From NCBI GenBank assembly GCA_021732995.1, contig JAKFWA010000040.1, forward strand, positions 62,001 to 126,000: DNA of 64,000 nucleotides, written 5' to 3'. Below, in pieces: positions 1 to 64,000 of this stretch. Origin of the DNA: Planctomycetaceae bacterium (GTDB lineage: Bacteria > Planctomycetota > Planctomycetia > Planctomycetales > Planctomycetaceae). Each line of letters opens with the position of its first letter. The stretch's first letter is position 1. The position numbers and the translations under genes were made by a program. Under the pieces are notes generated by a model. The model was not told the DNA's origin. It did no database searches and saw nothing but the letters and a program-made list of their open reading frames with translations.

Positions 1-255
1 AAGCGGATGGCTCAGCCGCGCGGCTGCGATCTGTCATGCACGCCCAGAGGCCGATCAACGCCAGCCATCCGCAGAGCGCAGCAAGGCGCGGGCGGGAAAC
101 CGAGGCTCGACGAAACAGCGGTACAATATGCCGCACGGTGCATCCTCTGCTCAAAACAAACTCTGGAGGAGTTCAGTTTTGTGAGAAGACGCACCGGGAG
201 CAACAACAGGCGGTAATTCGGTTCGCGTTTGGTCGAAACGCAGGCCGCGTTGCGG

Positions 256-699
256 CTACTCGTGCCGCATGGCACTCGTGGCCGACAACGTCTTACCTTT
301 GAGGTACGTGCCCGGAATGTAGCTCACCTTGTCGAACGGTACGGCCACCTTGATGGTCACCAGGTCGCGCGGCTTGGAACTGCCGATCTCGTTGGCAGGA
401 TTGGGATTACCCGCAGCCGCAGTGACGGTGATCGTCACGGTGACGTCCGCGGCCGGCACGTTGATCGATCCGACGAGAAAGTCTTTGACCCACGTCGTGA
501 CGGTGGCGTTCGTTGAGCCATCAATGATACCCAGCCGCGTCGCCTCGCGAGCGGCATTGGTCACCAGTTGGCTGACCATCATGGCCCGGCCGAACTCGAT
601 GATCCCGAGCACGACCATGAAGAAGATCGGCAGCACGAAGGCCATTTCGACCATCGCGGCGCCACGTCGTCTGGACGGATTCTTGGAAATAAGTCGCAT
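256..699 (-). CDS. TadE-like pseudopilin
   Basis: Predicted minor pilin of the Tad/Flp type. A basic leader RRRG (residues 10-13) is followed by AAMVEM, so the presumed prepilin cleavage falls after Gly13 with the conserved Glu at +5 (Glu18). A single hydrophobic helix spans about residues 17-40 and leads into FGRAMMVSQLVTNAAREATR, typical of TadE. The remaining ~100 residues form a beta-rich, Val/Thr-rich extracellular part. I chose the ATG at 699 (147 aa) because it sits just before the basic leader; a longer frame begins upstream without a better signal. No Tad ATPase, secretin or prepilin peptidase lies nearby. The family is clear from the N terminus; its role in a pilus is inferred. Confidence 0.85.
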   Translation of the reverse strand: MRLISKNPSRRRGAAMVEMAFVLPIFFMVVLGIIEFGRAMMVSQLVTNAAREATRLGIIDGSTNATVTTWVKDFLVGSINVPAADVTVTITVTAAAGNPNPANEIGSSKPRDLVTIKVAVPFDKVSYIPGTYLKGKTLSATSAMRHE

Positions 700-1048
700 A
701 CAGTTAGTCCCCCGTCCAAACCTAGTTTGAAGTGAGTACATTGCGGCCAATTGTGGGTTTTCTGAGGACGGATGGGGCGAATTCCTGAGTCATGTACTCG
801 ATGCTCCGGATTGTCAGAGTCCGAATCCGCGGCCTGTGCGGGTTTGTGGAGATCCGGCAACAGGCAGATTCGCCGCGAACAGCTCGGAACCCCTTTCCTG
901 AACCGCACGGGCTGCAGTTTCTGGCGGGTCTTTGAGAGGGTTAGCCCGTCTTTTCAAAGACCTGCTGGCAAGAGCCGCCTCCAGCAGCGACAACATGGCG
1001 CGTCCGTTTCCTCAGATTTCAACAAACTCGCCCCGGCGAGCATGACCT
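700..1048. other. intergenic region, no gene recognised
   Basis: This 349-base divergent gap lies between the TadE-like gene (minus) and the radical SAM gene (plus). It should hold both promoters. I found no convincing -35/-10 pair, coding frame, hairpin with a U-tract or riboswitch in it. Confidence 0.5.
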
Positions 1049-2905
1049 ATGACCCGCCGCCGCATCGTTCTCGTTCAACTTCCGATTCCCCAGCCGGGCT
1101 TGCAGCCCGCGCGAGGCAACGTGCCGCTCGCAGCGGGCTACCTGAAAATGTACGCCCAGCAGGCCGGCCTGACGGCGGACTACGAGATCGACATCTTTCC
1201 CTCAGCTTTGGGAAATACCCTCAGCGATACCGGTCTGGCCGAAGCCATTGCTGATCGTCGTCCGTGGATGGTCGGCTTCACCTGTTATCTGTGGAACATT
1301 GAGCGTTCGCTGTTCGTCGCCGAGTTGTTGAAGGCACGTTGCCCGGACGTGCAGATCATTTTCGGCGGGCCGGAGATCACGGCCGACAACGCCTGGGTGC
1401 TGTCGCGACCGGAAGTCGATTTCGCTGCGGTGGGTGAGGGCGAACAAACCTTCTCCGAACTGCTGACAGAACTGAAATCTCATCACCGCCCCAGCCGGGC
1501 CATCGACGGTTTGCATGTCGCCCCTGTTCGCGGTTCGAGCGACGCCTTCAGCCTGCCTGTGGTGACTCAACCGGCGATGCCGATGTTTCGCAAACCGCTG
1601 CCCCAACTGGACGTCGTGTCGTCGCCCTACCTCGCGGGCATCCTGGATGCTGCCGACGAGCAGATGCTGATGATGGAGACCATCCGCGGCTGCATCTTCA
1701 AGTGCAAGTTCTGCTACTACCCGAAGAGCTACGACGCGCTGTACTTCGTCTCGCGTGACAAGATCGAGGCCAACCTGGCACACGCTCGCGAGCGCGGCGC
1801 GAAGGAAGTGATCCTGCTCGACCCGACGCTCAATCAGCGACGCGACTTCGCCGACTTCATCAAGTTGTTGATTAAGGGAAATCCCGGTCGACAGTTTACG
1901 TACTTCGGTGAATTGCGGGCGGAAGGCATCACACCCGATATCGCGCAATTGCTCGCCGAGGCCAACTTTACCGAAGTGGAAATCGGCCTGCAGTCCGTCG
2001 ATCCGCTGGCGATGGATCTGATGGACCGCCGCAACAACTTCAAGGCGTTTGAACGTGGCGTGCGCGCCCTGATGGATGTCGGCATTCAGGTGAAGGTCGA
2101 CCTCATAATCGGCCTGCCGGGTGACACCGAAGACTCCGTCCGACGCGGCTTTCATTACGTGCACGATTCGGGGCTCTACAACGACGTGCAGGTCTTCAAT
2201 CTGTCGATCCTGCCGGGTACGGCATTCCGACAAGAGGCTGAGCAACTGGGCCTGCGTTTCCAGCCGCGCCCGCCGTACTACGTGCTTGAAACGCCAACGA
2301 TGCAACTCGAACACTTCTACGGGCTGATGAGTGAGGCTGAGGAAATCTTCGAGCGAGAGTTCGATTCGCATGGCGCGCCGGACCTGCTGAGTCACGGTGA
2401 GAAGTGTCCAGCTTCCAGCGCGGTGCGGTCGCACCTGCTGGATCTGGATCAGCTAGAAGCCGCGCGACGTCCGCTGCCGCCTGCAACCGGTCGATCGCAG
2501 GCGTTCTCATTGTGGATTCGGGGCTCACGGTTCAAACCGCATCGCGGCATGGTCTGCGAACTGATCTCGCGACTGCTGGCTGACAACCCACACACGACGT
2601 TGCAGATCGTCCTCGAACCAACCGCCGATCCGCGCGAAGTGACTCCGGGCTTCCTCGAGGCGTTGCGTGAAGCTTGCCTCAGTCAGACATCCTATCTAGA
2701 CCGCTTCTACGCCATCCTGCCGGGTCGCTGGCATGGGGCGAAGCGGCTGGTGATCGTGCTGCCGGTGGCCTGCCGTGACGAAGTTGGCTTCGAATGGATC
2801 GACCGCATGGCCGAATCCGCCTCGATCGTCTGGACCGGCGCCGAAAACGACTTCGCCGAAGACGAACTCGAGCCGCACGAATACCTCGCGGGTGTCGGCA
2901 GTTAA
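1049..2905 (+). CDS. B12-binding-type radical SAM protein
   Basis: A 618-residue radical SAM enzyme. Residues ~1-150 form a Rossmann-like fold of the B12-binding type (IVLVQLPIP near the start, then IIFGGPEIT and VGEGE). The radical SAM core begins near residue 205, with the cluster-binding motif C215-x3-C219-x2-C222 and the typical later strand IGLPGDTEDS. I see no DxHxxG motif, so base-off His ligation of cobalamin is not supported. Residues after about 420 form a C-terminal extension that I do not recognise. Relatives act in methylation or in cyclisation of lipids, tetrapyrroles and peptides. No substrate, precursor peptide or pathway gene lies beside it, so its reaction is unknown. Confidence 0.88.
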   Translation: MTRRRIVLVQLPIPQPGLQPARGNVPLAAGYLKMYAQQAGLTADYEIDIFPSALGNTLSDTGLAEAIADRRPWMVGFTCYLWNIERSLFVAELLKARCPDVQIIFGGPEITADNAWVLSRPEVDFAAVGEGEQTFSELLTELKSHHRPSRAIDGLHVAPVRGSSDAFSLPVVTQPAMPMFRKPLPQLDVVSSPYLAGILDAADEQMLMMETIRGCIFKCKFCYYPKSYDALYFVSRDKIEANLAHARERGAKEVILLDPTLNQRRDFADFIKLLIKGNPGRQFTYFGELRAEGITPDIAQLLAEANFTEVEIGLQSVDPLAMDLMDRRNNFKAFERGVRALMDVGIQVKVDLIIGLPGDTEDSVRRGFHYVHDSGLYNDVQVFNLSILPGTAFRQEAEQLGLRFQPRPPYYVLETPTMQLEHFYGLMSEAEEIFEREFDSHGAPDLLSHGEKCPASSAVRSHLLDLDQLEAARRPLPPATGRSQAFSLWIRGSRFKPHRGMVCELISRLLADNPHTTLQIVLEPTADPREVTPGFLEALREACLSQTSYLDRFYAILPGRWHGAKRLVIVLPVACRDEVGFEWIDRMAESASIVWTGAENDFAEDELEPHEYLAGVGS

Positions 2906-2945
2906 TTCTGCTCGCCGTGGAGTCTGAGGTTCAGGCGAATACTGC

Positions 2946-2990
2946 TTTTGCCTAGACGCAAAAACCGGCGACCGACGAAACTCGGCCGGT
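2946..2990. promoter_or_regulatory. inverted repeats upstream of the metal exporter
   Basis: Two structures lie between the radical SAM gene and the exporter gene. The first is TTTTGC-N6-GCAAAA (2946-2963). The second is a GC hairpin with arms ACCGG (2964-2968) and CCGGT (2986-2990), supported by an inner CCGA/TCGG pairing. The hairpin could end the radical SAM transcript, although it has no U-tract. The first repeat could be an operator. Neither role is shown. Confidence 0.3.
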
Positions 2991-3041
2991 CTGACTGCCA
3001 ACACGAAAGTTGCAGCGAATGTCCGCAGGATGGGAGTCGTC

Positions 3042-4019
3042 ATGACGACACAGTCGCCGGCTTGGGAGCAGGATCACACGTTCGGCCAAGACCAGAAACG
3101 CCCGGGCGAAAACCGCACCTTCATCGTGATCGTCATCACTGCCATCATGATGGTTGTGGAGATCACGGCGGGCTGGCTCTACGGTTCGATGGCTCTGCTG
3201 GCGGATGGTCTGCACATGGCGTCACACGCCGCGGCGCTGGTGGTTTCGGCGGCGGCGTATGTCTTCGCCCGGCGGCACGCGCGTGATGCGCGTTTCAATT
3301 TCGGAACGGGAAAGGTCAACGCGCTGGCGGGATTCACAGGCGGTGTGGTGCTGGTGATGTTCTCTGTGGCGATGGCTGTTGAATGCTTTGAGCGGCTGCT
3401 GGAGCCGATCGAGATCGACTGGAATGATGCGCTCGCCGTGGCGGTGCTGGGTTTGGTGGTGAACGTCGTCTGCGTGGTCGTGCTCGGTAACGATCATGGC
3501 CACGATCACCAGCACGATCATGACCATTCGCATGATCACAGCCATGATCCCGCAGGCCACAGTCATGACCACGATGCTGATCACAGACACGCCCATGGGA
3601 AGGACCACAATCTGTATTCGGCCTACCTGCACGTGATGGCCGACGCGATGACTTCGGTGGTCGCGATCGTCGGATTGCTGATCGGCAAATACCTGCACTG
3701 GGTGTGGCTGGATCCGTTGATTGGCGTGCTGGGATCACTGCTGGTCGCCAAGTGGTCGCTTGATCTGCTCCGAGCCACCGCCCGCGTTCTACTCGACATG
3801 CGCACGTCCCAGACTCTGGACGAACTGCTGCGATGTGCGCTCAAGTCCGAAGCAGACGAAGTCGTCGATCTGCACGTCTGGGCGATTGGCCCCAGCATTC
3901 ATGCCGTCGAGGCCACCGTGCTTTCCAGCAACCCGCAGCCGGTGGCGGACTACCGTGCCCGCCTGCCGGCGGCTTTGGGACTGGCTCACATCCATATTGA
4001 GGTTCACGCCCGCGGCTAA
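3042..4019 (+). CDS. dmeF: cation diffusion facilitator, DmeF-like metal exporter
   Basis: An inner-membrane metal/proton antiporter of the CDF family. The core shows six hydrophobic segments, with metal-site motifs LLADGLHMASH in helix 2 and HVMADAMTS in helix 5. A long cytoplasmic His/Asp loop (about 40 residues with more than a dozen His) lies between helices 4 and 5. A C-terminal ferredoxin-like domain ends HIHIEVHARG. The HTFGQ N-terminal segment and LADGLHMASH resemble the DmeF branch, which exports Co/Ni; Zn export is the alternative. I prefer the ATG at 3042 (325 aa), which has GGGAG about 6 bases upstream, over the ATG at 3030. No metal-responsive regulator gene is adjacent. Confidence 0.9.
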   Translation: MTTQSPAWEQDHTFGQDQKRPGENRTFIVIVITAIMMVVEITAGWLYGSMALLADGLHMASHAAALVVSAAAYVFARRHARDARFNFGTGKVNALAGFTGGVVLVMFSVAMAVECFERLLEPIEIDWNDALAVAVLGLVVNVVCVVVLGNDHGHDHQHDHDHSHDHSHDPAGHSHDHDADHRHAHGKDHNLYSAYLHVMADAMTSVVAIVGLLIGKYLHWVWLDPLIGVLGSLLVAKWSLDLLRATARVLLDMRTSQTLDELLRCALKSEADEVVDLHVWAIGPSIHAVEATVLSSNPQPVADYRARLPAALGLAHIHIEVHARG

Positions 4020-4085
4020 ATCGTTCACGCTGTCGCGTCCGGCAGAGTGTGCGAGACGTCCGCCAAGGCTGTGAATGAGAACCTT

Positions 4086-4535
4086 ATGACGCCGAATGAT
4101 TTCTCCTGGTGCATGTTTCAGTTCGAAGAGGAAGGCTGCCAGGTTCTGGTGCGCGCCTTGGACCGGATGCCGGACCAGGAACTGATCGACGCTCATCCTG
4201 TGCAAACCACGATCTCGTGGGAGTACACCCCGAACGAAGTAGGTTTCCCCGAAGCAGCTGAGTTGTTGCGGATCACGGAACTGGAAAACCTGCTGGTTGC
4301 GGGCGTGACTGAGGTCTCAGTCCTCACCTTAACCCTGACCGGCAACGGACGTCGCCAATGGTGGTTCTACGCGAGAGAAGTGGATGAATTCGTGGACGCT
4401 TTGAATCGGGCTTTGAGCGGTTATCCGCGCTTTCCTATTCAGATCAATACCTGCGAAGATGTGGGTTGGGAGTCCATGCACGAATTGATTGGCGTGGCCG
4501 AGTATGAGATCAACGAAGACGGCGATCTCGTTTGA
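4086..4535 (+). CDS. hypothetical protein, possibly DUF695-like
   Basis: A soluble, acidic protein of 149 residues with no signal peptide or membrane segment. The segment RRQWWFYAREVDEFVDALNRAL and the C-terminal DVGWESMHELIG resemble DUF695-type proteins of unknown function, but this is a weak recollection rather than a firm match. It begins 66 bases after the exporter gene and ends 16 bases before the acyltransferase gene, so the three may be co-transcribed. The ATG at 4086 is chosen because the upstream frame is not protein-like. No catalytic motif is evident. Confidence 0.65.
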   Translation: MTPNDFSWCMFQFEEEGCQVLVRALDRMPDQELIDAHPVQTTISWEYTPNEVGFPEAAELLRITELENLLVAGVTEVSVLTLTLTGNGRRQWWFYAREVDEFVDALNRALSGYPRFPIQINTCEDVGWESMHELIGVAEYEINEDGDLV

Positions 4536-4551
4536 GGAAATGGTGTGAGCG

Positions 4552-5496
4552 ATGGATCGACTTCAACTGCGACGGACTGCGGAATACATCGCCTTTCGAG
4601 GCTTGGTGCTGGCGATCTACTGGATGCCGGTATGGCTGCAGCGGACATTCGCCTGGTGCACTGCAACCCTTATGTGTCGCGTGCTTCCGCATCGGCTGAC
4701 GCGCTACGAGGTTGCCGCTGACAACCTGCGCCAGTCGTTCGGCAGCGACATGTCGGTGGCTGAGATCGATCGCACCATCTTCCGCATGTGGCAGCATCTG
4801 GTGCGGCTCGTCTTTGAGATGATCCAGTTTCCGCGCTGGGTGTCCTGCGAAAACGTGCACGAGATCGTCGAGTTCCGCAACCTGCGTCCGGCGCTGCGAG
4901 CTTTGTGTTCGGGGCGCCCGGTGATGCTGGTCAGCGGCCACTTTGGTAACTGGGAAGCCGCGATCGCCACTTTTGGCGTGTTCGGGTTTCCGATGGGTAT
5001 CGTCGCGCGGACGCTGGACAACCCGTATCTCGACAAGTGGTTCCGCGCCTTTCGCGAATCCACCGGCCATCTGATGATCGACAAAGACGGTGGCGGCCCC
5101 GAGATGGTGCGGCGGCTTGAACAGAAACGACATCTCGCGCTGCTCGGCGATCAGGATGCCGGACGTCGCGGCGTCTTCGTCCCATTCTTCGGCCGTCCCG
5201 CATCGACCTACAAATCGATCGCGCTGCTGGCACTGCAACACGATGCCCTGATTCTGGTCGGCTGTGCGACCCGACTACCCGACCGACCGGAGCATTTGTG
5301 GGTGAAGTTCGAACTCAATTGCGAAGAGGTCATCGACCCGCGCGAACTCACCAGTTCCGACCCCATTCTTGAACTCACAGAGCGTTACAGCGCCGCGCTG
5401 GAACGAGCCGTCCGCCGCAGCCCCGAACAGTACTTCTGGGTCCACCGCCGCTGGAAAAACGCCCCCGAACCCCGCCGCGCCAAGAAGGCCGGCTGA
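4552..5496 (+). CDS. LpxL/HtrB-like lysophospholipid acyltransferase
   Basis: A 314-residue membrane-associated acyltransferase. A hydrophobic N-terminal helix (about residues 15-45) anchors it. The catalytic HX4E motif is H130 to E135 (SGHFGNWE). Later family blocks are present: LGDQDAGRRGVFVPFFG and the C-terminal PEQYFWVHRRWKN, which matches the LpxL signature closely. Such enzymes add secondary acyl chains to lipid A or a related lipid from acyl-ACP at the inner membrane. Together with the lptE-like gene in this window it supports an LPS-type outer membrane. The exact acceptor lipid cannot be read from the sequence. Confidence 0.88.
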   Translation: MDRLQLRRTAEYIAFRGLVLAIYWMPVWLQRTFAWCTATLMCRVLPHRLTRYEVAADNLRQSFGSDMSVAEIDRTIFRMWQHLVRLVFEMIQFPRWVSCENVHEIVEFRNLRPALRALCSGRPVMLVSGHFGNWEAAIATFGVFGFPMGIVARTLDNPYLDKWFRAFRESTGHLMIDKDGGGPEMVRRLEQKRHLALLGDQDAGRRGVFVPFFGRPASTYKSIALLALQHDALILVGCATRLPDRPEHLWVKFELNCEEVIDPRELTSSDPILELTERYSAALERAVRRSPEQYFWVHRRWKNAPEPRRAKKAG

Positions 5497-5522
5497 GTCG
5501 ATGTTGGCGAGAATGAGCTGCC

Positions 5523-5548
5523 GTTGTGGTCGGGAGACCGGCCACAAC
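5523..5548. repeat. GTTGTGG hairpin with GAGA tetraloop
   Basis: A compact palindrome just after the acyltransferase stop codon: arm GTTGTGGTCGG, loop GAGA, arm CCGGCCACAAC. It forms 11 pairs including one G-T wobble, closed by a GNRA-type loop. Sequence of the same kind occurs at 61689-61805 and, more loosely, at 11621-11653, so it looks like a dispersed element rather than a dedicated terminator. There is no U-tract. Confidence 0.55.
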
Positions 5549-5717
5549 CAGATAGCTCATGAAATCTCGAAGTTCGACGGGAATGAGGCTATCGTTAGCT
5601 CGTTCTGATGTCATGCGCAGCGTTCAGGCACAACCACAGGCGGTCGGCAGGTTTCGTCGGACAAGCCTCAGAGATCGAAGATGTCGGCTCGCAAGTGCCA
5701 GATCGCCAGGGAATTTC

Positions 5718-6719
5718 ATGTTTGTTGAGTGCACTTCACGCCGCCGCGGATTCACGCTGATTGAGCTGCTGGTGGTCATTGCCATCATCGCCGTGCTCGT
5801 GGCCCTCTTGCTACCGGCAGTACAGCAGGCTCGCGAAGCCGCGCGGCGAACTCAGTGCCGTAGCAACCTGAAGCAGATCGGAGTGGCCTTACAGAGTTAC
5901 CAGGAGACGACGACGCGGTTTCCGCCGGTCTCGGTGCTGTCGGCCACGACGACTCTCGATCCCTATTCGGCTCTCGCCCGGTTGTTACCGTTCGTCGACG
6001 GTGCGAGTATCGCTGATCAGATTGACTGGAACATCACGACGGGCATTGCTGGCAGCCCGGCAGCGGCCAAGACGCGAGTGCCCGTCTATATCTGCCCGAG
6101 CGAGATCAACGATCGTCCGCGCATCACGACCACGCTGGAACATTATCCGGGTAATTATTCGTTCAATCACGGTACCTGGTTCATCTTTGACCCGGTGACT
6201 CGGACTGTGGGTGATGGAGCTTTCGGTCCGAATCAGGCTTATGCGCCGCGTGATTTCACGGATGGCATGAGTAATACACTGGCAGCCGCCGAAACCAAGG
6301 CACATCAACCCAATTGGCGAGATAGTGGTGCTCCCAGTTCTCTCGGCGCCTTGCCACCGGCGGACCCATTCGCGCTGGCAGCCCTGTTTGGCGGCCCCTT
6401 CGATTCAACCGGCCACACCGCCTGGATTGCAGGTGACGTTCACCAGACAGGCTTCACGACGACATTTGAACCTAATCGCAAGTATCTTACATACGTCAGC
6501 GGCGGCGTGGAGTACCAAGTTGACCTCACCAGCACGAGAGCTGGTAGGTCGGCAACTGCCCCCGCTTATGCCTCCGTCACAGCACGAAGCTATCACGCTC
6601 AAAGTGTCAATGTGCTCATGATGGACGGCTCGGTACGCACTGTCGGAGACATGATCAGCCTCACCCTGTGGCGCGCCCTGGGCACCCGCAGCGGCAGCGA
6701 GGAAGCGAGTCTGGAATAA
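5718..6719 (+). CDS. DUF1559 protein with type IV pilin-like N terminus
   Basis: An exported 333-residue protein of the very large planctomycete DUF1559 family. The prepilin-type signal is GFTLIE (Gly11, Phe12, Glu16), followed by the hydrophobic helix [28 protein letters not shown]. The middle is beta-rich with CPSE and the usual AAAETK-type block. The C terminus carries the family block [13 protein letters not shown] and ends [15 protein letters not shown]. It is probably processed by a prepilin peptidase and placed at the cell surface; individual roles of these proteins are largely unknown. The ATG at 5718 sits directly before the leader. It converges on the NACHT gene downstream. Confidence 0.92.
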
Positions 6720-6904
6720 GCGTGGTCGAAGCCTTCACGCAGAGCGGCACGCTCAGAATCGGCTACAAGAAAGAGTCTTGAAATGAGCCGCCTGAAATGG
6801 CGACTTCCTTAGGTCTTGCGTTGCCTCAGGAACTCGAAAACGAGCTGTCGGATGCCCCATGCGAACTCGGTTCAGCATCTACGCATTCGCAATACAATCG
6901 CGAG

Positions 6905-9900
6905 TCAAAACCGTCGTAGAGCCTTCACAAGGCTCTTTGGAATACTCATGGATTGGTCTTGGCCAATTCGAATTTCGACAAGATTGCGCGCCCCATCCAG
7001 CGGGGCCAAGTCAGTAACCGGAGTATTGAAAAGATCCAGGACTCGGAGGTGGCTGAGACCTGCAAGGGGCGACACATCACTAATCAGCGTGTGGCGAAGA
7101 TCCAGCGAAGTCAAACGGACCAAATCAGCCAAGGGCGTCACGTCACTCACTTGAGTTCCGCCAAGGTCGAGTGATATCAAATTCTCTAGATCAGCCAGAG
7201 GCGCCAGATCGCTTACCATCGTGGTATTAAGGTCGAGGTTTTTCAGCCTGATCAGTGCCGCAAGCGGGCCGAGGTGGCTGATAGCCATACCACCAAGATT
7301 TAGCGTCTCGAGGCTCACCAAATCTTGCAAGGGCGAGAGATCTGTCGCCTTCGTAGTATTTAGATCCAGAAACGTCAGGGCATTTAAACGCATGAGCGGA
7401 GAGAGATCACTAACTGGCGTATGGCTGAGGCTAAGTGTGGTCAGTGCGGTCAGGTCCGACAGTTGAGATAGGCTACTAACTTGGGAGCCACTGAGATTGA
7501 GCGATCTCACGTCCTCAAATTCGGCCAATGGAGACAGGTCAACAATCTGCCGCCGGATACTTGACTGCCAACCCAAGCCTGGGAGTCCAAATGGCTCTTG
7601 GACCATACGCTGGACCGCGGGAATCGAAAGCGGATTCATTGCCTGCGAAAGCTCTTCAACTACTTTCGAGTTTGCGTCATCAAGAAAGAGCCGTAGAGTT
7701 CTCTGGGCGGTCTCAGTTCCAATTAGCCGCAAAGCGCGGATGCAAGCTGCGGACCTCGCCCCGCCGCGAAGCTTCTTTAGAAAAGGCACTGCCAAGTCGC
7801 CAGCGAATGCGAGGGCTTCCGCTTCAACCATAGATCGTGGTGGAAACAATCGCTTCAGTTGCTTGTCCAGCCATGTGCGCAACTTCGGGGCCAAGTCCAA
7901 GGCTACCGCACTGCATCGCAAGGCCATCAACAGTCGATGCTGAGCTTCCACCTCTTCTTGCGGGAGCTTTTTGCGACGTTGACCTTTCGGTATGCGTGTT
8001 CTTCGCACAACCTTGTCCGGCTGATACGACGCACCGAGGATCTTTTGAATGACCGATGTCGCGAAATCCCGCTTTTCGACGGCAACTGCAAACAGAATTA
8101 CATGCAACCATTCGGGCCTAGCCGCATTCGACGCCAGTTCCCCATCAGCTCCTTCCTCAGCCAAGCGGATACCGGCAAGGTATTCCTTGAACGTGTTGTG
8201 GACGAAGTCGAGCGTGCCCGGTGATTCTGCTGTCTTCGGCGCTGCCTCCCGCAACATGCCGCTCCGCTCAGCGAGCGTCCGAAGCACCACTGCGGCGTCT
8301 TCTGTTTTGCCACCGATACGTTCCAACCGCTCTTGCATCAGCCGCTCCGCGTCACCGCGGGCGATCACCGATTCCTGTTTCTTCACAACCATGTGATAGG
8401 CCAGGTCCTGCACGATCAGCTTCTTGTGCGGGTAGGTGAGATTGCGATACGGCTTAGGGAATGCATCAAGCTGTAAGCCACTCTCCAGTTCTCGGCGATG
8501 TAGCAACATGTGACAGAGAGCTTCTACTAGCTCACTCTGACTCTCGGGCAGTTTCTGCCGCCGTTCACGGTGCAGGGCGCAAATCATCGCGCACATCAGT
8601 GGGTTCGTGGCAAGGCGATTGATTGACGGGCTTTCTGCCAGTTTCTCCTTAAGCTCGTTTGCGAGCCTTTCCAGCGATAACTCTGCGGACGATACACCTC
8701 GCTTGGCCAATTCTTGCTCCACGGCCTCATGCCATTTGTCGATGAACTGGCTTTTATCAGTATTCGACATGGGATTGATTCTCGCCTCGCGAAAGCCCAT
8801 GCCCGCTAGCCAGCCTTCCTGTACCGCCTCGGGCCGTGTGCTGACCAGAAAGTAGTTCTCCGGAAACGCCTTCACTATCGCGTCAATCTCACCGTACAGC
8901 GTCGCGTCGCGGAACTCGCCAGGGATTTCATCTACCCCGTCGAGCAGCACGAATCCGCGCCCCGACGTAAGCACATCCCTGACCCAACCGCGTGGTGGAT
9001 GCCCGGCCTGCTTAGCAATGAGTTCCGGGAACTCGTCCGGCGACGGCAACTTGCCGCTCGCGCAATCACGAAGGCGAATGAGGAAGGGAATCCGTCCCTT
9101 CCAGTGTTGATTGCGAAGAAACTTGTCTCGGCTGCCAAGGTCAATTCCCTTTGATTCATCAATCGTGATCGTATTGAGTCCCCAGTATGCGGCATTCGTC
9201 TTGGCAAGCTTTGCGCGAAAGGAAACTGTCTGCGCGTGATCCGCGACAGAGAAACTGCCATCCACTTCGACTCCGTCTGGCACCGACTTAGATCCGAACG
9301 AGTATCCGCCAATATCAGCAGTGGCGTCCGCGGCCTGCATCGCCGCCCAGCGGAACAATGTGCTCTTTCCACCTCCGGCTTCACCACGAACGAGCAGCCG
9401 GCCCCCGTTCGAAGACAAACCACTCAGGACCGATTCGACCGACTGGAACGCACCGTCCTCCCCGTTATTGCCCTGGAGATTGAGTGAGACATATGCCACT
9501 GACAGTGCGTGCCGACGCGCCTCGGGCGGCAAGTCCACCCCAAACAGCTCCAGATAGTCCAGATTCCGTGTGACTGCGTGGCGATAGTCGGCTTCGAACC
9601 GTGCCGCCGCGTCATCCGTGGTACCCACAACGCGCCGCTCAATCCGCTCGGTGGCTTCGAGTACTTTGTCTAAGTCTTCATCGATATGGCTCAGCCGCGA
9701 GAGGCTTTCGGCCACGAAAGCCTCTTGGAATCGCGGTAGAGTGCTCGCAGTGCTGACGAGATATCGCACCGCCTCTTCCAGAGCGTGGTAATAGAAAACC
9801 AATTCTGCGGCGTTGAACGTGCCTTGCTCTACCGGTCGAGCGTCTCGCAAGGCGGTGGTCAACCGAGCGGGGTCGAGGTTTACTTGCACTAAGAACTCCG

Positions 9901-10249
9901 CGGAGACTCGGGCTTCGAGCGTCTTGACCAACTCCCCCGTGACGTCTTGAACACTGATCTGCCCGCTCTTGATCGCCTGCTCGAAGGTCGGCCGCAGGCA
10001 ATCAGCAATCTTGTCACCAATTTCTTCAAACAGCCGCGCTGCCTTTCGCTGCGCTCGGACGTCTTTGATCCTATCCTTGAAACAATCTACCAATCCACCC
10101 GCCAACTCGCCGGCCAGATCACCGTCCATCAGCCCCGTCGAGGCGGCTGCGCCTCCCACCCAACTCTTCGCCAAGAACTTGGCTCCGGCGACACCCACCG
10201 AAATGAGCAACGGGCTAAGCAACGGATCCACAAGCACCTCACCAATCAC
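6905..10249 (-). CDS. NACHT-LRR STAND ATPase (NLR-like)
   Basis: A 1114-residue signal-transduction ATPase with the three-part layout of NLR proteins. Residues 1-280 form a helical N-terminal region with a hydrophobic stretch near 8-35 and a coiled stretch at 190-210; I cannot name this domain. The NACHT module shows Walker A GEAGGGKST (289-297), Walker B VLLDGVDEI (434-442), a sensor-like STRPEA (470-475), NPLMCAMICALH (549-560), and FVHNTFKEYLAG (682-693), the motif usual at the end of such modules. A helical, HEAT-like stretch spans ~805-880. Eight 22-residue leucine-rich repeats begin at residues 905-1059, and a ninth is degenerate. Bacterial NACHT proteins include known anti-phage proteins; defence is an inference here. 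The start is GTG with no clear ribosome site. Codon use looks less GC-biased than its neighbours. It stands alone. Confidence 0.93.
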   Translation of the reverse strand: MIGEVLVDPLLSPLLISVGVAGAKFLAKSWVGGAAASTGLMDGDLAGELAGGLVDCFKDRIKDVRAQRKAARLFEEIGDKIADCLRPTFEQAIKSGQISVQDVTGELVKTLEARVSAEFLVQVNLDPARLTTALRDARPVEQGTFNAAELVFYYHALEEAVRYLVSTASTLPRFQEAFVAESLSRLSHIDEDLDKVLEATERIERRVVGTTDDAAARFEADYRHAVTRNLDYLELFGVDLPPEARRHALSVAYVSLNLQGNNGEDGAFQSVESVLSGLSSNGGRLLVRGEAGGGKSTLFRWAAMQAADATADIGGYSFGSKSVPDGVEVDGSFSVADHAQTVSFRAKLAKTNAAYWGLNTITIDESKGIDLGSRDKFLRNQHWKGRIPFLIRLRDCASGKLPSPDEFPELIAKQAGHPPRGWVRDVLTSGRGFVLLDGVDEIPGEFRDATLYGEIDAIVKAFPENYFLVSTRPEAVQEGWLAGMGFREARINPMSNTDKSQFIDKWHEAVEQELAKRGVSSAELSLERLANELKEKLAESPSINRLATNPLMCAMICALHRERRQKLPESQSELVEALCHMLLHRRELESGLQLDAFPKPYRNLTYPHKKLIVQDLAYHMVVKKQESVIARGDAERLMQERLERIGGKTEDAAVVLRTLAERSGMLREAAPKTAESPGTLDFVHNTFKEYLAGIRLAEEGADGELASNAARPEWLHVILFAVAVEKRDFATSVIQKILGASYQPDKVVRRTRIPKGQRRKKLPQEEVEAQHRLLMALRCSAVALDLAPKLRTWLDKQLKRLFPPRSMVEAEALAFAGDLAVPFLKKLRGGARSAACIRALRLIGTETAQRTLRLFLDDANSKVVEELSQAMNPLSIPAVQRMVQEPFGLPGLGWQSSIRRQIVDLSPLAEFEDVRSLNLSGSQVSSLSQLSDLTALTTLSLSHTPVSDLSPLMRLNALTFLDLNTTKATDLSPLQDLVSLETLNLGGMAISHLGPLAALIRLKNLDLNTTMVSDLAPLADLENLISLDLGGTQVSDVTPLADLVRLTSLDLRHTLISDVSPLAGLSHLRVLDLFNTPVTDLAPLDGARNLVEIRIGQDQSMSIPKSLVKALRRF

Positions 10250-10355
10250 GATGCAAGCGTTAGAAAAGTCACTATCCTCGAACCAAGACTAGCAATAATA
10301 CATGAAATTCTTGCCAGTGTCCTCAGCCTGCGCCCAGCGGGTTGGTTGTACTCTG

Positions 10356-10471
10356 ATCTCCCTTCCCAAGGGGGGAGATGGAGGCCGCAGGCCGGAAGAG
10401 GGGGTCTGGGTTCTTAAAGAGCTCGTTCTAGAGTCCACCCCCCTCCGACTCCCCCCTTTTTAAGGGGGGAG
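10356..10471. repeat. G/C-run inverted-repeat element
   Basis: Two hairpins flank a 70-base middle. The first has arms ATCTCCC (10356-10362) and GGGAGAT (10373-10379). The second is a perfect 10-pair hairpin, CTCCCCCCTT, loop TTT, AAGGGGGGAG (10449-10471). Inside, AGAGGGGGT and ACCCCCCT are also complementary, so the whole block can fold into one long structure. It lies between the NACHT start and the nucleoside hydrolase. Similar G/C-run palindromes are common between genes in planctomycetes as far as I recall. With about 100 bases on either side, this block accounts for most of the 357-base gap. Confidence 0.5.
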
Positions 10472-10606
10472 AGATTTTGGGGCAGTCACCGATTGACGCG
10501 GCGTTGAGTGGTTCCGGTTACGCTGCTCGGTTCCTCATCGGGGCAATTTTGATTATTGGTCGTTTTTTGGAACCGAACCAAGGATCTTCAACTCGAGGAA
10601 CGACCG

Positions 10607-11596
10607 ATGCGCGTCTCAATCTGGTGTTTGGTCGCTACGGCTTTAGCTGTGGTGGGACTGGTGGTAGGAAGCTCGAGCGTGATGGCCGCTGAGCCGGTGA
10701 AGATTATTTTTGATACGGACATCGAAGCGGACGTCGATGACGTCGGCTCGGTGGCGGTGCTGCATGCTCTGGCCAATCGCGGCGAGGCGGAGATTCTGGC
10801 GATGGGCGTGTCGGCCAAGAATCCGTGGTGTGCGCCGTGCCTGGATGCTCTCAACACGTACTTCGGGCGGCCGGACATTCCGATTGGCGTCGTGAAAGGG
10901 CCGGGGGCCGAGCATCCTTCCAACTACTGTCAGAAGGTCGCCGAAGAGTTTCCTCACAAGCTGAAGTCGACGGCTGACGCGCCGGACGCGGTGACCGTCT
11001 ATCGCAAGGTGCTGGCTAAGCAGCCGGATCAGAGCGTCGTCATCGTGACGGTGGGGTTCCTCACCAACCTGGCCAATCTGCTGCGTTCGGAAGGCGACGA
11101 TTTCAGCTCGCTCAACGGCAAAGACCTCGTGAAGCAGAAGATCAAGACGTGGGTCTGCATGGGAGCCCACCACCCGACCGGCAAGGAATGGAACATCATT
11201 CGAGACGCCAAATCGTCGGTGGAAGTCGGCAAGAACTGGCCCACTCCGATTGTCTGGAGCGGCTTTGAGATTGGTGTCGTCATTGAAACCGGAGCGGGCC
11301 TGTCGGTGCTGCCGAAGACCAGCCCGGTGCGTCGCGGCTACGAGCTCTACAACGGCCTGAAGAACCGTTCGAGCTGGGATCAGACGGCGGTGCTGTACGC
11401 GGTGCGCGGCTTGAATGGCGGGCTGAAGGACTTCTGGGATGTCGGCACGGGCGGGCGGTTTGAATTCGCCGCAGACGGCACCAACAAGTGGGTGGCCGAT
11501 GAGAAAAGCACTCAGTCGTACCTCATCAAGAAGATGCCGCCAGCGGAAGTGGCCAAGCACATCGAGGCGCTGATGCTCGAACAGCCGAAGAAGTAG
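10607..11596 (+). CDS. exported nucleoside hydrolase-like protein
   Basis: A 329-residue protein of the inosine/uridine-preferring nucleoside hydrolase fold. An N-terminal signal peptide runs to about residue 28 (cleavage near VMAAEP). The calcium-binding Asp cluster is visible as DTD (36-38) followed by D42, D44 and D45, a spaced version of the usual DTDxGxDD. Further family features are VTVGFLTNLANLL and WDQTAVLYAV. Known members cleave the N-glycosidic bond of ribonucleosides, so a periplasmic salvage role is plausible. The ATG at 10607 is preceded by GAGG about 9 bases upstream. A longer TTG frame is not favoured. Confidence 0.87.
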   Translation: MRVSIWCLVATALAVVGLVVGSSSVMAAEPVKIIFDTDIEADVDDVGSVAVLHALANRGEAEILAMGVSAKNPWCAPCLDALNTYFGRPDIPIGVVKGPGAEHPSNYCQKVAEEFPHKLKSTADAPDAVTVYRKVLAKQPDQSVVIVTVGFLTNLANLLRSEGDDFSSLNGKDLVKQKIKTWVCMGAHHPTGKEWNIIRDAKSSVEVGKNWPTPIVWSGFEIGVVIETGAGLSVLPKTSPVRRGYELYNGLKNRSSWDQTAVLYAVRGLNGGLKDFWDVGTGGRFEFAADGTNKWVADEKSTQSYLIKKMPPAEVAKHIEALMLEQPKK

Positions 11597-11620
11597 GGGT
11601 TGGGGATTAGGGGGTAGCGT

Positions 11621-11653
11621 TGTTGCGGCCGGTCTTCGACCGAGCCGCAGCAA
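11621..11653. repeat. CGGTC/GACCG hairpin
   Basis: A stem-loop just after the nucleoside hydrolase gene. Arm TTGCGGCCGGTC, loop TTC, and arm GACCGAGCCGCAGCAA pair with small bulges. The GACCGAGCC core also appears in the long palindrome at 61689-61805. It could act as a transcript-end hairpin, but no U-tract follows. Confidence 0.4.
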
Positions 11654-11656
11654 GTT

Positions 11657-11715
11657 GTAGGGCGGACAATCCTGTCCGCCGAGGAAAAAATGACGGACAG
11701 GATTGTCCGTCCTAC
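11657..11715. repeat. GGACAATCCTGTCC-type inverted repeat, copy 1
   Basis: Two arms of about 21 bases, beginning GTAGGGCGGACAATCC and ending GGATTGTCCGTCCTAC, are nearly perfect inverted copies separated by about 17 bases containing an A6 run. Each arm contains its own smaller palindrome (GGACA..TGTCC). It lies between convergent genes (nucleoside hydrolase and leuA). A closely related copy is at 25601-25649 and a decayed one at 21425-21451. Confidence 0.75.
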
Positions 11716-11754
11716 GGCAGAAATCGAACCGGCCACACTGGAACGCAACGAAAT

Positions 11755-13290
11755 CTACTTGGCGTTGGCTTTGCGGTCGGCCAGGGCGCGGTTCAGGGCT
11801 TTCAAATAGGCTTGAGCGCTGGCAGCCACGACGTCCGTGCTCAGGCCTTTGCCGTGGTAGTTGTGGTCGTCGATGGAGATTTCTACCGATACCTCACCTT
11901 GAGCGTCCTTGCCGCTGGAGACGCTCTTCACGTGGTAGTCTCGCAGTGTGGCGGAGACCTGCACGACGCGTTCGAGGGCGCAGAAGATGGCGTCGATGGG
12001 ACCATCGCCCGTGGATGCTTCGCGGATGACTTCGTCAGATCCGTTGCGCTTCATTTCCACCGTGGCGGTCGGCAAGACGTTCGTGCCGGCCAGTGTGTGG
12101 AAGTTGAGCAACTGCCACTCGTCGGTGCTTTCGCCGGTGTGGTTTTCGATCAACGCGACGATGTCGGAATCGAAAACGTCCTTCTTCTTGTCAGCCAGGG
12201 CGATGAACTCATCAAAGATTTTTTGGAACAGTTCATCGGTCAGCTCGAAGCCCAAATGCTTCACTCGGTCGCGGAAGGCGTGACGTCCGCTGTGCTTGCC
12301 GAGCACCAGGTTCGTCCCGACGTAGCCCACGTCTTCAGGCCGCATGATTTCATAGGTGCTGCGGTTCTGGAGCATGCCGTGCTGATGAATGCCCGCCTCA
12401 TGAGCGAACGCGTTCTGTCCGACGATGGCTTTATTGCGTTGCACCTGCATGCCGGTGATGCGCGAGATCAAGCGGCTGGTCGGGAACAGCTTCGGCGTGT
12501 TGATGTTCGTGTGGACTTTGTAATGGTCGCCGCGAGTGCGCAAGGCCATCACGATTTCTTCGAGAGCAGCGTTACCAGCTCGCTCACCCAAGCCGTTGAT
12601 CGTGCATTCAATCTGGCGAGCACCGGCTTCCACACCCGCGAGGCTGTTGGCCACGGCCAAACCGAGGTCGTTATGGCAGTGAGTGCTCAAGACGGCCTTG
12701 CCGATGTTCGGGACGTTCTGCTTCAAGTGGCGGATCACGTTGAAGAACTGGTCCGGAGTCGCATAACCGACCGTGTCCGGAATGTTGATGGTCGTCGCGC
12801 CGGCGTCGATCGCTTTCTCAACGACTTCGCAGAGGAAGTCCAATTCGGTGCGGGCGGCGTCTTCGGGGGAGAATTCGATATTGGGAATCAGGTCGTGGGC
12901 CCGCTTCACCATCTCAACGGCCGTCTGGACGATCTGATCTTTGCTCATCTTGAGCTTGTGCTCGCGGTGAATCGAACTGGTCGCGAGGAACACGTGCATG
13001 CGAGCTTTCTCGGCATGCTTCAAGGCCTCGCCCGCGCGTTGAATGTCATCGATCTTGCTGCGGGCCAAACCACAAATGGTGGTGCGGGAACCGAATTCCT
13101 GAGCGATGCGTTTCACGGCTTCAAAGTCGCCGGGCGAGGCAATCGGGAAACCAGCTTCGATGACGTCGACCCCCAGCTCAACCAGCGCTTTGGCAACTTC
13201 CAGCTTCTCGTCGGTTGTCATGCTGCAACCGGGAGACTGTTCACCATCACGCAAGGTTGTGTCGAAGATCGTAATCGCATCGCTGGACAT
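11755..13290 (-). CDS. leuA: 2-isopropylmalate synthase
   Basis: Catalyses the first committed step of leucine synthesis: acetyl-CoA plus 2-oxoisovalerate to 2-isopropylmalate. The protein has 511 residues, the usual length of the long bacterial form. The HMGL-type barrel opens with [13 protein letters not shown] (residues 9-21). The metal-binding [11 protein letters not shown] and the [14 protein letters not shown] block follow. A C-terminal LeuA dimer/allosteric domain begins around residue 390. It starts with ATG at 13290. The 5' region carries a leucine-rich leader peptide, an antiterminator and an intrinsic terminator, all annotated separately, so expression is probably set by attenuation. 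No other leu gene is adjacent. Confidence 0.97.
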
Positions 13291-13407
13291 CGAATTGCTC
13301 CTGTCGCGGCTGGGCCGCTCGTGGATTGAACCGGTTGGTTCAACGGAAAATCAACGGACCTGAAGAATCACTTGGGGACACGTGGCTTTTCTACGGGCAC
13401 ACAAAAC

Positions 13408-13439
13408 AAAAAAACCCTGAGGTGGAAGACCTCAGGGTT
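13408..13439 (-). terminator. leuA attenuator terminator
   Basis: On the minus strand a perfect 11-pair stem, AACCCTGAGGT / ACCTCAGGGTT with loop CTTCC, is followed directly by a T7 tract and then GTTTTG. This is a textbook intrinsic terminator. It lies 33 bases after the leader-peptide stop and about 118 bases before the leuA start. Placed inside the leader rather than after a gene, it is best read as the terminator of an attenuator. Confidence 0.9.
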
Positions 13440-13487
13440 GTGCAGACATCAAATTACAACCTGGGCCATTCCTCAGTTTTCGAGGTT
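13433..13487 (-). promoter_or_regulatory. leuA attenuator, alternative pairing segments
   Basis: Minus-strand segment 2, CAGGTTGT (13463-13456), can pair with segment 3, ACAACC(C)TG (13441-13433): eight pairs with one bulged C. This would tie up the 5' half of the terminator stem and act as antiterminator. Segment 1, AACCT (13487-13483), lies inside the leader-peptide codons and can pair with AGGTT of segment 2. A ribosome stalled at the Leu codons would cover segment 1 and favour the antiterminator. The complementarity is seen directly; the mechanism is inferred by analogy with enterobacterial leu and trp leaders. Confidence 0.7.
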
Positions 13488-13520
13488 CAGTAGCAGGGAT
13501 AGGCCGAGGACGTTGATCAT
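13473..13520 (-). CDS. leuL: leucine-rich leader peptide of leuA
   Basis: A 15-codon frame, MINVLGLSLLLNLEN then TGA, with six Leu among 15 residues and also one Ile and one Val. Leu codons are CTC, CTA, CTG, CTA, CTG, CTC; CTA should be uncommon in DNA this GC-rich, which would strengthen stalling when leucyl-tRNA is scarce. A purine-rich stretch (GAAGCGAAAAAG) precedes the ATG. A promoter lies about 35 bases upstream and an intrinsic terminator 33 bases after the stop. The gene is on the same strand as leuA. The symbol follows the enterobacterial leader by function and arrangement, not by sequence homology. Confidence 0.82.
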   Translation of the reverse strand: MINVLGLSLLLNLEN

Positions 13521-13554
13521 GCTTTTTCGCTTCAGAGTTTGCGGAACGCGAGCC

Positions 13555-13583
13555 ACTTTATTCCTGACACTGCAGACGGTCAA
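13555..13583 (-). promoter_or_regulatory. sigma-70-type promoter of the leuA leader
   Basis: On the minus strand TTGACC (13583-13578) and TAAAGT (13560-13555) are separated by exactly 17 bases. They match the housekeeping consensus at five of six and four of six positions. Transcription would start near 13548, about 28 bases before the leader-peptide ATG. Confidence 0.65.
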
Positions 13584-13674
13584 GCAGGTTCGGCCCGCTT
13601 GCGGTGATTCACCGAAAGCAGACGAAGCAATGCCGCCCGCATCGGCTTTGAGGAGTGCATCGATTCGATTGGCC

Positions 13675-15060
13675 TCAGTCCGTATGAGTGAGTTCGCTCA
13701 GAGTTTTGTCGCTGTGGTCGTTCCAGGGCGAGCCCTTAGGCTGGCCGATGCGCTGGCTGGAATAGATTCCGCTGTGACCGCTTGCCAGAAAGGCGACGCA
13801 GCAGCCCAACGCGTAGTACGGCGTGTGTGCGGAGCCGAACAGCTCGATCGCCATGATGGTGCTGGCCAGCGGCGTGTTGGTGGCTCCGGCGAAGAGAGCG
13901 ACAAAGCCCACGGCGGCCATCAGGTCGACCGGGGCGTTCAGAACTCCCGCCAGAGTGTTGCCGAGTGCGGCTCCGATGAAGAACAACGGCGTGACCTCGC
14001 CGCCCTTGAAGCCGAAGCCCAGCGTGATCGACGTAAAGAGCAGCTTCCACCACCAGCTCGCCGACTCTGCACCACCGGCTTTGAAGCAAGAGAGAATCGT
14101 GACATGCCCCGGCCCGGGAGCGTCGACTCCGAGCCCTAGATAGTCGCGTGTGCCGAGCACGTAAGTCAGCCCGATGATCAGCAGTCCTCCAACCACCGGT
14201 CTGAGCAGTGAGTTCGGCAGCAGGCGACGACTGAACGCAGTGATGCCGTGCGTCAGGTTGGCGAAGAGAGCACTTGTCAGGCCGAATGCAATCGCAGCGA
14301 CGGCAACCTTGCTGGCGAGTAACCAATCCAGCAAGGCGTGTCCGCCATGCTCAGGGAGAGGTGCGACTTCGTAGTGCGTGTGCTCAACGCCCCACACTGA
14401 ACACGACCAGTCTCCCAGCAGAGCGGCAATCAGGCAGGGGAAAAGAAACTCGTAACTCAAGCGCCCGATGGTCAACACTTCTATGGCGAATACAGCACCG
14501 GCCAGAGGCGTTCCAAACACGCCGCCGAAACCTGCGGCGATGCCTGCCATGAGCAGAAGTCGCAGGTCAGACGCCGAATTGAGTTGCTCATCCAGTTCGG
14601 TTACAGGACTGCCGGACGCGCGACGTGAGCTGAAGCCCAGACGTCGATAGAGACGAGCAAACGCGCTGGCGATGCTGCCTCCCATTTGCACGGCGGTGCC
14701 TTCTCGTCCGGCGGAACCGCCACCGAGATGAGTCAGCAACGTCGTCACCAGGATGAGCGGAGCCATGCGGCGCGGCACGCCTCCGTCGGGCTGATGAATC
14801 TGCTCGATCAGCAGGCTGTTTCCGCCTTCGGAGGTAGCTCCGACCTTGCGGTATATCGCCGCGATCATCAGCCCAATGGCCGGCAACGCGAACAACAGGG
14901 CAGGGAGCCGCCAATGCAGAGCCGTGACTTCACGCAAAGACCAAAGGAAGAACGCACACGCGCTGCCGGTGAAGACTGCGGGCAGTGTGACCAGCAGCAA
15001 TGCGCGAGTGGTCTCGGCGATGAGAGCTCGATAGTCGCGAAGTCTTCGGAGTAGCGGCAT
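13675..15060 (-). CDS. ClC-family anion transporter, probably fluoride type
   Basis: A 461-residue inner-membrane protein with about ten or more hydrophobic helices. ClC signatures are present: GREGT at residues 118-122 (gating Glu120), GFGGVFGTPLAGAVFAIE, and GGEVTPLFFIGAALG. The usual chloride-binding GSGIPE is replaced by a GGNSLLIEQ-type sequence, and GREGP by GREGTAVQMG. As I recall, both changes mark the CLC-F branch of fluoride/proton antiporters, so fluoride export is more likely than chloride transport. It begins 36 bases after proC on the same strand, suggesting co-transcription. I found no fluoride riboswitch before it. The ATG at 15060 is preferred to an upstream TTG. Confidence 0.88.
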   Translation of the reverse strand: MPLLRRLRDYRALIAETTRALLLVTLPAVFTGSACAFFLWSLREVTALHWRLPALLFALPAIGLMIAAIYRKVGATSEGGNSLLIEQIHQPDGGVPRRMAPLILVTTLLTHLGGGSAGREGTAVQMGGSIASAFARLYRRLGFSSRRASGSPVTELDEQLNSASDLRLLLMAGIAAGFGGVFGTPLAGAVFAIEVLTIGRLSYEFLFPCLIAALLGDWSCSVWGVEHTHYEVAPLPEHGGHALLDWLLASKVAVAAIAFGLTSALFANLTHGITAFSRRLLPNSLLRPVVGGLLIIGLTYVLGTRDYLGLGVDAPGPGHVTILSCFKAGGAESASWWWKLLFTSITLGFGFKGGEVTPLFFIGAALGNTLAGVLNAPVDLMAAVGFVALFAGATNTPLASTIMAIELFGSAHTPYYALGCCVAFLASGHSGIYSSQRIGQPKGSPWNDHSDKTLSELTHTD

Positions 15061-15096
15061 GTGCAACTTTCTGCGGTCTGCACTGCAGTCAAAACA

Positions 15097-15912
15097 TCAC
15101 TTGCCGAGTTCCGTGGCGCGGGCCGTGGCGGCGACGACGGCGTTCATAAGAATCCCGCGCAAGCCGCCTTGCTCCAGAGCGTGCAGGCCCGCGATGGTCG
15201 TTCCACCGGGGCTGGTGACCGCGTCCTTCAGAGCACCGGGATGCTCGCCGGTTTCCAGCACCATTTTGGCGGCTCCCAGCAAGGTCTGAGCGGCCAGCTT
15301 GGTAGCGACATCGCGCGGCAAACCAACACGGACGCCGCCGTCGCTGAGTGCCTCGATCATGGCGTAGGCATAAGCGGGGCCGCTGCCGGACAGTCCCGTA
15401 ACCGGATCGAGCAGCTTCTCATCGACGGCGACCGCGACGCCAACGGTCGACAAGAGTTTCTGGACCAGCTTGGCATCCTCAGTCGTGGCGTATCCGCCAA
15501 CAGCAAAACCAGACGCTGACGCCCCTACGAGACAAGGCGTGTTCGGCATCACTCGGACGAGCCGGCGATTGGATCCCAGACGCGCCGCAATCGCTTCCAG
15601 CTTGATACCTGCGGCAATCGAAATCACCAGGTGGCGTTCGGTGAGAGACGACGCGATTTCAGAGAGCACACCGCTCATCTGCTGCGGCTTAACGGCCAGA
15701 ATCACAATATCGGATTCAGTGACGACGGCCGTGTTGGATGTTGCTTGACGAGCACCCGTTTGAGCGGCGAACTGCGCCACCGCCGCCGGAACAACGTCGC
15801 TCGCGATGACTCGATCGGCCGTCGTGAACTGAGCCTTGATCAATCCGTTGGCGAGAGCGGTGGCCATCTTGCCGGCGCCGAGGAATCCGATTGAGTGAGG
15901 GGTACCGCTCAT
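15097..15912 (-). CDS. proC: pyrroline-5-carboxylate reductase
   Basis: Last step of proline synthesis: reduces 1-pyrroline-5-carboxylate with NAD(P)H. The protein has 271 residues, normal for the family. The N-terminal Rossmann motif is GFLGAGKMATAL. The C-terminal ProC domain carries GLSGSGPAYAYAMIEALSDGGV and the signature VTSPGGTTIAGLHALE. Cytoplasmic, with no signal peptide. It starts with ATG at 15912, divergent from the oxidoreductase gene across about 200 bases. The ClC gene follows closely. Confidence 0.97.
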   Translation of the reverse strand: MSGTPHSIGFLGAGKMATALANGLIKAQFTTADRVIASDVVPAAVAQFAAQTGARQATSNTAVVTESDIVILAVKPQQMSGVLSEIASSLTERHLVISIAAGIKLEAIAARLGSNRRLVRVMPNTPCLVGASASGFAVGGYATTEDAKLVQKLLSTVGVAVAVDEKLLDPVTGLSGSGPAYAYAMIEALSDGGVRVGLPRDVATKLAAQTLLGAAKMVLETGEHPGALKDAVTSPGGTTIAGLHALEQGGLRGILMNAVVAATARATELGK

Positions 15913-16113
15913 CTGTTTCTCCGAAAGGAATCTGTCTCTGCTTTCTGTGCAGAGGAATCGTCATCAGACACACATGATAGCAAGCTGGGGCGTTCTCAAA
16001 GCGTGGCGGGGTTCCTCATTCGTGAGATCTCAGCAGCATCTGCTTATACTTGGATGCGTCAGGTCAGGCTTGCATTCGAACCGTCACCTACCGCTTCATC
16101 CCGGAGAGCGAAC

Positions 16114-17454
16114 ATGAGTCACCGTCTGCATCGACGTAGTTTCCTGGCGACTTCCGCAGCGATCGCATCCACTTCGCTGCTTAGCGCCCGCAACTGGACG
16201 ATGGCTGCGGGAGCGAACGATCGGTTGCGAGTGGCCGCTGTAGGCGTGGGCGGCAAAGGCTGGTCAGACCTGACGGGCGTGTCCGCCAGCCCGAAGGTTG
16301 AGGTCACGTCGCTGTGTGATATCGACGAATCGATGGGGCACCTCGGCCGCGCAGCGGAAAAGTTTCCTCAGGCCAAGCGATACTCAGACTGGCGCAAGCT
16401 GCTGGATGACGAACGCGACTTCGACGCGGTGATTGTCGCGACACCGGACTTCATGCATGCACCAGTTGCGCTCGCCGCGATGCACCGGAAGAAGCATGCC
16501 TTCAGCGAGAAGCCCCTGACGCACACCGTCTTTGAAGCGCGTCAGATGGCTCTGGTTGCCAAGCAGAACAAGCTGGTGACTCAGATGGGCAACCAGATTC
16601 AGTCGCACGAGGCTTATCGCAGCGCGGTGGCGATCGTGCACGCCGGGCTGATTGGCAAGGTCAAGGAAGTCCATTCCTGGCAGGCTGGCAAGATGGGCTG
16701 GCGGCTGGTTGATGATCGACCCGCCGGGGCCGATGAGATTCCCGCCGGGCTGCATTGGGACAACTGGCTGGGTGTCGCTCCCGAGCGGCCCTTCAAGAAG
16801 CAGATTTATCACTCGTTCAACTGGCGCGCCTGGCAGGACTTTAGTAATGGCCAGCTCGGAGACTTTGGTTGTCATATTCTGGACCCGGTCTTCATGGCTC
16901 TGAAGCTGGCCGCGCCGTTGAAGGTTCAGGCCGAGGCCCCCGAGATCAACCGCGAAGTTTGGACGCTGTGGTCGAAGGTGCGTTACGAGTTCCCCAGCAC
17001 GGAACTGACACTTGGTCCCACGATCCCGCTGACGTGGTATGACGGCGATGGCAACAAGCCGAAGGCTGAATCGGTCGGGCTGCCCGCTTCCTACTCGCTC
17101 CCCGGATCAGGTTCGGTGCTTATCGGAGAAAAGGGCACGCTCGTGATTCCGCACGTGGCCGCGCCGAAGCTCTTCCCTGAAGAGAAATTTGCCAACGTGG
17201 ACCTGCCGAAACTCAGTTCCGTCGACCATTACGTCGGTTGGGCCGACGCGTGCCGCGGCGAAGGCAAAACGACCTCGCACTTCGGTTACGCGGGCAACCT
17301 GACCGAGACAGTGCTGCTTGGCACGATTGCCATTCGCCTGCCTAACCAGTCCCTGCATTGGGACGTGGATGCGTTGCGGTTCGCGAACTCCGAAGCCGCC
17401 ACCGCGCTGCTTAAGAAGCCTTATCGCAAGGGCTGGGAGCCGACCTGGATCTAG
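16114..17454 (+). CDS. exported Gfo/Idh/MocA-family oxidoreductase
   Basis: A 446-residue NAD(P)-dependent oxidoreductase with a twin-arginine-type signal (HRRSFLATSAAIAS near residues 5-18). The Rossmann motif is VAAVGVGGKGWSDL. The family block EKPLTHTVFEARQM supplies the catalytic Lys, and the C-terminal domain includes WNWLGVAPERP-like and SFNWRAWQDFSNGQLGDFGCHILD segments. Planctomycetes carry many such exported proteins, thought to act on sugars or glycosides; the substrate here is unknown. The ATG at 16114 has GGAG about 8 bases upstream. A longer in-frame reading lacks protein-like sequence. A 14-pair hairpin follows the gene. Confidence 0.93.
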   Translation: MSHRLHRRSFLATSAAIASTSLLSARNWTMAAGANDRLRVAAVGVGGKGWSDLTGVSASPKVEVTSLCDIDESMGHLGRAAEKFPQAKRYSDWRKLLDDERDFDAVIVATPDFMHAPVALAAMHRKKHAFSEKPLTHTVFEARQMALVAKQNKLVTQMGNQIQSHEAYRSAVAIVHAGLIGKVKEVHSWQAGKMGWRLVDDRPAGADEIPAGLHWDNWLGVAPERPFKKQIYHSFNWRAWQDFSNGQLGDFGCHILDPVFMALKLAAPLKVQAEAPEINREVWTLWSKVRYEFPSTELTLGPTIPLTWYDGDGNKPKAESVGLPASYSLPGSGSVLIGEKGTLVIPHVAAPKLFPEEKFANVDLPKLSSVDHYVGWADACRGEGKTTSHFGYAGNLTETVLLGTIAIRLPNQSLHWDVDALRFANSEAATALLKKPYRKGWEPTWI

Positions 17455-17477
17455 GCGGTCCACTATTTGATTCTCGA

Positions 17478-17517
17478 TTGAGCAAGGTGAGCGTTCTGTT
17501 CCACTCACCTTGCTCAA
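17478..17517. terminator. bidirectional hairpin between convergent genes
   Basis: Arms TTGAGCAAGGTGAG (17478-17491) and CTCACCTTGCTCAA (17504-17517) form a perfect 14-pair stem with a 12-base loop. It lies between the oxidoreductase (plus) and a DUF1501 gene (minus). There is no clear U-tract on either strand. A transcript-end role is likely from its position and stability. Confidence 0.65.
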
Positions 17518-17547
17518 GGCGAATGTCCTCAACGCCGAGTCGCACTC

Positions 17548-19041
17548 TCAGGCCAGAATGTCCTTGATGATGTGCCCGGCAACGTCGGTCAGGCGGAATT
17601 GGCGGCCGTTGTATTTGTAGGTCAGCTTTTCGTGATTGAGACCCAGCAGATGCAGGATGGTCGCGTGCAGATCGTTGAGATGTACTCGGTTGACCTCGGC
17701 GCGATAGCCGATTTCATCTGACTCGCCGTAGTCCGTACCACCTTTGATACCGCCACCGGCCAGCCAGGCACACAGCAGATGCGGGTTATGATCGCGGCCC
17801 GGCTTGCCGCCGGTTTGAGCGATCGGCAAGCGACCGAACTCACCGCACCAGATCACCAGCGTCTCATTCAGCAGCCCGCGTTCGGCGAGGTCGCCCAGCA
17901 GCGCGGCGACCGGCTTATCGGTTTCGCCCGCGAACTGACGATGATTGCCATCAATATCATTGTGTCCGTCCCACGAGCGTTGATTCTCCATGCCGCCCGA
18001 GTAGATCTGCACGAAGCGCACGCCACGTTCGACCATGCGGCGAGCCACCAGACACTGCTTCGCAAAGTGGTCGCACTGTTCGTCGCCGATGCCGTACAGG
18101 TCTTGAATGTGCTTCGGCTCGGACGCCAGATCGATCGCTTCCGGCGCTGCGGCCTGCATGCGGTAGGCGAGCTCAAAGCTCTCAATACGGGCAGCAAACT
18201 CAGAATCCGCGGCATGCTCTTCGCGATGCAGTTCGTTGAGCTGCTTGAGCAGATCCAATTGCGTCCGCTGCGTCTGGTCCGTCATGTCCGCCGGGCGATA
18301 CAGATTGTCGATCGGGTCGCCCTGCGGCTTCAGATGCGTTCCCTGAAACACTCCGGGCAGGAATCCGGCGCTCCAATTCGCGGCGTGTCCCTTCGGCAGC
18401 CCGCGACCTTTCGGGTCGCTCATCACGACGAAGGCCGGCAGGTTCTTGCTTTCGCTGCCGAGGCCATAAGTCACCCATGAACCGACGCACGGGAAGCCCA
18501 TCCGCGCGATGCCAGTGTTGATCGCGAACAGCGCGGGCGAGTGATTGTTAGATTCCGTGAATCCCGACCGGATGAACGCCATCTTGTCGACGTGCTTGCC
18601 GAGGTGCGGGAAGATCTCGGGCACCATCTTGCCGCATTCGCCGCGGGGCTCGAACTTGAACGGCGACTGCATCAGGTTGCCGACCGCGTCCTTGAAGAAA
18701 CCGGTCGTGTTCTTGAAGTCCGGGTCGAACTCGCGAATCGATTTGCCGTTCCACTTGGTCAGTTCAGGCCGGTAGTTCCACGTGTCTGCCGGAGACGGAC
18801 CGCCGTTGATGAAGATCCAGATGACGTGCTTCGCCTTGCCGGGAAAGTGCGGCTCGCGCGGGGCGAGTGGGTTGAGCGATCGGCCGCTGAGGGCTTCTGC
18901 GGCACTGGCGGCTCCGAGCATGCCCTCATCGTTCAGCAGCCCGGTCAGCCCGAGCATTCCCAGTCCGCAACCGGCTTTCGCCAGCAGGCTGCGTCGAGAC
19001 AAACCGTTCAGCAGATTCTCAGACAGAGGTCCGGGATTCAT
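17548..19041 (-). CDS. DUF1501 Tat-exported protein (first copy)
   Basis: A 497-residue member of DUF1501, a family with an alkaline-phosphatase/sulfatase-like fold abundant in planctomycetes. The twin-arginine signal is LSRRSLLAKAGCGLGMLGL. Family blocks are VIWIFINGGPSPADTWNYRPEL, AFIRSGFTESNNHSPALF, GSWVTYGLGSESKNLPAFVVM, LVIWCGEFGRLP and GRDHNPH. The C terminus ends in the usual LTDVAGHIIKDILA. Such genes usually follow a DUF1553/cytochrome-type partner; none is present here. A strong AGGAG lies before the ATG at 19041. Biochemical function is unknown. Confidence 0.92.
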   Translation of the reverse strand: MNPGPLSENLLNGLSRRSLLAKAGCGLGMLGLTGLLNDEGMLGAASAAEALSGRSLNPLAPREPHFPGKAKHVIWIFINGGPSPADTWNYRPELTKWNGKSIREFDPDFKNTTGFFKDAVGNLMQSPFKFEPRGECGKMVPEIFPHLGKHVDKMAFIRSGFTESNNHSPALFAINTGIARMGFPCVGSWVTYGLGSESKNLPAFVVMSDPKGRGLPKGHAANWSAGFLPGVFQGTHLKPQGDPIDNLYRPADMTDQTQRTQLDLLKQLNELHREEHAADSEFAARIESFELAYRMQAAAPEAIDLASEPKHIQDLYGIGDEQCDHFAKQCLVARRMVERGVRFVQIYSGGMENQRSWDGHNDIDGNHRQFAGETDKPVAALLGDLAERGLLNETLVIWCGEFGRLPIAQTGGKPGRDHNPHLLCAWLAGGGIKGGTDYGESDEIGYRAEVNRVHLNDLHATILHLLGLNHEKLTYKYNGRQFRLTDVAGHIIKDILA

Positions 19042-19302
19042 CAGCAGCTCCTGAGAACAAAGGTTTTTCTGAATGAGAAAAACCTCAGGATTGGAAACTC
19101 ATCTTCCAAGAAATCTTCACAGCGTTCAGAACTGTATCGGGTTAGCCTCGGGTAACTCCAGAAAGATGGTCCGGAAAGTGGGCCGTCGATCTAAGCGGAA
19201 GTCAAGAAATCACTTAGACAGACCTCAGAATGAACAGCGGGCGTCGAACTTTTGATTCGCCTTCGGCATCCTGCTGAATCGCTGCTCCGGGATTTGCTTC
19301 GC

Positions 19303-21399
19303 ATGACCACCGACATGGATGTCGCTACTACGCCTACGAGATCGGGGATTAGAAACCGGTTCCATGCCTGTGCCCTCTTAGCGGCATTGACCATCCTGTA
19401 CGCGACGATCACGCGGCTCGTCTTACTGTGTGGTGACGACGCGTTCGGCGAACTGTCCTTGTGGGACACGTTGCGAGTCTTCCTCACCGGTCTGCGATTT
19501 GATGCCTTCATCGCGGCGGTCTTCGTACTGCCATTCCACGTCCTGGTCAGCTTCTGTGGAACGGGGGGCACATACAGCCGCCCGGCCCGATGGCTGATTG
19601 AACCTACCATCCTGCTGGGCACTCTGCTGCCGCCGCTATTTGCCGTTGTCGAGGTGTTGTTTTTCAACGAGTTCGATTCGCGGCTGAATTATATTGCGTT
19701 CGAGTATCTGGTTTATCCCACGGAAGTCTGCTGCAACATCTGGCAGTCGTACCATGTGATACCATTGGTGGCCGTCGTGGTGGCCCTTGGCGTTTTGAGC
19801 TACCTGGGCATTCGGTTGCCGGTGTGGCGGATTCTCACGAAGCCCGTGCCGCATGGTAACCGCTGGGCCAGTTGGCTGAGCTGGTCGGCGGTGTGCCTGG
19901 TGCTGTGGCTGACGCTCAACATGGGAGCGATGCAGGTCACGGCCAATCGCATTGCCAATGAGTGTTCGGGCAACGGTGCTTACACGTTCGTCGCCAACGC
20001 CTGGTCGTGCCGCTTTGAATTCGACTATTACTACATGACGGTGAACGATGAGGTCGCCGACAATCGGCTGCGTGACCTGCTGGTGCGCGATCAGGATGAG
20101 TGGCATCGCGAATCGCCGAACCCGATCGATCGCACGGTGGACCAACAGGACGAACAACGGAACTTGAACGTTGTGATCGTGCTGGAAGAGAGCCTCGGTT
20201 CCGACTTTGTCGGTGTCTTGCAGGCGGAACGCGCAGAGAAAACGTTCGGCGAGTATGGCTCTACGCTGACACCTTTCCTGGACAAGCTCAGCGAAGAAGC
20301 ACTGCTGTTCGACAACTGGTTCGCGACCGGCAATCGCACGGCCCGAGCTCTCGAAGCCGTGATGACGTCGCTGCCGCCGATTCCCACGGAATCCATTCTG
20401 AAGCGCGACCATTCCGACAATGTTTTCACGATCGCACACGTGCTCGAAGAGCGTGGCTACGAGCGCATCTTCCTGACCGGTGGTCGAGGTCTCTTCGACG
20501 GCGTGAAATCGTTCATGACGAGCAACGGCTTCAATCGCTTCGTCGAGCAGAAGGATTTTACGAATCCGACCTTCACCAACGCCTGGGGCGTGTGTGATGA
20601 AGACCTCTTCCATAAGGGCCTGGAAGAAATGGACGCGCTGCACAAAACTGGCAAGCCGTTCCTGGCCACTCTGCTGACGGTGTCCAACCATCGACCTTAC
20701 ACCTATCCCGATGGCCGCATTCCGCACCCGTCGTCGCAACGTCGGCGCGAGAACGCCGTTGTCTATGCCGATTGGGCCCTGGGTCATTTCTTCGAGAAGG
20801 TGCGATCAAAGCCCTACTACAAGAACACACTGTTCGTGGTGATGGGTGATCACGGAGCTCGCGTGTATGGCAGCCAGCTCTTCCCGATGAAGTCGTACCG
20901 CGTGCCGGTGGTCTTCATGCTGCCCGATGACGAAAACCTGTCCGGCGGCAAGCGCTGTTCGACCCTGGCCTCGTCGCTGGATATTGCCCCGACGATCCTC
21001 GGCGTGCTGGGTGGCGACTACCGCTCCACGTTCTTCGGCCGCGACGTCCGCACGATTGACCCGGACACTGGCTACGCCGTCATGCAGCACAATCACGACG
21101 TCGCCATTCTGTCTCACGAGGCAGGCACCGAAGCCGGTCACCTCGGCCTGACGCTGCTGGATTCAAGGAACTCAGGCTGGCGCAGCGAATACAACCCGCG
21201 CACGTTCAAGCTGACCGAGAACCGCATCGCCAGCGGTAACCAGGTCGAGCTCGTCGCCGCCTTCTTCCAGACCGGCTACCGGCTCTACTACGCCGAACAG
21301 TGCGTCCCCCAAACCATGATGGAAGACGACACCCCCACCGCCGCAGGTCCGAAGCTAGCTACCAGCAAATCGGAACCCATCCTGACGAAGCGAAATTAG
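19303..21399 (+). CDS. LtaS/OpgB-like membrane sulfatase-fold transferase
   Basis: A 698-residue inner-membrane enzyme. Five hydrophobic helices fall in about the first 200 residues, followed by an extracytoplasmic sulfatase-fold domain opening with NLNVVIVLEESLGSDF. The catalytic Thr is probably in GNRTARALEA; further metal-site blocks are SNHRPYTYP and FVVMGDHGARVYGS. This is the layout of lipoteichoic-acid synthase and of phosphoglycerol or phosphoethanolamine transferases, which move a phospholipid head group onto a glycan or polymer. In a Gram-negative-type cell a glucan or LPS-decorating role is more likely than LTA synthesis. The ATG at 19303 is used; another at 19315 is possible. Confidence 0.85.
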   Translation: MTTDMDVATTPTRSGIRNRFHACALLAALTILYATITRLVLLCGDDAFGELSLWDTLRVFLTGLRFDAFIAAVFVLPFHVLVSFCGTGGTYSRPARWLIEPTILLGTLLPPLFAVVEVLFFNEFDSRLNYIAFEYLVYPTEVCCNIWQSYHVIPLVAVVVALGVLSYLGIRLPVWRILTKPVPHGNRWASWLSWSAVCLVLWLTLNMGAMQVTANRIANECSGNGAYTFVANAWSCRFEFDYYYMTVNDEVADNRLRDLLVRDQDEWHRESPNPIDRTVDQQDEQRNLNVVIVLEESLGSDFVGVLQAERAEKTFGEYGSTLTPFLDKLSEEALLFDNWFATGNRTARALEAVMTSLPPIPTESILKRDHSDNVFTIAHVLEERGYERIFLTGGRGLFDGVKSFMTSNGFNRFVEQKDFTNPTFTNAWGVCDEDLFHKGLEEMDALHKTGKPFLATLLTVSNHRPYTYPDGRIPHPSSQRRRENAVVYADWALGHFFEKVRSKPYYKNTLFVVMGDHGARVYGSQLFPMKSYRVPVVFMLPDDENLSGGKRCSTLASSLDIAPTILGVLGGDYRSTFFGRDVRTIDPDTGYAVMQHNHDVAILSHEAGTEAGHLGLTLLDSRNSGWRSEYNPRTFKLTENRIASGNQVELVAAFFQTGYRLYYAEQCVPQTMMEDDTPTAAGPKLATSKSEPILTKRN

Positions 21400-21424
21400 T
21401 GGACCATCCAAACTGGAACGACAA

Positions 21425-21451
21425 GTAGGTTGGACAAGATTGTCTTACCTA
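21425..21451. repeat. GGACAATCCTGTCC-type repeat, decayed copy
   Basis: GTAGGTTGGACAAGATTGTC followed by TTACCTA is an imperfect palindrome related to the elements at 11657 and 25601. It appears to be a single arm with diverged pairing. It lies about 25 bases after the LtaS-like stop codon. Confidence 0.45.
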
Positions 21452-21611
21452 AGACCTGTCGTCGACTCCACTCGTCAGCACAACCCGAGGACGGGATGGC
21501 ACTGCAAACTGCCAGTGCGAGGCATTCGCATTTTGAACAGCGCTAGTAGCGGATGGCCCCGCCTGGCCGTAGTCGCAGGGGGCTTCGCAAGGCGCCAGCA
21601 ACGGTGGGCGG

Positions 21612-22550
21612 CTACTTCCCCGAGCCGACCTTGTCGCTCAGGACGATACGCGGTTTGAGGTCCTGACGATCCGGGCGGACTTCGCCGATGGCCAATAGCC
21701 TGCCGCATTCTCCGACGAAACCGATTCGTGATTCGACGACACCGTCGTTTGGCAGGGCTTCCGCGTGAGCGATCGGCACGGGGTTGCCCATGCGGGCGAG
21801 AGCCTCATAGCGACCGATCACCTTCCACAGAGGGAATTTGGGAATCGCGTGCGCTGGCGGGTGGAGAGCTGTTTGCAGGTTGTTGTTCTGCAGGTGGTCG
21901 ATGTGTATGGCATCGTCGAGTCGAAATGGCCCGACTGCGTCACGCGTCAGACCCGCCATCGTTGCTCCGCAGCCAAGGCGGCGGCCAATGTCTCGTCCCA
22001 GCGACCTGATGTACGTGCCTGCGGCGCAGGTGATCTTCAGGTCTAAATAGGGAGTCTCGAAGCTCGTCAGTGCCAGTTCGAAGATCTTGACATCGCGGGC
22101 GTCGATCTCCACATCACGTCCCTTACGGGCCATCTTGTAGGCACGGCGGCCATCGATGCTGATGGACGAGAACGCCGGCGGAACCTGAGCAATACGTCCG
22201 GTGAACTCGGGCAACAATGCGGCGATCGCTTCACGGGTCACATGATCGCCGATCGGGGTTTCGAGCGTCACTTCGCCCGTGGTGTCTTCGGTATTGGTTT
22301 CTTGTCCCAATAGAAAGCGACCGACGTACGACTTCGGCTGCTCATGCAGGATGTCCTGCAGACGCGACGCGTGCCCCAGGCAAAGCACCAGCACGCCGTT
22401 GGCCAGCGGGTCGAGCGTGCCGCAATGGCCGATCTTGACGTGGTTCTGGCGGGTGACCGAACGGCACACCTGCTTCACTCGATTCACGACTTCTGCCGAG
22501 GTCACCCCGGTCGGCTTGTTGATGTTCAAGAACCCGTGCAACGCAGCCAT
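21612..22550 (-). CDS. truB: tRNA pseudouridine(55) synthase
   Basis: Converts U55 in the T-loop of tRNAs to pseudouridine. The protein has 312 residues, usual for bacterial TruB. The N terminus has the typical GFLNINKPTGVTSAEVV, and the catalytic motif KIGHCGTLDPLANGVL places Asp47 as nucleophile. Later blocks are QVPPAFSSISIDGRRAYKMARKG and CAAGTYIRSLGRDIGRRLG. A C-terminal extension of PUA type follows. Cytoplasmic. It starts with ATG at 22550, divergent from a DUF1501 gene. The rbfA/infB neighbours often seen beside truB are not in the window. Confidence 0.97.
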   Translation of the reverse strand: MAALHGFLNINKPTGVTSAEVVNRVKQVCRSVTRQNHVKIGHCGTLDPLANGVLVLCLGHASRLQDILHEQPKSYVGRFLLGQETNTEDTTGEVTLETPIGDHVTREAIAALLPEFTGRIAQVPPAFSSISIDGRRAYKMARKGRDVEIDARDVKIFELALTSFETPYLDLKITCAAGTYIRSLGRDIGRRLGCGATMAGLTRDAVGPFRLDDAIHIDHLQNNNLQTALHPPAHAIPKFPLWKVIGRYEALARMGNPVPIAHAEALPNDGVVESRIGFVGECGRLLAIGEVRPDRQDLKPRIVLSDKVGSGK

Positions 22551-22701
22551 AAGAACGAAATCTCAATTCCTGAAAGTCCAAACGAACTCGCGGCGGAGTT
22601 CAGCCGCGCGAATCGTAAGGTCGGCAAAGTCCAACCGCCATTTGCGGGCCAGAAGTCCCCAGCGGTGTGGCACGGGGGCCAGACCGGTTAAAGTAGGAGT
22701 G

Positions 22702-22715
22702 TGTCTATTTTGACA
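22702..22715. promoter_or_regulatory. palindromic TGTC-N6-GACA element, copy 1
   Basis: TGTCTATTTTGACA, an inverted repeat with 4-base arms and an AT-rich centre, lies 92 bases upstream of a DUF1501 start. The same 14-mer occurs on the opposite strand at 43990-44003. It could be an operator or promoter element. A shared 14-mer alone is weak evidence. Confidence 0.3.
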
Positions 22716-22806
22716 GCGCCAGCGGCCAGAATGCTCGTTACAGATTCTGAAATGAGAATCTTCGAACGTTCGTCCGACATCGCTCCGTAGCGAGAGGATC
22801 ACCAGC

Positions 22807-24282
22807 ATGAATTCGCCTTGGGAGACAACTCGACGCGACTTCCTCACCAGCACCGCCTGCGGTCTGGGTGCGGCGGGCCTGAGTTCCGCCCTGCTGGCCG
22901 ATGGCCTGCTGTCCGCTGCGGAAACGGGAGCGACCGTCAATCCGCTGGCACCCAAGCCGACTCACTTTGAACCGCGTGCCAAGGCCTGCATCTTCTTTCT
23001 GTTTGAAGGGGCTCCATCGCAGCTCGACCTGTTCACACCGAAGCCGAAACTCAACGAACTGCACGGCCAGCCGCTGCCCAAAGAGATGACCGACAAGGTG
23101 CGGTTTGCGTTCATCAAGAAGGAGTCGGCGACGCTGATGGGCAACCAGCGGCGCTGGGGCCAGCACGGCGATTGCGGCATGGTGTTTTCCGATTTGCTGC
23201 CGCACATCGCGGGCTGCGCAGATGACCTGCTGATGGTGCGGTCGATGCACACCGACCAGTTCAACCATCATCCCGGCCAACTGATGCTGCAGTGCGGTCG
23301 AGCCATGTTCGGCCTGCCGGCGATGGGCTCGTGGCTGACTTATGGCTTGGGCAGCGTCTCGCAGAACCTGCCGGGCTATGTCGTGCTGACAGCCGGTCGA
23401 GGCTCCAGCGGCGGCACGTCTCTGTGGCAAAGCGGGTTCCTGCCATCGACGTATTCTGGCGTGCTGTTTCGCAATCAGGGCGAGCCGGTGTTGAACCTCG
23501 CCAATCCGGCTGGACTACCGGCCGAATTGCAGCGCGCGAGCTTGGATGTACTACAGCAGGTCAATCGCGAGCGCTTTGAGCTGATGCATGACCCGGAGAT
23601 CGCGAGTCGCATTGCGAGCTACGAGCTGGCGTTCCGCATGCAGTCCGCCGCGCCCGAGTTGATCGATCTGTCCTCCGAGTCTCCAGAGACGCTGAAAGCT
23701 TACGGAGTAGATCGTACTTCCGAACCGGCCGGCGGCGGACGCGGTCAGATGGGCAGCACTCGATCGAACTTCGCCAGGAACTGCCTGCTCGCGCGGCGGA
23801 TGGTCGAACGCGGCGTGCGGTTCATCAACATCGTCTATTCGAGCTGGGATCATCACAGCAACCTCGACAAGGAACTTAGCTACAACTCGGAGGTCGTCGA
23901 TCAGCCGATCGCTGCTCTGATCAAGGATCTCAAAGCACGCGGACTGCTGGATGAGACGTTGGTCGTGTGGGGTTCCGAATTCGGTCGCACTCCGCTGGGA
24001 GAGAACCGCACTGCAGGTCAGGCAGTTACAGGTCGTGACCATCATCCGAATGCCTTCACTTTGCTCATGGCCGGTGGCGGACTGAAGGGCGGCTTGACCT
24101 ACGGAGACACCGACGAGATCGGCTGGAACGTGACTGAGAAGCCCGTGCACATGAATGATTTTCACGCGACGTTGCTGCACCTCTTTGGCATGGATCACCT
24201 GCGGTTGACGCACCGCTTCCAAGGCCGAGACTTCCGTCTGACGGATGTTCGTGGCAACGTGACTGAAGACTGGCTCGCCTGA
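22807..24282 (+). CDS. DUF1501 Tat-exported protein (second copy)
   Basis: A 491-residue DUF1501 protein. The twin-arginine signal is TTRRDFLTSTACGLGAAGLSS. Family blocks include CIFFLFEGAPSQLDLFTPKPKL, MVRSMHTDQFNHHPGQLMLQ, GSWLTYGLGSVSQNLPGYVVL, VWGSEFGRTP and GRDHHPNAFTLLMAGGGLKGG. It ends LTDVRGNVTEDWLA. A Gly-rich insert near residues 308-316 (EPAGGGRGQMG) is longer than in the other two copies of this window. No DUF1553 partner is adjacent. The fold suggests a metal-dependent hydrolase; no substrate is known. The ATG at 22807 is preceded by GAGAGGATC. Confidence 0.92.
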   Translation: MNSPWETTRRDFLTSTACGLGAAGLSSALLADGLLSAAETGATVNPLAPKPTHFEPRAKACIFFLFEGAPSQLDLFTPKPKLNELHGQPLPKEMTDKVRFAFIKKESATLMGNQRRWGQHGDCGMVFSDLLPHIAGCADDLLMVRSMHTDQFNHHPGQLMLQCGRAMFGLPAMGSWLTYGLGSVSQNLPGYVVLTAGRGSSGGTSLWQSGFLPSTYSGVLFRNQGEPVLNLANPAGLPAELQRASLDVLQQVNRERFELMHDPEIASRIASYELAFRMQSAAPELIDLSSESPETLKAYGVDRTSEPAGGGRGQMGSTRSNFARNCLLARRMVERGVRFINIVYSSWDHHSNLDKELSYNSEVVDQPIAALIKDLKARGLLDETLVVWGSEFGRTPLGENRTAGQAVTGRDHHPNAFTLLMAGGGLKGGLTYGDTDEIGWNVTEKPVHMNDFHATLLHLFGMDHLRLTHRFQGRDFRLTDVRGNVTEDWLA

Positions 24283-24365
24283 GTTGCTAACAAGCTGTGA
24301 CTCGCGAGCATGTCGCAAGATTCCCCTGAGAGTTTGCAGCCAGATACTGGAAGTCTGAGAAACGT

Positions 24366-25574
24366 ATGGTTGATGAACAGCAACTTCTGCAACAGACCGA
24401 AGAGGCTCCGCCGATCGTGCCGGGGCCGGACTCGGTCGGGTTTGTGGAAACGAAATACGCGACGCTCTTTGAAGCCGATGGCTTGCAGTTGGAAAGTGGC
24501 CAGTCCTTCGGCCCGATCACTGTTGCTTATGAAACTTACGGCAAGCTGTCCCCAGCGCAGGACAATGCGATCTTCATTTGTCATGCATTGTCGGGTGACG
24601 CTCACCTTGCTGGCTGGCATTCGCCGACTGATCGCAAGCCCGGCTGGTGGGATGAATTCGTCGGGCCGGGTAAGGGCCTCGATACCAATAAGTATTTCAT
24701 CATCTGCGCGAACGCATTGAGCGGCTGCAAAGGCACGACGGGACCGAGTTGCACTGACCCCGCGACAGGCAAGCCTTATGGCAGCCGGTTTCCGTTCATC
24801 ACCGTCGGCGACATTGTTCGAGTTCACGCGGCGCTAGTGCAGCATCTCGGCGTGCCGAAGTTGCTGGCAGTGATTGGCGGCAGCCTCGGCGGCATGCAGG
24901 CCCTCGACTGGGCAGCGCGATTCCCCGATCAGATGCATGCTGCTGTGTGCCTGGCTTCGGCGGCGAGACTGTCCGCTCAGGGGATTGCGTTCAACACCGT
25001 CGGGCGGCGAGCCATTCAGGTCGATCCCGCCTTCAACGGTGGTGACTACTATCATCTGCCCGATGGTCCGCGTTACGGACTGGCGCTGGCGCGCATGGTG
25101 GCTCACATCACCTATCTGTCCGAAGTCTCCATCGAAAACAAATTCGGTCGACGTCTGCAGCACAGCGACAAACTGGCCTACGACTTGAAGCATCAGACCG
25201 AGTTTCAAGTCGAAAGCTATCTGCACTATCAGGGCAAGCGTTTCGTCGAGCGATTTGACGCCAACAGTTACATGTGCCTCACACACGCGATGGACTATTT
25301 TGATCTGGCGAGTGCGCACGGGTCACTGACGAAAGCATTCTCGGCGACGAACGCGCGCTTCCTGCTGGCGTCCTACACATCCGACTGGCTCTTCACGACC
25401 GCTCAGTCGCAAGACATTGTCGCAGCGCTGCTGAATGCCAAACGACACGTGTCGTTCGTCGAACTGGAAAGCTCGTACGGACACGACGCGTTTCTGCTGG
25501 AAATCGAACAACTGGCGGATCTCATTCAACCGTTCCTGGAACAGACTCATGCCAGCATTCGGAACACGAATTAG
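24366..25574 (+). CDS. metX: homoserine O-acetyltransferase (MetX)
   Basis: An alpha/beta-hydrolase-fold acyltransferase that activates homoserine for methionine synthesis, using acetyl-CoA or succinyl-CoA. The 402-residue protein shows the catalytic triad: Ser173 in VIGGSLGGMQ, Asp340 in SYTSDWLF and His373 in YGHDAFL. Family blocks ICHALSGDAH and GCKGTTGPS are present. Acetyl versus succinyl specificity cannot be settled from these motifs by eye. It follows a DUF1501 gene by 83 bases, but that gap shows no SAM riboswitch. metW, a common partner, is absent. A GGACAATCC-type repeat follows the stop codon. Confidence 0.95.
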   Translation: MVDEQQLLQQTEEAPPIVPGPDSVGFVETKYATLFEADGLQLESGQSFGPITVAYETYGKLSPAQDNAIFICHALSGDAHLAGWHSPTDRKPGWWDEFVGPGKGLDTNKYFIICANALSGCKGTTGPSCTDPATGKPYGSRFPFITVGDIVRVHAALVQHLGVPKLLAVIGGSLGGMQALDWAARFPDQMHAAVCLASAARLSAQGIAFNTVGRRAIQVDPAFNGGDYYHLPDGPRYGLALARMVAHITYLSEVSIENKFGRRLQHSDKLAYDLKHQTEFQVESYLHYQGKRFVERFDANSYMCLTHAMDYFDLASAHGSLTKAFSATNARFLLASYTSDWLFTTAQSQDIVAALLNAKRHVSFVELESSYGHDAFLLEIEQLADLIQPFLEQTHASIRNTN

Positions 25575-25600
25575 TGGATAGTCTGAACCAGCATGCCAAA

Positions 25601-25649
25601 GTAGGCCGGACAATCCTGTCCGGCTGTCGGACAGGATTGTCCGACCTAC
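25601..25649. repeat. GGACAATCCTGTCC-type inverted repeat, copy 2
   Basis: Arms beginning GTAGGCCGGACAATCC and ending GGATTGTCCGACCTAC are inverted copies of about 22 bases with a short GGCTGT-type loop. It is nearly the same as the element at 11657-11715 but with a shorter spacer. It lies 27 bases after the metX stop codon and 31 bases before the next gene. As RNA it would make a very stable hairpin. Confidence 0.75.
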
Positions 25650-25679
25650 AACCAATCTTTGCCACTTGAAACGACTGCA

Positions 25680-26090
25680 ATGATTGAGTTCACCGACGAC
25701 GAACTGCTGGCTTTCCTCGACGAGGAACTGGCTGTCGCGCGGGCGGCGGAACTGGAGCGGGAACTGCGTGACTCGGAAGCGATCCGGCGCCGATTGTCGG
25801 AAATCATTCAGCGGCGCGAGAGCGGCGAGCATTCCGTCGGCGAAGTCTGGCGACGGAACCGCCTGAGTTGTCCGACGCGCGCCACGCTGGGCAGCTATGT
25901 GCTCGGAGTGCTCGAAGGCCCGTTGGCGGACTACATCCAGTTTCATCTGCAGACGATCGGCTGCCGCTACTGCCAGGCAACCTACGCCGAGCTGCAACAA
26001 GCAACGGCCGCAGTGGCCCCCGTTGAGACTCGTCGCCGCAAGTTCTTCGAATCATCTGTCGGCCGACTGCAGTCAAGAGATGAAGGCTGA
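25680..26090 (+). CDS. anti-sigma-factor-like hypothetical protein
   Basis: A soluble 136-residue protein without signal peptide or membrane helix. The N terminus, FTDDELLAFLDEELAVARAAELERELRDS, resembles the start of anti-sigma zinc-finger proteins. The C-terminal half has DYIQFHLQTIGCRYCQATYAEL, with a CxxC that could bind metal. I recall similar short planctomycete proteins beside sigma-factor genes. The nearest sigma factor here is 1.2 kb away on the other strand, so any pairing is inferred. The ATG at 25680 begins the conserved-looking part; the upstream TTG is not favoured. Confidence 0.7.
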   Translation: MIEFTDDELLAFLDEELAVARAAELERELRDSEAIRRRLSEIIQRRESGEHSVGEVWRRNRLSCPTRATLGSYVLGVLEGPLADYIQFHLQTIGCRYCQATYAELQQATAAVAPVETRRRKFFESSVGRLQSRDEG

Positions 26091-26135
26091 CGATGCATCG
26101 TTCGCGCACCGCGATTGCCAGCACTCAGTTCGCGA

Positions 26136-27056
26136 TCACTCAGCTCGTTTCCAGCCACTTCCCTGATGGCCGTAAGACACTGTGGAGCCATGCAGGATCT
26201 CAGCAAGAATCTCGGCGGACTCGACCACTCGCGGCCCTGGGCGATTGAAGTACAGATGCCCGTCAGCGAGGAAGACGTCGCCATTATGGACCGCCCGCAA
26301 GCTTTGCCACTCGGGATGCGACGTAAGCGTTGAGAACTCGCGCTCCGTACGCTCCAGATCAAACCCGCACGGCATGATGATGATTACATCGGGATCGGAG
26401 GCGAGCAGGTCAGTCCAGCTCAGCCACGGTGAATGATGTCCTGCCGTCGCATGCAGGCACTGGCCATTGGCGATCTCGACCAGCTCGGGAATCCAGTTGC
26501 CGGCAGACATCAGAGGTTCGATCCATTCGATGCAGGCCACCTTCGGCCGACTTTGCAATCGTGCGGTGTTCGCAGAAATCCCCAGCAGGCGTTGCTGCAG
26601 ATTGTTCACGAGGTGGTGGCCTTGATCGCTCGCTCCCAAAGCCGTTGCGACTTTGTGAATGTCGGACCAGATGTCATTCAGGGACATCGGCAGGAGCGGA
26701 ACGATCTCAGGAGTGAGGCCGATGAGTTCAGTGACGGCGGCTTCCACGTCCTTGAGGTTCACCGCGCAGACTTCACATTGAGTCTGCGTGATGATCATCG
26801 TCGGCCGCAGTCGCTGCAATTCTGGATTCAGCACCCGAAAGATCGAGAGTGCATCCCTCAAAGCAGATTTCACCTGCTGATCGATAACGGGGCTCGGAGC
26901 GCTGATATCGATCCGTGGCTCCGAACAAACCGGAAGCTGCTTCACCGAACTCGGCACATCGCATTCGTGCGACCTTCCGACGAGCGCGGCCTCATAGCCC
27001 AATGCGACTACGATCTCGGTAGCACTCGGCAACAGTGAGACGATGCGATGAGTCAT
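26136..27056 (-). CDS. BtuF-like cobalamin-binding-fold protein, no signal peptide
   Basis: A 306-residue member of the periplasmic binding protein fold used by BtuF and FhuD. It opens directly with the first strand, RIVSLLPSATEIVVALGYEAALVGRSHECD, so there is no export signal. Family blocks TQTQCEVCAVNLKDVE and DPDVIIIMPCGFDLERTEREF are present, and it ends in a short tail. Lack of a signal peptide and of a BtuCD transporter nearby argues against a normal uptake role; a cytoplasmic corrinoid-binding or sensor role is possible. It starts with ATG at 27056. It converges on the anti-sigma-like gene with about 45 bases between. Confidence 0.85.
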   Translation of the reverse strand: MTHRIVSLLPSATEIVVALGYEAALVGRSHECDVPSSVKQLPVCSEPRIDISAPSPVIDQQVKSALRDALSIFRVLNPELQRLRPTMIITQTQCEVCAVNLKDVEAAVTELIGLTPEIVPLLPMSLNDIWSDIHKVATALGASDQGHHLVNNLQQRLLGISANTARLQSRPKVACIEWIEPLMSAGNWIPELVEIANGQCLHATAGHHSPWLSWTDLLASDPDVIIIMPCGFDLERTEREFSTLTSHPEWQSLRAVHNGDVFLADGHLYFNRPGPRVVESAEILAEILHGSTVSYGHQGSGWKRAE

Positions 27057-27225
27057 GCGCGACGCTGGAGTTTCGCTGAGTTGCTGGGCTTAAGACTACT
27101 GGGCGTCGAGCAGGCTCCACCTGCGGCATGCAACGAGATGAGAGTCCGCTCAAAGACGGCAGACTAGCAGTCCTTCGATGGCCCGTCGCCGGTCCTGTCA
27201 GCAGCGTTTCGGGTACGCACCATCA

Positions 27226-27268
27226 AAAACAAAAACTGCTCGGCCACGAGGGGTCGTAGCCGGGCAGT
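27226..27268 (-). terminator. intrinsic terminator after the ECF sigma factor gene
   Basis: On the minus strand a hairpin with arms ACTGCCCGGC (27268-27259) and GCCGAGCAGT (27244-27235) is followed by TTTTTGTTTTTGATG. The stem has ten pairs with one wobble. It lies about 50 bases after the sigma-factor stop codon on the same strand, a clear Rho-independent terminator. Confidence 0.85.
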
Positions 27269-27316
27269 CAGAGTGTTCAAGCAGCAGGTCTCGCGGACCA
27301 TCATCGCTGCTGATGT

Positions 27317-27871
27317 TTACACGGGTTGCAAGTCGCCCAGGACTTCCTTGAGGCGGTTACGAGCCGTGTGCAATCGCCGCTTGATCGTGCCGATCGGGCT
27401 CCGGAACGAGAAGCTCATTTGCTCGATCGACTGACCTTCAATGTAGAAGGCGATCAACGTGTCGCGATCGAGGTTCTTGAGCTGCTTCAAACCAGACCAG
27501 ACCTGAGCAGCCTGCTCCGTTCGCAGAACGGTATCGATCGGGCCACTGTTGTCGGACTTCACGCCGTCGAAGACTTCGGGTTCAACCGCAGACTCCTTCG
27601 GCCGACGCACGACATGGTTGATCGACAACCGCACGGCAATTTGCTTGAGCCAGCCGCTGAATCGCTCCGGCTCACGCAATTGCGGCAGCTTCCGCATGGC
27701 TCGCATGAAGACTTCCTGCGTGACTTCCCAGGCGTCCGCGCTGTCCCGGACTCGCCGGGAAACGATGCAGAACACGGTCGTCTCGAACGCGGAAGCCAAC
27801 TTGCCGAAAGCTTCCCGGTCGCCTTGCTGAGACAAAAGAACCAAGCTGATGATTTGAGTGTCTTCCATCAT
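27317..27871 (-). CDS. ECF-type RNA polymerase sigma factor
   Basis: A 184-residue sigma-70-family factor with only regions 2 and 4. Region 2 contains ADAWEVTQEVFMRAMRKLPQLREPERFSGWLKQIAVRLSINHVVRR. Region 4 contains LIAFYIEGQSIEQMSFSFRSPIGTIKRRLHTARNRLKEVL, the helix-turn-helix that reads the -35 element. It redirects RNA polymerase to a dedicated promoter set; the signal is not evident. No classic membrane anti-sigma gene is next to it. I use the first of two adjacent ATG codons (27871), with AGGG about 7 bases upstream. A leader of several hundred bases with hairpins precedes it, and a strong terminator follows. Confidence 0.92.
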   Translation of the reverse strand: MMEDTQIISLVLLSQQGDREAFGKLASAFETTVFCIVSRRVRDSADAWEVTQEVFMRAMRKLPQLREPERFSGWLKQIAVRLSINHVVRRPKESAVEPEVFDGVKSDNSGPIDTVLRTEQAAQVWSGLKQLKNLDRDTLIAFYIEGQSIEQMSFSFRSPIGTIKRRLHTARNRLKEVLGDLQPV

Positions 27872-28221
27872 GTATCGCCCTATATCAGGCCGCCGCGATG
27901 GCAGTCGCGGCGGTCGAGAATTCGGAAAGAACACGCAGGAAGAGATGCGGATCACGGCAGCTCTAATGAGATTTCGCTGAGCCACGAAACAAAGTGGCTC
28001 ACGAAATCCAAAAGCGACTTTCGATCAGCGGCGAAGGGGATCGCAGACAAGCCAGATGCTGACTCCGCAGCGACTTGACTGAGAAACTTCGCTCAACCTG
28101 CGACGAACTGAGTTGCCCACCGGAATGGTGGGAGGGGCTAGGACAGGTCTGAAAACACGAACACGGAGGTCGGACTTTTCAGACCGCCTTCCCCGCGACG
28201 CGTTAGAACTGCCCTGCAGCC
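27872..28221. other. hairpin-rich gap before the sigma factor gene
   Basis: About 350 bases without a convincing gene. Two clear hairpins lie in it: CCCACC-GGAAT-GGTGGG (28116-28132), and a 10-pair stem GGTCTGAAAA / TTTTCAGACC (28146-28155 with 28176-28185) around a 20-base loop. On the minus strand they would lie between a small upstream frame and the sigma factor. They may end the first transcript or form part of the sigma-factor leader. I cannot match them to a known RNA family. Confidence 0.4.
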
Positions 28222-28572
28222 CTAACTACCTGTGGCAAGGGAAAGCGATTGGCCTCTAAACGAGGCCGGCCACATCCACGCTGCTAGCCATGCCGTTGCT
28301 GCGGCTGCCAGCTCTGTTATTGCCGTCAATGAATACAGTCGACGGCTCGACGCGCGGTCACTCAGTCGCTTCTCACAGCGATCTTTACCGCAGCGCTTCG
28401 AGGACGGTACGGGGGAATCTAATCCCGATTCATACCGTTCTACGTGCGCTACGTGATGGAATTTCCCTACGACGAGGGCCGCGCCACGGACACAATTAAC
28501 AGCCATCGTACCCATAATCTGGGTGGCGATCTGGACCGTGTTGATTGCGTTGATGGTTTGAGCGTTGCGCAT
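28222..28572 (-). CDS. possible small protein, uncertain
   Basis: A frame of 116 codons starting at an ATG with a good ribosome site (GAGG, 7-base spacing). The N-terminal half, RNAQTINAINTVQIATQIMGTMAVNCVRGAALVVGKF, could be an amphipathic or membrane-associated helix. The C-terminal half (CGKDRCEKRLSDRASSRR and onward) looks less protein-like, with mixed third-position use. It might be a real short peptide read through by chance to a distant stop. No family is recognised. It lies upstream of the sigma factor on the same strand. Confidence 0.35.
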   Translation of the reverse strand: MRNAQTINAINTVQIATQIMGTMAVNCVRGAALVVGKFHHVAHVERYESGLDSPVPSSKRCGKDRCEKRLSDRASSRRLYSLTAITELAAAATAWLAAWMWPASFRGQSLSLATGS

Positions 28573-29088
28573 TTCAGCACCTCGTGCGGACTTTGCCGCT
28601 GTCGTAGAGACCGGATTCTATCCGGAGAACACAGCCAAACCCGGCTGCTTGGGATGGAAAAATGTAAGAGTTGGAAATGGGTTCGGGGACACCAAGTCGT
28701 CTGCGACCGTCACATAACGGTACGTCTTTCGACCACTCCCCATTGAGATCGGCAAGATCTGTAGCCTCTCCTGCACCGTAAGACCACGTCGACCAGGAGA
28801 AGGTTCGGAGTTTTTTGGATTTTTTTTACAAACCGGAACACGCTGACTCTGTGCGATGCCCGGATCATCGTCTAAACACCGTCAAGCGAACATTTTGAGT
28901 CATCGAAAATGGTGTGTTCGAGTGGGGTTGAAGCACTCCAACCTCAAGCCAAATTATGAGATACGTGTCCGAGGCGGTTGTTCGCCTCTTGCACACTCCC
29001 GGATCGGTCTGATTAGATATGAGTGGTGGGGCTGAGTTGGGCATCCGAACACAGCAGGATGGCTGGTTCGTGGCGGAGTTGGGGCTAA
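28573..29088. other. long upstream region of the 29.1 kb cluster
   Basis: About 516 bases without a gene. A stem TCTCCTG / CAGGAGA (28767-28773 with 28794-28800) is followed after 10 bases by two T-tracts (T6 at 28811, T8 at 28820), resembling the end of a plus-strand transcript. A second hairpin, GAGGCG-GTTGTT-CGCCTC, lies at 28971-28988. The region should hold promoters for the small minus-strand frame and for the cluster that begins at 29089. A short non-coding RNA ending near 28828 is possible. Confidence 0.35.
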
Positions 29089-29424
29089 ATGATAACGAAG
29101 CAGTTTTCTTCCGGTGACTGGGTCATTTATCGCAAAACGAAGTTCAGCGCGCATCCGGGACCGCGCGCGCGCAACGTGGCTCCTGCGGCCCGTGGCGATA
29201 ACTACGTCTACAACGTCGATAAGTTCTGGGTAGTTCTGGAGATCAGCGATCACGGCCTGCGCGTGATGACACGTCGCGGCAAAGAACAAGTCGTGAGTGT
29301 GTCAGATCCGAACCTGCGTCGAGCCAGCTGGTGGGAGCGTTTGCGAAATCGCTCTCGATTTCAGCCGATCGTCGATGCTTTGTCGCAACCAACTCCGGTG
29401 ACGGAAACTGCGGCCGCGTCTTGA
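29089..29424 (+). CDS. conserved-looking hypothetical protein, SH3-like
   Basis: A 111-residue basic, soluble protein. The N-terminal half has the look of a small beta-barrel: FSSGDWVIYRKTKFSAHPGPRARNV followed by YVYNVDKFWVVLEISDHGLRVMTRRGKEQVVSV. The C-terminal third includes RASWWERLRNRSRF, which may bind nucleic acid or membrane. I do not recognise a named family. It begins a three-gene run of small envelope-type genes; the next gene starts 54 bases later. The ATG at 29089 is clear. Confidence 0.7.
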   Translation: MITKQFSSGDWVIYRKTKFSAHPGPRARNVAPAARGDNYVYNVDKFWVVLEISDHGLRVMTRRGKEQVVSVSDPNLRRASWWERLRNRSRFQPIVDALSQPTPVTETAAAS

Positions 29425-29478
29425 GCGTCTGCGGATAGCCTGTTGCGAGCCGGTTCGCTCCGAGATTGGAACCACTCC

Positions 29479-29751
29479 ATGTCCCTGATGCGCGATCTCA
29501 CCAGCCAGCGGTGGATCTACGCCAAGGGTTTTCTGTTTGTCGTGCTGGGGTTCATGGCCGGCGGGTTGTTGTTGGCCGAGCAGTTCTCCTGGCGGAATCT
29601 GGTGCTGCTGAGCATCACGGTGTGGGCGTTCTGTCGAGCCTACTACTTCGCCTTCTACGTGATCGAGCATTACGTCGATCCGAAGTATCGCTTCGCTGGA
29701 CTGGGAGACTTCCTGCGCTATCTGCTGTCGCGGAAGCCGAACGATGGCTGA
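29479..29751 (+). CDS. small two-helix membrane protein
   Basis: A 90-residue protein with two hydrophobic helices: about residues 17-33 (FLFVVLGFMAGGLLLAE) and 36-58 (WRNLVLLSITVWAFCRAYYFAFYVI). Charged ends and a short C-terminal tail (FLRYLLSRKPNDG) suggest both termini are cytoplasmic. No family is recognised. It sits between a small soluble protein and a lipoprotein gene on the same strand, so an envelope-related role is plausible but unproven. The ATG at 29479 matches the start of the amphipathic N terminus. Confidence 0.7.
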   Translation: MSLMRDLTSQRWIYAKGFLFVVLGFMAGGLLLAEQFSWRNLVLLSITVWAFCRAYYFAFYVIEHYVDPKYRFAGLGDFLRYLLSRKPNDG

Positions 29752-29893
29752 TCCGGGCGTTCGCGCGGGAATCTGAATTCGTCTTCGCGCCGTTTTGCTG
29801 CGCACCTAAGTTTCCCCTCCCTTCCTTTTCGGGCAGTCCTTGCCCCAGCCAATTCTGGCCGCGTCCCATCTCCCTCCTTATCGGGACAGTTTC

Positions 29894-30607
29894 ATGTCTG
29901 CAGCATTCCCTCGCGCGATCTGCGTCGCCTCCATTCTCACGCTATCCATCGGTTGCTCGACGATTTCCACATCGAACACGAGCCGTACCGCCACCGAACA
30001 GCTTTTGATCTCCAACGCCGTTGATCAGGCTTTGGATAAAGTCGATTTCACGGCATTCGTCGGCAGTAAAGTCCAGTTGGAAGAGAAGTACATGGACGGA
30101 GTCGACAAGGCCTACGTGCTCGCGTCGGTCCGTCATCGTCTGCTCTACAACGGTGCCACCATCACGGGTGACTTGAAGGAAGCGGACATCGTTTTGGAAG
30201 TTCGCAGCGGCGGTATTGGTACTGATAACTCAGAGACGTTCTACGGCGTTCCCGAAGTCGTGTTGCCCGGCATGATGAGCATTCCAGAACTGAAGTTCGT
30301 GCAACGCGGCGCCCAGCGCGGAACGGCCAAGATTGGTCTCGTCGCTTACGACGCGAAGACGCAACGCGTGCTCGGTGCTGGCGGCCTGAGCCTCGCCATT
30401 TCTAATCAGAACACTTGGAGCGTGCTCGGCGTGGGACCATTCAAGAACGGTACGGTCAAGAACGAGGTCGATCAGGCCACGGCCAACAACACGCAGCAGT
30501 TCAACAACGGAGCTTTGCCTTACGCCGTCACGTTCTCGCCACCGGGGACTACCGAAGGCTTCGAACCAGGCAAAATCCGCCTTACCAAGGGCCGCCGCGA
30601 AGAGTAG
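29894..30607 (+). CDS. lipoprotein of unknown function (DUF6655-like)
   Basis: A 237-residue lipoprotein. The lipobox LSIGC places the lipidated Cys at residue 21. The mature part begins STISTSNTSRTATEQLLISNAVDQALDKVDF and includes a long helix-and-strand region with ADIVLEVRSGGIGTDNSETFYGVPEV and KIGLVAYDAKTQRVLGAGG. This resembles a planctomycete family I recall as DUF6655, without a known role. Residues DIVLEVRSGGIG and TAKIGLVAYDAK recall lipoproteins that assemble at the outer membrane. The ATG at 29894 is chosen because it begins the signal peptide. Confidence 0.8.
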   Translation: MSAAFPRAICVASILTLSIGCSTISTSNTSRTATEQLLISNAVDQALDKVDFTAFVGSKVQLEEKYMDGVDKAYVLASVRHRLLYNGATITGDLKEADIVLEVRSGGIGTDNSETFYGVPEVVLPGMMSIPELKFVQRGAQRGTAKIGLVAYDAKTQRVLGAGGLSLAISNQNTWSVLGVGPFKNGTVKNEVDQATANNTQQFNNGALPYAVTFSPPGTTEGFEPGKIRLTKGRREE

Positions 30608-30634
30608 TCAGCCCAATAGTGAGTCCGAAGGAAC

Positions 30635-30667
30635 TCCGCCTGACGAGGTATCTCTCGCGCAGGCGGA
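30635..30667. terminator. hairpin between convergent envelope genes
   Basis: TCCGCCTG (30635-30642) pairs with CAGGCGGA (30660-30667), with a further CGA/TCG pairing inside. It lies 28 bases after the lipoprotein stop codon, in the 329-base gap before the convergent lptE-like gene. There is no U-tract. I see no gene in the rest of that gap. Confidence 0.4.
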
Positions 30668-30936
30668 AGCGTCCGTTCGCACCGCGAACGACGTCAATCA
30701 GCGAGGCGCGGCTAATCTCCGGTATCCGTGTAATCGCTCTTGAATAAGAACTGCCTTGGGTCATCCCGACCACATAGGTCTGCTGGCTCTGCGGCGTCCA
30801 ATAACGCCCGGACAACGCAATGCGGATCTCGGGAGAACCTTGCCGCGATCGCGTTGTGGCTCACTCCAATTGCTCACCGCATCGGACATGGATCGGGCGA
30901 AAATCGTCGTGCGTATAAGAGGGTGTCTCATACCCC

Positions 30937-31479
30937 TTACCAGGGCGCGTCCATCATGTCGACGATGTTGCGGGCCGTCTGCAACACGCTGGTGTTGAGG
31001 GCTGTCGCCAGTGAGTGACCAACTTCGGGCGCGAAGTCGGATTGGGTCGCCAGGGCCACCGTGTCGGCATCCAGTTTCACGGTCTGCTGGGTGATGATAC
31101 GACCGGCTCGCAGGTCTTCCCACGTGACTTCGACAACCATCGTCGTCTGCAGTTCGCGGCCGTCGTCGAAAGCGGTTTCGCCGAGCACGTTCTTGCGGAA
31201 GTCGATAATGCGACCCGTCAGTCGCGTCTGAGCTTCGTCGCCTTTCACCAGGCGAATCGTCGAACGCTTCTGAATCTCTTTCTGCACGGCTTCCGTCAGC
31301 ATCAGCTCGATGCCGCGCCGGAACGTTTCATTCTTGAACGTGACAACTTCCACCGACGAGATGCACGGATCGTTCGCTGGTCCCACCACGTAGCCACAGC
31401 CTGACAACGACAGCGTCAGGGCCAGGCAAGTCGTCCTGAAGGCAGCGCGTCGAGTAATGAGGCGGGACAATTTCAACAT
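30937..31479 (-). CDS. lptE: LptE-like LPS-assembly lipoprotein
   Basis: A 180-residue lipoprotein. The lipobox LSGC places the lipid anchor at Cys28, followed by GYVVGP. The body contains SSVEVVTFKNETFRRGIELMLTEAVQKEIQKRSTIRLV and TRLTGRIIDFRKNVL, the pattern of LptE, which plugs the LptD outer-membrane translocon that delivers lipopolysaccharide to the surface. No lptD is in the window. It begins about 30 bases after the BamD-like gene on the same strand, so the two outer-membrane genes probably share a transcript. The ATG at 31479 is preferred to an upstream TTG. Confidence 0.85.
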   Translation of the reverse strand: MLKLSRLITRRAAFRTTCLALTLSLSGCGYVVGPANDPCISSVEVVTFKNETFRRGIELMLTEAVQKEIQKRSTIRLVKGDEAQTRLTGRIIDFRKNVLGETAFDDGRELQTTMVVEVTWEDLRAGRIITQQTVKLDADTVALATQSDFAPEVGHSLATALNTSVLQTARNIVDMMDAPW

Positions 31480-31509
31480 GATTTCAAACACAGGGAGAAG
31501 CAACTGGAC

Positions 31510-33045
31510 TCAACGCTGGCTCAAGGTTTCCGACTTGCCGGAGTCTTTTCCCGACTTGTCCGAATCCTTCGCGGGTTCGTCTTCGGCCGGTTCGCTCTTG
31601 AACGGATTCAGATTTGGCGTCTTCGGAACGGGTGGCAGAGTCATTCGTTTCAATGAGGACGTTGGTTGTTGTCCAAGCTTCTCCAGTTCCTGTCGCGCCT
31701 GTTCGGCGTATTTGGATTCCGGGTACTCCTCGATCACGCGTTTGCAATACACCGCCACCGCTTTGGGGTGGCCCTTCTTCTGCCAGAACATGGCTCGAGC
31801 CCACAATCGCTGTGCCTGAGCATCCTGAATGCCGCCGAGTTCGCGGCGAATACGATCCGCTTCAGGAGCATCCGGGAACAGTCGCAAGGTGCTTTCTTTG
31901 AGTTGCTTGGCTTCAACCAGTTGTTCTTCTTCGTACGCCGCACCTTGATACGACGCCAGCTTTACGTGCGAACCAATCACGAACGCTGACTGCAGGTGCG
32001 AACTCTTCGGGAATTGCTCGCGAAGCAGAGTGAACAGCCGGTCGGATTCAACGTAGTCACCCTCACGCAAGTGGTACGTCGCTGCCAGCATCAAGGCGTC
32101 ATCTGCCAGAGGGCCGGTCGAATCGTACGTCCAGATCGTTCGGAGAGCGTCGATTGCATACCCATTGGTATCAAACCGCGGGCGACTTTGATCCGTCAGA
32201 TTGACGTGATACCAGCGATGTGGAGCGGGTGACTTTGTCACCGGGTCGACACGACTGGGCTCTTCGAGATTCACCTGCGCGACTTCTTCCGAAGTGGCAA
32301 ACTCCTGATCACCGATCCATTCACGCGCAATTTCAAACAAGCGCCGCGACGAACGATCAACGAACGGTGTCGAGGGATAATCTTTCACAATCAGCTTGTA
32401 GTAGTCGCGCGCCTTGCGAGTTTCTTTTTGATGAAAGTGCGACTCGCCCAGGTAGAAGGCGGCTTCCGCCCGAATCGGATCGTAGATCGGACGATCTTCA
32501 TCACTGCTCAGGCTGAACATCTTCTTCCACGAGAACTTTTTGGTATCCCGCTCTTTCACAACGGCGGCCAGGATCTCTTCAGCTTGTTCAAGAGTGGCCG
32601 CCGAGTTCGTGCGCTGCCCTTCTTCAATCAGTTCGCGACCTTTTTTAACCTGCTCAGCATCACGCACGTCTTCCTTCGTGACCGGAGCTGTTTTCTGGCC
32701 AGCCATCGCGAGACGCTGCAGCGGACCTGCCACATCGTTGCGCGCACGCGGCTCTTCTTTCTCTTTAGACCACGGCAAACTCCAGGATTTCTTGGGCTTC
32801 TCTTCGTCCTCGTCATCCTCTTCAGCTTTCGCGGCCGAGTTGTCCTTCGACTTCGACCACGGCATCTTGGGCACCGACGGCATCGACAACGCGGTTGTCT
32901 CGTACTGCCACGGCTTCTTCGGGGTATGTTGCAGCGAATTGCAGCCCGAAGCACCACACAGAGCGAAGACGGCAAGGCCCGCGGCGATCTGAAGTCGCTG
33001 ACGAGTCTGCACGATATTGGCGGAGTAGCGATCTGCGGCGGTCAT
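31510..33045 (-). CDS. BamD-like TPR outer-membrane lipoprotein
   Basis: A 511-residue lipoprotein, about twice the length of typical BamD. The lipobox GASGC gives Cys35. Residues ~50-110 are a low-complexity linker rich in Pro, Ser, Lys and acidic residues (DDEDEEKPKK). TPR-like helices follow, including AAFYLGESHFHQKETRKARDYYKLIVKDYPSTPFVD and, near the C terminus, AVYCKRVIEEYPESKYAEQARQELEKL, the pattern seen in BamD/YfiO. BamD helps insert beta-barrel proteins. The tail (residues ~450-511) is again low-complexity, with repeated DKSGKDSGKS-type sequence. A general TPR role in envelope assembly cannot be excluded. Confidence 0.8.
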   Translation of the reverse strand: MTAADRYSANIVQTRQRLQIAAGLAVFALCGASGCNSLQHTPKKPWQYETTALSMPSVPKMPWSKSKDNSAAKAEEDDEDEEKPKKSWSLPWSKEKEEPRARNDVAGPLQRLAMAGQKTAPVTKEDVRDAEQVKKGRELIEEGQRTNSAATLEQAEEILAAVVKERDTKKFSWKKMFSLSSDEDRPIYDPIRAEAAFYLGESHFHQKETRKARDYYKLIVKDYPSTPFVDRSSRRLFEIAREWIGDQEFATSEEVAQVNLEEPSRVDPVTKSPAPHRWYHVNLTDQSRPRFDTNGYAIDALRTIWTYDSTGPLADDALMLAATYHLREGDYVESDRLFTLLREQFPKSSHLQSAFVIGSHVKLASYQGAAYEEEQLVEAKQLKESTLRLFPDAPEADRIRRELGGIQDAQAQRLWARAMFWQKKGHPKAVAVYCKRVIEEYPESKYAEQARQELEKLGQQPTSSLKRMTLPPVPKTPNLNPFKSEPAEDEPAKDSDKSGKDSGKSETLSQR

Positions 33046-33100
33046 CCGTGAACCACCTTCGTTATGAGAGGAGACGCGTCATGCGCCGAGAGGAGAGATT

Positions 33101-33847
33101 TCAGAATTGAAGGAATCGAAGTGTCTTGGGGCGATGCCCGAGGATAGCAGAGATGGCGGCGGTCAGTGTGTGTCGAATTTCCTGCAACTGTCGCGGGGCG
33201 GCAGTGATATTACTCAGTGATATATTTTCTTCGCTGGCCAGATGCCTCATCAGAGCCACTGCACCAGCTTGTAATTGATGTTGTGAAAACTCCTGCTTCT
33301 GGCAATTTGCACAGAGCAAACCGCCTTGAGCAACCCAGAACGAAAACGGACCGGGTGAAGTCAAAGGCTCCCCGCAGTGAATGCACTCATCCAAGGCCGG
33401 GAGATGTCCCATCTCGCGTAGCATGACGAGTTCAAACCGCAACAGGCTCAGCCGGTAATCGGCCATCTCCATGAACTGCCTCAAAGCGGAAGCAGCAGCG
33501 TCATAGAGCAGCGGGTGCGGATCGTCCTCAAGGGTCAGGTTGGCGAGCAGATCAGCGACGTAACACCCTGCGTAGAAGGTTGCCAGGTTGCCGGGATTCG
33601 GTCGAAACCGCAGCTTGAGGCGCGCTTCTGTCAGGATATCGAGAGCTGAACTGGACTTTCGCAGGAAAACTACGGCTGATTCCGAAAGCAGGTCAAGAGC
33701 AGTGTCGAACGGCCCCTTGAGCCGCTTGCCCCCTTTGGCAATCGCCGAAACCTTGCCGAAATCTCGCGTAAAGAGAGTCACGACGCGGCTGGTGTTCGAG
33801 AAGTCCGCCAGGCGAATCACGATCGCGTCCGTCTTCTCAGCATCCAC
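33101..33847 (-). CDS. recO: DNA repair protein RecO
   Basis: A 248-residue protein of the RecFOR recombination-repair pathway; RecO binds single-strand DNA-binding protein and anneals DNA. The N-terminal OB fold begins TDAIVIRLADFSNTSRVVTLFTRDFGKVSAIAKGGKR, matching the family start. The zinc-binding part has CIHCGEPL and CANCQKQ. The helical middle contains YVADLLANLTLEDDPHPLLYD. The start is GTG at 33847; length and N terminus then agree with the family. It lies downstream of the divergent acetyltransferase region and ends 56 bases before the BamD-like start. Confidence 0.93.
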   Translation of the reverse strand: MDAEKTDAIVIRLADFSNTSRVVTLFTRDFGKVSAIAKGGKRLKGPFDTALDLLSESAVVFLRKSSSALDILTEARLKLRFRPNPGNLATFYAGCYVADLLANLTLEDDPHPLLYDAAASALRQFMEMADYRLSLLRFELVMLREMGHLPALDECIHCGEPLTSPGPFSFWVAQGGLLCANCQKQEFSQHQLQAGAVALMRHLASEENISLSNITAAPRQLQEIRHTLTAAISAILGHRPKTLRFLQF

Positions 33848-34127
33848 GTCAAAGTTCCAATCCGTAAGGACTTACAATAACTGGTAACGCCTGTTTTACC
33901 GCCGCGCCAGCGGCTTGCTCGCATTCCACGAACCTGCGCGGCAACCCCGGTGTGCACAAGGCTGCCGTCTGAGTTCAAGGTAACCGCGAACCTTGATAAG
34001 TTTCTACGCCTCTGTCACCCCGCTGAGATCACTTCGCCGTGGCCGATTTCACTCGGAGTGCTAGATTGCCGTGCTTGCTTCGCGACAACGGCTGTTGCGA
34101 AGAGTGAAATCCTCGAGAGCCTTGCGA

Positions 34128-34559
34128 ATGACGTCGTCCGAACCCTCTGACGTGGAAGTGCGACCGGTCCAGGTCGAAGACCTGCACATGATCGCCGAGT
34201 TCATCGAACCGTTCGTTGCCGAGGGCAAGCTGCTGCCTCGCACTCGCGAAGAACTTTCAGAACTCGTCCCGCACGGCTTCGTCGCGCTCTGCAACGGCCG
34301 CCCGGTAGGTTTCGTCGCACTGGAAGTCTATTCCCGCAAGCTCGCCGAAGTTCGCAGCCTGGCTGTCAGTTCTGATTTTCGCCGCCAGGGTGTCGGCAAG
34401 AAGCTCGTCGAGCAATGTGTCAACCGGGCTCGCGACCTCAACGTCCTGGAAGTGATGGCGATCACATCGTCCGAAGAGTTCTTCCAGTCCTGCGGCTTCG
34501 ATTTCACGCTGCCCGGCGAGAAGAAGGCCCTCTTCATGACGACCCGTGACGGGTATTGA
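34128..34559 (+). CDS. GNAT acetyltransferase, ArgA-like
   Basis: A 143-residue GNAT-fold acetyltransferase. The acetyl-CoA loop is visible as VRSLAVSSDFRRQGVGKKLVEQC (the Q/RxxGxG/A motif). The segment EFIEPFVAEGKLLPRTREEL closely matches short N-acetylglutamate synthases, where EGxLLPRSxEEL is typical, so it may make N-acetylglutamate for arginine synthesis. A general N-acetyltransferase is the alternative. No arg gene is adjacent. The ATG at 34128 is chosen because the conserved domain starts just after; a GAGAG lies about 10 bases upstream. Confidence 0.85.
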   Translation: MTSSEPSDVEVRPVQVEDLHMIAEFIEPFVAEGKLLPRTREELSELVPHGFVALCNGRPVGFVALEVYSRKLAEVRSLAVSSDFRRQGVGKKLVEQCVNRARDLNVLEVMAITSSEEFFQSCGFDFTLPGEKKALFMTTRDGY

Positions 34560-34579
34560 GACCAACTGGTCTTGGCACC

Positions 34580-35188
34580 TCATCGCATTGATTGCACGAG
34601 TTTAGGAACAGGCCGACTTAGGAATACGGAGTCGCGGTCCGTAAATCTCAGCAGCAGATCATGAGCACTGGTCACTCCGATCCGCGGAGTAACTGCGATC
34701 TGTTCGTCCGCGACTGGAGCGCCAGCTTCCACCCATAACGATTCAGCGACGTACAGCTTATGCCCGTCGAATCGACGATCGATGCCAAAGGCTTCGCACA
34801 GGCGGGCAGGGCCGCGGCAGAGGTCTCGCAATTTCTCAGTTCCGCGGCGAACTTGCATGAATTCCAGACCGGAAACAGGTTCCAACGCGCGAATCAGCAC
34901 GGCGCTCGGGACACCTTTGGCCTCGGTCACCGTGTTCAGGCAGTAACGCGAGTGGATGGAGTACACATAGGCGAGCCCCGGCGGACCGAACATGCTCGTG
35001 TTGCGCGGAGTTGGCCCGCGACTGGCATGACAGGCGGAGTCGCCCGTCGCCAGATACGCCTCGGTTTCGACGATACGACCAATCGTGCGGCCCGAGGGTG
35101 ATTGATGAACCAGCAGTGCTCCCAGCAGTTCACGAGCCACAGTTACCGGGTCACGGGCGTAGAACGAACGCTTCAGTACTTGTGGCAC
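34580..35188 (-). CDS. 3-methyladenine DNA glycosylase (AAG/Mpg family)
   Basis: A 202-residue base-excision repair enzyme of the mammalian-type alkyladenine glycosylase family. It removes alkylated and deaminated purines. The family start LKRSFYARDPVTVARELLGALLVH is clear. The active-site region is VETEAYLATGDSACHASRGPTPRNTSMFGPPGLAYVYSIHSRYCLNTVTE, and it ends in the usual RIGVTSAHDLLLRFTDRDSVFLS. The start is GTG at 35188, giving normal family length. It converges on the GNAT gene with 20 bases between. Confidence 0.95.
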   Translation of the reverse strand: MPQVLKRSFYARDPVTVARELLGALLVHQSPSGRTIGRIVETEAYLATGDSACHASRGPTPRNTSMFGPPGLAYVYSIHSRYCLNTVTEAKGVPSAVLIRALEPVSGLEFMQVRRGTEKLRDLCRGPARLCEAFGIDRRFDGHKLYVAESLWVEAGAPVADEQIAVTPRIGVTSAHDLLLRFTDRDSVFLSRPVPKLVQSMR

Positions 35189-35219
35189 GATGCTCAGCCT
35201 GGCTTTGTTCCAAGTTATT

Positions 35220-36725
35220 TCAGCGTTCCACTTTGACGACTTCGATCTTCAGGTTGCTGAGCACATTCAGCAGCGGCAGGAATGCTGAGACTGGCGTCGG
35301 GCCGTCGTCGCTGAGATCCGAGTCCGCGAACTTGATGTGTCCCGGTCCGATGCCACCGAGCCCGAGCGTGCCATCAAGTGGTACCCACTTGCCGCCGATA
35401 AACGCCTCAGTCCACATGTGGCCCCCGAAGGCTCCGAGCTTGTCGGCGTAGACCAGTCCGACGGCGACGCGGGAAGGAATCTGCTTGGCGCGCAACATGG
35501 CCGCCAGCAGGCAGGCATGTTCGGTGCAGTCACCCTCCATGCTCTTGGCGACCTCGGCCGCCGATGCCAGAGCCGTCGAGAAGTTCTTCTTCTTCAACTC
35601 GGTGAGGATGTATTTCTCCATCCGCGTCGCGATGGTTCCCGCATCTTCGGAACCCAGGGCTGCTTTGTTCGCGTGCTCTTGAACTCTGGCGTCTTTGGAC
35701 TGCAGATAGGACGTTTCACCAAGATACTGCGGCTGCTTCTTGTTGCCGGAGTCAACATTCTTGGTCGCCGACAAGGCGACGACAGTCAGCTCTACAACGT
35801 GCTCGCTGACGCGATTCGCCGTCTGAGTCTCCGTTGTCGGAATTACCTGACTTGCATCTGCCTCGGGTGTGGAAATCTTGTAGATGGCACGCTTCGCCTT
35901 ATGCAGATTGACCGGAGGGTTTTCGACTTTCACCAGCGTTCCGACCGCGACGTCCAGTTCCTCGCCAGCGATTGCTTGCAGAGCGACATCTTTCGAGACC
36001 GAATAGGTCACCATGCCCAGTAGATCCGCCTCGGAACGCAGCGCATCACCCTTGTCGTCGACGTACACCCGCACGCCAATTCCCGGCACCAGACTCTGCT
36101 CGACTTTGAGCTTCAGCAGCTTGCGTTCAGACCCGTCGTGCAACTTTGTGGCCCGATAGTCGTCGGCGATGATCTTGATGTCCGCCACCTTGGCGAACTC
36201 CGGAATGAAGGCTTTGAACGCGCGCGTCTCGCCGGGTTTCAGAGGGTTGTCTTTCAAAAAGCGATCCTGATAGGCCGGCGACTTCACCTGAGGGTCGAGT
36301 TCGACGGTGCTGGTTTTTGGGCGCCCGCCGACAATCGTCTCGATCTCCAGCTTGCTGCCATTGACCTTGCCGCTGCTCTTCGTGGACTGCGCCGGCGGGT
36401 TGTTCATTTCATAGTTGAAACTCACTAACTGGCCGTCGGGTGTTTCCTCTGTTCGAGTCAGCGAGTCGATCTTCAACTGCTGTCCGAAGCGGCGAATCGC
36501 CAAATGTTCCTCGACGCGGCTGACAATAAGCGTACGGCCGGCGCGCTGTTCCCGAGTCACGATCGATCGGCCATATCCCACTCGCTGGCCCGAGAGGTAC
36601 AACACCTGCCACTGCTCGGTAGGTTCGGAGGTGGCCGGACCGACATTCTGAGCCCGCGCCAGCAGGTCGAATCCAAAGATTCCGAAACAGACCGCCATCA
36701 GGGAGAGAAAGTGTCGACGTTGCAT
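35220..36725 (-). CDS. exported transglutaminase-like protein
   Basis: A 501-residue protein with an N-terminal export signal (RRHFLSLMAVCFGIFGFDLLARAQ). A long beta-rich region (residues ~30-350) precedes a transglutaminase-like domain near the C terminus. The catalytic Cys lies in KSMEGDCTEHACLLAAMLRAKQIPSR, the His in GAFGGHMWTEAFIGGKWVPLDGT, and the Asp in the latter block. Bacterial members are usually proteases or amidases acting on envelope proteins, not true cross-linkers. The ATG at 36725 has AAGGAT upstream. It ends 31 bases before the glycosylase start and may be co-transcribed with it. Confidence 0.88.
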   Translation of the reverse strand: MQRRHFLSLMAVCFGIFGFDLLARAQNVGPATSEPTEQWQVLYLSGQRVGYGRSIVTREQRAGRTLIVSRVEEHLAIRRFGQQLKIDSLTRTEETPDGQLVSFNYEMNNPPAQSTKSSGKVNGSKLEIETIVGGRPKTSTVELDPQVKSPAYQDRFLKDNPLKPGETRAFKAFIPEFAKVADIKIIADDYRATKLHDGSERKLLKLKVEQSLVPGIGVRVYVDDKGDALRSEADLLGMVTYSVSKDVALQAIAGEELDVAVGTLVKVENPPVNLHKAKRAIYKISTPEADASQVIPTTETQTANRVSEHVVELTVVALSATKNVDSGNKKQPQYLGETSYLQSKDARVQEHANKAALGSEDAGTIATRMEKYILTELKKKNFSTALASAAEVAKSMEGDCTEHACLLAAMLRAKQIPSRVAVGLVYADKLGAFGGHMWTEAFIGGKWVPLDGTLGLGGIGPGHIKFADSDLSDDGPTPVSAFLPLLNVLSNLKIEVVKVER

Positions 36726-36907
36726 GCCAATATCCTTGTGCGGTTGGGCCGCGTGCTGGTGAGAGTCTGCCAGACTCATTGAACTCTCGACAGGTTTTGT
36801 ATTGTGAGCGTTCCAGAATCGGTAGAGGCTACGTCAGTTGTCGAGCGTCCGCTGAAATCTGATGCGCAGTCGGCTCGCGATTTTCGTCATTCGTCGAGGG
36901 TTTCATA

Positions 36908-39022
36908 ATGCGTTGGCACTGTGCCAAAACCATCTTCTGCCTGGGATTGCTGTTATGTGTTGGACTGTATCAGGCCCACGCGCAGCAAGCTCCCGCCGCG
37001 AAGCAGGCGCCTGGCACACATCCGGTGAGCCGCAAACTGTTTGATGCTCGAAATTCCAACGGCGACAATCACCTGACGATCGACGAATTCGCTCTTCCAT
37101 TGCCCGCAGCGCAACGACCCGCGGCTCAACGCGAATACCGTCTGCTAGACCGGGACAAGGACAGCAAGCTTTCGTTTGACGAGTTCCGCAATGCTGCTCG
37201 CATCATCCCCTACAACGAGCGTGGCTTCATCACTGATCCGCTCAGCAAGATCATTGATGCGGAGATACGGAAGTATGATGAGAACATCAGCAAATGGGAT
37301 TCAGACGACAACGGGGAGTTGTCTCTGGCTGAACTCGGCAAGTCATCGTTCTTTTTAGTCTTCGACCGCCCCTTTCTGACTCGCCGTGGTGCGACGTATT
37401 TCCTCACCAAGACGCCCAACGGTTCGTGGATGGACCGCAACACCAATGCCCGTCTGTCGCGCGATGAAGTGCGTTACGCGCTCGAAGTGTCATTCGGGAT
37501 GCGACGCTGGCAGGGTGAGTTGTTGCGCACCAAATCGGGCCGCATTCACAACTGGGCTCTGTTCCGGCATGTCGACGAAAACCGCAATGAGAGCGTCGGA
37601 CGCTTCGAGTACATCAACCGTGCCGATGACAAAGACAAGCAAACCGCCGAAACCAACTTCGATCAGGCGGATACCGACAAGAGCCTCGCGCTGTCGTTCG
37701 CGGAGTGGTGCGCAATCGATCACAAGCAGGTCGAACCCTTCTGGATCTTTCTCGATCGCGACACCGACCTCGACGGCAAGGTGAGCCCGGATGAACTGCG
37801 CAAGGGCACTCCCGAAGGGCAGGCTGCTGTCGCGAAGCACATCTTTCCGGGCTTCGATCTGGACAAGGACGGCTTCCTGTCGCTGGATGAATTCTTCGTC
37901 ACGCCGCTGGTGGATCAAATCTACCAGTGGCATGTACCGATTCAGGACGGAAACGGCGACGACAAACTCAGTCGTGAAGAGTTCATCTACGAAGGCGAGC
38001 GGAAGTTCCCCGTCGCGGGCGGATTGTTGGCGCTCTATTTCGACCGCTACGACATCAATAACGACGGCGTGCTTACTCACGATGAGTTCGAATTCAACAC
38101 GCCCAGGCCGCAATCCAGTTTGTATCGCATGCGAGCTGACGGCACCGATCTGGAGTTGCTCGTCAATCACACAACGCTCGGACGCGGCTTCATTGGGTCG
38201 CCGGACATGTCACCCGATGGCAAGTATGTGGCATTCGACTTCACTCCCGTTGAGGGGATTTCTCTCGATGCCCGACGCACCCGCATCTGGATTCTCACGC
38301 TGGAGGGTGAACGGGCCGGTACGCTGCGGAACTTCGCCGCTGGGTCTCAACCGGACTGGTCTTGGGACGGAACGCACATCGCTTACACCGTGGGAGCAGA
38401 CAACCTTTCCAACGCCGCGGAGGGGATCTGGGTTCTGAAGGTGGATGGCTCGAAGTCCTGGCACGTGGCACCGCGACTCAACGACCCGCGCTGGTCGCCC
38501 GACGGCCGCTTGCTGCTGTGCATGTCCGGGAGCGGCGTCTCGCGGAGGCTGTTTCTGGTCGATGTTGAATCTTTCGAACAGCGTCAGGTGATGCCTCAAC
38601 TGCGAGTGCTTGGCAAACCCGACTGGGAGCCGCAGGGGCAGCGCGTCGCCGTTCCGATCCTGGCGAACGGCAATTGTGGTCTGCGCCTGGTGGATGTCCG
38701 CAACGAGGATGACACCGGAGCGGAACTGTGGAAGACAAAGTTCGACGTTGAATCCAGTGTCGACAGGTCCCGCATCAACTGGTCGCTGGACGGCAAGGAA
38801 CTTGTCTTCAGCAAGACGGAGTCGGGAAGATCGGAATTGCATCGTGTCGCGGTGACCAGCCCGGCCGAACCGAAATCCGTGAGGGCCTCAACCGCGCACG
38901 AAGACGTCACGGGGATCTGGTCGCGGAATCGCGAGCACGTCATCTTCACGTCAACTCAGCCGCCGGAGGAGCTGGCGGAATTGAAGTCCACTTTCCGGGT
39001 GACGATCGAAGCCACCAACTAG
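36908..39022 (+). CDS. exported protein with ten EF-hand loops and a TolB-like propeller
   Basis: A 704-residue exported protein. The signal peptide ends near residue 25 (AHAQQ). Ten EF-hand-like loops fall between residues 46 and 393, beginning near 46, 81, 131, 176, 223, 255, 285, 317, 347 and 382. Those at 46, 131, 317, 347 and 382 keep most calcium ligands; those at 176, 223 and 255 look degenerate. The remainder (from about residue 405) is a WD40/TolB-like beta-propeller with repeats such as SPDMSPDGKYVAFDF, QPDWSWDGTHIAYTV, DPRWSPDGRLLLCM and INWSLDGKELVFS. Calcium-dependent surface binding is plausible; the partner is unknown. No neighbouring gene clarifies its role. Confidence 0.88.
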   Translation: MRWHCAKTIFCLGLLLCVGLYQAHAQQAPAAKQAPGTHPVSRKLFDARNSNGDNHLTIDEFALPLPAAQRPAAQREYRLLDRDKDSKLSFDEFRNAARIIPYNERGFITDPLSKIIDAEIRKYDENISKWDSDDNGELSLAELGKSSFFLVFDRPFLTRRGATYFLTKTPNGSWMDRNTNARLSRDEVRYALEVSFGMRRWQGELLRTKSGRIHNWALFRHVDENRNESVGRFEYINRADDKDKQTAETNFDQADTDKSLALSFAEWCAIDHKQVEPFWIFLDRDTDLDGKVSPDELRKGTPEGQAAVAKHIFPGFDLDKDGFLSLDEFFVTPLVDQIYQWHVPIQDGNGDDKLSREEFIYEGERKFPVAGGLLALYFDRYDINNDGVLTHDEFEFNTPRPQSSLYRMRADGTDLELLVNHTTLGRGFIGSPDMSPDGKYVAFDFTPVEGISLDARRTRIWILTLEGERAGTLRNFAAGSQPDWSWDGTHIAYTVGADNLSNAAEGIWVLKVDGSKSWHVAPRLNDPRWSPDGRLLLCMSGSGVSRRLFLVDVESFEQRQVMPQLRVLGKPDWEPQGQRVAVPILANGNCGLRLVDVRNEDDTGAELWKTKFDVESSVDRSRINWSLDGKELVFSKTESGRSELHRVAVTSPAEPKSVRASTAHEDVTGIWSRNREHVIFTSTQPPEELAELKSTFRVTIEATN

Positions 39023-39048
39023 CGAAGCTGCGCCTTGGACCGTGGTGT

Positions 39049-39090
39049 TGTAGGGTGGGACCAGCGTAGCGCCGGCCCACCATCGGTTAC
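39049..39090. repeat. GGTGGGACC-type hairpin element
   Basis: GGTGGGACCAGCG, loop TAG, CGCCGGCCCACC forms a stem of about 11 pairs with two mismatches. It lies after the EF-hand gene. I recall near-identical GTAGGGTGGGACCAGCG-type sequences scattered through planctomycete genomes. It is a different family from the GGACAATCC elements. Confidence 0.55.
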
Positions 39091-39182
39091 TTTGACCGTT
39101 GTAGGTTCGTTGGAACCGTGTCGCCGCTGCCTTAGACTACTGACTCCAGATCATTCATCCCGCCTCGTGAGGAATCGTGGTC

Positions 39183-40616
39183 ATGAACTTCACGCAACAT
39201 CTCGCCTTGGATGCATCGCGTCGCACATTCCTGAAACGCAGTGGATACGGTCTGGGAGCGGCCGCGCTGGGCATGCTCCTGAAAACCGAAGCCGCTCAAG
39301 CCGCGAAGACGGAAGCGGCTCAGGGGGTCATTTCGCCACTCCATCATGCGGCCAAGGCCAAGCGGATTATCTGGTTGACCATGGCCGGTGGCCCGACGCA
39401 TCTTGAGACGCTGGATTACAAGCCCAAGCTGGCAGAGATGCATGGCCAGCCGATGCCGGAAAGCCTCACCAAGGGCCAGCAGATTGCTCAGTTGCAGGGC
39501 CAGAAACTGGTCTGCTTTGGGCCGCAGACAAAGTTCAAGAAGTTCGGCAACGCGGGCTCAGAGATCTGCGAGTTGTTTGAACAGACAGGCTCGGTCGTCG
39601 ATGAAATGTGCATCATCCGTTCGATGACCACGGATGCCATCAATCACGACCCGGCTCACATGTTTATGAACACGGGCTCGCAGATTGCCGGGCGGCCTTC
39701 GATGGGCTCGTGGGCGCTCTATGGTTTGGGAGCCGAGGTTGACGACCTGCCCGGCTTCGTCGTCCTGACATCGCTGGGCCGCGGCGGACAGAATCAGCCG
39801 ATCGCCGCGCGGCAGTGGTCCGCGGGATTCCTGCCGAGCAAGTTTCAGGGCGTGCACCTGCGCAGCAAGGGAGATCCGGTTCTGTACCTCAGCACGCCGC
39901 CAGGAGTGTCTCGCGACGTGCAGCGGGATGTCGTGGAGACCATCAACACTCTCAATGCGCAACAAGACACGCTGGTGGGAGATCCCGAGATCGCCACGCG
40001 GATCGCGCAATACGAGATGGCCTTCAAGATGCAGGCCAGTGTGCCGGAGCTCATCAACACATCCAACGAGCCTCAGCACATCTTCGACCTCTATGGCTGC
40101 AAGCCGAGCGACGGTTCGTTCGCTTCCAACTGCCTGCTTGCCCGTCGGCTGGCCGAACGTGGCGTGCGGTTCATTCAGCTTTATCACAAGGACTGGGACC
40201 ATCACGGCGGCGTCGGCGACGGCGTGAAGCTGAAGGCGGAAGAAATCGATCGCGCTCAGGCGGCGCTGATTAAGGACCTCAAACAGCGCGACATGCTGAA
40301 GGACACATTGATCGTGTGGGCCGGCGAGTTTGGTCGCACGCCGATGTCTCAAGGCGGCAACGGTCGCGACCATCACAACAAGGGCTTTTCGATCTGGATG
40401 GCCGGTGGCGGTATCAAGGGCGGATTGAACTACGGGGCGACCGATGACTTCGGCTACGCGGCTGCCACCAACGTGGTCACCGTGCACGATGTCCACGCGA
40501 CGATGCTGCACCTGCTGGGCGTCGATCACAACCGCTTCAGCTACAAGTTCCAAGGGCTTGATGCGCGATTGTCTGGCGTCGAAGGCGCGAACGTGCTGAA
40601 GGATATTCTGGCCTAG
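39183..40616 (+). CDS. DUF1501 Tat-exported protein (third copy)
   Basis: A 477-residue DUF1501 protein. The twin-arginine signal is ASRRTFLKRSGYGLGAAALGMLL. Family blocks are IIWLTMAGGPTHLETLDYKPKL, IIRSMTTDAINHDPAHMFMNTGSQ, GSWALYGLGAEVDDLPGFVVL, IVWAGEFGRTPMSQ and GRDHHNKGFSIWMAGGGIKGG. It ends LSGVEGANVLKDILA. A GAGG lies upstream of both a GTG (39177) and the ATG (39183); I use the ATG. No DUF1553 partner is adjacent. A sulfite-oxidase-like gene follows after about 100 bases, so these two exported proteins may be co-expressed. Confidence 0.92.
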   Translation: MNFTQHLALDASRRTFLKRSGYGLGAAALGMLLKTEAAQAAKTEAAQGVISPLHHAAKAKRIIWLTMAGGPTHLETLDYKPKLAEMHGQPMPESLTKGQQIAQLQGQKLVCFGPQTKFKKFGNAGSEICELFEQTGSVVDEMCIIRSMTTDAINHDPAHMFMNTGSQIAGRPSMGSWALYGLGAEVDDLPGFVVLTSLGRGGQNQPIAARQWSAGFLPSKFQGVHLRSKGDPVLYLSTPPGVSRDVQRDVVETINTLNAQQDTLVGDPEIATRIAQYEMAFKMQASVPELINTSNEPQHIFDLYGCKPSDGSFASNCLLARRLAERGVRFIQLYHKDWDHHGGVGDGVKLKAEEIDRAQAALIKDLKQRDMLKDTLIVWAGEFGRTPMSQGGNGRDHHNKGFSIWMAGGGIKGGLNYGATDDFGYAAATNVVTVHDVHATMLHLLGVDHNRFSYKFQGLDARLSGVEGANVLKDILA

Positions 40617-40714
40617 AGCCACTTCCCGCAGACGCTCGCATTGTCGTCTTTCGGTTCGCGAAAGAACGCTGCCCATTCTGAATTCACTCTCCACTCGTAT
40701 TGAGAGCGTGTTAC

Positions 40715-41905
40715 ATGTCTCACTTCCTTTTGAATCGTCGTGGCTTTCTGCGAACGTCTTCAGCCACAGTGGCGGGTCTGTGGCTGTCTGGCCATGGTTT
40801 GCGAGCCGATGATGCTCCGGCTCGTCGCTCGCCGCTGAAGGTTCAAAGCGAATCCCCGTTTAACGCTGAGCCGCATCTGGACTCACTCATTGCGAATCGG
40901 CTGACCCCCGTCGAGCAGTTCTTTGTGCGGTGTCACGGACCGGTCCCAAAGCTGAACGCCGATGCCGTGAAAGTCTCCGTTGAGGGACTCGTCCATCGCC
41001 CGCAGGCGCTGACATTGGCTGAGATCCGAGCCAAGTTCGTTGAACACACCGTCGAGGCCACGCTGACCTGTGCGGGGAATCGACGCTCGGAACTCAGCCA
41101 GATCAAGAAGGTGGGCGGCGTGGCCTGGGAAGCTGGAGCGATCAGCCATGCGGAATGGTCTGGAGCCGCTTTGTCGGACATCCTGAAGCTGGCAGAACTG
41201 AAGCCGGACGCGAAGCACGTCTGGTTTGAAGGTGCCGACCCCATCACTGATAAAGACGGTAGCGTTGCTCCATTCGGGGCCTCGATTCCGCTCGAAAAGG
41301 CGATGTCGCTTGATGCTCAGGTTCCCGGTGGCTTGATTGCCTACCTCATGAACGGCCAGACGCTGACTCCCGAGCACGGTTTCCCGTTTCGCGGGATTGT
41401 GCCCGGATACATCGGGGCTCGCAGCGTGAAATGGCTCAACAAGATCGTCGTCAGCGATCGTCCGTCACCGAACCATTACGTGGCCGATGCCTACAAAGTT
41501 GTGCAGACCGACAGCCCCGAAGAGCGAGCGAAGCTCGACCCGATCTACGAGTTCGTCGTCAACGGGGCGATCGGTTCGCCAGTTTCCGGCGCGACGATCA
41601 AGGGTTCGAAGGTCACGGTCTCCGGTTACGCTCTACCGACGGGGCGACCCGGCTGCACCATTCAGCAGGTTTCCGTCTCGTCAGATGGTGGTAAGTCATG
41701 GACCGACGCCAAGTTGAACGGACCGGGTCGGGCCTTCTGTTGGCAATTGTGGTCCGCAGAACTGCCCGTGACGGCCGCGACGCAGCAATTGACGGTTCGC
41801 GTGCGTGATTCACTCGGCAACGAACAGCCCCAGAAGGGAACCTGGAACTTCAAAGGCTACCTCTACAACGGCTGGCACAGCGTCTCCGTGAAGGCCGGTG
41901 CTTGA
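40715..41905 (+). CDS. sulfite oxidase-like molybdopterin enzyme
   Basis: A 396-residue exported molybdoenzyme of the sulfite oxidase family. The signal resembles a Tat type (NRRGFLRTSSATVAGLWLSG). The molybdenum-ligating Cys119 lies in EATLTCAGNRRSE. Other family blocks are FFVRCHGPVP, WSGAALSDIL, GFPFRGIVPGYIGARSVKWL and the C-terminal Mo-co dimerisation domain with SSDGGKSWTDAKL. Known members oxidise sulfite or reduce other oxyanions in the periplasm. No cytochrome or molybdopterin-synthesis gene is nearby. The ATG at 40715 begins the signal; an upstream TTG/ATG extension is not favoured. Confidence 0.92.
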   Translation: MSHFLLNRRGFLRTSSATVAGLWLSGHGLRADDAPARRSPLKVQSESPFNAEPHLDSLIANRLTPVEQFFVRCHGPVPKLNADAVKVSVEGLVHRPQALTLAEIRAKFVEHTVEATLTCAGNRRSELSQIKKVGGVAWEAGAISHAEWSGAALSDILKLAELKPDAKHVWFEGADPITDKDGSVAPFGASIPLEKAMSLDAQVPGGLIAYLMNGQTLTPEHGFPFRGIVPGYIGARSVKWLNKIVVSDRPSPNHYVADAYKVVQTDSPEERAKLDPIYEFVVNGAIGSPVSGATIKGSKVTVSGYALPTGRPGCTIQQVSVSSDGGKSWTDAKLNGPGRAFCWQLWSAELPVTAATQQLTVRVRDSLGNEQPQKGTWNFKGYLYNGWHSVSVKAGA

Positions 41906-42098
41906 AACGTCCGCCTGACAATTTATGCGTTCGTTACTTTCAAACTCTGTAGTCATTCCGGCGGATAGAGACTTCTCCGCGCGGCACAGCAATTGCCACC
42001 AGACAAACCTCTAAGGGCGAGACTGCGCACCGGATTGTTTCCGCTGTTTAACACGGCGGAGCAGCAAGCGGGCGCTCAACACAGTAAAGGTTGTCATA

Positions 42099-42293
42099 GT
42101 GCTGCGGAGAATCACCAACGCTTGGAAGTGTCAACGTGCAACGGGCCGTAAGCGCGGTTCGATCTTCGTTGAGTACATCCTGCTGATTACGATCGTTGGC
42201 ATCGGCGTCATTGTCGGTCTGGCGACGATCCGGTCCGCGCTCGTCAACGAACTGATCGATTTGGCCAACGCCATTAACGCCATCAACGTGTAG
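42099..42293 (+). CDS. Flp-type pilin-like small protein
   Basis: A 64-residue Flp-family pilin. The class III leader is RKRG, cleaved after Gly20, followed by SIFVEY, so Glu25 and Tyr26 take the conserved +5 and +6 places. A single hydrophobic helix (ILLITIVGIGVIVGLATI) follows, with a short C-terminal tail LANAINAINV. Flp pilins are the main subunits of Tad pili. The start is GTG at 42099 with AAAGG upstream. It opens a small group with a TadE-like pseudopilin and a one-helix protein, but no Tad export machinery is in the window. Confidence 0.85.
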   Translation: MLRRITNAWKCQRATGRKRGSIFVEYILLITIVGIGVIVGLATIRSALVNELIDLANAINAINV

Positions 42294-42381
42294 TTCTTCG
42301 GCGAATGTCTCAATAGCACTCGCAGCGCTAACCTTCTTGTGCGTCTTACTTTAGTGCGTCGGTTCCCGCTTCGAGCCATTC

Positions 42382-42990
42382 ATGCAGCGCCCTTCTTTGA
42401 ATTCTCCAATACAGCTCAACCGGCGTCGTCGGCTGGGCGTAATCGCGCTGGAATTCATCATCTGCATGCCGGTTCTGTTCATCGCCACCCTAGCCTGCTT
42501 TGAGTTTGCGTTTATCGGGCTTGTGCTGCAGGTTGGCAGTGCGGCTGTCATCGAAGGTGCGCGCGAAGGTGCTAAGTCCTACTCGGCAGCGCTTCCATTC
42601 GATAACAATCCGCCCGGGTTTGGTGATCCAACGTCGAGCGACGACATTGCGGACAAGATTACACTGGCGATGGATCAGTATCTCGCCGTGCACGGCATCG
42701 AACTGCGAATGCCCGGCATCAATGACGACCTGACGCGCGCGAACGCTTTCATTCGCATCGAACGCGGAGTCAACACGGCCGAACGCGGCGACGTGACTCT
42801 CTCGGCGCTCTGCCCTAGAACGGGGGCTGCTCCCGGTCCGAACGAAATTGTCGTGACGCTGGGCTTCCCGCTGGTCGATAATGCCAGTCCGCAAGGGCTC
42901 GGCAACCCGGTGGGAGATTGGCTCGCACCGTACGGTTTGTCTTTCGTCGGCTACCGCTTCACGCTGAGCTCCCGCGCTGTTCTGGAGTAA
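42382..42990 (+). CDS. TadE-like pseudopilin (second)
   Basis: A 202-residue pseudopilin. RRRRLG ends at Gly19, and VIALEF follows, with Glu24 at +5. A long hydrophobic helix spans about residues 25-45. The mature part is longer than the copy at 256-699 and includes an amphipathic segment GSAAVIEGAREGAKSYSAALPF plus a beta-rich tail ending FTLSSRAVLE. It follows the Flp-like gene by 88 bases and ends 3 bases before the next start, so the three are probably one operon. Surface pilus assembly is the likely role. Confidence 0.83.
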   Translation: MQRPSLNSPIQLNRRRRLGVIALEFIICMPVLFIATLACFEFAFIGLVLQVGSAAVIEGAREGAKSYSAALPFDNNPPGFGDPTSSDDIADKITLAMDQYLAVHGIELRMPGINDDLTRANAFIRIERGVNTAERGDVTLSALCPRTGAAPGPNEIVVTLGFPLVDNASPQGLGNPVGDWLAPYGLSFVGYRFTLSSRAVLE

Positions 42991-42993
42991 TGC

Positions 42994-43176
42994 ATGCAGC
43001 CGGTCATCCAGGATTTCATCTCCTGGTTTTGTCGCTTCGTGATGGTGTCCGCCGTGCTGCTGGTGGCCGTGCATCTGTTCGCCGAGCGCCGCCGGGCGAA
43101 GCTGAAAGCCAAGGCCAAGCAGGCTCAGCCTCAGGGCGGAATGAAGGTCATCACGCGGAATGCAGATCCGAGATAA
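42994..43176 (+). CDS. one-helix small membrane protein
   Basis: A 60-residue protein with one hydrophobic helix (about residues 8-29, FISWFCRFVMVSAVLLVAVHLF) and a basic cytoplasmic tail (ERRRAKLKAKAKQ). It lacks a prepilin cleavage motif, so it is not itself a pilin. Its start lies 3 bases after the TadE-like stop, which makes translational coupling likely and ties it to the pilin group. No family is recognised. Confidence 0.65.
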   Translation: MQPVIQDFISWFCRFVMVSAVLLVAVHLFAERRRAKLKAKAKQAQPQGGMKVITRNADPR

Positions 43177-43280
43177 GGCAGCGGCTCGACGCGCGTGATG
43201 AAGTAGCCGCAGCAAGGGAATGAGAAGCGACCGCGGGGCGCGAAACGCTTTCACGCTCGCGCCCGGTCGGAAGCAATCGG

Positions 43281-43907
43281 CTACTCCTGACGAGCCTTGC
43301 GGCGGGTCTTGGTTTCCTTCACAGCAGGAGCGGCTTCGGACTTCTGGCATTCGCAGTCCTGAGCTGACTGCTTCTTCTGCACTTCCTGAGTGGTGATTTC
43401 TTCAACCAGCACGTTGTCGTCGGCTTCGACCAGCGCGTACACCTGCGGTTGAGGTGCATAGGCAGCTTGAGGCGGCGCGGCCGTGAACTGCTGGGGTTGC
43501 TCGAAGACCTGGAAGCTGGCGGCTCCTAAGTCTGTTTCTTGCACTGCCTGGTCCGAGAAACCGGAGAACCGGGCTCGACCGCTGCTCACTGCAGTGGAAG
43601 TCTGACGGAATCCAGACCCGGCTTTGAAAGCTCCGAAGGTCGTACCACTCGAAACGCCACCGTTCACGCAGCCAGGAATGCCAATCTGCGTGGTTCCGTT
43701 CGACGTGTAGCCACTGACGGAATAACTCTGATCGAACGAACGAATCGCGCGGGCGAAGTCGTCGAGTTCGTCGTTGAGCGCGTTCGAGGTGCTGGCGATT
43801 CCGCCAACCAAAGCGAGGGTTCCGACGGTCCCCACCATGACGTGTTCCAGCGTGACGGTCGCACCGACCTCGTCGCGCCACAATGTCTGCAGCAATCGAG
43901 TCAACAT
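43281..43907 (-). CDS. Flp-like pilin with a long C-terminal tail
   Basis: A 208-residue protein whose N terminus resembles Flp pilins: WRDEVGATVTLEHVMVGTVGTLALVGGIAS. A presumed leader ends at Gly15, but the acidic residue is Glu21, one place later than usual. The mature helix is followed by ~155 residues not seen in normal Flp proteins: a Ser/Thr/Gly-rich part, a Pro/Gln-rich part (FEQPQQFTAAPPQAAYAPQPQ), and a basic tail with DCECQK. It converges on the pilin operon. The ATG at 43907 has GGAG 6-7 bases upstream. A cell-surface or stalk component is possible. Confidence 0.72.
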   Translation of the reverse strand: MLTRLLQTLWRDEVGATVTLEHVMVGTVGTLALVGGIASTSNALNDELDDFARAIRSFDQSYSVSGYTSNGTTQIGIPGCVNGGVSSGTTFGAFKAGSGFRQTSTAVSSGRARFSGFSDQAVQETDLGAASFQVFEQPQQFTAAPPQAAYAPQPQVYALVEADDNVLVEEITTQEVQKKQSAQDCECQKSEAAPAVKETKTRRKARQE

Positions 43908-43989
43908 GTTCTCTCTCCAAGCAAGGGCACTGGTGTCTCTCTTCTGCGGCCCAAAGACGTCTCTCACGCGTCGATGGACCGCCACATAA

Positions 43990-44003
43990 TGTCAAAATAG
44001 ACA
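43990..44003. promoter_or_regulatory. palindromic TGTC-N6-GACA element, copy 2
   Basis: The same 14-mer as at 22702-22715, here reading TGTCAAAATAGACA on the plus strand. It lies in the 312-base divergent gap between the long pilin-like gene (minus) and the PQQ propeller gene (plus), 83 bases from the former. The rest of that gap shows no gene. Confidence 0.3.
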
Positions 44004-44219
44004 AATTACACAGAATGAGCAATACGCGTTCTGTTCCGGTTGTGCGGATTGTGCCGATTAGTTGGCCTCCCATTCGCGTTGGCGAAGGTGCCTGTAACTA
44101 CTGATCTGACTTGCCGATACAGCGAAAAATGGCCATTATCGCCGGATCGGTCGTCCTCAGTCGCAGACGCGTCAGCGACCAAATCACGGCCGGACCTTCT
44201 GACTCTGGTGAGGTGCTCT

Positions 44220-45464
44220 ATGTTGCGACGGTTCGTAGCGGCGGCGGTCTTGGCGACGTTGATGAACGGTTCAGGCCAAGCCGAAAACTGGTCCCGCTTT
44301 CGAGGCGATGACGGCACTGGAGTCAGCGCTCAAAAAGGTCTGCCGTTGACGTGGAGCGATGGCAATTACGCCTGGAACATCGAACTACCCGGCGAAGGCC
44401 ACGCGGCACCGATCATCTGGGAGAAGACGCTCTTCACAACGTCCGCAACCGATCAGGGCAAAACCCGGCTGCTGATCTGTCTGGACGCCGAAACCGGAGC
44501 GGAACGATGGACGAGGTCCATCGGGATGAATGTCAGCGTCAAACATCCGAAAAGCAGTTGGGCGTCCAGCACCCCTGTCACCGACGGCAAACTGGTCTAC
44601 GTGGCATTTGCAGACGAGGAGAAGTACCTCGTCAACGCTTACGATTTCGACGGCAAACTAGTCTGGCGACGTGATGTTGGTCCCTTCGAAAGTCAGCATA
44701 ATTTAGGGGTTTCCCTGATGCTGTTCGAAGACATGCTCATCGTTCCCAATGAGCAGGATGGGCCCAGTTCCATGATCGCCCTAGACAAACGCACGGGCGA
44801 AACTCGCTGGCGACAACTGATGGAGATCGCGCGAGTTTCGTACTCGACGCCCATCATCGTGCCGGATGCTCAGCAGCAGCCTCAGTTGATCTGCGCGAGC
44901 CAGGCGATGGGCATTACCAGCTTGAATCCTCGAACCGGCAAGCTGAACTGGGCGAGTGGCAAGTTCCCGCTGCGGACGGTCGCTTCACCGGTTTTCGCCG
45001 ACGGACTCCTGATTGCGTCCTGCGGCCAGGGCGGTGCGTTCGGAGTGCTTCAGATTGCGGTGGAAGCTGCGGGGAAACTGGACGAAGAGGGGCGGCCCAA
45101 AATTGCATGGCAGCGCAAGAAGACAATTCCTTATGTCCCAACACCGATCGCTTACGAGGGTCACCTTTACGAATGGGGCGATCAGGGAATCGTCTGCTGT
45201 GTCGATCTGAAGACAGGTCAGGACGTCTGGACCAAGCGCATTGGCGGCAACTTCAGCGGTTCACCATTGTGCATTGATGGCAAAATTTATGCGGCTGCGG
45301 AAGATGGTGAAGTCATTGTGATCAAGGCTGCTCCCGTTTATGAAGAGCTCGGTCGCACCAAACTCGGAGATCCGAGTCACGCAACTCCGGCGGTTGCGAA
45401 TGGTCGCCTGTACTTCCGGACTTTCCACCGGCTGATGTGTTTGCAGGCGAAGCCCGGGAACTAG
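44220..45464 (+). CDS. exported PQQ-like beta-propeller protein
   Basis: A 414-residue exported protein. The signal peptide is about residues 1-21 (RRFVAAAVLATLMNGSGQAE). The mature part starts with the typical NWSRFRGDDGTGVSAQKGLPLTWSD, then repeats of the PQQ/pyrrolo-quinoline propeller type: LLICLDAETGAERWTRSIG, YLVNAYDFDGKLVWRRDVG, MIALDKRTGETRWRQ, ITSLNPRTGKLNW and VCCVDLKTGQDVWTKRIGG. Many planctomycete proteins of this type lack the PQQ-binding residues and may be scaffolds. Enzyme activity is not supported. The ATG at 44220 has GAGG 7-8 bases upstream. Confidence 0.9.
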   Translation: MLRRFVAAAVLATLMNGSGQAENWSRFRGDDGTGVSAQKGLPLTWSDGNYAWNIELPGEGHAAPIIWEKTLFTTSATDQGKTRLLICLDAETGAERWTRSIGMNVSVKHPKSSWASSTPVTDGKLVYVAFADEEKYLVNAYDFDGKLVWRRDVGPFESQHNLGVSLMLFEDMLIVPNEQDGPSSMIALDKRTGETRWRQLMEIARVSYSTPIIVPDAQQQPQLICASQAMGITSLNPRTGKLNWASGKFPLRTVASPVFADGLLIASCGQGGAFGVLQIAVEAAGKLDEEGRPKIAWQRKKTIPYVPTPIAYEGHLYEWGDQGIVCCVDLKTGQDVWTKRIGGNFSGSPLCIDGKIYAAAEDGEVIVIKAAPVYEELGRTKLGDPSHATPAVANGRLYFRTFHRLMCLQAKPGN

Positions 45465-45467
45465 CAT

Positions 45468-45486
45468 CACAGACGTTTCGTCTGTG
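45468..45486 (+). terminator. short hairpin after the PQQ propeller gene
   Basis: CACAGACG, loop TTT, CGTCTGTG forms an 8-pair stem 4 bases after the stop codon, followed by TCTGTTCT. A weak intrinsic terminator is the likely reading. Confidence 0.5.
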
Positions 45487-45598
45487 TCTGTTCTCTGCGA
45501 CTCGATTTGGGCGTGCGTTCGCTCGGTTACTGCGCCTACAAACAACATCCACGACGGGCCATTTTACTCCTTGTTGCATTTGCTGAGTGAGGTGGATG

Positions 45599-46039
45599 AT
45601 GGCCGCGTGGCGTGGAGGGCCGTGTCCTGACTGTGGTCAGGATGTGCCGGCCAATGTTGTTCATTGCCAGTTCTGCCGGGCGTTGCTGAATTCCGATTTG
45701 AGGGAGGCAGAAGTGGTTGTTCCCAAGTATTTTGAATTGCAGGAGATCGGCTCCGTGATTTCAGTTCCGGTTACTGGTTATCACGTGCTCTGTCCGCACT
45801 GCGAACGAGAGTTGAGGATCAACAAGAAGTACGCCGGGTGTCCCGTGGCCTGCAAGTTCTGCAGCGGCCAGTTCAAGCTGGACATCACGAACCCGCGCGT
45901 CAAAACGAAGGCGTTCTACCTCGACTGCCCGCACTGCGAAAAAGAATTGCGAGTGGCTCCCAAGTATCTGGGGATGAAGGTCGCCTGTAAGCTGTGCGGC
46001 GGCCACGTTGAAATCGTGTCGGGGAATGGGTCGGCTTAG
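45599..46039 (+). CDS. triple zinc-ribbon protein
   Basis: A 146-residue soluble protein with three CxxC pairs of zinc-ribbon type: CPDCG with CQFC near the N terminus, CPHC with CKFC in the middle, and CPHC with CKLC near the C terminus. The second and third repeats are close copies (CPHCERELRINKKYAGCPVACKFC and CPHCEKELRVAPKYLGMKVACKLC), so they arose by internal duplication. A nucleic-acid or protein-binding role is likely. I use the second of two adjacent ATGs, with GAGG 7 bases upstream. A sulfatase gene follows. Confidence 0.75.
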   Translation: MAAWRGGPCPDCGQDVPANVVHCQFCRALLNSDLREAEVVVPKYFELQEIGSVISVPVTGYHVLCPHCERELRINKKYAGCPVACKFCSGQFKLDITNPRVKTKAFYLDCPHCEKELRVAPKYLGMKVACKLCGGHVEIVSGNGSA

Positions 46040-46090
46040 TTGCCCGGCTCTCACGGAGTTCGGCAGATTCGTGGCTGATGAGGATTCACC

Positions 46091-47974
46091 ATGCCACGAA
46101 TCGTTGCGATTGTGCTGGCCGCCGTGTGGTTGCTGTGCGGCCAACGCGTCTGGTCTCAAGATGCACCGCGACCGAACATCCTGTGGATCACCAGCGAGGA
46201 CAACGGCCCTCACCTGGGCTGCTACGGTGACGCCTACGCGACCACTCCGCAGTTGGATGCTTTGGCCGCGAAAGGGCTGCGTTATCTGACCTGTTGGTCG
46301 AACGCCCCCGTCTGCGCACCCGCCCGGACGACGATCATTACGGGCGTCTATCCGACATCGACCGGGTCAGAGCACATGCGGTCGAACGTGCGGATGCCAG
46401 GCTTCATGAAGATGTATCCGCAGATACTCCGCGAAGCGGGCTATTACTGCACCAACAATAGCAAAGAGGACTACAACCTCGAAAAGCCGCCGGGCGTCTG
46501 GGATGAGTCTTCCGGCAAAGCCCACTGGAAGAACCGCCGGTCGGGGCAGCCGTTCTTTGCGATCTTCAATCACACCGTCACTCACGAGAGCCAGATTCGC
46601 AAACGGCCGCATCGCGCGGTGCATGACCCGGCGAAGGTTCGGATTCCGGCCTATCACCCTGACACCCCGGAAGTGCGACAGGATTGGGCGCAGTACTACG
46701 ACAACCTCACAACGCTGGACGGTCTGGTCGGCAAGAACCTGCAGGAGTTGGCTGAAGCCGGACTCGCCGAGAACACGATCGTCTTCTACTTCGGCGATCA
46801 TGGATCTGGCATGCCGCGCAGCAAACGCTCGCCGTGCGATTCGGGGTTGCACGTGCCGTTGCTGGTCTACATTCCGGAGAGGTTCGCGCACCTGCGACCG
46901 AAGGAGTATCAGCAGGGCGGCACGTCCGATCGGCTGGTGAGCTTTGTTGACCTCGCTCCGACTCTCTTGAGCTTAGTCGGCATGAAGCCCGCCGAATGGA
47001 TGCAAGGGCATGCCTTTGCTGGCCAGCATGACGCCGGGCCTCAGCAGTACCTGTTCGGCTTTCGTGGCCGCATGGATGAACGGCTCGATCTGATCCGCAG
47101 CGTTCGCGATCAACGCTACGTCTACGTGCGTCAGTTCATGCCGCACAAGCCGTACGGACAACACGTCTCATACATGTTTGAGACACCAACGACGCGCGTC
47201 TGGAAGCAGTTGTTCGATGCTGGCAAGCTCAACGCCGCGCAGTCTGTGTTCTTCCAACGAAAGGCACCAGAAGAACTCTATGACCTGCAGTCCGACCCGG
47301 ACGAAGTCCACAATCTGGCCGGGCGGCCTGAGCATCAGGCGACTCTGGAACGCCTTCGAGGGGCGCAGCGAGACCTTGTGTTCAAGATTCGCGATGTCGG
47401 CTTCTTGCCCGAGAACGAGATCCACACACGTTCTGTGAACTCGTCGCCGTACGAAGTCGGCCACGATGATACGGATTATCCTCTGAAACGAGTTTTCGAG
47501 ACCGCCGAACTCGCAGCGAGCGATCGAGCGAACAGCGCCGAATCGCTGGGCAAGCTCCTGAAAGATGCCGACAGCGCCGTGCGTTACTGGGCCGCGCTCG
47601 GGCTGTTGATCCGGCAAGAGAAAGGGGTTGGTGCTGCTCGCAACGAACTGCGCGCCGCGTTGGAAGATACATCGCCGAGCGTACGAATCGTCGCCGCGCA
47701 GGCATTGGCTCAGTACGGCGAGCCTGCCGACGTTCCGAAGTGTCTTGATGTTCTGGTCGAATTGGCCGATGTCAAACAGCAGAAGATTTACATCGCGGTG
47801 CAGGCACTGAACGCTCTGGATGAACTCGACGAAAAAACTCGACCGGCAATTGATGCGATCCGTTCATTGCCCTCTGGTGACAAGTCCACTCCGCAGCGTT
47901 TGGGTGACTACATTCAACGATTGAAGACAAAGACGCTGGGCGATCTGACAAGCAGCAATGAGCAGAACAAATAG
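46091..47974 (+). CDS. exported type I sulfatase with HEAT-like tail
   Basis: A 627-residue exported enzyme. The signal peptide ends near residue 23. The sulfatase domain begins RPNILWITSEDNGPHLGCYGD, and the formylglycine signature C-x-P-x-R is C75-A-P-A-R79. Metal-site motifs NHTVTHESQ and VFYFGDHGSGMPRSKRS follow. The C-terminal ~130 residues are helical repeats of HEAT type (AESLGKLLKDADSAVRYWAALGLLI, and PSVRIVAAQALAQYG). Such enzymes remove sulfate esters from algal or animal polysaccharides, a common planctomycete trait. The substrate is unknown. A formylglycine-generating enzyme must be encoded elsewhere. Confidence 0.93.
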   Translation: MPRIVAIVLAAVWLLCGQRVWSQDAPRPNILWITSEDNGPHLGCYGDAYATTPQLDALAAKGLRYLTCWSNAPVCAPARTTIITGVYPTSTGSEHMRSNVRMPGFMKMYPQILREAGYYCTNNSKEDYNLEKPPGVWDESSGKAHWKNRRSGQPFFAIFNHTVTHESQIRKRPHRAVHDPAKVRIPAYHPDTPEVRQDWAQYYDNLTTLDGLVGKNLQELAEAGLAENTIVFYFGDHGSGMPRSKRSPCDSGLHVPLLVYIPERFAHLRPKEYQQGGTSDRLVSFVDLAPTLLSLVGMKPAEWMQGHAFAGQHDAGPQQYLFGFRGRMDERLDLIRSVRDQRYVYVRQFMPHKPYGQHVSYMFETPTTRVWKQLFDAGKLNAAQSVFFQRKAPEELYDLQSDPDEVHNLAGRPEHQATLERLRGAQRDLVFKIRDVGFLPENEIHTRSVNSSPYEVGHDDTDYPLKRVFETAELAASDRANSAESLGKLLKDADSAVRYWAALGLLIRQEKGVGAARNELRAALEDTSPSVRIVAAQALAQYGEPADVPKCLDVLVELADVKQQKIYIAVQALNALDELDEKTRPAIDAIRSLPSGDKSTPQRLGDYIQRLKTKTLGDLTSSNEQNK

Positions 47975-48049
47975 CCCGATGATAGAACTCGCACCGAGAC
48001 GCGAAATGAGCAACCACCTCAACGGAGTGCACGTGAAAGCCAGCAACTG

Positions 48050-49201
48050 ATGGCGAACGACAAGAACAAGCAGAAACATCGCATCTCGTTCCGCAAGAAT
48101 CGCGGCAACCGGTCGCGGCAGGTGGACTTCACTCGTGAAGTCGATCTGTCGTCCGAAGACGACGAGCAGACGTCGCGAGTTGTCGATTTGCCGCACACTG
48201 AGCGCCTTACCGGCAAGGGCGCGCTGACTCGCAACCGCACCGTGATCGCCGAGACTGACGAGGCGGGCGAACTCGTGTTGGACGTTGATGTCGCGAGCTG
48301 TTTGCGTGGTCGCGTGTTGTCGCCGATCGGGTTGAACTCGTTAGTGCAGAGCGAAGATGGCCGACTGTTTGAATGTACCGTGCGTCGGCTGGTACGCACG
48401 ATGGCTCGCGACGGCCGCAATGCCATCGTTGCAGGCGACTGGGTCTTGTTCGAACCACAGAGCGATCGACTCGGCGTGATCCAGCGCGTTGAACCTCGCA
48501 AGACCACACTGGGTCGAGGTTCGAAGCGGCATGAGCACATCATCGTCGCAAACATTGATCAGATTGTGATTGTGGTCTCAGCCAACGAACCGCCGCTGAA
48601 GCCCAGCTTGATCGATCGTTTCATCATCAGCGCGACCAAAGGTGGCGCTGGAGTTTTGATCTGCATCAACAAGGCAGACCTGGTCGATCCCGCGGAACTG
48701 CAGATGCTGATTGGCATCTATGGCCGCATCGGCTGTCAGGTCGTGCTGGTCAGCGCTTCGACCGGGGCTGGCATGGATCGACTGCGGACGTTGCTGCGCG
48801 ATCGCCAGTCGGTGTTCACGGGACAGAGCGGCGTCGGCAAATCGTCGCTGCTGAATACCATTCAGCCCGGCTTGGCCCGAGCCACTGGTGAAGTCAGCAA
48901 CTGGACTCAAAAGGGTAAACACACGACCCGCACGGCAGTGCTGATGCCCTTGGCCACCGGGGGGTGGGTGGTGGATACGCCGGGCATTCGCCAGATGGAA
49001 TTGTGGGACGTGTTGCCTGAGGAAGTGGAAGGCTACTTCGTCGAGTTCCGGCCGTTCGTGTCGTATTGCCAGTTTCCCGATTGCTCACACACTCACGAGA
49101 AACAATGTCGCGTCAAGCAGGCGGTGCGCAGCGGGCTAATCGCGGCGGCACGCTATGAAAGTTATCTCCGAATTCTGTCCGGCCAGGATGAAGACGACTG
49201 A
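48050..49201 (+). CDS. rsgA: ribosome small-subunit GTPase RsgA
   Basis: A circularly permuted GTPase that assists late 30S maturation. The permuted order is clear: G4 NKAD (207-210) comes before G1 GQSGVGKSS (258-266), then G3 DTPG (309-312). An N-terminal OB fold spans about residues 85-150, preceded by an unusually long charged extension (~55 residues, RISFRKNRGNRSRQVDF). The C-terminal zinc site is C340, C345, H347 and C353. The 383-residue length fits the family with that extension. The ATG at 48050 is used. No operon partner is evident. Confidence 0.97.
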   Translation: MANDKNKQKHRISFRKNRGNRSRQVDFTREVDLSSEDDEQTSRVVDLPHTERLTGKGALTRNRTVIAETDEAGELVLDVDVASCLRGRVLSPIGLNSLVQSEDGRLFECTVRRLVRTMARDGRNAIVAGDWVLFEPQSDRLGVIQRVEPRKTTLGRGSKRHEHIIVANIDQIVIVVSANEPPLKPSLIDRFIISATKGGAGVLICINKADLVDPAELQMLIGIYGRIGCQVVLVSASTGAGMDRLRTLLRDRQSVFTGQSGVGKSSLLNTIQPGLARATGEVSNWTQKGKHTTRTAVLMPLATGGWVVDTPGIRQMELWDVLPEEVEGYFVEFRPFVSYCQFPDCSHTHEKQCRVKQAVRSGLIAAARYESYLRILSGQDEDD

Positions 49202-49316
49202 GCGAGTTTGAGCCGGGCTGCTTGCGAAAGCTCCGTGAGTGATGCAACGATCGACTGTGCTCTGGCGCTTAATGGCATCACACATCGACGATCACATCGT
49301 CGCAAGGAGACAGCGC

Positions 49317-50714
49317 ATGGCAGGGTTGAACCGGCGAGACTTCATCCAGGAAACGCTTCTGACGACTGCGGCCGGCTGGTCGCTGTCGGCCTCTCGACTC
49401 TTGAACGCCGCCGATACGAGCGCCGGAAGTTTGCATGTCGCTCCCTTCCGCTTTGATGTCACCCCGCCGTTTGGACATTCCTGCTGCGGTGGCTGGATCA
49501 AGCCCATTGAAGCTGTTGACGATACGCAAGAGGCTGTCGGCGTCGTGTTGCTCGGCGCTGGCAAGCCGATTGTCTTGTGTGCGGTCGATTGGACCGGCCT
49601 GTTGAATGAAGCGCATGTCGAATGGCGAACCGCGTTGGCTCAAGCGGCGGGAACAACTCCTGATCGAGTCGCCGTGCACTGCGTGCATCAGCACAACGCG
49701 CCGTTCGCGTGCCTCGAAGCCGAACGCATCGTTTCGGCCGAAGGCGATCTCCCACACATCGTGATGGTCGACTTCTTCAAGCGATGTCTGGACCAGGCGC
49801 GACAAGCCGTTGAGAAGGCGATCCCGAAAGCTCGCGCGGTGACGCACATTGGCTGGGGCCAAGGTGAGGTCAAAGAAGTTGCCAGCAATCGACGAGTGCA
49901 TCGCGACGCGAATGGCAAGATCATCGCCATGCGCGGCAGCGCGTCGAAGGACGAAAAGCTGCGAGCGCTGCCCGAAGGTTTGATCGATCCCTTCTGCAAG
50001 ACCATCGCGTTCTTCGATAACGACAAGAAAGTGGCGGCGCTGCATTACTACGCTTGCCACCCGATGAGCTACTACGCGGACGGTCGAGCCAGCAGTGACT
50101 TCGCCGGGTTGGCTCGCAAGCAACGTCAACTGGACGAGCCCGATTGCACCCATCTCTACTTCACGGGCTGTTCGGGCAACATCGCTGCCGGAAAGTACAA
50201 CGATGGCTCCAAGGAACTGCGTCCCATCCTGACGAAGCGGCTTTACGAGGGGATTGTGGCCTCAGAGGCCAAGTTCGAAAAAGCCGCCGTCAAAACGCTC
50301 AACTGGAAGACCGCCGAGGCGTTGCCGCCGCCGCTGAAGACTCTGGATGCCGAAGCTCTCGCCAAGCGGATCGCGACCAAGACCGAGGCTGTCGTAAATC
50401 GCAACCGGCCTTCGTATCAGCTTGCCTGGCTGCGTCGTTCGGCCAAGAAGATCCCGATCGTGCTCAGCTCATTGCATATCGGCGATGTGAAGCTGCTGCA
50501 TCTGCCGGCGGAGTCGTTCATTGAATATCAGCTGCGCGCCCAAGGTCTACAGAAGGACAACTTCGTCTGCGTCGCCGCTTACGGAGATGGCGGTCCGTGG
50601 TACATCCCGACTAAAGAGGAGTATCCAGCAGGCGGCTACGAAGTGAGCGTCGCCTTCTGTGAACCGGACATCGATGACATCCTAACCGCCGGAATGCGTG
50701 AGATTCTGGCTTGA
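49317..50714 (+). CDS. exported ceramidase-like hypothetical protein
   Basis: A 465-residue protein with a Tat-type signal (LNRRDFIQETLLTTAAGWSLSASRLL). The mature part resembles neutral/alkaline ceramidases: LHVAPFRFDVTPPFG, VAVHCVHQHNAPFA with the expected zinc His residues, YYACHPMSYY, and FTGCSGNIAAG. The C-terminal lobe ends VCVAAYGDGGPWYIPTKEEYPAGGYEVS. Amide or lipid hydrolysis outside the cytoplasm is plausible, but many planctomycete members are uncharacterised. The ATG at 49317 has a strong AAGGAGA about 7 bases upstream; longer frames are rejected. Confidence 0.85.
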   Translation: MAGLNRRDFIQETLLTTAAGWSLSASRLLNAADTSAGSLHVAPFRFDVTPPFGHSCCGGWIKPIEAVDDTQEAVGVVLLGAGKPIVLCAVDWTGLLNEAHVEWRTALAQAAGTTPDRVAVHCVHQHNAPFACLEAERIVSAEGDLPHIVMVDFFKRCLDQARQAVEKAIPKARAVTHIGWGQGEVKEVASNRRVHRDANGKIIAMRGSASKDEKLRALPEGLIDPFCKTIAFFDNDKKVAALHYYACHPMSYYADGRASSDFAGLARKQRQLDEPDCTHLYFTGCSGNIAAGKYNDGSKELRPILTKRLYEGIVASEAKFEKAAVKTLNWKTAEALPPPLKTLDAEALAKRIATKTEAVVNRNRPSYQLAWLRRSAKKIPIVLSSLHIGDVKLLHLPAESFIEYQLRAQGLQKDNFVCVAAYGDGGPWYIPTKEEYPAGGYEVSVAFCEPDIDDILTAGMREILA

Positions 50715-50732
50715 TGGGCAAGGTCAGTTAAC

Positions 50733-51674
50733 TCAGGTCGTCACGACACGCGTCTTGTCGACGATCTGGCGGATGGCGTCTTGTGAGCGTTTGCGCTGGC
50801 CTTCGCGGACGAGGCCTTTGCAGATGACTCGGTGCGCGAGCGCCGGAATGGCCAACTGCTTCACGTCATCGTGAGTCATGTAGTTCCGGCCCTCGACGAG
50901 CGCGAGCGACTGCGCCGTCCGATAGTAGGTCAGCGCGCCGCGGGTGCTGACTCCCAAGGTGAGTTCGGGATGCGTGCGCGTCGCGGAGACGATCTGCAAC
51001 AGGTAATTGGCGATGGTGTCATCGACCTTCACGGCCCGCACTTCTTCCTGCAGCGCGGCGAGTTCCTGCGCGCTGATCACGGACTGGAGCCGATCGACGG
51101 GTTGCCCCCCGCGATGTTGGGCCAGAATGCGGCGTTCCACGTCAATGTCGGGGTAGCCGATCGAAATGCAGAGCGCGAAACGGTCCAACTGGTTTTCTGG
51201 CAGCGGGAACGTGCCTTCGGACTCAAAAGGATTCTGCGTAGCCAGCACGAAGAAGGGTTGCGCAAGCTGGTGAGTCACACCTTCGATCGAAACCTGCCCT
51301 TCGTTCATGGCTTCCAGCAGGGCGCTCTGGGTTCGAGGCGTTGTGCGATTGATTTCGTCGGCGAGCAACACGTTGGTGAAGATCGGCCCGCGACGGAAAT
51401 CGAACTGACCCAAATTGGGTAGGAACACGCTGGACCCGAGAATGTCGCTCGGCAGCATGTCCGGGGTGAATTGCAGTCGCGTGAACTGCACATCAAGGCT
51501 CTTCGCCAGTGCCTTTGCCAACGACGTCTTGCCCACGCCTGGCTGGTCTTCAATCAGCAGGTGGCCGCCAGACAGCAGAGTGACGATGGCAAGTTTCACC
51601 GCTTCGGGTTTCCCGATCACGGCGGACTGAATGTTGTTGATCAGTTTCTGAATCAACGAATGGTCGGCAGGCAC
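50733..51674 (-). CDS. MoxR-family AAA+ ATPase
   Basis: A 313-residue AAA+ ATPase. Walker A is GVGKTSLA (residues ~46-53), Walker B is VLLADEINRTTP, and sensor 1 is ATQNPFESEGTFPLPENQLDRF. The C-terminal lid has STRGALTYYRTAQSLALVEGR. MoxR proteins act as chaperones for enzyme or surface-complex assembly and usually sit beside DUF58 and VWA-domain genes. None of these is present here. The start is GTG at 51674. It converges on the ceramidase-like gene with 18 bases between. Confidence 0.92.
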   Translation of the reverse strand: MPADHSLIQKLINNIQSAVIGKPEAVKLAIVTLLSGGHLLIEDQPGVGKTSLAKALAKSLDVQFTRLQFTPDMLPSDILGSSVFLPNLGQFDFRRGPIFTNVLLADEINRTTPRTQSALLEAMNEGQVSIEGVTHQLAQPFFVLATQNPFESEGTFPLPENQLDRFALCISIGYPDIDVERRILAQHRGGQPVDRLQSVISAQELAALQEEVRAVKVDDTIANYLLQIVSATRTHPELTLGVSTRGALTYYRTAQSLALVEGRNYMTHDDVKQLAIPALAHRVICKGLVREGQRKRSQDAIRQIVDKTRVVTT

Positions 51675-51763
51675 TCAAGACTCCGTGGTGATTTCAGGGC
51701 GACAGGCGATGTGATTTTGAGAAAGGCGTCATGCAGACGGGCAGCCGAAAGCGGTAGAAGAGA

Positions 51764-52636
51764 TTACTGAGCGGGGATGTCGCTCCACAGCCAGCGCAAG
51801 GATTCGGGCAGGATCGCTCCACCATGCTTGCCGCTATGGCCTCCGTCACCCATCTCGAACTTGTGCTCGTAACCTTTGAACTTCAGGGACGAAACCATCT
51901 GCTGATTGGCGAGCGGCCAGTTACCGTGCAGGTTGTCGAGATCGTTTGAACCTTCCTGCAGGAAGACCTTGATAGGCTTCTTTTCGGTCTTGCGAATCAA
52001 CGCCTGACAATCATGACCGCCGCGAATGTTGGTGAAGCTGCCAATGTGGCTCAGCACCTTGCGAAACTGGTCAGGACGTTCCCAGGCGACCGTCCAGGCG
52101 CAGATGGCGCCGGAGCTGATGCCGCAGGTCGCTCGATGCTCCGGTGTCTTCGAAATGGAATACTGAGCTTCGATCGGCGGCAGGACTTCCTCGATCAATA
52201 ACTTGGAATACAGATCCCCGAGCGAGTCATATTCAAAGCTACGGTTGCTGCGCGGCTTGCCGTCTTGCACGGCAGATGGAATGTTGCCGGGCGAAATGAA
52301 GACGCCGATCGTCACAGGCATCTCTTTCTTATGAATCAGATTGTCAAAGACGACGGGCACTCGAAACTGGCCGTTCTCGCTGACGTAAGTACCGCCGTCC
52401 TGAAATACCATCAGGCAGGCGGGCTTTTCTTTGTTGTATTGAGCGGGCACGTAGACCCAGACATCGCGTTCGGTGCCGGGGTAGGCCTTCTCGCTCTTGA
52501 ACTTAGATTGCGTGACTGTGCCCTTTGGGACGCCGTCCTGCCGCATCGACTCCGCGCCCAGCTTGTAGTCATCAATCGCGAACGCCGTGGTAGCGAACAG
52601 GGCAACACACAATCCGAGGAGATAGGGCGACCGCAT
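51764..52636 (-). CDS. exported alpha/beta-hydrolase esterase (Fes/EstD type)
   Basis: A 290-residue exported esterase. The signal peptide ends near residue 20 (TTAFAID). The family opening RDVWVYVPAQYNKEKPACLMVFQDGG is followed by the nucleophile motif GISSGAICAWT and by a late GHSGKHGGAILPESLRWLW with the catalytic His. This is the enterochelin-esterase-like branch of the fold; planctomycete members are often next to polysaccharide genes. A role in deacylating plant polysaccharide is possible. The ATG at 52636 is used. Confidence 0.85.
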   Translation of the reverse strand: MRSPYLLGLCVALFATTAFAIDDYKLGAESMRQDGVPKGTVTQSKFKSEKAYPGTERDVWVYVPAQYNKEKPACLMVFQDGGTYVSENGQFRVPVVFDNLIHKKEMPVTIGVFISPGNIPSAVQDGKPRSNRSFEYDSLGDLYSKLLIEEVLPPIEAQYSISKTPEHRATCGISSGAICAWTVAWERPDQFRKVLSHIGSFTNIRGGHDCQALIRKTEKKPIKVFLQEGSNDLDNLHGNWPLANQQMVSSLKFKGYEHKFEMGDGGHSGKHGGAILPESLRWLWSDIPAQ

Positions 52637-52760
52637 CAAGACTCTCCGCAAAGACTCCGCACTTTCATGACCGAATGGGAGACAAACGATATCGGGACAG
52701 CCTGCGTCTGGCGAATCTCAGCGGCAACAACGGCCGTGAATCGCTAACTTTCGCAGCCTT

Positions 52761-53933
52761 ATGAATTCATCAACTCAAGATCTGCAGCTCGTGGCAACGA
52801 GCACCTTCGGCCTCGAAGCCGTTGTCTCGCGCGAGCTGACTGCGCTCGGCTACACCGATCAGCGCACGCTGGATGGTCGCGTTTTCTTCCGTGGAGACGT
52901 AGCGGCGATCTGCCGGGCTAATCTCTGGCTGCGATGTGCGGATCGCGTGGAAATCGTGTTCGGTCAGTTCCCGGCTCGGGACTTTGGTGAGCTGTTTGAT
53001 CGCACGACGGAACTGCCCTGGGAGCAGTGGATTCCGCGTGACGGGCAGTTTCCCGTCGATGGCCGGTCGGTGAAGTCGCAACTGCACAGCGTGCCGGACT
53101 GTCAGCGGATCGTGAAGAAGGCCATCGTCGAGCGGCTCAAGAAAGTCTACGGCGTCAATTGGTTGGACGAGTCCGGCGCAACCTACGGCGTAGAGGTCGC
53201 CCTACTAAAGGACGATGTGTCACTGACGATCAATACGTCCGGCCCGGGACTGCATCGGCGCGGATATCGGCGGCTCAACGCGAAGGCTCCGCTGCGAGAG
53301 ACTCTGGCGGCAGCGTTGGTGAAGCTCAGTGTCTGGAATGCGGAGCGACCGTTTATCGATCCATGCTGCGGCAGCGGGACGATTCCGATTGAGGCGGTCT
53401 TGATCGCGCGAAACATCGCACCCGGCCTGCGGCGTGAGTTCGCCGCTTCGAACTGGCGCCAGATCGGCGCCGCCGAATGGCAGGAGGCGCGCGCGGAAGC
53501 GATGGATCTCGTGCAACCCGCTTCCCCGAATGTGCTTGTCGGCACAGACATTGATGCGAGCGTTCTCGAACTGGCACGATTTCATGCGCGGCAGGCGGGC
53601 GTTGAGAACTCGATTCACTTCCAGCAACGACGATGCGAAGAGTTTTCGTCACCACGATCCTATGGCTGCTGGATCACCAATCCACCCTACGGTGAGCGAA
53701 TGGGCGATGCACGCGACGTCGAACGCCTTTACCGCACGATGGGTGATCTCTGGGACAAGCTCGACACCTGGTCGTTCTTCGTCATCGCTGCGGATCCGGA
53801 CTTTGAACATCTGGTGCGGCGTCCCGCGACTCGTCGACGTAAGCTCTACAACGGCAATCTGGCTTGCACGTACTATCAGTTTCTGGGACCGCGTCCTCCC
53901 TTGCCGTTGGCAAAAACGTCCGAGGAGTCGTAG
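52761..53933 (+). CDS. THUMP-domain RNA guanine-N2 methyltransferase (RlmL-like)
   Basis: A 390-residue class I SAM methyltransferase. An N-terminal ferredoxin-like/THUMP region (about 1-165) is followed by the methyltransferase with PFIDPCCGSGTIPIEAVLIARNIAPG and the catalytic ITNPPYGERM. This is the architecture of RlmL (23S rRNA G2445) and of the related YpsC group. The C-terminal fused rRNA methyltransferase of enterobacterial RlmL is absent. Target and position are inferred. It is followed after 152 bases by pgsA on the same strand. Confidence 0.92.
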   Translation: MNSSTQDLQLVATSTFGLEAVVSRELTALGYTDQRTLDGRVFFRGDVAAICRANLWLRCADRVEIVFGQFPARDFGELFDRTTELPWEQWIPRDGQFPVDGRSVKSQLHSVPDCQRIVKKAIVERLKKVYGVNWLDESGATYGVEVALLKDDVSLTINTSGPGLHRRGYRRLNAKAPLRETLAAALVKLSVWNAERPFIDPCCGSGTIPIEAVLIARNIAPGLRREFAASNWRQIGAAEWQEARAEAMDLVQPASPNVLVGTDIDASVLELARFHARQAGVENSIHFQQRRCEEFSSPRSYGCWITNPPYGERMGDARDVERLYRTMGDLWDKLDTWSFFVIAADPDFEHLVRRPATRRRKLYNGNLACTYYQFLGPRPPLPLAKTSEES

Positions 53934-54085
53934 TTCCCATGGCAGAGTTGTCGAGTCCGCACCAAGGCCTGAGCAAACGACTCGCATCTTCTGCGGTGAA
54001 TTCCACCGGGCAGTTTGACTGGATTCTGCAAATCGCCAGACTGCAGCCATGCTGCCGACGTTTCTTTGATCAATGAGCTGTCCGG

Positions 54086-54721
54086 ATGACTGTTGCCGCT
54101 GATTCAACGAATGCTGTTTCAACTCCGCCGACGGAGAAGGTTCCGGCAATCGATCGTCGATCGTTGAACTTGCCGAACCTGATCACGCTCAGCCGGCTGC
54201 TGTTGTCGTTCGTGTTGTTTGGCATGATGTCGCATGGCGGCTGGTGGCTATCGTCAGCGGCGGTCTTTGCCTTCGCGGCCGCAACGGACGCTGTAGACGG
54301 CTACATCGCCCGCAAGTATGGGCTCGTCACGACGCTGGGACGCATCCTCGATCCGTTCGTCGACAAGATCATTGTGTGTGGTGCGTTCGTGTTTCTGCTG
54401 GAACGCCCCGTCGAGTCCGGTGTTAATGGCTGGATGGTGATTGCGGTGATCGGTCGTGAGATGTTCGTGACTGGCTTGCGGTCATTCCTGGAGCAGGCAG
54501 GCCGTGACTTCTCGGCGGTCTGGAGCGGCAAGATCAAGATGGCCCTGCAATGCATTGCAGTCACCGTAAGCCTGGCATCGCAAAGTCCTCTCTTTAGCGA
54601 ATCGCACAACTTCTTGATGCTGCGCGACGTGCTGTTGTGGTCAGCCGTTGTCGTGACGATCTATAGCGGGTTGCTCTACGCTTGGCGCGGATTTCAAATG
54701 CTCCGTCCTGCGACGAAGTAA
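54086..54721 (+). CDS. pgsA: phosphatidylglycerophosphate synthase
   Basis: Makes phosphatidylglycerophosphate from CDP-diacylglycerol and glycerol-3-phosphate at the inner membrane. The 211-residue protein has several hydrophobic helices. The CDP-alcohol phosphotransferase motif is complete: D68-x2-D71-G-x2-A-R-x8-G85-x3-D89-x3-D93. The N terminus LNLPNLITLSRLLLSF is typical. It lies 60 bases before the ABC permease and after the THUMP methyltransferase, so the run may share a transcript. Confidence 0.95.
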   Translation: MTVAADSTNAVSTPPTEKVPAIDRRSLNLPNLITLSRLLLSFVLFGMMSHGGWWLSSAAVFAFAAATDAVDGYIARKYGLVTTLGRILDPFVDKIIVCGAFVFLLERPVESGVNGWMVIAVIGREMFVTGLRSFLEQAGRDFSAVWSGKIKMALQCIAVTVSLASQSPLFSESHNFLMLRDVLLWSAVVVTIYSGLLYAWRGFQMLRPATK

Positions 54722-54781
54722 CCATGACGGACGGTCTGTTCGTCGAATGTGCCTGATTCGCCACGAAAGAGCGTCTGCCTC

Positions 54782-56182
54782 ATGCTGACCTTTGCGCTAC
54801 GCAATCTGTTGAGCCGACCGGCGCGGTCGTTGTTGTCGTTGCTCGGTCTGACGGTAGCGATCGTCGGTATGGTGGGCTTGTTCTCGGTGGCCGAGGGCAT
54901 CGATCAGACGGTCGATCAAACCTTCAACCGCATTCCCGGTTTGGTCTGCATGCAGCGCGGGGCGCCGATCCCGCTGTTCTCGCGCATTCCGCTCGCGTGG
55001 CGTGATGAGATTGAAGTGCTGCCCGGCGTGAATGTGGTCAGCGCCGAGATCTGGATTCGAGTCAACGTCGTCAACGGCAAGACCATCGTCGCGCCGCCTC
55101 GATTCCTGTTCGGAGCCGACCTCGATGCGCACGCCAAGTTGAAATACAGCGTCTACGGCAGCGCGATGGTCGAGGGACGCTATCTCGACCTCAGTGACAA
55201 AGGTTCGCAGCACTGCGTCGTCAGCCGACAGATTGCTGAGGAGTTCAAGCTCGAAGTTGGTGATTCGTTCGTAGTCAACGAAATGCCGCTGAAGGTGATC
55301 GGCATCTATCACTGCGGGTCGTTGCTGCTCGACGTCGCGATTCTGGTGGATCAGGGGTTGGTGCGTCGGATGTCGATGTTCGATTCGCGCGCCGTGTGTT
55401 CATTCTATGTAGAACCAACCGGCGAGATCCCGAACGACCAGTTGGCGGAGAGCATTCGAGCCGTCTTTCGCGGCCGCTCGCACGTGGCGTGGCAACCAAC
55501 GTCCCTGCTGTTTTCAGCCATGGGATCTGTCGGCTCGACGCGCAGCGCACCAGTCGAAGGTGAAACGGACAACCCGCTGGTGAACCTGATTCGGCGCACG
55601 GATACAGCGATTAAGTCCACACGAAAAACGACCGCTGCTCAGCCGAGTGATGAACCGCCCGCGCCCGGCAGCACAGCTCAGAAGGTGGCTCACCAGAAGG
55701 CGACCAATGCAGATGACGAGGAAGAAACGTCGCCGCTGGAAATCCGGTCGTCGTCTGATTGGGCGGAACGGTTTGACGAGTTCAGCTCGGGGCTTGATAT
55801 CTTCCTGGCTATCATGACGAGCATCGGGCTGACGATCGCCGTCTTGAGTATCATCAACACGATGCTGATGAGTGTCACCGAACGCATCATTGAATTCGGC
55901 ATCCTCAAAGCGAACGGCTGGTCGCGATCCGACGTGATGAAGCTCATCACCTACGAAAGCGCCGTGCTGGGTTTCGGCGGCGGCTTCCTGGGTTCATTTC
56001 TCGGTTGGATATTGACGCTGGTCGTGAATCAGATCTGGCCCGAGCACGTGCACCTGCTGGCTAGCCCCAGTTTGCTGTTGTTCAGCTTGATCTTCGCGAC
56101 GTTGCTGGGCATGGCCGGCGGCTTGTATCCCGCCTTGTGGGCTACCCGAATGATGCCAATGGAAGCCATCCGCCGGGGCTGA
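54782..56182 (+). CDS. MacB/FtsX-type ABC permease subunit
   Basis: A 466-residue integral membrane protein of the MacB/FtsX permease type. One helix at the N terminus (RSLLSLLGLTVAIVGMVGLFSVAEG) precedes a large extracytoplasmic MacB-periplasmic domain. Three helices near the C terminus follow, with SIGLTIAVLSIINTMLMSVTERIIEFGILKANGWSRSDVMKLI, the usual pre-helix and conserved motif. Residues ~270-330 carry an unusual polar, Thr/Ala/acidic-rich insert (NADDEEETSPLE). The nucleotide-binding partner is not adjacent. The ATG at 54782 is favoured over an upstream GTG. Confidence 0.9.
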   Translation: MLTFALRNLLSRPARSLLSLLGLTVAIVGMVGLFSVAEGIDQTVDQTFNRIPGLVCMQRGAPIPLFSRIPLAWRDEIEVLPGVNVVSAEIWIRVNVVNGKTIVAPPRFLFGADLDAHAKLKYSVYGSAMVEGRYLDLSDKGSQHCVVSRQIAEEFKLEVGDSFVVNEMPLKVIGIYHCGSLLLDVAILVDQGLVRRMSMFDSRAVCSFYVEPTGEIPNDQLAESIRAVFRGRSHVAWQPTSLLFSAMGSVGSTRSAPVEGETDNPLVNLIRRTDTAIKSTRKTTAAQPSDEPPAPGSTAQKVAHQKATNADDEEETSPLEIRSSSDWAERFDEFSSGLDIFLAIMTSIGLTIAVLSIINTMLMSVTERIIEFGILKANGWSRSDVMKLITYESAVLGFGGGFLGSFLGWILTLVVNQIWPEHVHLLASPSLLLFSLIFATLLGMAGGLYPALWATRMMPMEAIRRG

Positions 56183-56228
56183 ACAGAACCAGTCAGCAGA
56201 CCAATTCAATTCGATGCAGGAGCGATCG

Positions 56229-57431
56229 ATGCGTAAGCCAGCCGAGAAAACCCCAATGCCGCAGGAAGACGCGGGGGCGATTGATCTCGTCCTGCAGATG
56301 CTGGCGATTCCCGGTAAGAGCGGTCAGGAAGCGGCCGTCGCAGACTTCATCGTTCAGCAACTGAAGTCGGCGGGCTATCGCGACTCGCAGATTCAGTTTG
56401 ACTCCGCGAACAAGAAGAGTTCGATCGGCGGACAGGTTGGCAACTTGATCTTAAAGCTGCCGGGTACGGTGCGCGCCCCGCGCCGCTTGTTGATGGCACA
56501 CATCGACACGGTTCCGATCTGTGTCGGCTGCGAACCAATCCTCGACGGGCCTGTGATTCGCCCGAACAAACGCACGACGGGACTTGGTGGTGATGACCGG
56601 GCCGGTGCCAGCGTCATTCTGCACACCGTCTTGAATCTGGCGCGGAACAATACTCCGCATCCCCCCATCACAGTGCTGTGGGCCGTGCAGGAAGAGATAG
56701 GACTGGTCGGAGCCCGCCATGTGGACTTGAAGAAGCTCGGAGATCCGAAGTCAGCGTTTAACTGGGACGGTGGTGCCGCGAATCTCGTAACGCGCGGTGC
56801 GACCGGCGACTACGGTATTGAGGTCGAGATCACCGGCCTGGCGGCTCACGCGGGAGCACATCCGGAAGAAGGTGTCAGCGCCATCGGCATCGCTTCACTG
56901 GCGATTGCTGACCTAGTTCAGAACGGCTGGCACGGACTGATTGAGAAGGGTCGCAAACGCGGCACCAGCAATGTGGGTGTGATTCAAGGTGGCGACGCGA
57001 CCAATGTCGTCACCCCAAAGTTGACGCTGCGCGCAGAAGCTCGCAGCCATGATCCCGTCTTCCGCAAGAAGATCGTCGATGAGATCCGCAAGGCGTTCGA
57101 ACGCGCCGCGAAGACCTTGAAGAACGTCGACGGAAAGCGTGGCTCTGTGCAATTCACCGCGGAGTTAAAGTACGAGGCCTTCTGCCTCTCAGAAGACGAA
57201 CCGACGGTGCAGGCAGCTGTTGAAGCCGTCAGCATGGCTGGTTTGCTGCCTGAGCTGCGGATCTCAAACGGTGGGCTCGATGCCAACTGGATGACCGCGC
57301 ACGGCATCCCGACAGTCACACTCGGCTGCGGCCAGTCGGGCATCCACACGGTCGATGAAGTGCTGTATCTCGACAGCTACCTCAAAGCCTGCGAGATCGC
57401 TCGCCGGATTGCGACCACAACGGGTACCTAA
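56229..57431 (+). CDS. M20-family metallopeptidase (PepT-like)
   Basis: A 400-residue zinc peptidase of the M20 family. Metal ligands and catalytic residues are visible: LLMAHIDTVPI (His, Asp), GLGGDDRAG (the bridging Asp), QEEIGLVGA (catalytic and metal Glu), and a late CGQSGIHTVDE (His). The lid domain includes the usual AAHAGAHPEEGVSAI. It lacks a signal peptide, so it acts in the cytoplasm, probably as a tripeptidase or aminopeptidase. The ATG at 56229 has AGGAG 6 bases upstream, better than the upstream ATG at 56214. It converges on the Tyr/Gly-rich gene. Confidence 0.92.
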   Translation: MRKPAEKTPMPQEDAGAIDLVLQMLAIPGKSGQEAAVADFIVQQLKSAGYRDSQIQFDSANKKSSIGGQVGNLILKLPGTVRAPRRLLMAHIDTVPICVGCEPILDGPVIRPNKRTTGLGGDDRAGASVILHTVLNLARNNTPHPPITVLWAVQEEIGLVGARHVDLKKLGDPKSAFNWDGGAANLVTRGATGDYGIEVEITGLAAHAGAHPEEGVSAIGIASLAIADLVQNGWHGLIEKGRKRGTSNVGVIQGGDATNVVTPKLTLRAEARSHDPVFRKKIVDEIRKAFERAAKTLKNVDGKRGSVQFTAELKYEAFCLSEDEPTVQAAVEAVSMAGLLPELRISNGGLDANWMTAHGIPTVTLGCGQSGIHTVDEVLYLDSYLKACEIARRIATTTGT

Positions 57432-57450
57432 AGTTCATTCGTCGCAGGGC

Positions 57451-57485
57451 AAAAAGAGGGCTGCGATGTATCTCACCGCAGCCCT
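57451..57485 (-). terminator. intrinsic terminator after the Tyr/Gly-rich gene
   Basis: On the minus strand AGGGCTGCG (57485-57477) pairs with CGCAGCCCT (57465-57457), followed by CTTTTTG. It lies 20 bases after the Tyr/Gly-rich stop codon, so it ends that transcript. On the plus strand the same hairpin could also help end the M20 transcript. Confidence 0.8.
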
Positions 57486-57504
57486 GCATGGCTCGCCGAT
57501 CGGC

Positions 57505-57852
57505 CTAATAGCAATAGCCGCCGCCATACCCGTAGCTCGGGTAAGCATAGCCGTATGAATAGCCATAGTTCGGATAGGAGTATCCGCTCCAGCCATAGTT
57601 GTTGTAGCCATGGTACGGTCGGTAGCTGCCGATGTTCACGCTCAGGCCCGGCCGGTAGTAGGAAACGCCGGTGTAGCCACGATTGCCGTAGCCATAACCA
57701 CCGCCGTAGTAGCCGCCACGATAACCGCTGTAGCCACCATAGTACGAACGACCGTAACCGCCTCGATGCCAGTGATCCGCCTTAGCAGTATCTCCGCTCG
57801 TACCGAACACGCAGCCCAATGCCACTGCGCCAGCAATCAATAACTTTTTCAT
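57505..57852 (-). CDS. exported Tyr/Gly-rich low-complexity protein
   Basis: A 115-residue protein. A clear signal peptide spans residues 1-24 (KKLLIAGAVALGCVFGTSGDTAKA). The mature part is dominated by Tyr and Gly in imperfect repeats (GGYGRSYYGGYSGYRGGYYGG, then YNNYGWSGYSYPNYGYSYGYA), with some His and Asn and a final CY. Such compositions suggest a disordered, self-associating surface or matrix protein. No enzyme motif is present. A good ribosome site (AGGGAGCAGGATC before the ATG) and a strong terminator indicate an active gene. Confidence 0.8.
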   Translation of the reverse strand: MKKLLIAGAVALGCVFGTSGDTAKADHWHRGGYGRSYYGGYSGYRGGYYGGGYGYGNRGYTGVSYYRPGLSVNIGSYRPYHGYNNYGWSGYSYPNYGYSYGYAYPSYGYGGGYCY

Positions 57853-58090
57853 GATCCTGCTCCCTGTGTGATTCCAATGCCGGCTGGCACATCTCGCCTC
57901 CCTCAGGCTTTGACTACCAACTCTGTGGCACCTTCAATTGCAGCGATGATGCCAAATCTTCACAGCGATCAGTTACCGTTTTCCTAAAGCTAACCCCGAA
58001 AACAACTAAAGAAAAATCGCTCCAGTGTCGCTGCACACGAGCAGCGAGAGCCCGCTCGCCCAATGCGATAAAAGCGCCGTCAATCAGACA

Positions 58091-59104
58091 TCAGACTGGT
58101 GCAGGTCGGGCCTCTACGAGACTGATTTCACTGCAGGTGGGGTGAATAATTTCTAGCCGGAACCCCGCTCGTTCGAGCAACGATTTGTATTCTTTTTCCG
58201 TTCTTTCAAGGCCTCCCGGCCCGACCAGCATGGCCAAATCGAACCATTTCCCGACAAACGGTTCGTTGCCTTCCGGAATCACGAATTCTGCAATCAATAA
58301 GACTGCGGTCTCCCGCATGGCCCTGCGGATATTGGACAAAATCAAGAACGATTGTTCGTCGTTCCAGTCGTGGATGATGTGCCGCATCAGGTAGGCATCT
58401 CCCCCCGACGGAACCTGCTCGAAGAAGCTGCCCTCCTGGAGAACGAGCCGATCCGCGAATTCTTTCACGTGATCCGCTGAACGAGCCCGAGAAATCACAG
58501 CAGGGAGATCGAACAGCACGCCCTTCGCCGCCGGGTTGCGTTTCAGGATGCTCGTCAGAAAACTGCCGTTCCCGCCGCCGATGTCGATGATCGTCTCGCA
58601 CGCCGAAAAGTCATACGCATCAACCAGTTGAGTCGACTCTCGACCGTGAATGCTCTGCATGGCGGCGTCGAACAGTACCCCGGCTTCCGGATTCGCCGCA
58701 AGCCAATCGAACATGGGTTGCTGAAACAGGTGCTCGAAACCTGACTGACCGGTCTGCACGCAGCCAGTCAGCTCTCCCCAGGCTTTGTACTGAAAGTCCC
58801 CGCGCATCAGGGCCATCGGTCGCAGAGACGTCGGATGATCGGAACGCAGCAGTTCAGCCAGGGGCGTCAGATGGATCTGGCCGGCGTCGTCGGCTCGAAA
58901 AATGCCGAGACTCGCGAGAGCCCTCAGCAGGCGGCACAGTGACGGCGCGTGAGCCCCAGTTCGAGAAGCCAGCTCCTCTGCGCTTAGCGGTCCAGCGACC
59001 AGTTGATCGGCGATTCCCAGTCGCGCCGCCACGTGCACGGCCTGAGTGACCCAGAAGCCGTTGATGAACTGCGTGAGCTGCTGTTGGGGCAAAAGCTGCG
59101 ACAT
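58091..59104 (-). CDS. SAM-dependent O-methyltransferase, COMT-like
   Basis: A 337-residue methyltransferase of the acetylserotonin/caffeate O-methyltransferase type. The N-terminal winged-helix dimerisation domain is clear (FVTQAVHVAARLGIADQLVAGPLSAEELASRTG, and LCRLLRALASLGIF). The SAM site is IIDIGGGNGSFLTSILKRNP, and the catalytic His region is YLMRHIIHDWNDEQS. It is likely to methylate a small aromatic or polyketide hydroxyl. No biosynthetic cluster is adjacent. The ATG at 59104 is chosen; an extended upstream reading is not family-like. It is divergent from the nucleotide-sugar dehydrogenase. Confidence 0.88.
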   Translation of the reverse strand: MSQLLPQQQLTQFINGFWVTQAVHVAARLGIADQLVAGPLSAEELASRTGAHAPSLCRLLRALASLGIFRADDAGQIHLTPLAELLRSDHPTSLRPMALMRGDFQYKAWGELTGCVQTGQSGFEHLFQQPMFDWLAANPEAGVLFDAAMQSIHGRESTQLVDAYDFSACETIIDIGGGNGSFLTSILKRNPAAKGVLFDLPAVISRARSADHVKEFADRLVLQEGSFFEQVPSGGDAYLMRHIIHDWNDEQSFLILSNIRRAMRETAVLLIAEFVIPEGNEPFVGKWFDLAMLVGPGGLERTEKEYKSLLERAGFRLEIIHPTCSEISLVEARPAPV

Positions 59105-59369
59105 GACGTTTTCCGGGATATTTCGAGATGCGTTGATTTCGGGTGGTTGGGACAAAACGCGAATTGCGGTGTTTTGGGCTCTACTACTAGAGTCCCGCGC
59201 GATGGCGCCAGGAGAATGCGCCGTCGGGTTTGAGTTTTCAACGCGTGCCTCGCGCGGGGTCAAGCGGTGGATCATCCGATTCGCTGCTTGATTCGGTCAG
59301 CACGGCAGTGCGACACAACCTTGCGGCCTGGCCGCGTTTCGATACTTCTTCGCACGGATGGGAAATCAC

Positions 59370-60689
59370 ATGAGCGATTCGTTGCTGCAGGCCATTCGCA
59401 ACAAGTCCGCAGTCATTGGCATTATTGGACTCGGCTACGTCGGACTGCCATTGATGACCGCGTTCGTCAAAAGCGGCTATCGCACGATGGGCTTCGACAT
59501 CGATCAGACCAAGGTCGATATGCTCAAGGCCGGCAAGAGCTACATCAAACACATTGACGCCGCGCAGATCGCTCAACTGATCCGCGAAGGCCGCTTCGAG
59601 CCCACCGCCGACTTCGGTCGCCTGCGTGAGCCCGATTGCCTGATCATCGCGGTGCCAACGCCATTGAACGACACGCGCGATCCAGACCTCAGCTACGTTG
59701 AGGGCTCTGCTCAATCCATCGCGGCGACTCTGCGACCTGGCCAACTGGTAGTTCTCGAAAGCACGACGTACCCGACGACGACCCGTGATGTCGTGCAGCC
59801 GATCCTCGATGCGACTGGCCTCAAGCTGGGGCAGGATTACTTCCTGGCCTTCAGTCCCGAGCGTGAAGATCCGGGCAACCCGAAGTTCAACGCCGCCATC
59901 ATTCCGAAAGTCGTCGGCGGCATCGATCAGGTCAGCGGCGATCTGGCCGAAGCTCTCTACACCAACGCCATTGTGCAGGTGGTACGAGTCAGCACGGCCG
60001 AAGTCGCTGAAGCCTGCAAGATTCTGGAGAACACTTACCGAGCGGTGAATATCGCGCTCGTGAATGAACTCAAGATGCTCTACGACCGCATGGGCATCGA
60101 CGTGTGGGAAGTCATCGACGCCGCCAAAACGAAGCCGTTCGGGTTCCAGGCGTTTTATCCCGGACCGGGTCTCGGCGGTCACTGCATTCCGATCGACCCG
60201 TTCTATCTGACGTGGCTGGCTCGCCGTTACGGCATGTCGACGCGTTTCATCGAACTGGCCGGCGAAGTCAATTCGCGCATGCCCGACTATGTGATTTCGC
60301 GGCTGATGGAGTTCCTGAACGATGGAGGCAAGGCCCTAAAGGGCAGCAAGGTCGCTCTGCTGGGTGCGGCCTACAAGAAGGACGTCGACGATCCGCGTGA
60401 AAGTCCGTCGTTCGTGCTGATGGAACAACTGCTCGCCCGAGGCGCGACGCTGACGTACAACGACCCGCACGTGCCGAAGCTGCCCAAGATGCGGCACCAC
60501 AATCTGCCCGCGATGGACAGCCAGGCATTAACGCCCGAGTATCTTGCTGCTCAAGACTGCGTGCTGATTGCGACGGACCACACGGCGTACGACTACGACT
60601 TCATCGTCAAGCACTCGAAGTTCGTGCTGGATACTCGTAACGCCACCAAGAACGTGAAGGCTGGCCGCGAGAAGATTCGCAAGGCTTAG
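59370..60689 (+). CDS. UDP-sugar 6-dehydrogenase (WbpA/WecC-like)
   Basis: A 439-residue NAD-dependent nucleotide-sugar dehydrogenase. The Rossmann motif is GIIGLGYVGLPLMTAF. The catalytic Cys is in PGLGGHCIPIDPFYLTW. The C-terminal UDP-binding domain includes KVALLGAAYKKDVDDPRESPSF, and the end has VLIATDHTAYDYDFIVKHSKFVLDTRNATKNV, which matches the UDP-N-acetylglucosamine dehydrogenase branch. It probably supplies an acidic sugar for exopolysaccharide or O-antigen. No other polysaccharide gene is close. A strong terminator follows. The ATG at 59370 is preferred to the one at 59358. Confidence 0.92.
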   Translation: MSDSLLQAIRNKSAVIGIIGLGYVGLPLMTAFVKSGYRTMGFDIDQTKVDMLKAGKSYIKHIDAAQIAQLIREGRFEPTADFGRLREPDCLIIAVPTPLNDTRDPDLSYVEGSAQSIAATLRPGQLVVLESTTYPTTTRDVVQPILDATGLKLGQDYFLAFSPEREDPGNPKFNAAIIPKVVGGIDQVSGDLAEALYTNAIVQVVRVSTAEVAEACKILENTYRAVNIALVNELKMLYDRMGIDVWEVIDAAKTKPFGFQAFYPGPGLGGHCIPIDPFYLTWLARRYGMSTRFIELAGEVNSRMPDYVISRLMEFLNDGGKALKGSKVALLGAAYKKDVDDPRESPSFVLMEQLLARGATLTYNDPHVPKLPKMRHHNLPAMDSQALTPEYLAAQDCVLIATDHTAYDYDFIVKHSKFVLDTRNATKNVKAGREKIRKA

Positions 60690-60720
60690 TTGCCAATCCC
60701 TCCAAATCTGAGATCGTCCG

Positions 60721-60758
60721 AGAACCTGACGAAGGTGACTTCGTCAGGTTCTTTGCTT
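60721..60758 (+). terminator. intrinsic terminator after the UDP-sugar dehydrogenase
   Basis: AGAACCTGACGAAG, loop GTGA, CTTCGTCAGGTTCT forms a perfect 14-pair stem, followed by TTGCTTT. It lies about 30 bases after the stop codon and 25 bases before the next ATG. It separates the dehydrogenase from the methyltransferase behind it. Confidence 0.85.
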
Positions 60759-60782
60759 TCTACCTCTGAAACGGCCGATTTC

Positions 60783-61562
60783 ATGTCTTCCGACGCGCTG
60801 TCTATCTGGTCCCGCAATGCCGCTTACTGGGATGAATTTCTGGGCGAAGGCAATGAGTTTCAACTGCAACTGATCATGCCCGCGACGGATCGCCTGCTTG
60901 CGATCCAGCCTGGCATGCGGGTGCTCGACATGGCCTGCGGGAACGGGAACTACTCACGCCGCATGGCAACATCCGGGGCATCGGTTGTCGCCTTCGATGG
61001 CGCTGCTCCGTTCATTGAACGGGCTCGTGAACGCACTGCTCAGGCGAATCTGCAAATCGACTATCACGTGATTGACGCCACGGACGAAGCAGCCATTCGC
61101 AGCCTTGGTGAGAACAGTTTCGATGCGGTCGTCTGCTCGTTTGCGATGATGGACTTCGAGCCGATCACTCCGGCCCTGCGAGCCGTTCACGATCTCTTGA
61201 AGGCGGGGGGGCACTTCGTATTCTCTCTGCCCCACCCCTGCTTCAACTCGAACAACACCGTCAAAACCGCCGAACTTGCCGAAGTCAAAGGTCACCTTGT
61301 GCACACCTATGGTGTGAAGGTCACCCGTTATCGCACTCCTTTTCAGGACCTCGCTGCGGGCCTGCTGCATCAGCAAGAGCCGCATCCGCTGTACCACCGC
61401 CCGCTTGAATTGATCTTCAAACTGGCGTTTGAAGCCGGCTTCATCATGGACGGCTTTGAGGAGCCGTCGTTCCCCGTCGGCCCACGCATCAAGAACGTGT
61501 TCACTTGGGCCAAGCGTCCAGAAATTCCGCCGGCAGTCGTTATCCGCTTGCGACGTGCCTGA
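60783..61562 (+). CDS. class I SAM-dependent methyltransferase
   Basis: A 259-residue methyltransferase. The SAM-binding motif is VLDMACGNGNYSRRMA, followed by the acidic loop VVAFDGAAPFIERA and the post-strand FDAVVCSFAMMDFEP. The segment HFVFSLPHPCFNSNN is typical of UbiE/COQ5-like or small-molecule methyltransferases. Substrate is unknown. The ATG at 60783 is used; sequence upstream of it in frame belongs to the terminator. It lies alone between a terminator and a long palindrome. Confidence 0.85.
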   Translation: MSSDALSIWSRNAAYWDEFLGEGNEFQLQLIMPATDRLLAIQPGMRVLDMACGNGNYSRRMATSGASVVAFDGAAPFIERARERTAQANLQIDYHVIDATDEAAIRSLGENSFDAVVCSFAMMDFEPITPALRAVHDLLKAGGHFVFSLPHPCFNSNNTVKTAELAEVKGHLVHTYGVKVTRYRTPFQDLAAGLLHQQEPHPLYHRPLELIFKLAFEAGFIMDGFEEPSFPVGPRIKNVFTWAKRPEIPPAVVIRLRRA

Positions 61563-61688
61563 AGCAGTAGACACAGTCGTCTCCACATCTGTTTTGGAAT
61601 AAACCGCGGATGTCGGTGAAAGGTTGCTGCCCGATCGAGCATTTAGCCTCGCCGGGCTTCTGGAATGGGAGTTCGCAGAAAGTAAGTT

Positions 61689-61805
61689 GTTGCCGGTCTC
61701 CCGACCGAGCCACTCCCGGCGACCGGAGGTCTCCAGCACCGCACGTTGACTCATTCGGGAGACCTATGGTCGCGGCTTGCGGCTCGGTCGGAGACCAGCC
61801 ACAAC
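61689..61805. repeat. nested long palindrome of about 117 bases
   Basis: Outer arms begin GTTGCCGGTCTCCCGACC and end in GGTCGGAGACCAGCCACAAC, sharing the GACCGAGCC/GGCTCGGTC core. A second inverted pair lies inside (GCGACCGGAGGTCTCC with GGAGACCTATGGTCGC). The element can fold into one long hairpin. It ends 39 bases before the SGNH gene start. Related shorter elements are at 5523-5548 and 11621-11653. Confidence 0.6.
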
Positions 61806-61844
61806 GTCAAGAACTTCTCCTCACAACTGACCGGGAGACTTCGC

Positions 61845-63380
61845 ATGCGGCTGATCCTGATGCTCGCTCTGGTGGTTGGACTGCTCTCCTCGGCCGCTCA
61901 GGCTCAGGAGATCTTGCGCGGGACGCTGAAGACTTTGGATGTGCCCGGCAAACGGGTGGTGGTCACGATCGAGGGTAAAGATCGTGAATACACTCTGAAC
62001 TCTGACACGCAGGTGCTCGGAGAAACCGGCAACGATCTCGCCGAGAAGCTGAAGAACTTCAAAGCCGGTGATTCGATCTTTGTGCGACCTGTGGAACGCG
62101 ACGGCAAGCAGGTGCTCACGGGGATTCGGCAAGCAGGCGGACAACCCAACGAACGGCCTCGTGAAGGGGGCCAGCCGCAACGTGCCACGCTCAAGAAGAT
62201 CGATGCGACGAGTTTGACGGTCACGCTCACGGTGGATGGCAAAGACATTGAACTGCAGGCCAATGATCGCACGCAGTTGCGCGGCGTCGAGGGTGCATCG
62301 GTCGCTGAGCGATTACGAAAATTCACCGTCGGCGGCCCGGTTATGTTCCTCACCCAGCGGCAGGACGGGCGCGACGTGCTGGGCGGCATGATGAGTGCCG
62401 CGGATCGCGGGCCAGACAATGCTGGTAACACTGGCAACGCGAATAATGCCAACCGGCCGAACAATAGCGGTCGGGCGATTTCACCAGACCATGCATCGGT
62501 CAAGCCGCTGAATGAACTTGGCAAGGGCGAATATCGAGGTTTCGTCGGAGGCTTCTATCCGAATGGCGAGAACTCGCGTCCCTCGGCACATGAGGCAGCC
62601 GGGCTGAAACTGGCAGCGCAAGTGCGACCTCTGAACGAGCGTGGACAACCGGACCCGAACGGGAAGATCGTGCTGCTGTCAGTCGGCATGAGCAACACGT
62701 CGCAATCGTCGCAGGGCTTTCAGGGCTGGTTGCGGGAAGCTCAGGACCTCAATTCCCGCATGCAATTCGTCAACGGGGCTCAAGGCGGCATGACGGCGGC
62801 GGCTATTCAAGACCCGACCGACGGACGCACGGGAACGCGGTACTGGGAAGAAGTTGATCGCCGCCTGCAGAACGCAGGCGTGTCGCGTGAGCAGGTGCAG
62901 GCCGTCTGGATCAAGCAGGCGGATGGCGGCCCGCAAGGCGGCTTTCCGAGATATGCCCAAAACTTGCAAGCCGAACTGAAGCGCATCGTGCAGGTGCTGC
63001 ACGAGCGCTTCCCGAACGCGAAGCTGTGCTACTTGTCCAGCCGTACTTATGGCGGCTTCGCGACCACGATGCTCAACCCGGAACCTTACGCCTATGAGTC
63101 CGGCTTCGCAGTGAAGTGGTTGATCGAAGAGCAGCTTAAAGGCGATGCGACGTTAAACTACGACTCCGCCAAAGGGGCTGTCAGAGCGCCCTGGCTGAGT
63201 TGGGGACCGTACCTGTGGGCGAACGGAACGACGAAGCGAACGGACGGTTTCAGCTATGAACGAGGGGACTTCATCGACGATGGCACGCATCAGTCGTTTG
63301 ATGGGCAACGCAAAGTCGGACGGCTGATGATCGATTTCTTTCGCTCGGACGCCACAACCAAAGGCTGGTTCCTGAAGTAA
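61845..63380 (+). CDS. exported SGNH-like protein with duplicated N-terminal module
   Basis: A 511-residue exported protein. The signal peptide ends near residue 21 (AAQAQ). Two copies of a ~70-residue beta-rich module follow: the first starts LRGTLKTLDVPGKRVVVTIEGKDREY, the second RATLKKIDATSLTVTLTVDGKDIEL. A low-complexity Asn/Gly linker (NAGNTGNANNANRPNNSG) leads to a C-terminal domain with IVLLSVGMSNTSQSSQGF, which resembles the opening block of SGNH hydrolases, and a late DGTHQSFDGQRKVG with a candidate catalytic Asp/His. The Ser in GMSNT is probably the nucleophile. The substrate is unknown; a carbohydrate esterase is plausible. The ATG at 61845 has GGGAG upstream. Confidence 0.8.
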   Translation: MRLILMLALVVGLLSSAAQAQEILRGTLKTLDVPGKRVVVTIEGKDREYTLNSDTQVLGETGNDLAEKLKNFKAGDSIFVRPVERDGKQVLTGIRQAGGQPNERPREGGQPQRATLKKIDATSLTVTLTVDGKDIELQANDRTQLRGVEGASVAERLRKFTVGGPVMFLTQRQDGRDVLGGMMSAADRGPDNAGNTGNANNANRPNNSGRAISPDHASVKPLNELGKGEYRGFVGGFYPNGENSRPSAHEAAGLKLAAQVRPLNERGQPDPNGKIVLLSVGMSNTSQSSQGFQGWLREAQDLNSRMQFVNGAQGGMTAAAIQDPTDGRTGTRYWEEVDRRLQNAGVSREQVQAVWIKQADGGPQGGFPRYAQNLQAELKRIVQVLHERFPNAKLCYLSSRTYGGFATTMLNPEPYAYESGFAVKWLIEEQLKGDATLNYDSAKGAVRAPWLSWGPYLWANGTTKRTDGFSYERGDFIDDGTHQSFDGQRKVGRLMIDFFRSDATTKGWFLK

Positions 63381-63458
63381 ACCGCCCTAGTTGCTATTCT
63401 CCGTGTGAGCGCCGTGTTTGAAGTTAGTGCCTCGCGTGGAGAAGTTCCGTTGTTCGAC

Positions 63459-63944
63459 ATGTTTCCAGAACAGTCCTTGTTTTCGCCGCACGATCATTGG
63501 ATGCGGCAGGCTCTCGATCAGGCCCGTGCGGCCTTTGAACAGAATGAAGTTCCGGTGGGTGCGGTCATCGTGCAGAACGACACCATCATCGGAGTCGGCT
63601 GCAATCAGCGTGAGACCCTGAAGGACCCCACCGCGCATGCGGAGATCTTGGCGATCTCGCAGGCGGCTCAAACACTCGGGTCGTGGCGATTGCTGGATTG
63701 CACACTCTATGTGACTCTGGAACCGTGCCCCATGTGCGCGGGTGCGATCGTGCAGGCCCGCATTCCGACCGTGATCTACGGCACCACAGACCTCAAAGCC
63801 GGTGCGTGCCATTCGCTGTACGAGATCACCAGCGATCCGCGTCTGAACCACCGGGCCACCGTGATGGGCGGCGTGCTGCAGGAAGAGTGCAAAGCCATCC
63901 TGCAGGAGTTCTTCCAGATCCAACGCTCGCTCGGCAAGAAGTGA
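63459..63944 (+). CDS. tadA: tRNA adenosine(34) deaminase
   Basis: Deaminates A34 to inosine in the anticodon of tRNA-Arg. The 161-residue protein has the cytidine/adenosine deaminase zinc site: His60-Ala-Glu62 in TAHAEILAI and P89-C90-x2-C93 in [11 protein letters not shown]. Other family blocks are [40 protein letters not shown] and [12 protein letters not shown] use the ATG at 63459, which gives the usual length; an earlier GTG at 63405 is possible but its extra residues do not look conserved. It is the last gene in the window. Confidence 0.95.
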
Positions 63945-64000
63945 TTGCGTTCTTTGGAACTGGACCTGGTGGAACGTGCTGAGCACCGCGCCGTCGTGGA

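What the first reader, a model, noticed from the sequence alone, without database searches (positions are those of the whole stretch)
13408..13583. Complete leucine-dependent attenuator in front of leuA
Seen on the minus strand, in order: a promoter TTGACC-17-TAAAGT, a 15-codon frame MINVLGLSLLLNLEN with six Leu codons (two of them CTA), an antiterminator option of eight pairs, and a perfect 11-pair terminator with a T7 tract, all 5' to leuA. Peptide-mediated attenuation of leu genes is established in enterobacteria and some actinobacteria. I know of no described case in planctomycetes, but I could not search. The joint occurrence of all parts next to the gene for the first leucine-specific enzyme makes chance unlikely.
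Basis: partly seen in the sequence, partly recalled or inferred. Interest (0 to 1): 0.82.

Follow-up and report, generated by a model that had tools for sequence, protein, structure and literature searches.

The report
Leucine attenuator before planctomycete leuA
In front of a leucine-making gene of this planctomycete lies a tiny leucine-rich reading frame and an RNA stop signal that together probably switch the gene off when leucine is plentiful; the same device recurs in many relatives, and an isoleucine version sits before a sister gene.

Summary
In detail: promoter, 15-codon Leu-rich frame, antiterminator and 11-pair terminator lie 5' to leuA. In a class-level sample, 92 of 114 leuA upstream regions carry a short frame with at least 5 Leu codons just before a terminator-like hairpin (27 of 28 loci of the window's family, window included). 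Under one rule for both, 60 of 79 leuA regions against 27 of 1530 other hairpins pass, and at least seven of those 27 look like true leu leaders. The terminator covaries strongly, the antiterminator modestly. The antiterminator arm usually overlaps the frame's stop codon, so a finishing ribosome would favour termination and one stalled at Leu codons read-through.

Extension: the paralogous citramalate synthase gene cimA (isoleucine route) has Ile-rich leaders (Ile>=5 in 27, Leu>=5 in 2 of 66 examined), one on the window's own contig. trpE and hisG of relatives show none.

Best read as a ribosome-mediated leucine attenuator, common in these planctomycetes, with a sister isoleucine attenuator. 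The mechanism is known; my searches listed no report for this phylum. [quoted passage not shown] No experiment was available.

The parts
13578..13583 (-). -35 hexamer TTGACC
   Evidence: TTGAC occurs within about 110 nt 5' of the leader frame in 69 of 91 class leaders against 8.7% of (single-base) shuffles
13555..13560 (-). -10 hexamer TAAAGT (17-nt spacer)
   Evidence: a site of 9 or more of 12 matches in 55 of 91 leaders against 4.6% of shuffles
13473..13520 (-). Leader peptide frame MINVLGLSLLLNLEN, stop TGA at 13475..13473
   Evidence: Leu-rich frame at this place in 92 of 114 leuA upstream regions
13488..13496 (-). CTG-CTA-CTG, the likely control codons 9-11
   Evidence: with an assumed ribosome footprint the full leader keeps the antiterminator only with the A-site at codons 9, 10 or 11, of the five codons tried (7, 9, 10, 11, 13); CTA is 30.6% of 193 Leu codons in 27 family leaders and 0.0% of 870 in family leuA genes
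13456..13467 (-). Antiterminator 5' arm GGCCCAGGTTGT
13428..13441 (-). Antiterminator 3' arm ACAACCCTGAGGTC, overlapping the terminator 5' arm
13413..13439 (-). Intrinsic terminator hairpin, 11 pairs
   Evidence: covariation
13403..13412 (-). T-rich tail TTTTTGTTTT
11755..13290 (-). leuA, 2-isopropylmalate synthase (511 aa), the gene thought to be controlled
   Evidence: NCBIfam TIGR00973 and NF002086 over cut-off

Best explanation
It is a ribosome-mediated transcription attenuator that makes leuA expression depend on charged leucyl-tRNA. Transcription starts near 13548 (inferred) and the 15-codon leader is translated as it is made. With enough Leu-tRNA the ribosome reaches the stop codon and covers the antiterminator 5' arm just downstream, so the terminator forms and transcription ends before leuA. 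When Leu-tRNA is short the ribosome stalls at CTG-CTA-CTG, the arm 13467..13456 stays free, pairs with the terminator's 5' arm and lets RNA polymerase read into leuA. Shown here: the parts, their conservation with leuA, covariation of the terminator, a favourable and partly covarying antiterminator, rare-codon enrichment, and codon identity that follows the pathway (Leu before leuA, Ile before cimA). Inferred: transcription start, translation, stalling, the direction of regulation.
For: Parts in place. leuA regions: 58 of 79 have a hairpin with T tract, 53 of these with a Leu>=5 frame. Same rule for cases and controls: 60 of 79 leuA regions against 27 of 1530 other hairpins in the same loci and a 20-kb part of the window; at least 7 of the 27 look like leu leaders themselves. 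Five more Isosphaeraceae-type loci have frame and hairpin with a weaker T tail. Class sample: 92 of 114 Leu>=5, 83 of 114 Leu>=6, 0 of 114 Ile>=5. Terminator: 96.8% of cells paired, 7 of 11 pairs with changes on both sides. Antiterminator: 84.7% paired against 10.8-70.5% when slid, 4 of 9 pairs changed on both sides; duplex energy matched by at most 5 of 100 shuffles in 53 of 92 leuA and 26 of 35 cimA leaders. Paralogue test: cimA leaders Ile>=5 27 of 66, Leu>=5 2 of 66. trpE 0 of 20 with Trp>=2, hisG 0 of 20 with His>=3. CTA bias. Promoter conservation. Fold switch with ribosome position.
Against: No transcript, translation or leucine-response data. 22 of 114 leuA regions did not pass the filter. 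Codon-position differences among eight same-length leaders (58, 136, 109 at positions 1, 2, 3) show no third-position excess, so translation is not proved by substitution pattern. Antiterminator covariation is modest: 67 of 500 column shuffles reach the number of pairs changed on both sides and 22 of 500 the covariation score, and in 28 of 92 leuA leaders the duplex is not in the best 10% of shuffles. Frames rich in other residues also occur: Arg>=5 in 9 of 114 leuA regions, Ser>=5 in 11 and Val>=5 in 7 of 66 cimA regions. In the window the stop codon lies 5 nt before the antiterminator arm, not inside it as in most relatives aligned, so a ribosome at the stop covers only part of the arm. The footprint is assumed; stalls at codons 7 and 13 gave the terminator in the full-length fold, and without any ribosome the antiterminator forms first but the full-length fold has the terminator.
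Confidence: 0.9

Rival explanations
1. The hairpin is simply the terminator of the upstream chloride-channel gene (stop at 13675) and the Leu-rich frame is a chance ORF.
For: The upstream gene points the same way and ends 236 nt before the hairpin.
Against: No match to that protein in up to 2 kb upstream of leuA in 78 relatives, and the largest upstream frames run on either strand, yet frame and hairpin persist; the stop-to-hairpin distance is tight (21-53 nt in 87 of 92); a promoter-like site lies between.
Confidence: 0.03
2. A leader regulated by something other than translation of Leu codons: a protein, a riboswitch-like ligand or a T-box tRNA reader.
For: The terminator/antiterminator switch could in principle be driven by any binder.
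Against: No Rfam family at gathering score in the window, and only two unrelated sub-threshold hits at the leader. Codon identity tracks the pathway between paralogues, which translation explains most simply.
Confidence: 0.04
3. The leader is translated and raises leuA translation by reinitiation, with termination incidental.
For: Reinitiation at leader genes has been proposed, with planctomycetes among the groups showing the pattern (PMC4833913, passages read).
Against: That proposal concerns leaders very close to the gene; here 182 nt and a strong terminator lie between leader stop and leuA.
Confidence: 0.02

Closest known systems
leu leader attenuator of enterobacteria (leuL-leuABCD; Rfam Leu_leader; recalled, not compared in a call)
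   Same: Leader peptide with tandem Leu codons including rare CTA, alternative antiterminator and terminator, directly before leuA.
   Different: No match to any Rfam family at gathering score; the common planctomycete design has the stop codon inside the antiterminator arm; peptides mostly 15-25 codons with no obvious likeness to the recalled one.
LEU element of Actinobacteria (PMC1262725, passages read)
   Same: Leu-codon run upstream of leuA.
   Different: That element is described as a pseudoknot whose base stem pairs the Leu-codon run with the leuA ribosome site, classical attenuation judged unlikely; here there is an intrinsic terminator and antiterminator.
Leucine-rich attenuator peptide of Staphylococcus aureus branched-chain amino acid synthesis (PMC5794164, title and abstract start in search listings only)
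   Same: Leucine-rich attenuator peptide acting on branched-chain amino acid synthesis.
   Different: Different phylum; not read in detail.
ilvB uORF motif of Corynebacterium (PMC11109978, passages read)
   Same: Branched-chain-codon leader, terminator and antiterminator.
   Different: Controls ilvB; in planctomycete relatives 0 of 20 ilvB upstream regions had a frame with >=5 of Ile, Leu or Val singly, and 1 of 20 had >=8 of the three together (L150).

Membership tests
Ribosome-mediated (leader-peptide) transcription attenuator | Short upstream frame with a run of codons for the amino acid made by the operon | tested here: met
   Six Leu of 15 codons; Leu>=5 in 92 of 114 relatives' regions, Ile>=5 in 0
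Ribosome-mediated (leader-peptide) transcription attenuator | Intrinsic terminator between leader frame and structural gene | tested here: met
   covariation
Ribosome-mediated (leader-peptide) transcription attenuator | Antiterminator that excludes the terminator | tested here: met
   by sequence and folding only, and weaker than for the terminator
Ribosome-mediated (leader-peptide) transcription attenuator | Choice set by ribosome stalling when the cognate aminoacyl-tRNA is short | not testable with these tools
   Only consistent folding with assumed footprints; needs experiment
Rfam Leu_leader and other Rfam leader families | Match at the family's gathering score | tested here: not met
   0 matches in the window; two sub-threshold, unrelated hits at the leader
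T-box leader | Match to the T-box covariance model (among the Rfam families) | tested here: not met
   0 Rfam matches at gathering score
Actinobacterial LEU element | Conserved pseudoknot with Leu-codon run pairing the leuA ribosome-binding site | not tested
   Definition from PMC1262725; not searched for here

The most novel reading that the evidence does not exclude
Planctomycetes of this class carry a matched pair of attenuators on two paralogous committed-step synthases, a leucine one before leuA and an isoleucine one before cimA, and not, as far as sampled, before trpE, hisG or (with one doubtful case) ilvB. Since this control works only if a ribosome closely follows RNA polymerase, it would mean that transcription and translation are coupled at these genes in a phylum once argued to keep them apart.
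Probability: 0.65. Interest if true: 0.72.

Novelty: new member of a known kind. Interest (0 to 1): 0.58.

Why it matters
Leader-peptide attenuation needs a translating ribosome close behind RNA polymerase. [quoted passage not shown] 2014 in PMC5394234 and PMC5287468; passages read; the 2014 paper itself not read). Conserved attenuators give a direct, genetic test of coupling in this phylum. The leuA/cimA pair is also a natural codon-swap experiment: two related enzymes, the same control design, different codons matching different end products. [quoted passage not shown]

Tried and rejected
Gene-end terminator of the chloride-channel gene: rejected. Known RNA family: none. Codon-position substitution test on eight leaders: no third-position excess, so not used as support.

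Errors of mine, corrected: loci from the genome search are not turned to the match strand. therefore read the wrong side of minus-strand matches; one search repeats them with the strand handled and is the one counted. The strand-blind ORF list was used only to spot leads. In some searches the cases allowed longer frames (35 codons) than the controls (26); one search repeats both under one rule. The first scan asked for >=5 Trp before trpE, too strict for a trp leader; lowers it (Trp>=2: 0 of 20; His>=3 before hisG: 0 of 20). These trpE and hisG loci are all from relatives, not the window's genome; one of the 20 ilvB loci is its own. Model R1 on 392 phylum genomes gave hits in 123 at E<=0.01; these include opposite-strand echoes of the hairpin and places whose downstream gene I did not check, so I give no phylum-wide frequency from it.

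Rows dropped: 2 of 80 loci (L058, L063: 5' end of leuA missing). From, 3 partial matches (G432, G433, G445) and the second copy in G316 were left out, leaving 114. Of 116 genomes with cimA I examined 66: 30 with loci plus 36 fetched by hand choice; 50 were not examined. Family counts use 28 leuA and 27 cimA loci. Alignment A2 used 37 of the 56 leaders, mostly those whose antiterminator arm lies in the common register; lineages with other arms were left out of the covariation counts, which favours the structure. L043 and L082 had no convincing antiterminator. Fisher values ignore relatedness and are not used as evidence.

Literature: searches listed no report of a leu or ile leader attenuator in planctomycetes. 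Six of these lists were cut short (14, 15, 33, 49, 63, 71), and the library is open-access only. A 2010 comparative survey of attenuation (Lopatovskaya et al.) was seen only as a reference and may hold one.

Full report
What is there. On the minus strand before leuA: promoter-like site TTGACC-17-TAAAGT (13583..13555), leader frame MINVLGLSLLLNLEN (13520..13473), antiterminator arm GGCCCAGGTTGT (13467..13456), terminator (13439..13413) and T-rich tail, then leuA 13290..11755. leuA is 2-isopropylmalate synthase by NCBIfam. The terminator has the most pairs of 24 terminator-like sites in 4000..23900. The promoter alone would not be significant.

Does it travel with leuA? In 79 leuA upstream regions of up to 500 nt (the window and 78 of the 80 loci), 58 have a hairpin with T tract and 53 of these a frame with at least 5 Leu codons ending 5-60 nt before it. 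The controls (10 of 526 hairpins elsewhere) used a slightly narrower frame length, so repeats both under one rule with up to 700 nt: 60 of 79 leuA regions pass, 27 of 1530 hairpins elsewhere. At least seven of the 27 look like leu leaders themselves: L031, before an inserted frame, and L073, L074, L076, L077, L079 and L084, gammaproteobacterial records with a leader before a probable ilvC next to leuA (L084 by peptide and position only). In the class-level sample 92 of 114 leuA regions pass (Leu>=5), 83 with Leu>=6, none with Ile>=5; Arg>=5 occurs in 9. In the window's family it is 27 of 28 loci, window included. The window's chloride-channel protein finds no match upstream of leuA in 78 relatives (up to 2 kb searched, some shorter).

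Structure. In 37 aligned leaders the terminator is 96.8% paired with both-side changes at 7 of 11 pairs; no shuffle reaches it on four of five measures. The antiterminator is 84.7% paired, 4 of 9 pairs with both-side changes; slid versions reach 10.8-70.5%; against column shuffles its signal is modest (8, 67, 0, 379 and 22 of 500 on the five measures). Lineages with other arms, such as CGCCTCAGG or GCGAGGTCCGGGGAACG, still pair with their own terminator arm. Duplex energies are matched by at most 5 of 100 shuffles in 53 of 92 leuA leaders and 26 of 35 cimA leaders. In most relatives of the alignment the stop codon sits inside the antiterminator arm (TAG is the stop in 67 of 92 class leaders); in the window TAG reads CAG, and the frame ends earlier at TGA.

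Codons. CTA makes up 30.6% of 193 Leu codons in 27 family leaders, 0.0% of 870 in leuA genes of the family and 3.6% of 388 in six window ORFs. With an assumed ribosome footprint the full leader of the window folds as antiterminator when the A-site is at codons 9, 10 or 11 (CTG, CTA, CTG), and as terminator at codons 7 or 13, at the stop codon, or without a ribosome; before the terminator's 3' arm is made, the antiterminator also forms without a ribosome and at codon 7. Substitutions in eight leaders show no third-position excess.

The sister gene. Model R1, built from leaders that include the window's, finds the window's leader at E 5.7e-11 and, in the same genome, a second hit on the same contig at C22:392-474, E 4.3e-6, before a gene that is citramalate synthase cimA (TIGR00977, 649.3 bits, cut-off 450). 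Its leader reads MRVVPSLISNVCDIAPGRVVVIIRITEG and is followed by a terminator; its own antiterminator duplex is not striking (matched by 19 of 100 shuffles). Among 66 cimA upstream regions examined, Ile>=5 leaders occur in 27, Val>=5 in 7, Ser>=5 in 11, Leu>=5 in 2; Ile>=4 in 35 of 66, against 1 of 114 for leuA, and in 21 of 27 family cimA loci. By the same scan ilvB has 0 of 20 with >=5 Ile, Leu or Val, though one (L150) has a frame with 10 of the three together; trpE 0 of 20 with >=2 Trp, hisG 0 of 20 with >=3 His. Genes deeper in an operon could be missed. So leader codons follow the end product of each pathway.

Mechanism. The best-supported reading is ribosome-mediated attenuation: stalling at Leu codons frees the antiterminator arm, finishing at the stop covers it. 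Shown: anatomy, conservation, covariation, codon identity. Inferred: transcription start, translation, stalling, direction of response.

What is known. The mechanism is classical. No Rfam family matches at gathering score. The actinobacterial LEU element is a different design (PMC1262725, passages). A 2010 terminator survey does not mention planctomycetes in its main text (PMC2965389), nor do two ncRNA surveys (PMC11109978, PMC8632094). The literature searches named in Tried and rejected listed no planctomycete case. [quoted passage not shown] Families in the class sample are unnamed; whether Gemmata itself has the leader was not established. A named carrier is Singulisphaera acidiphila DSM 18658 (L046), where frame and hairpin are present but the T tail is weak.

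Noticed in passing
window genome, contig C22:392-2127 (L002), outside the window: cimA (citramalate synthase) preceded by an Ile/Val-rich leader MRVVPSLISNVCDIAPGRVVVIIRITEG and a terminator.
   Followed up: yes
L073, L074, L076, L077, L079, L084: Gammaproteobacterial (mostly Woeseiaceae-labelled) records with a Leu-rich leader and terminator upstream; in the first five it stands before a frame of about 330-360 codons next to leuA that by eye is probably ilvC.
   Followed up: partly
L082 (Kiritimatiellia-labelled), L053 (Vicinamibacteria-labelled): Leu-rich frame and hairpin before leuA outside Planctomycetota by record title; no convincing antiterminator in L082.
   Followed up: partly
L031, L059: Leader and terminator lie several hundred nt farther upstream, with extra sequence (in L031 an open frame) between them and leuA.
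   Followed up: partly
L150 (ilvB of a family relative): One ilvB upstream region has a frame rich in Ile, Leu and Val (MWAVWLEILVHSPVLAITIALFS) before a hairpin; chance or a leader.
   Followed up: no
L011, L014, L015, L069: Record titles (Candidatus Kuenenia, Bdellovibrionales) fit poorly with leuA 60-73% identical to the window's gene; possible mislabelled MAGs.
   Followed up: no
window 6905..10249 (-): Large ORF with a P-loop-like GEAGGGKST and C-terminal leucine-rich repeats, resembling an NLR/NACHT-type protein (by eye, no family search).
   Followed up: no
window genome G000: No HisG (PF01634) match although all 20 relatives searched have one; an assembly gap or a real absence.
   Followed up: no
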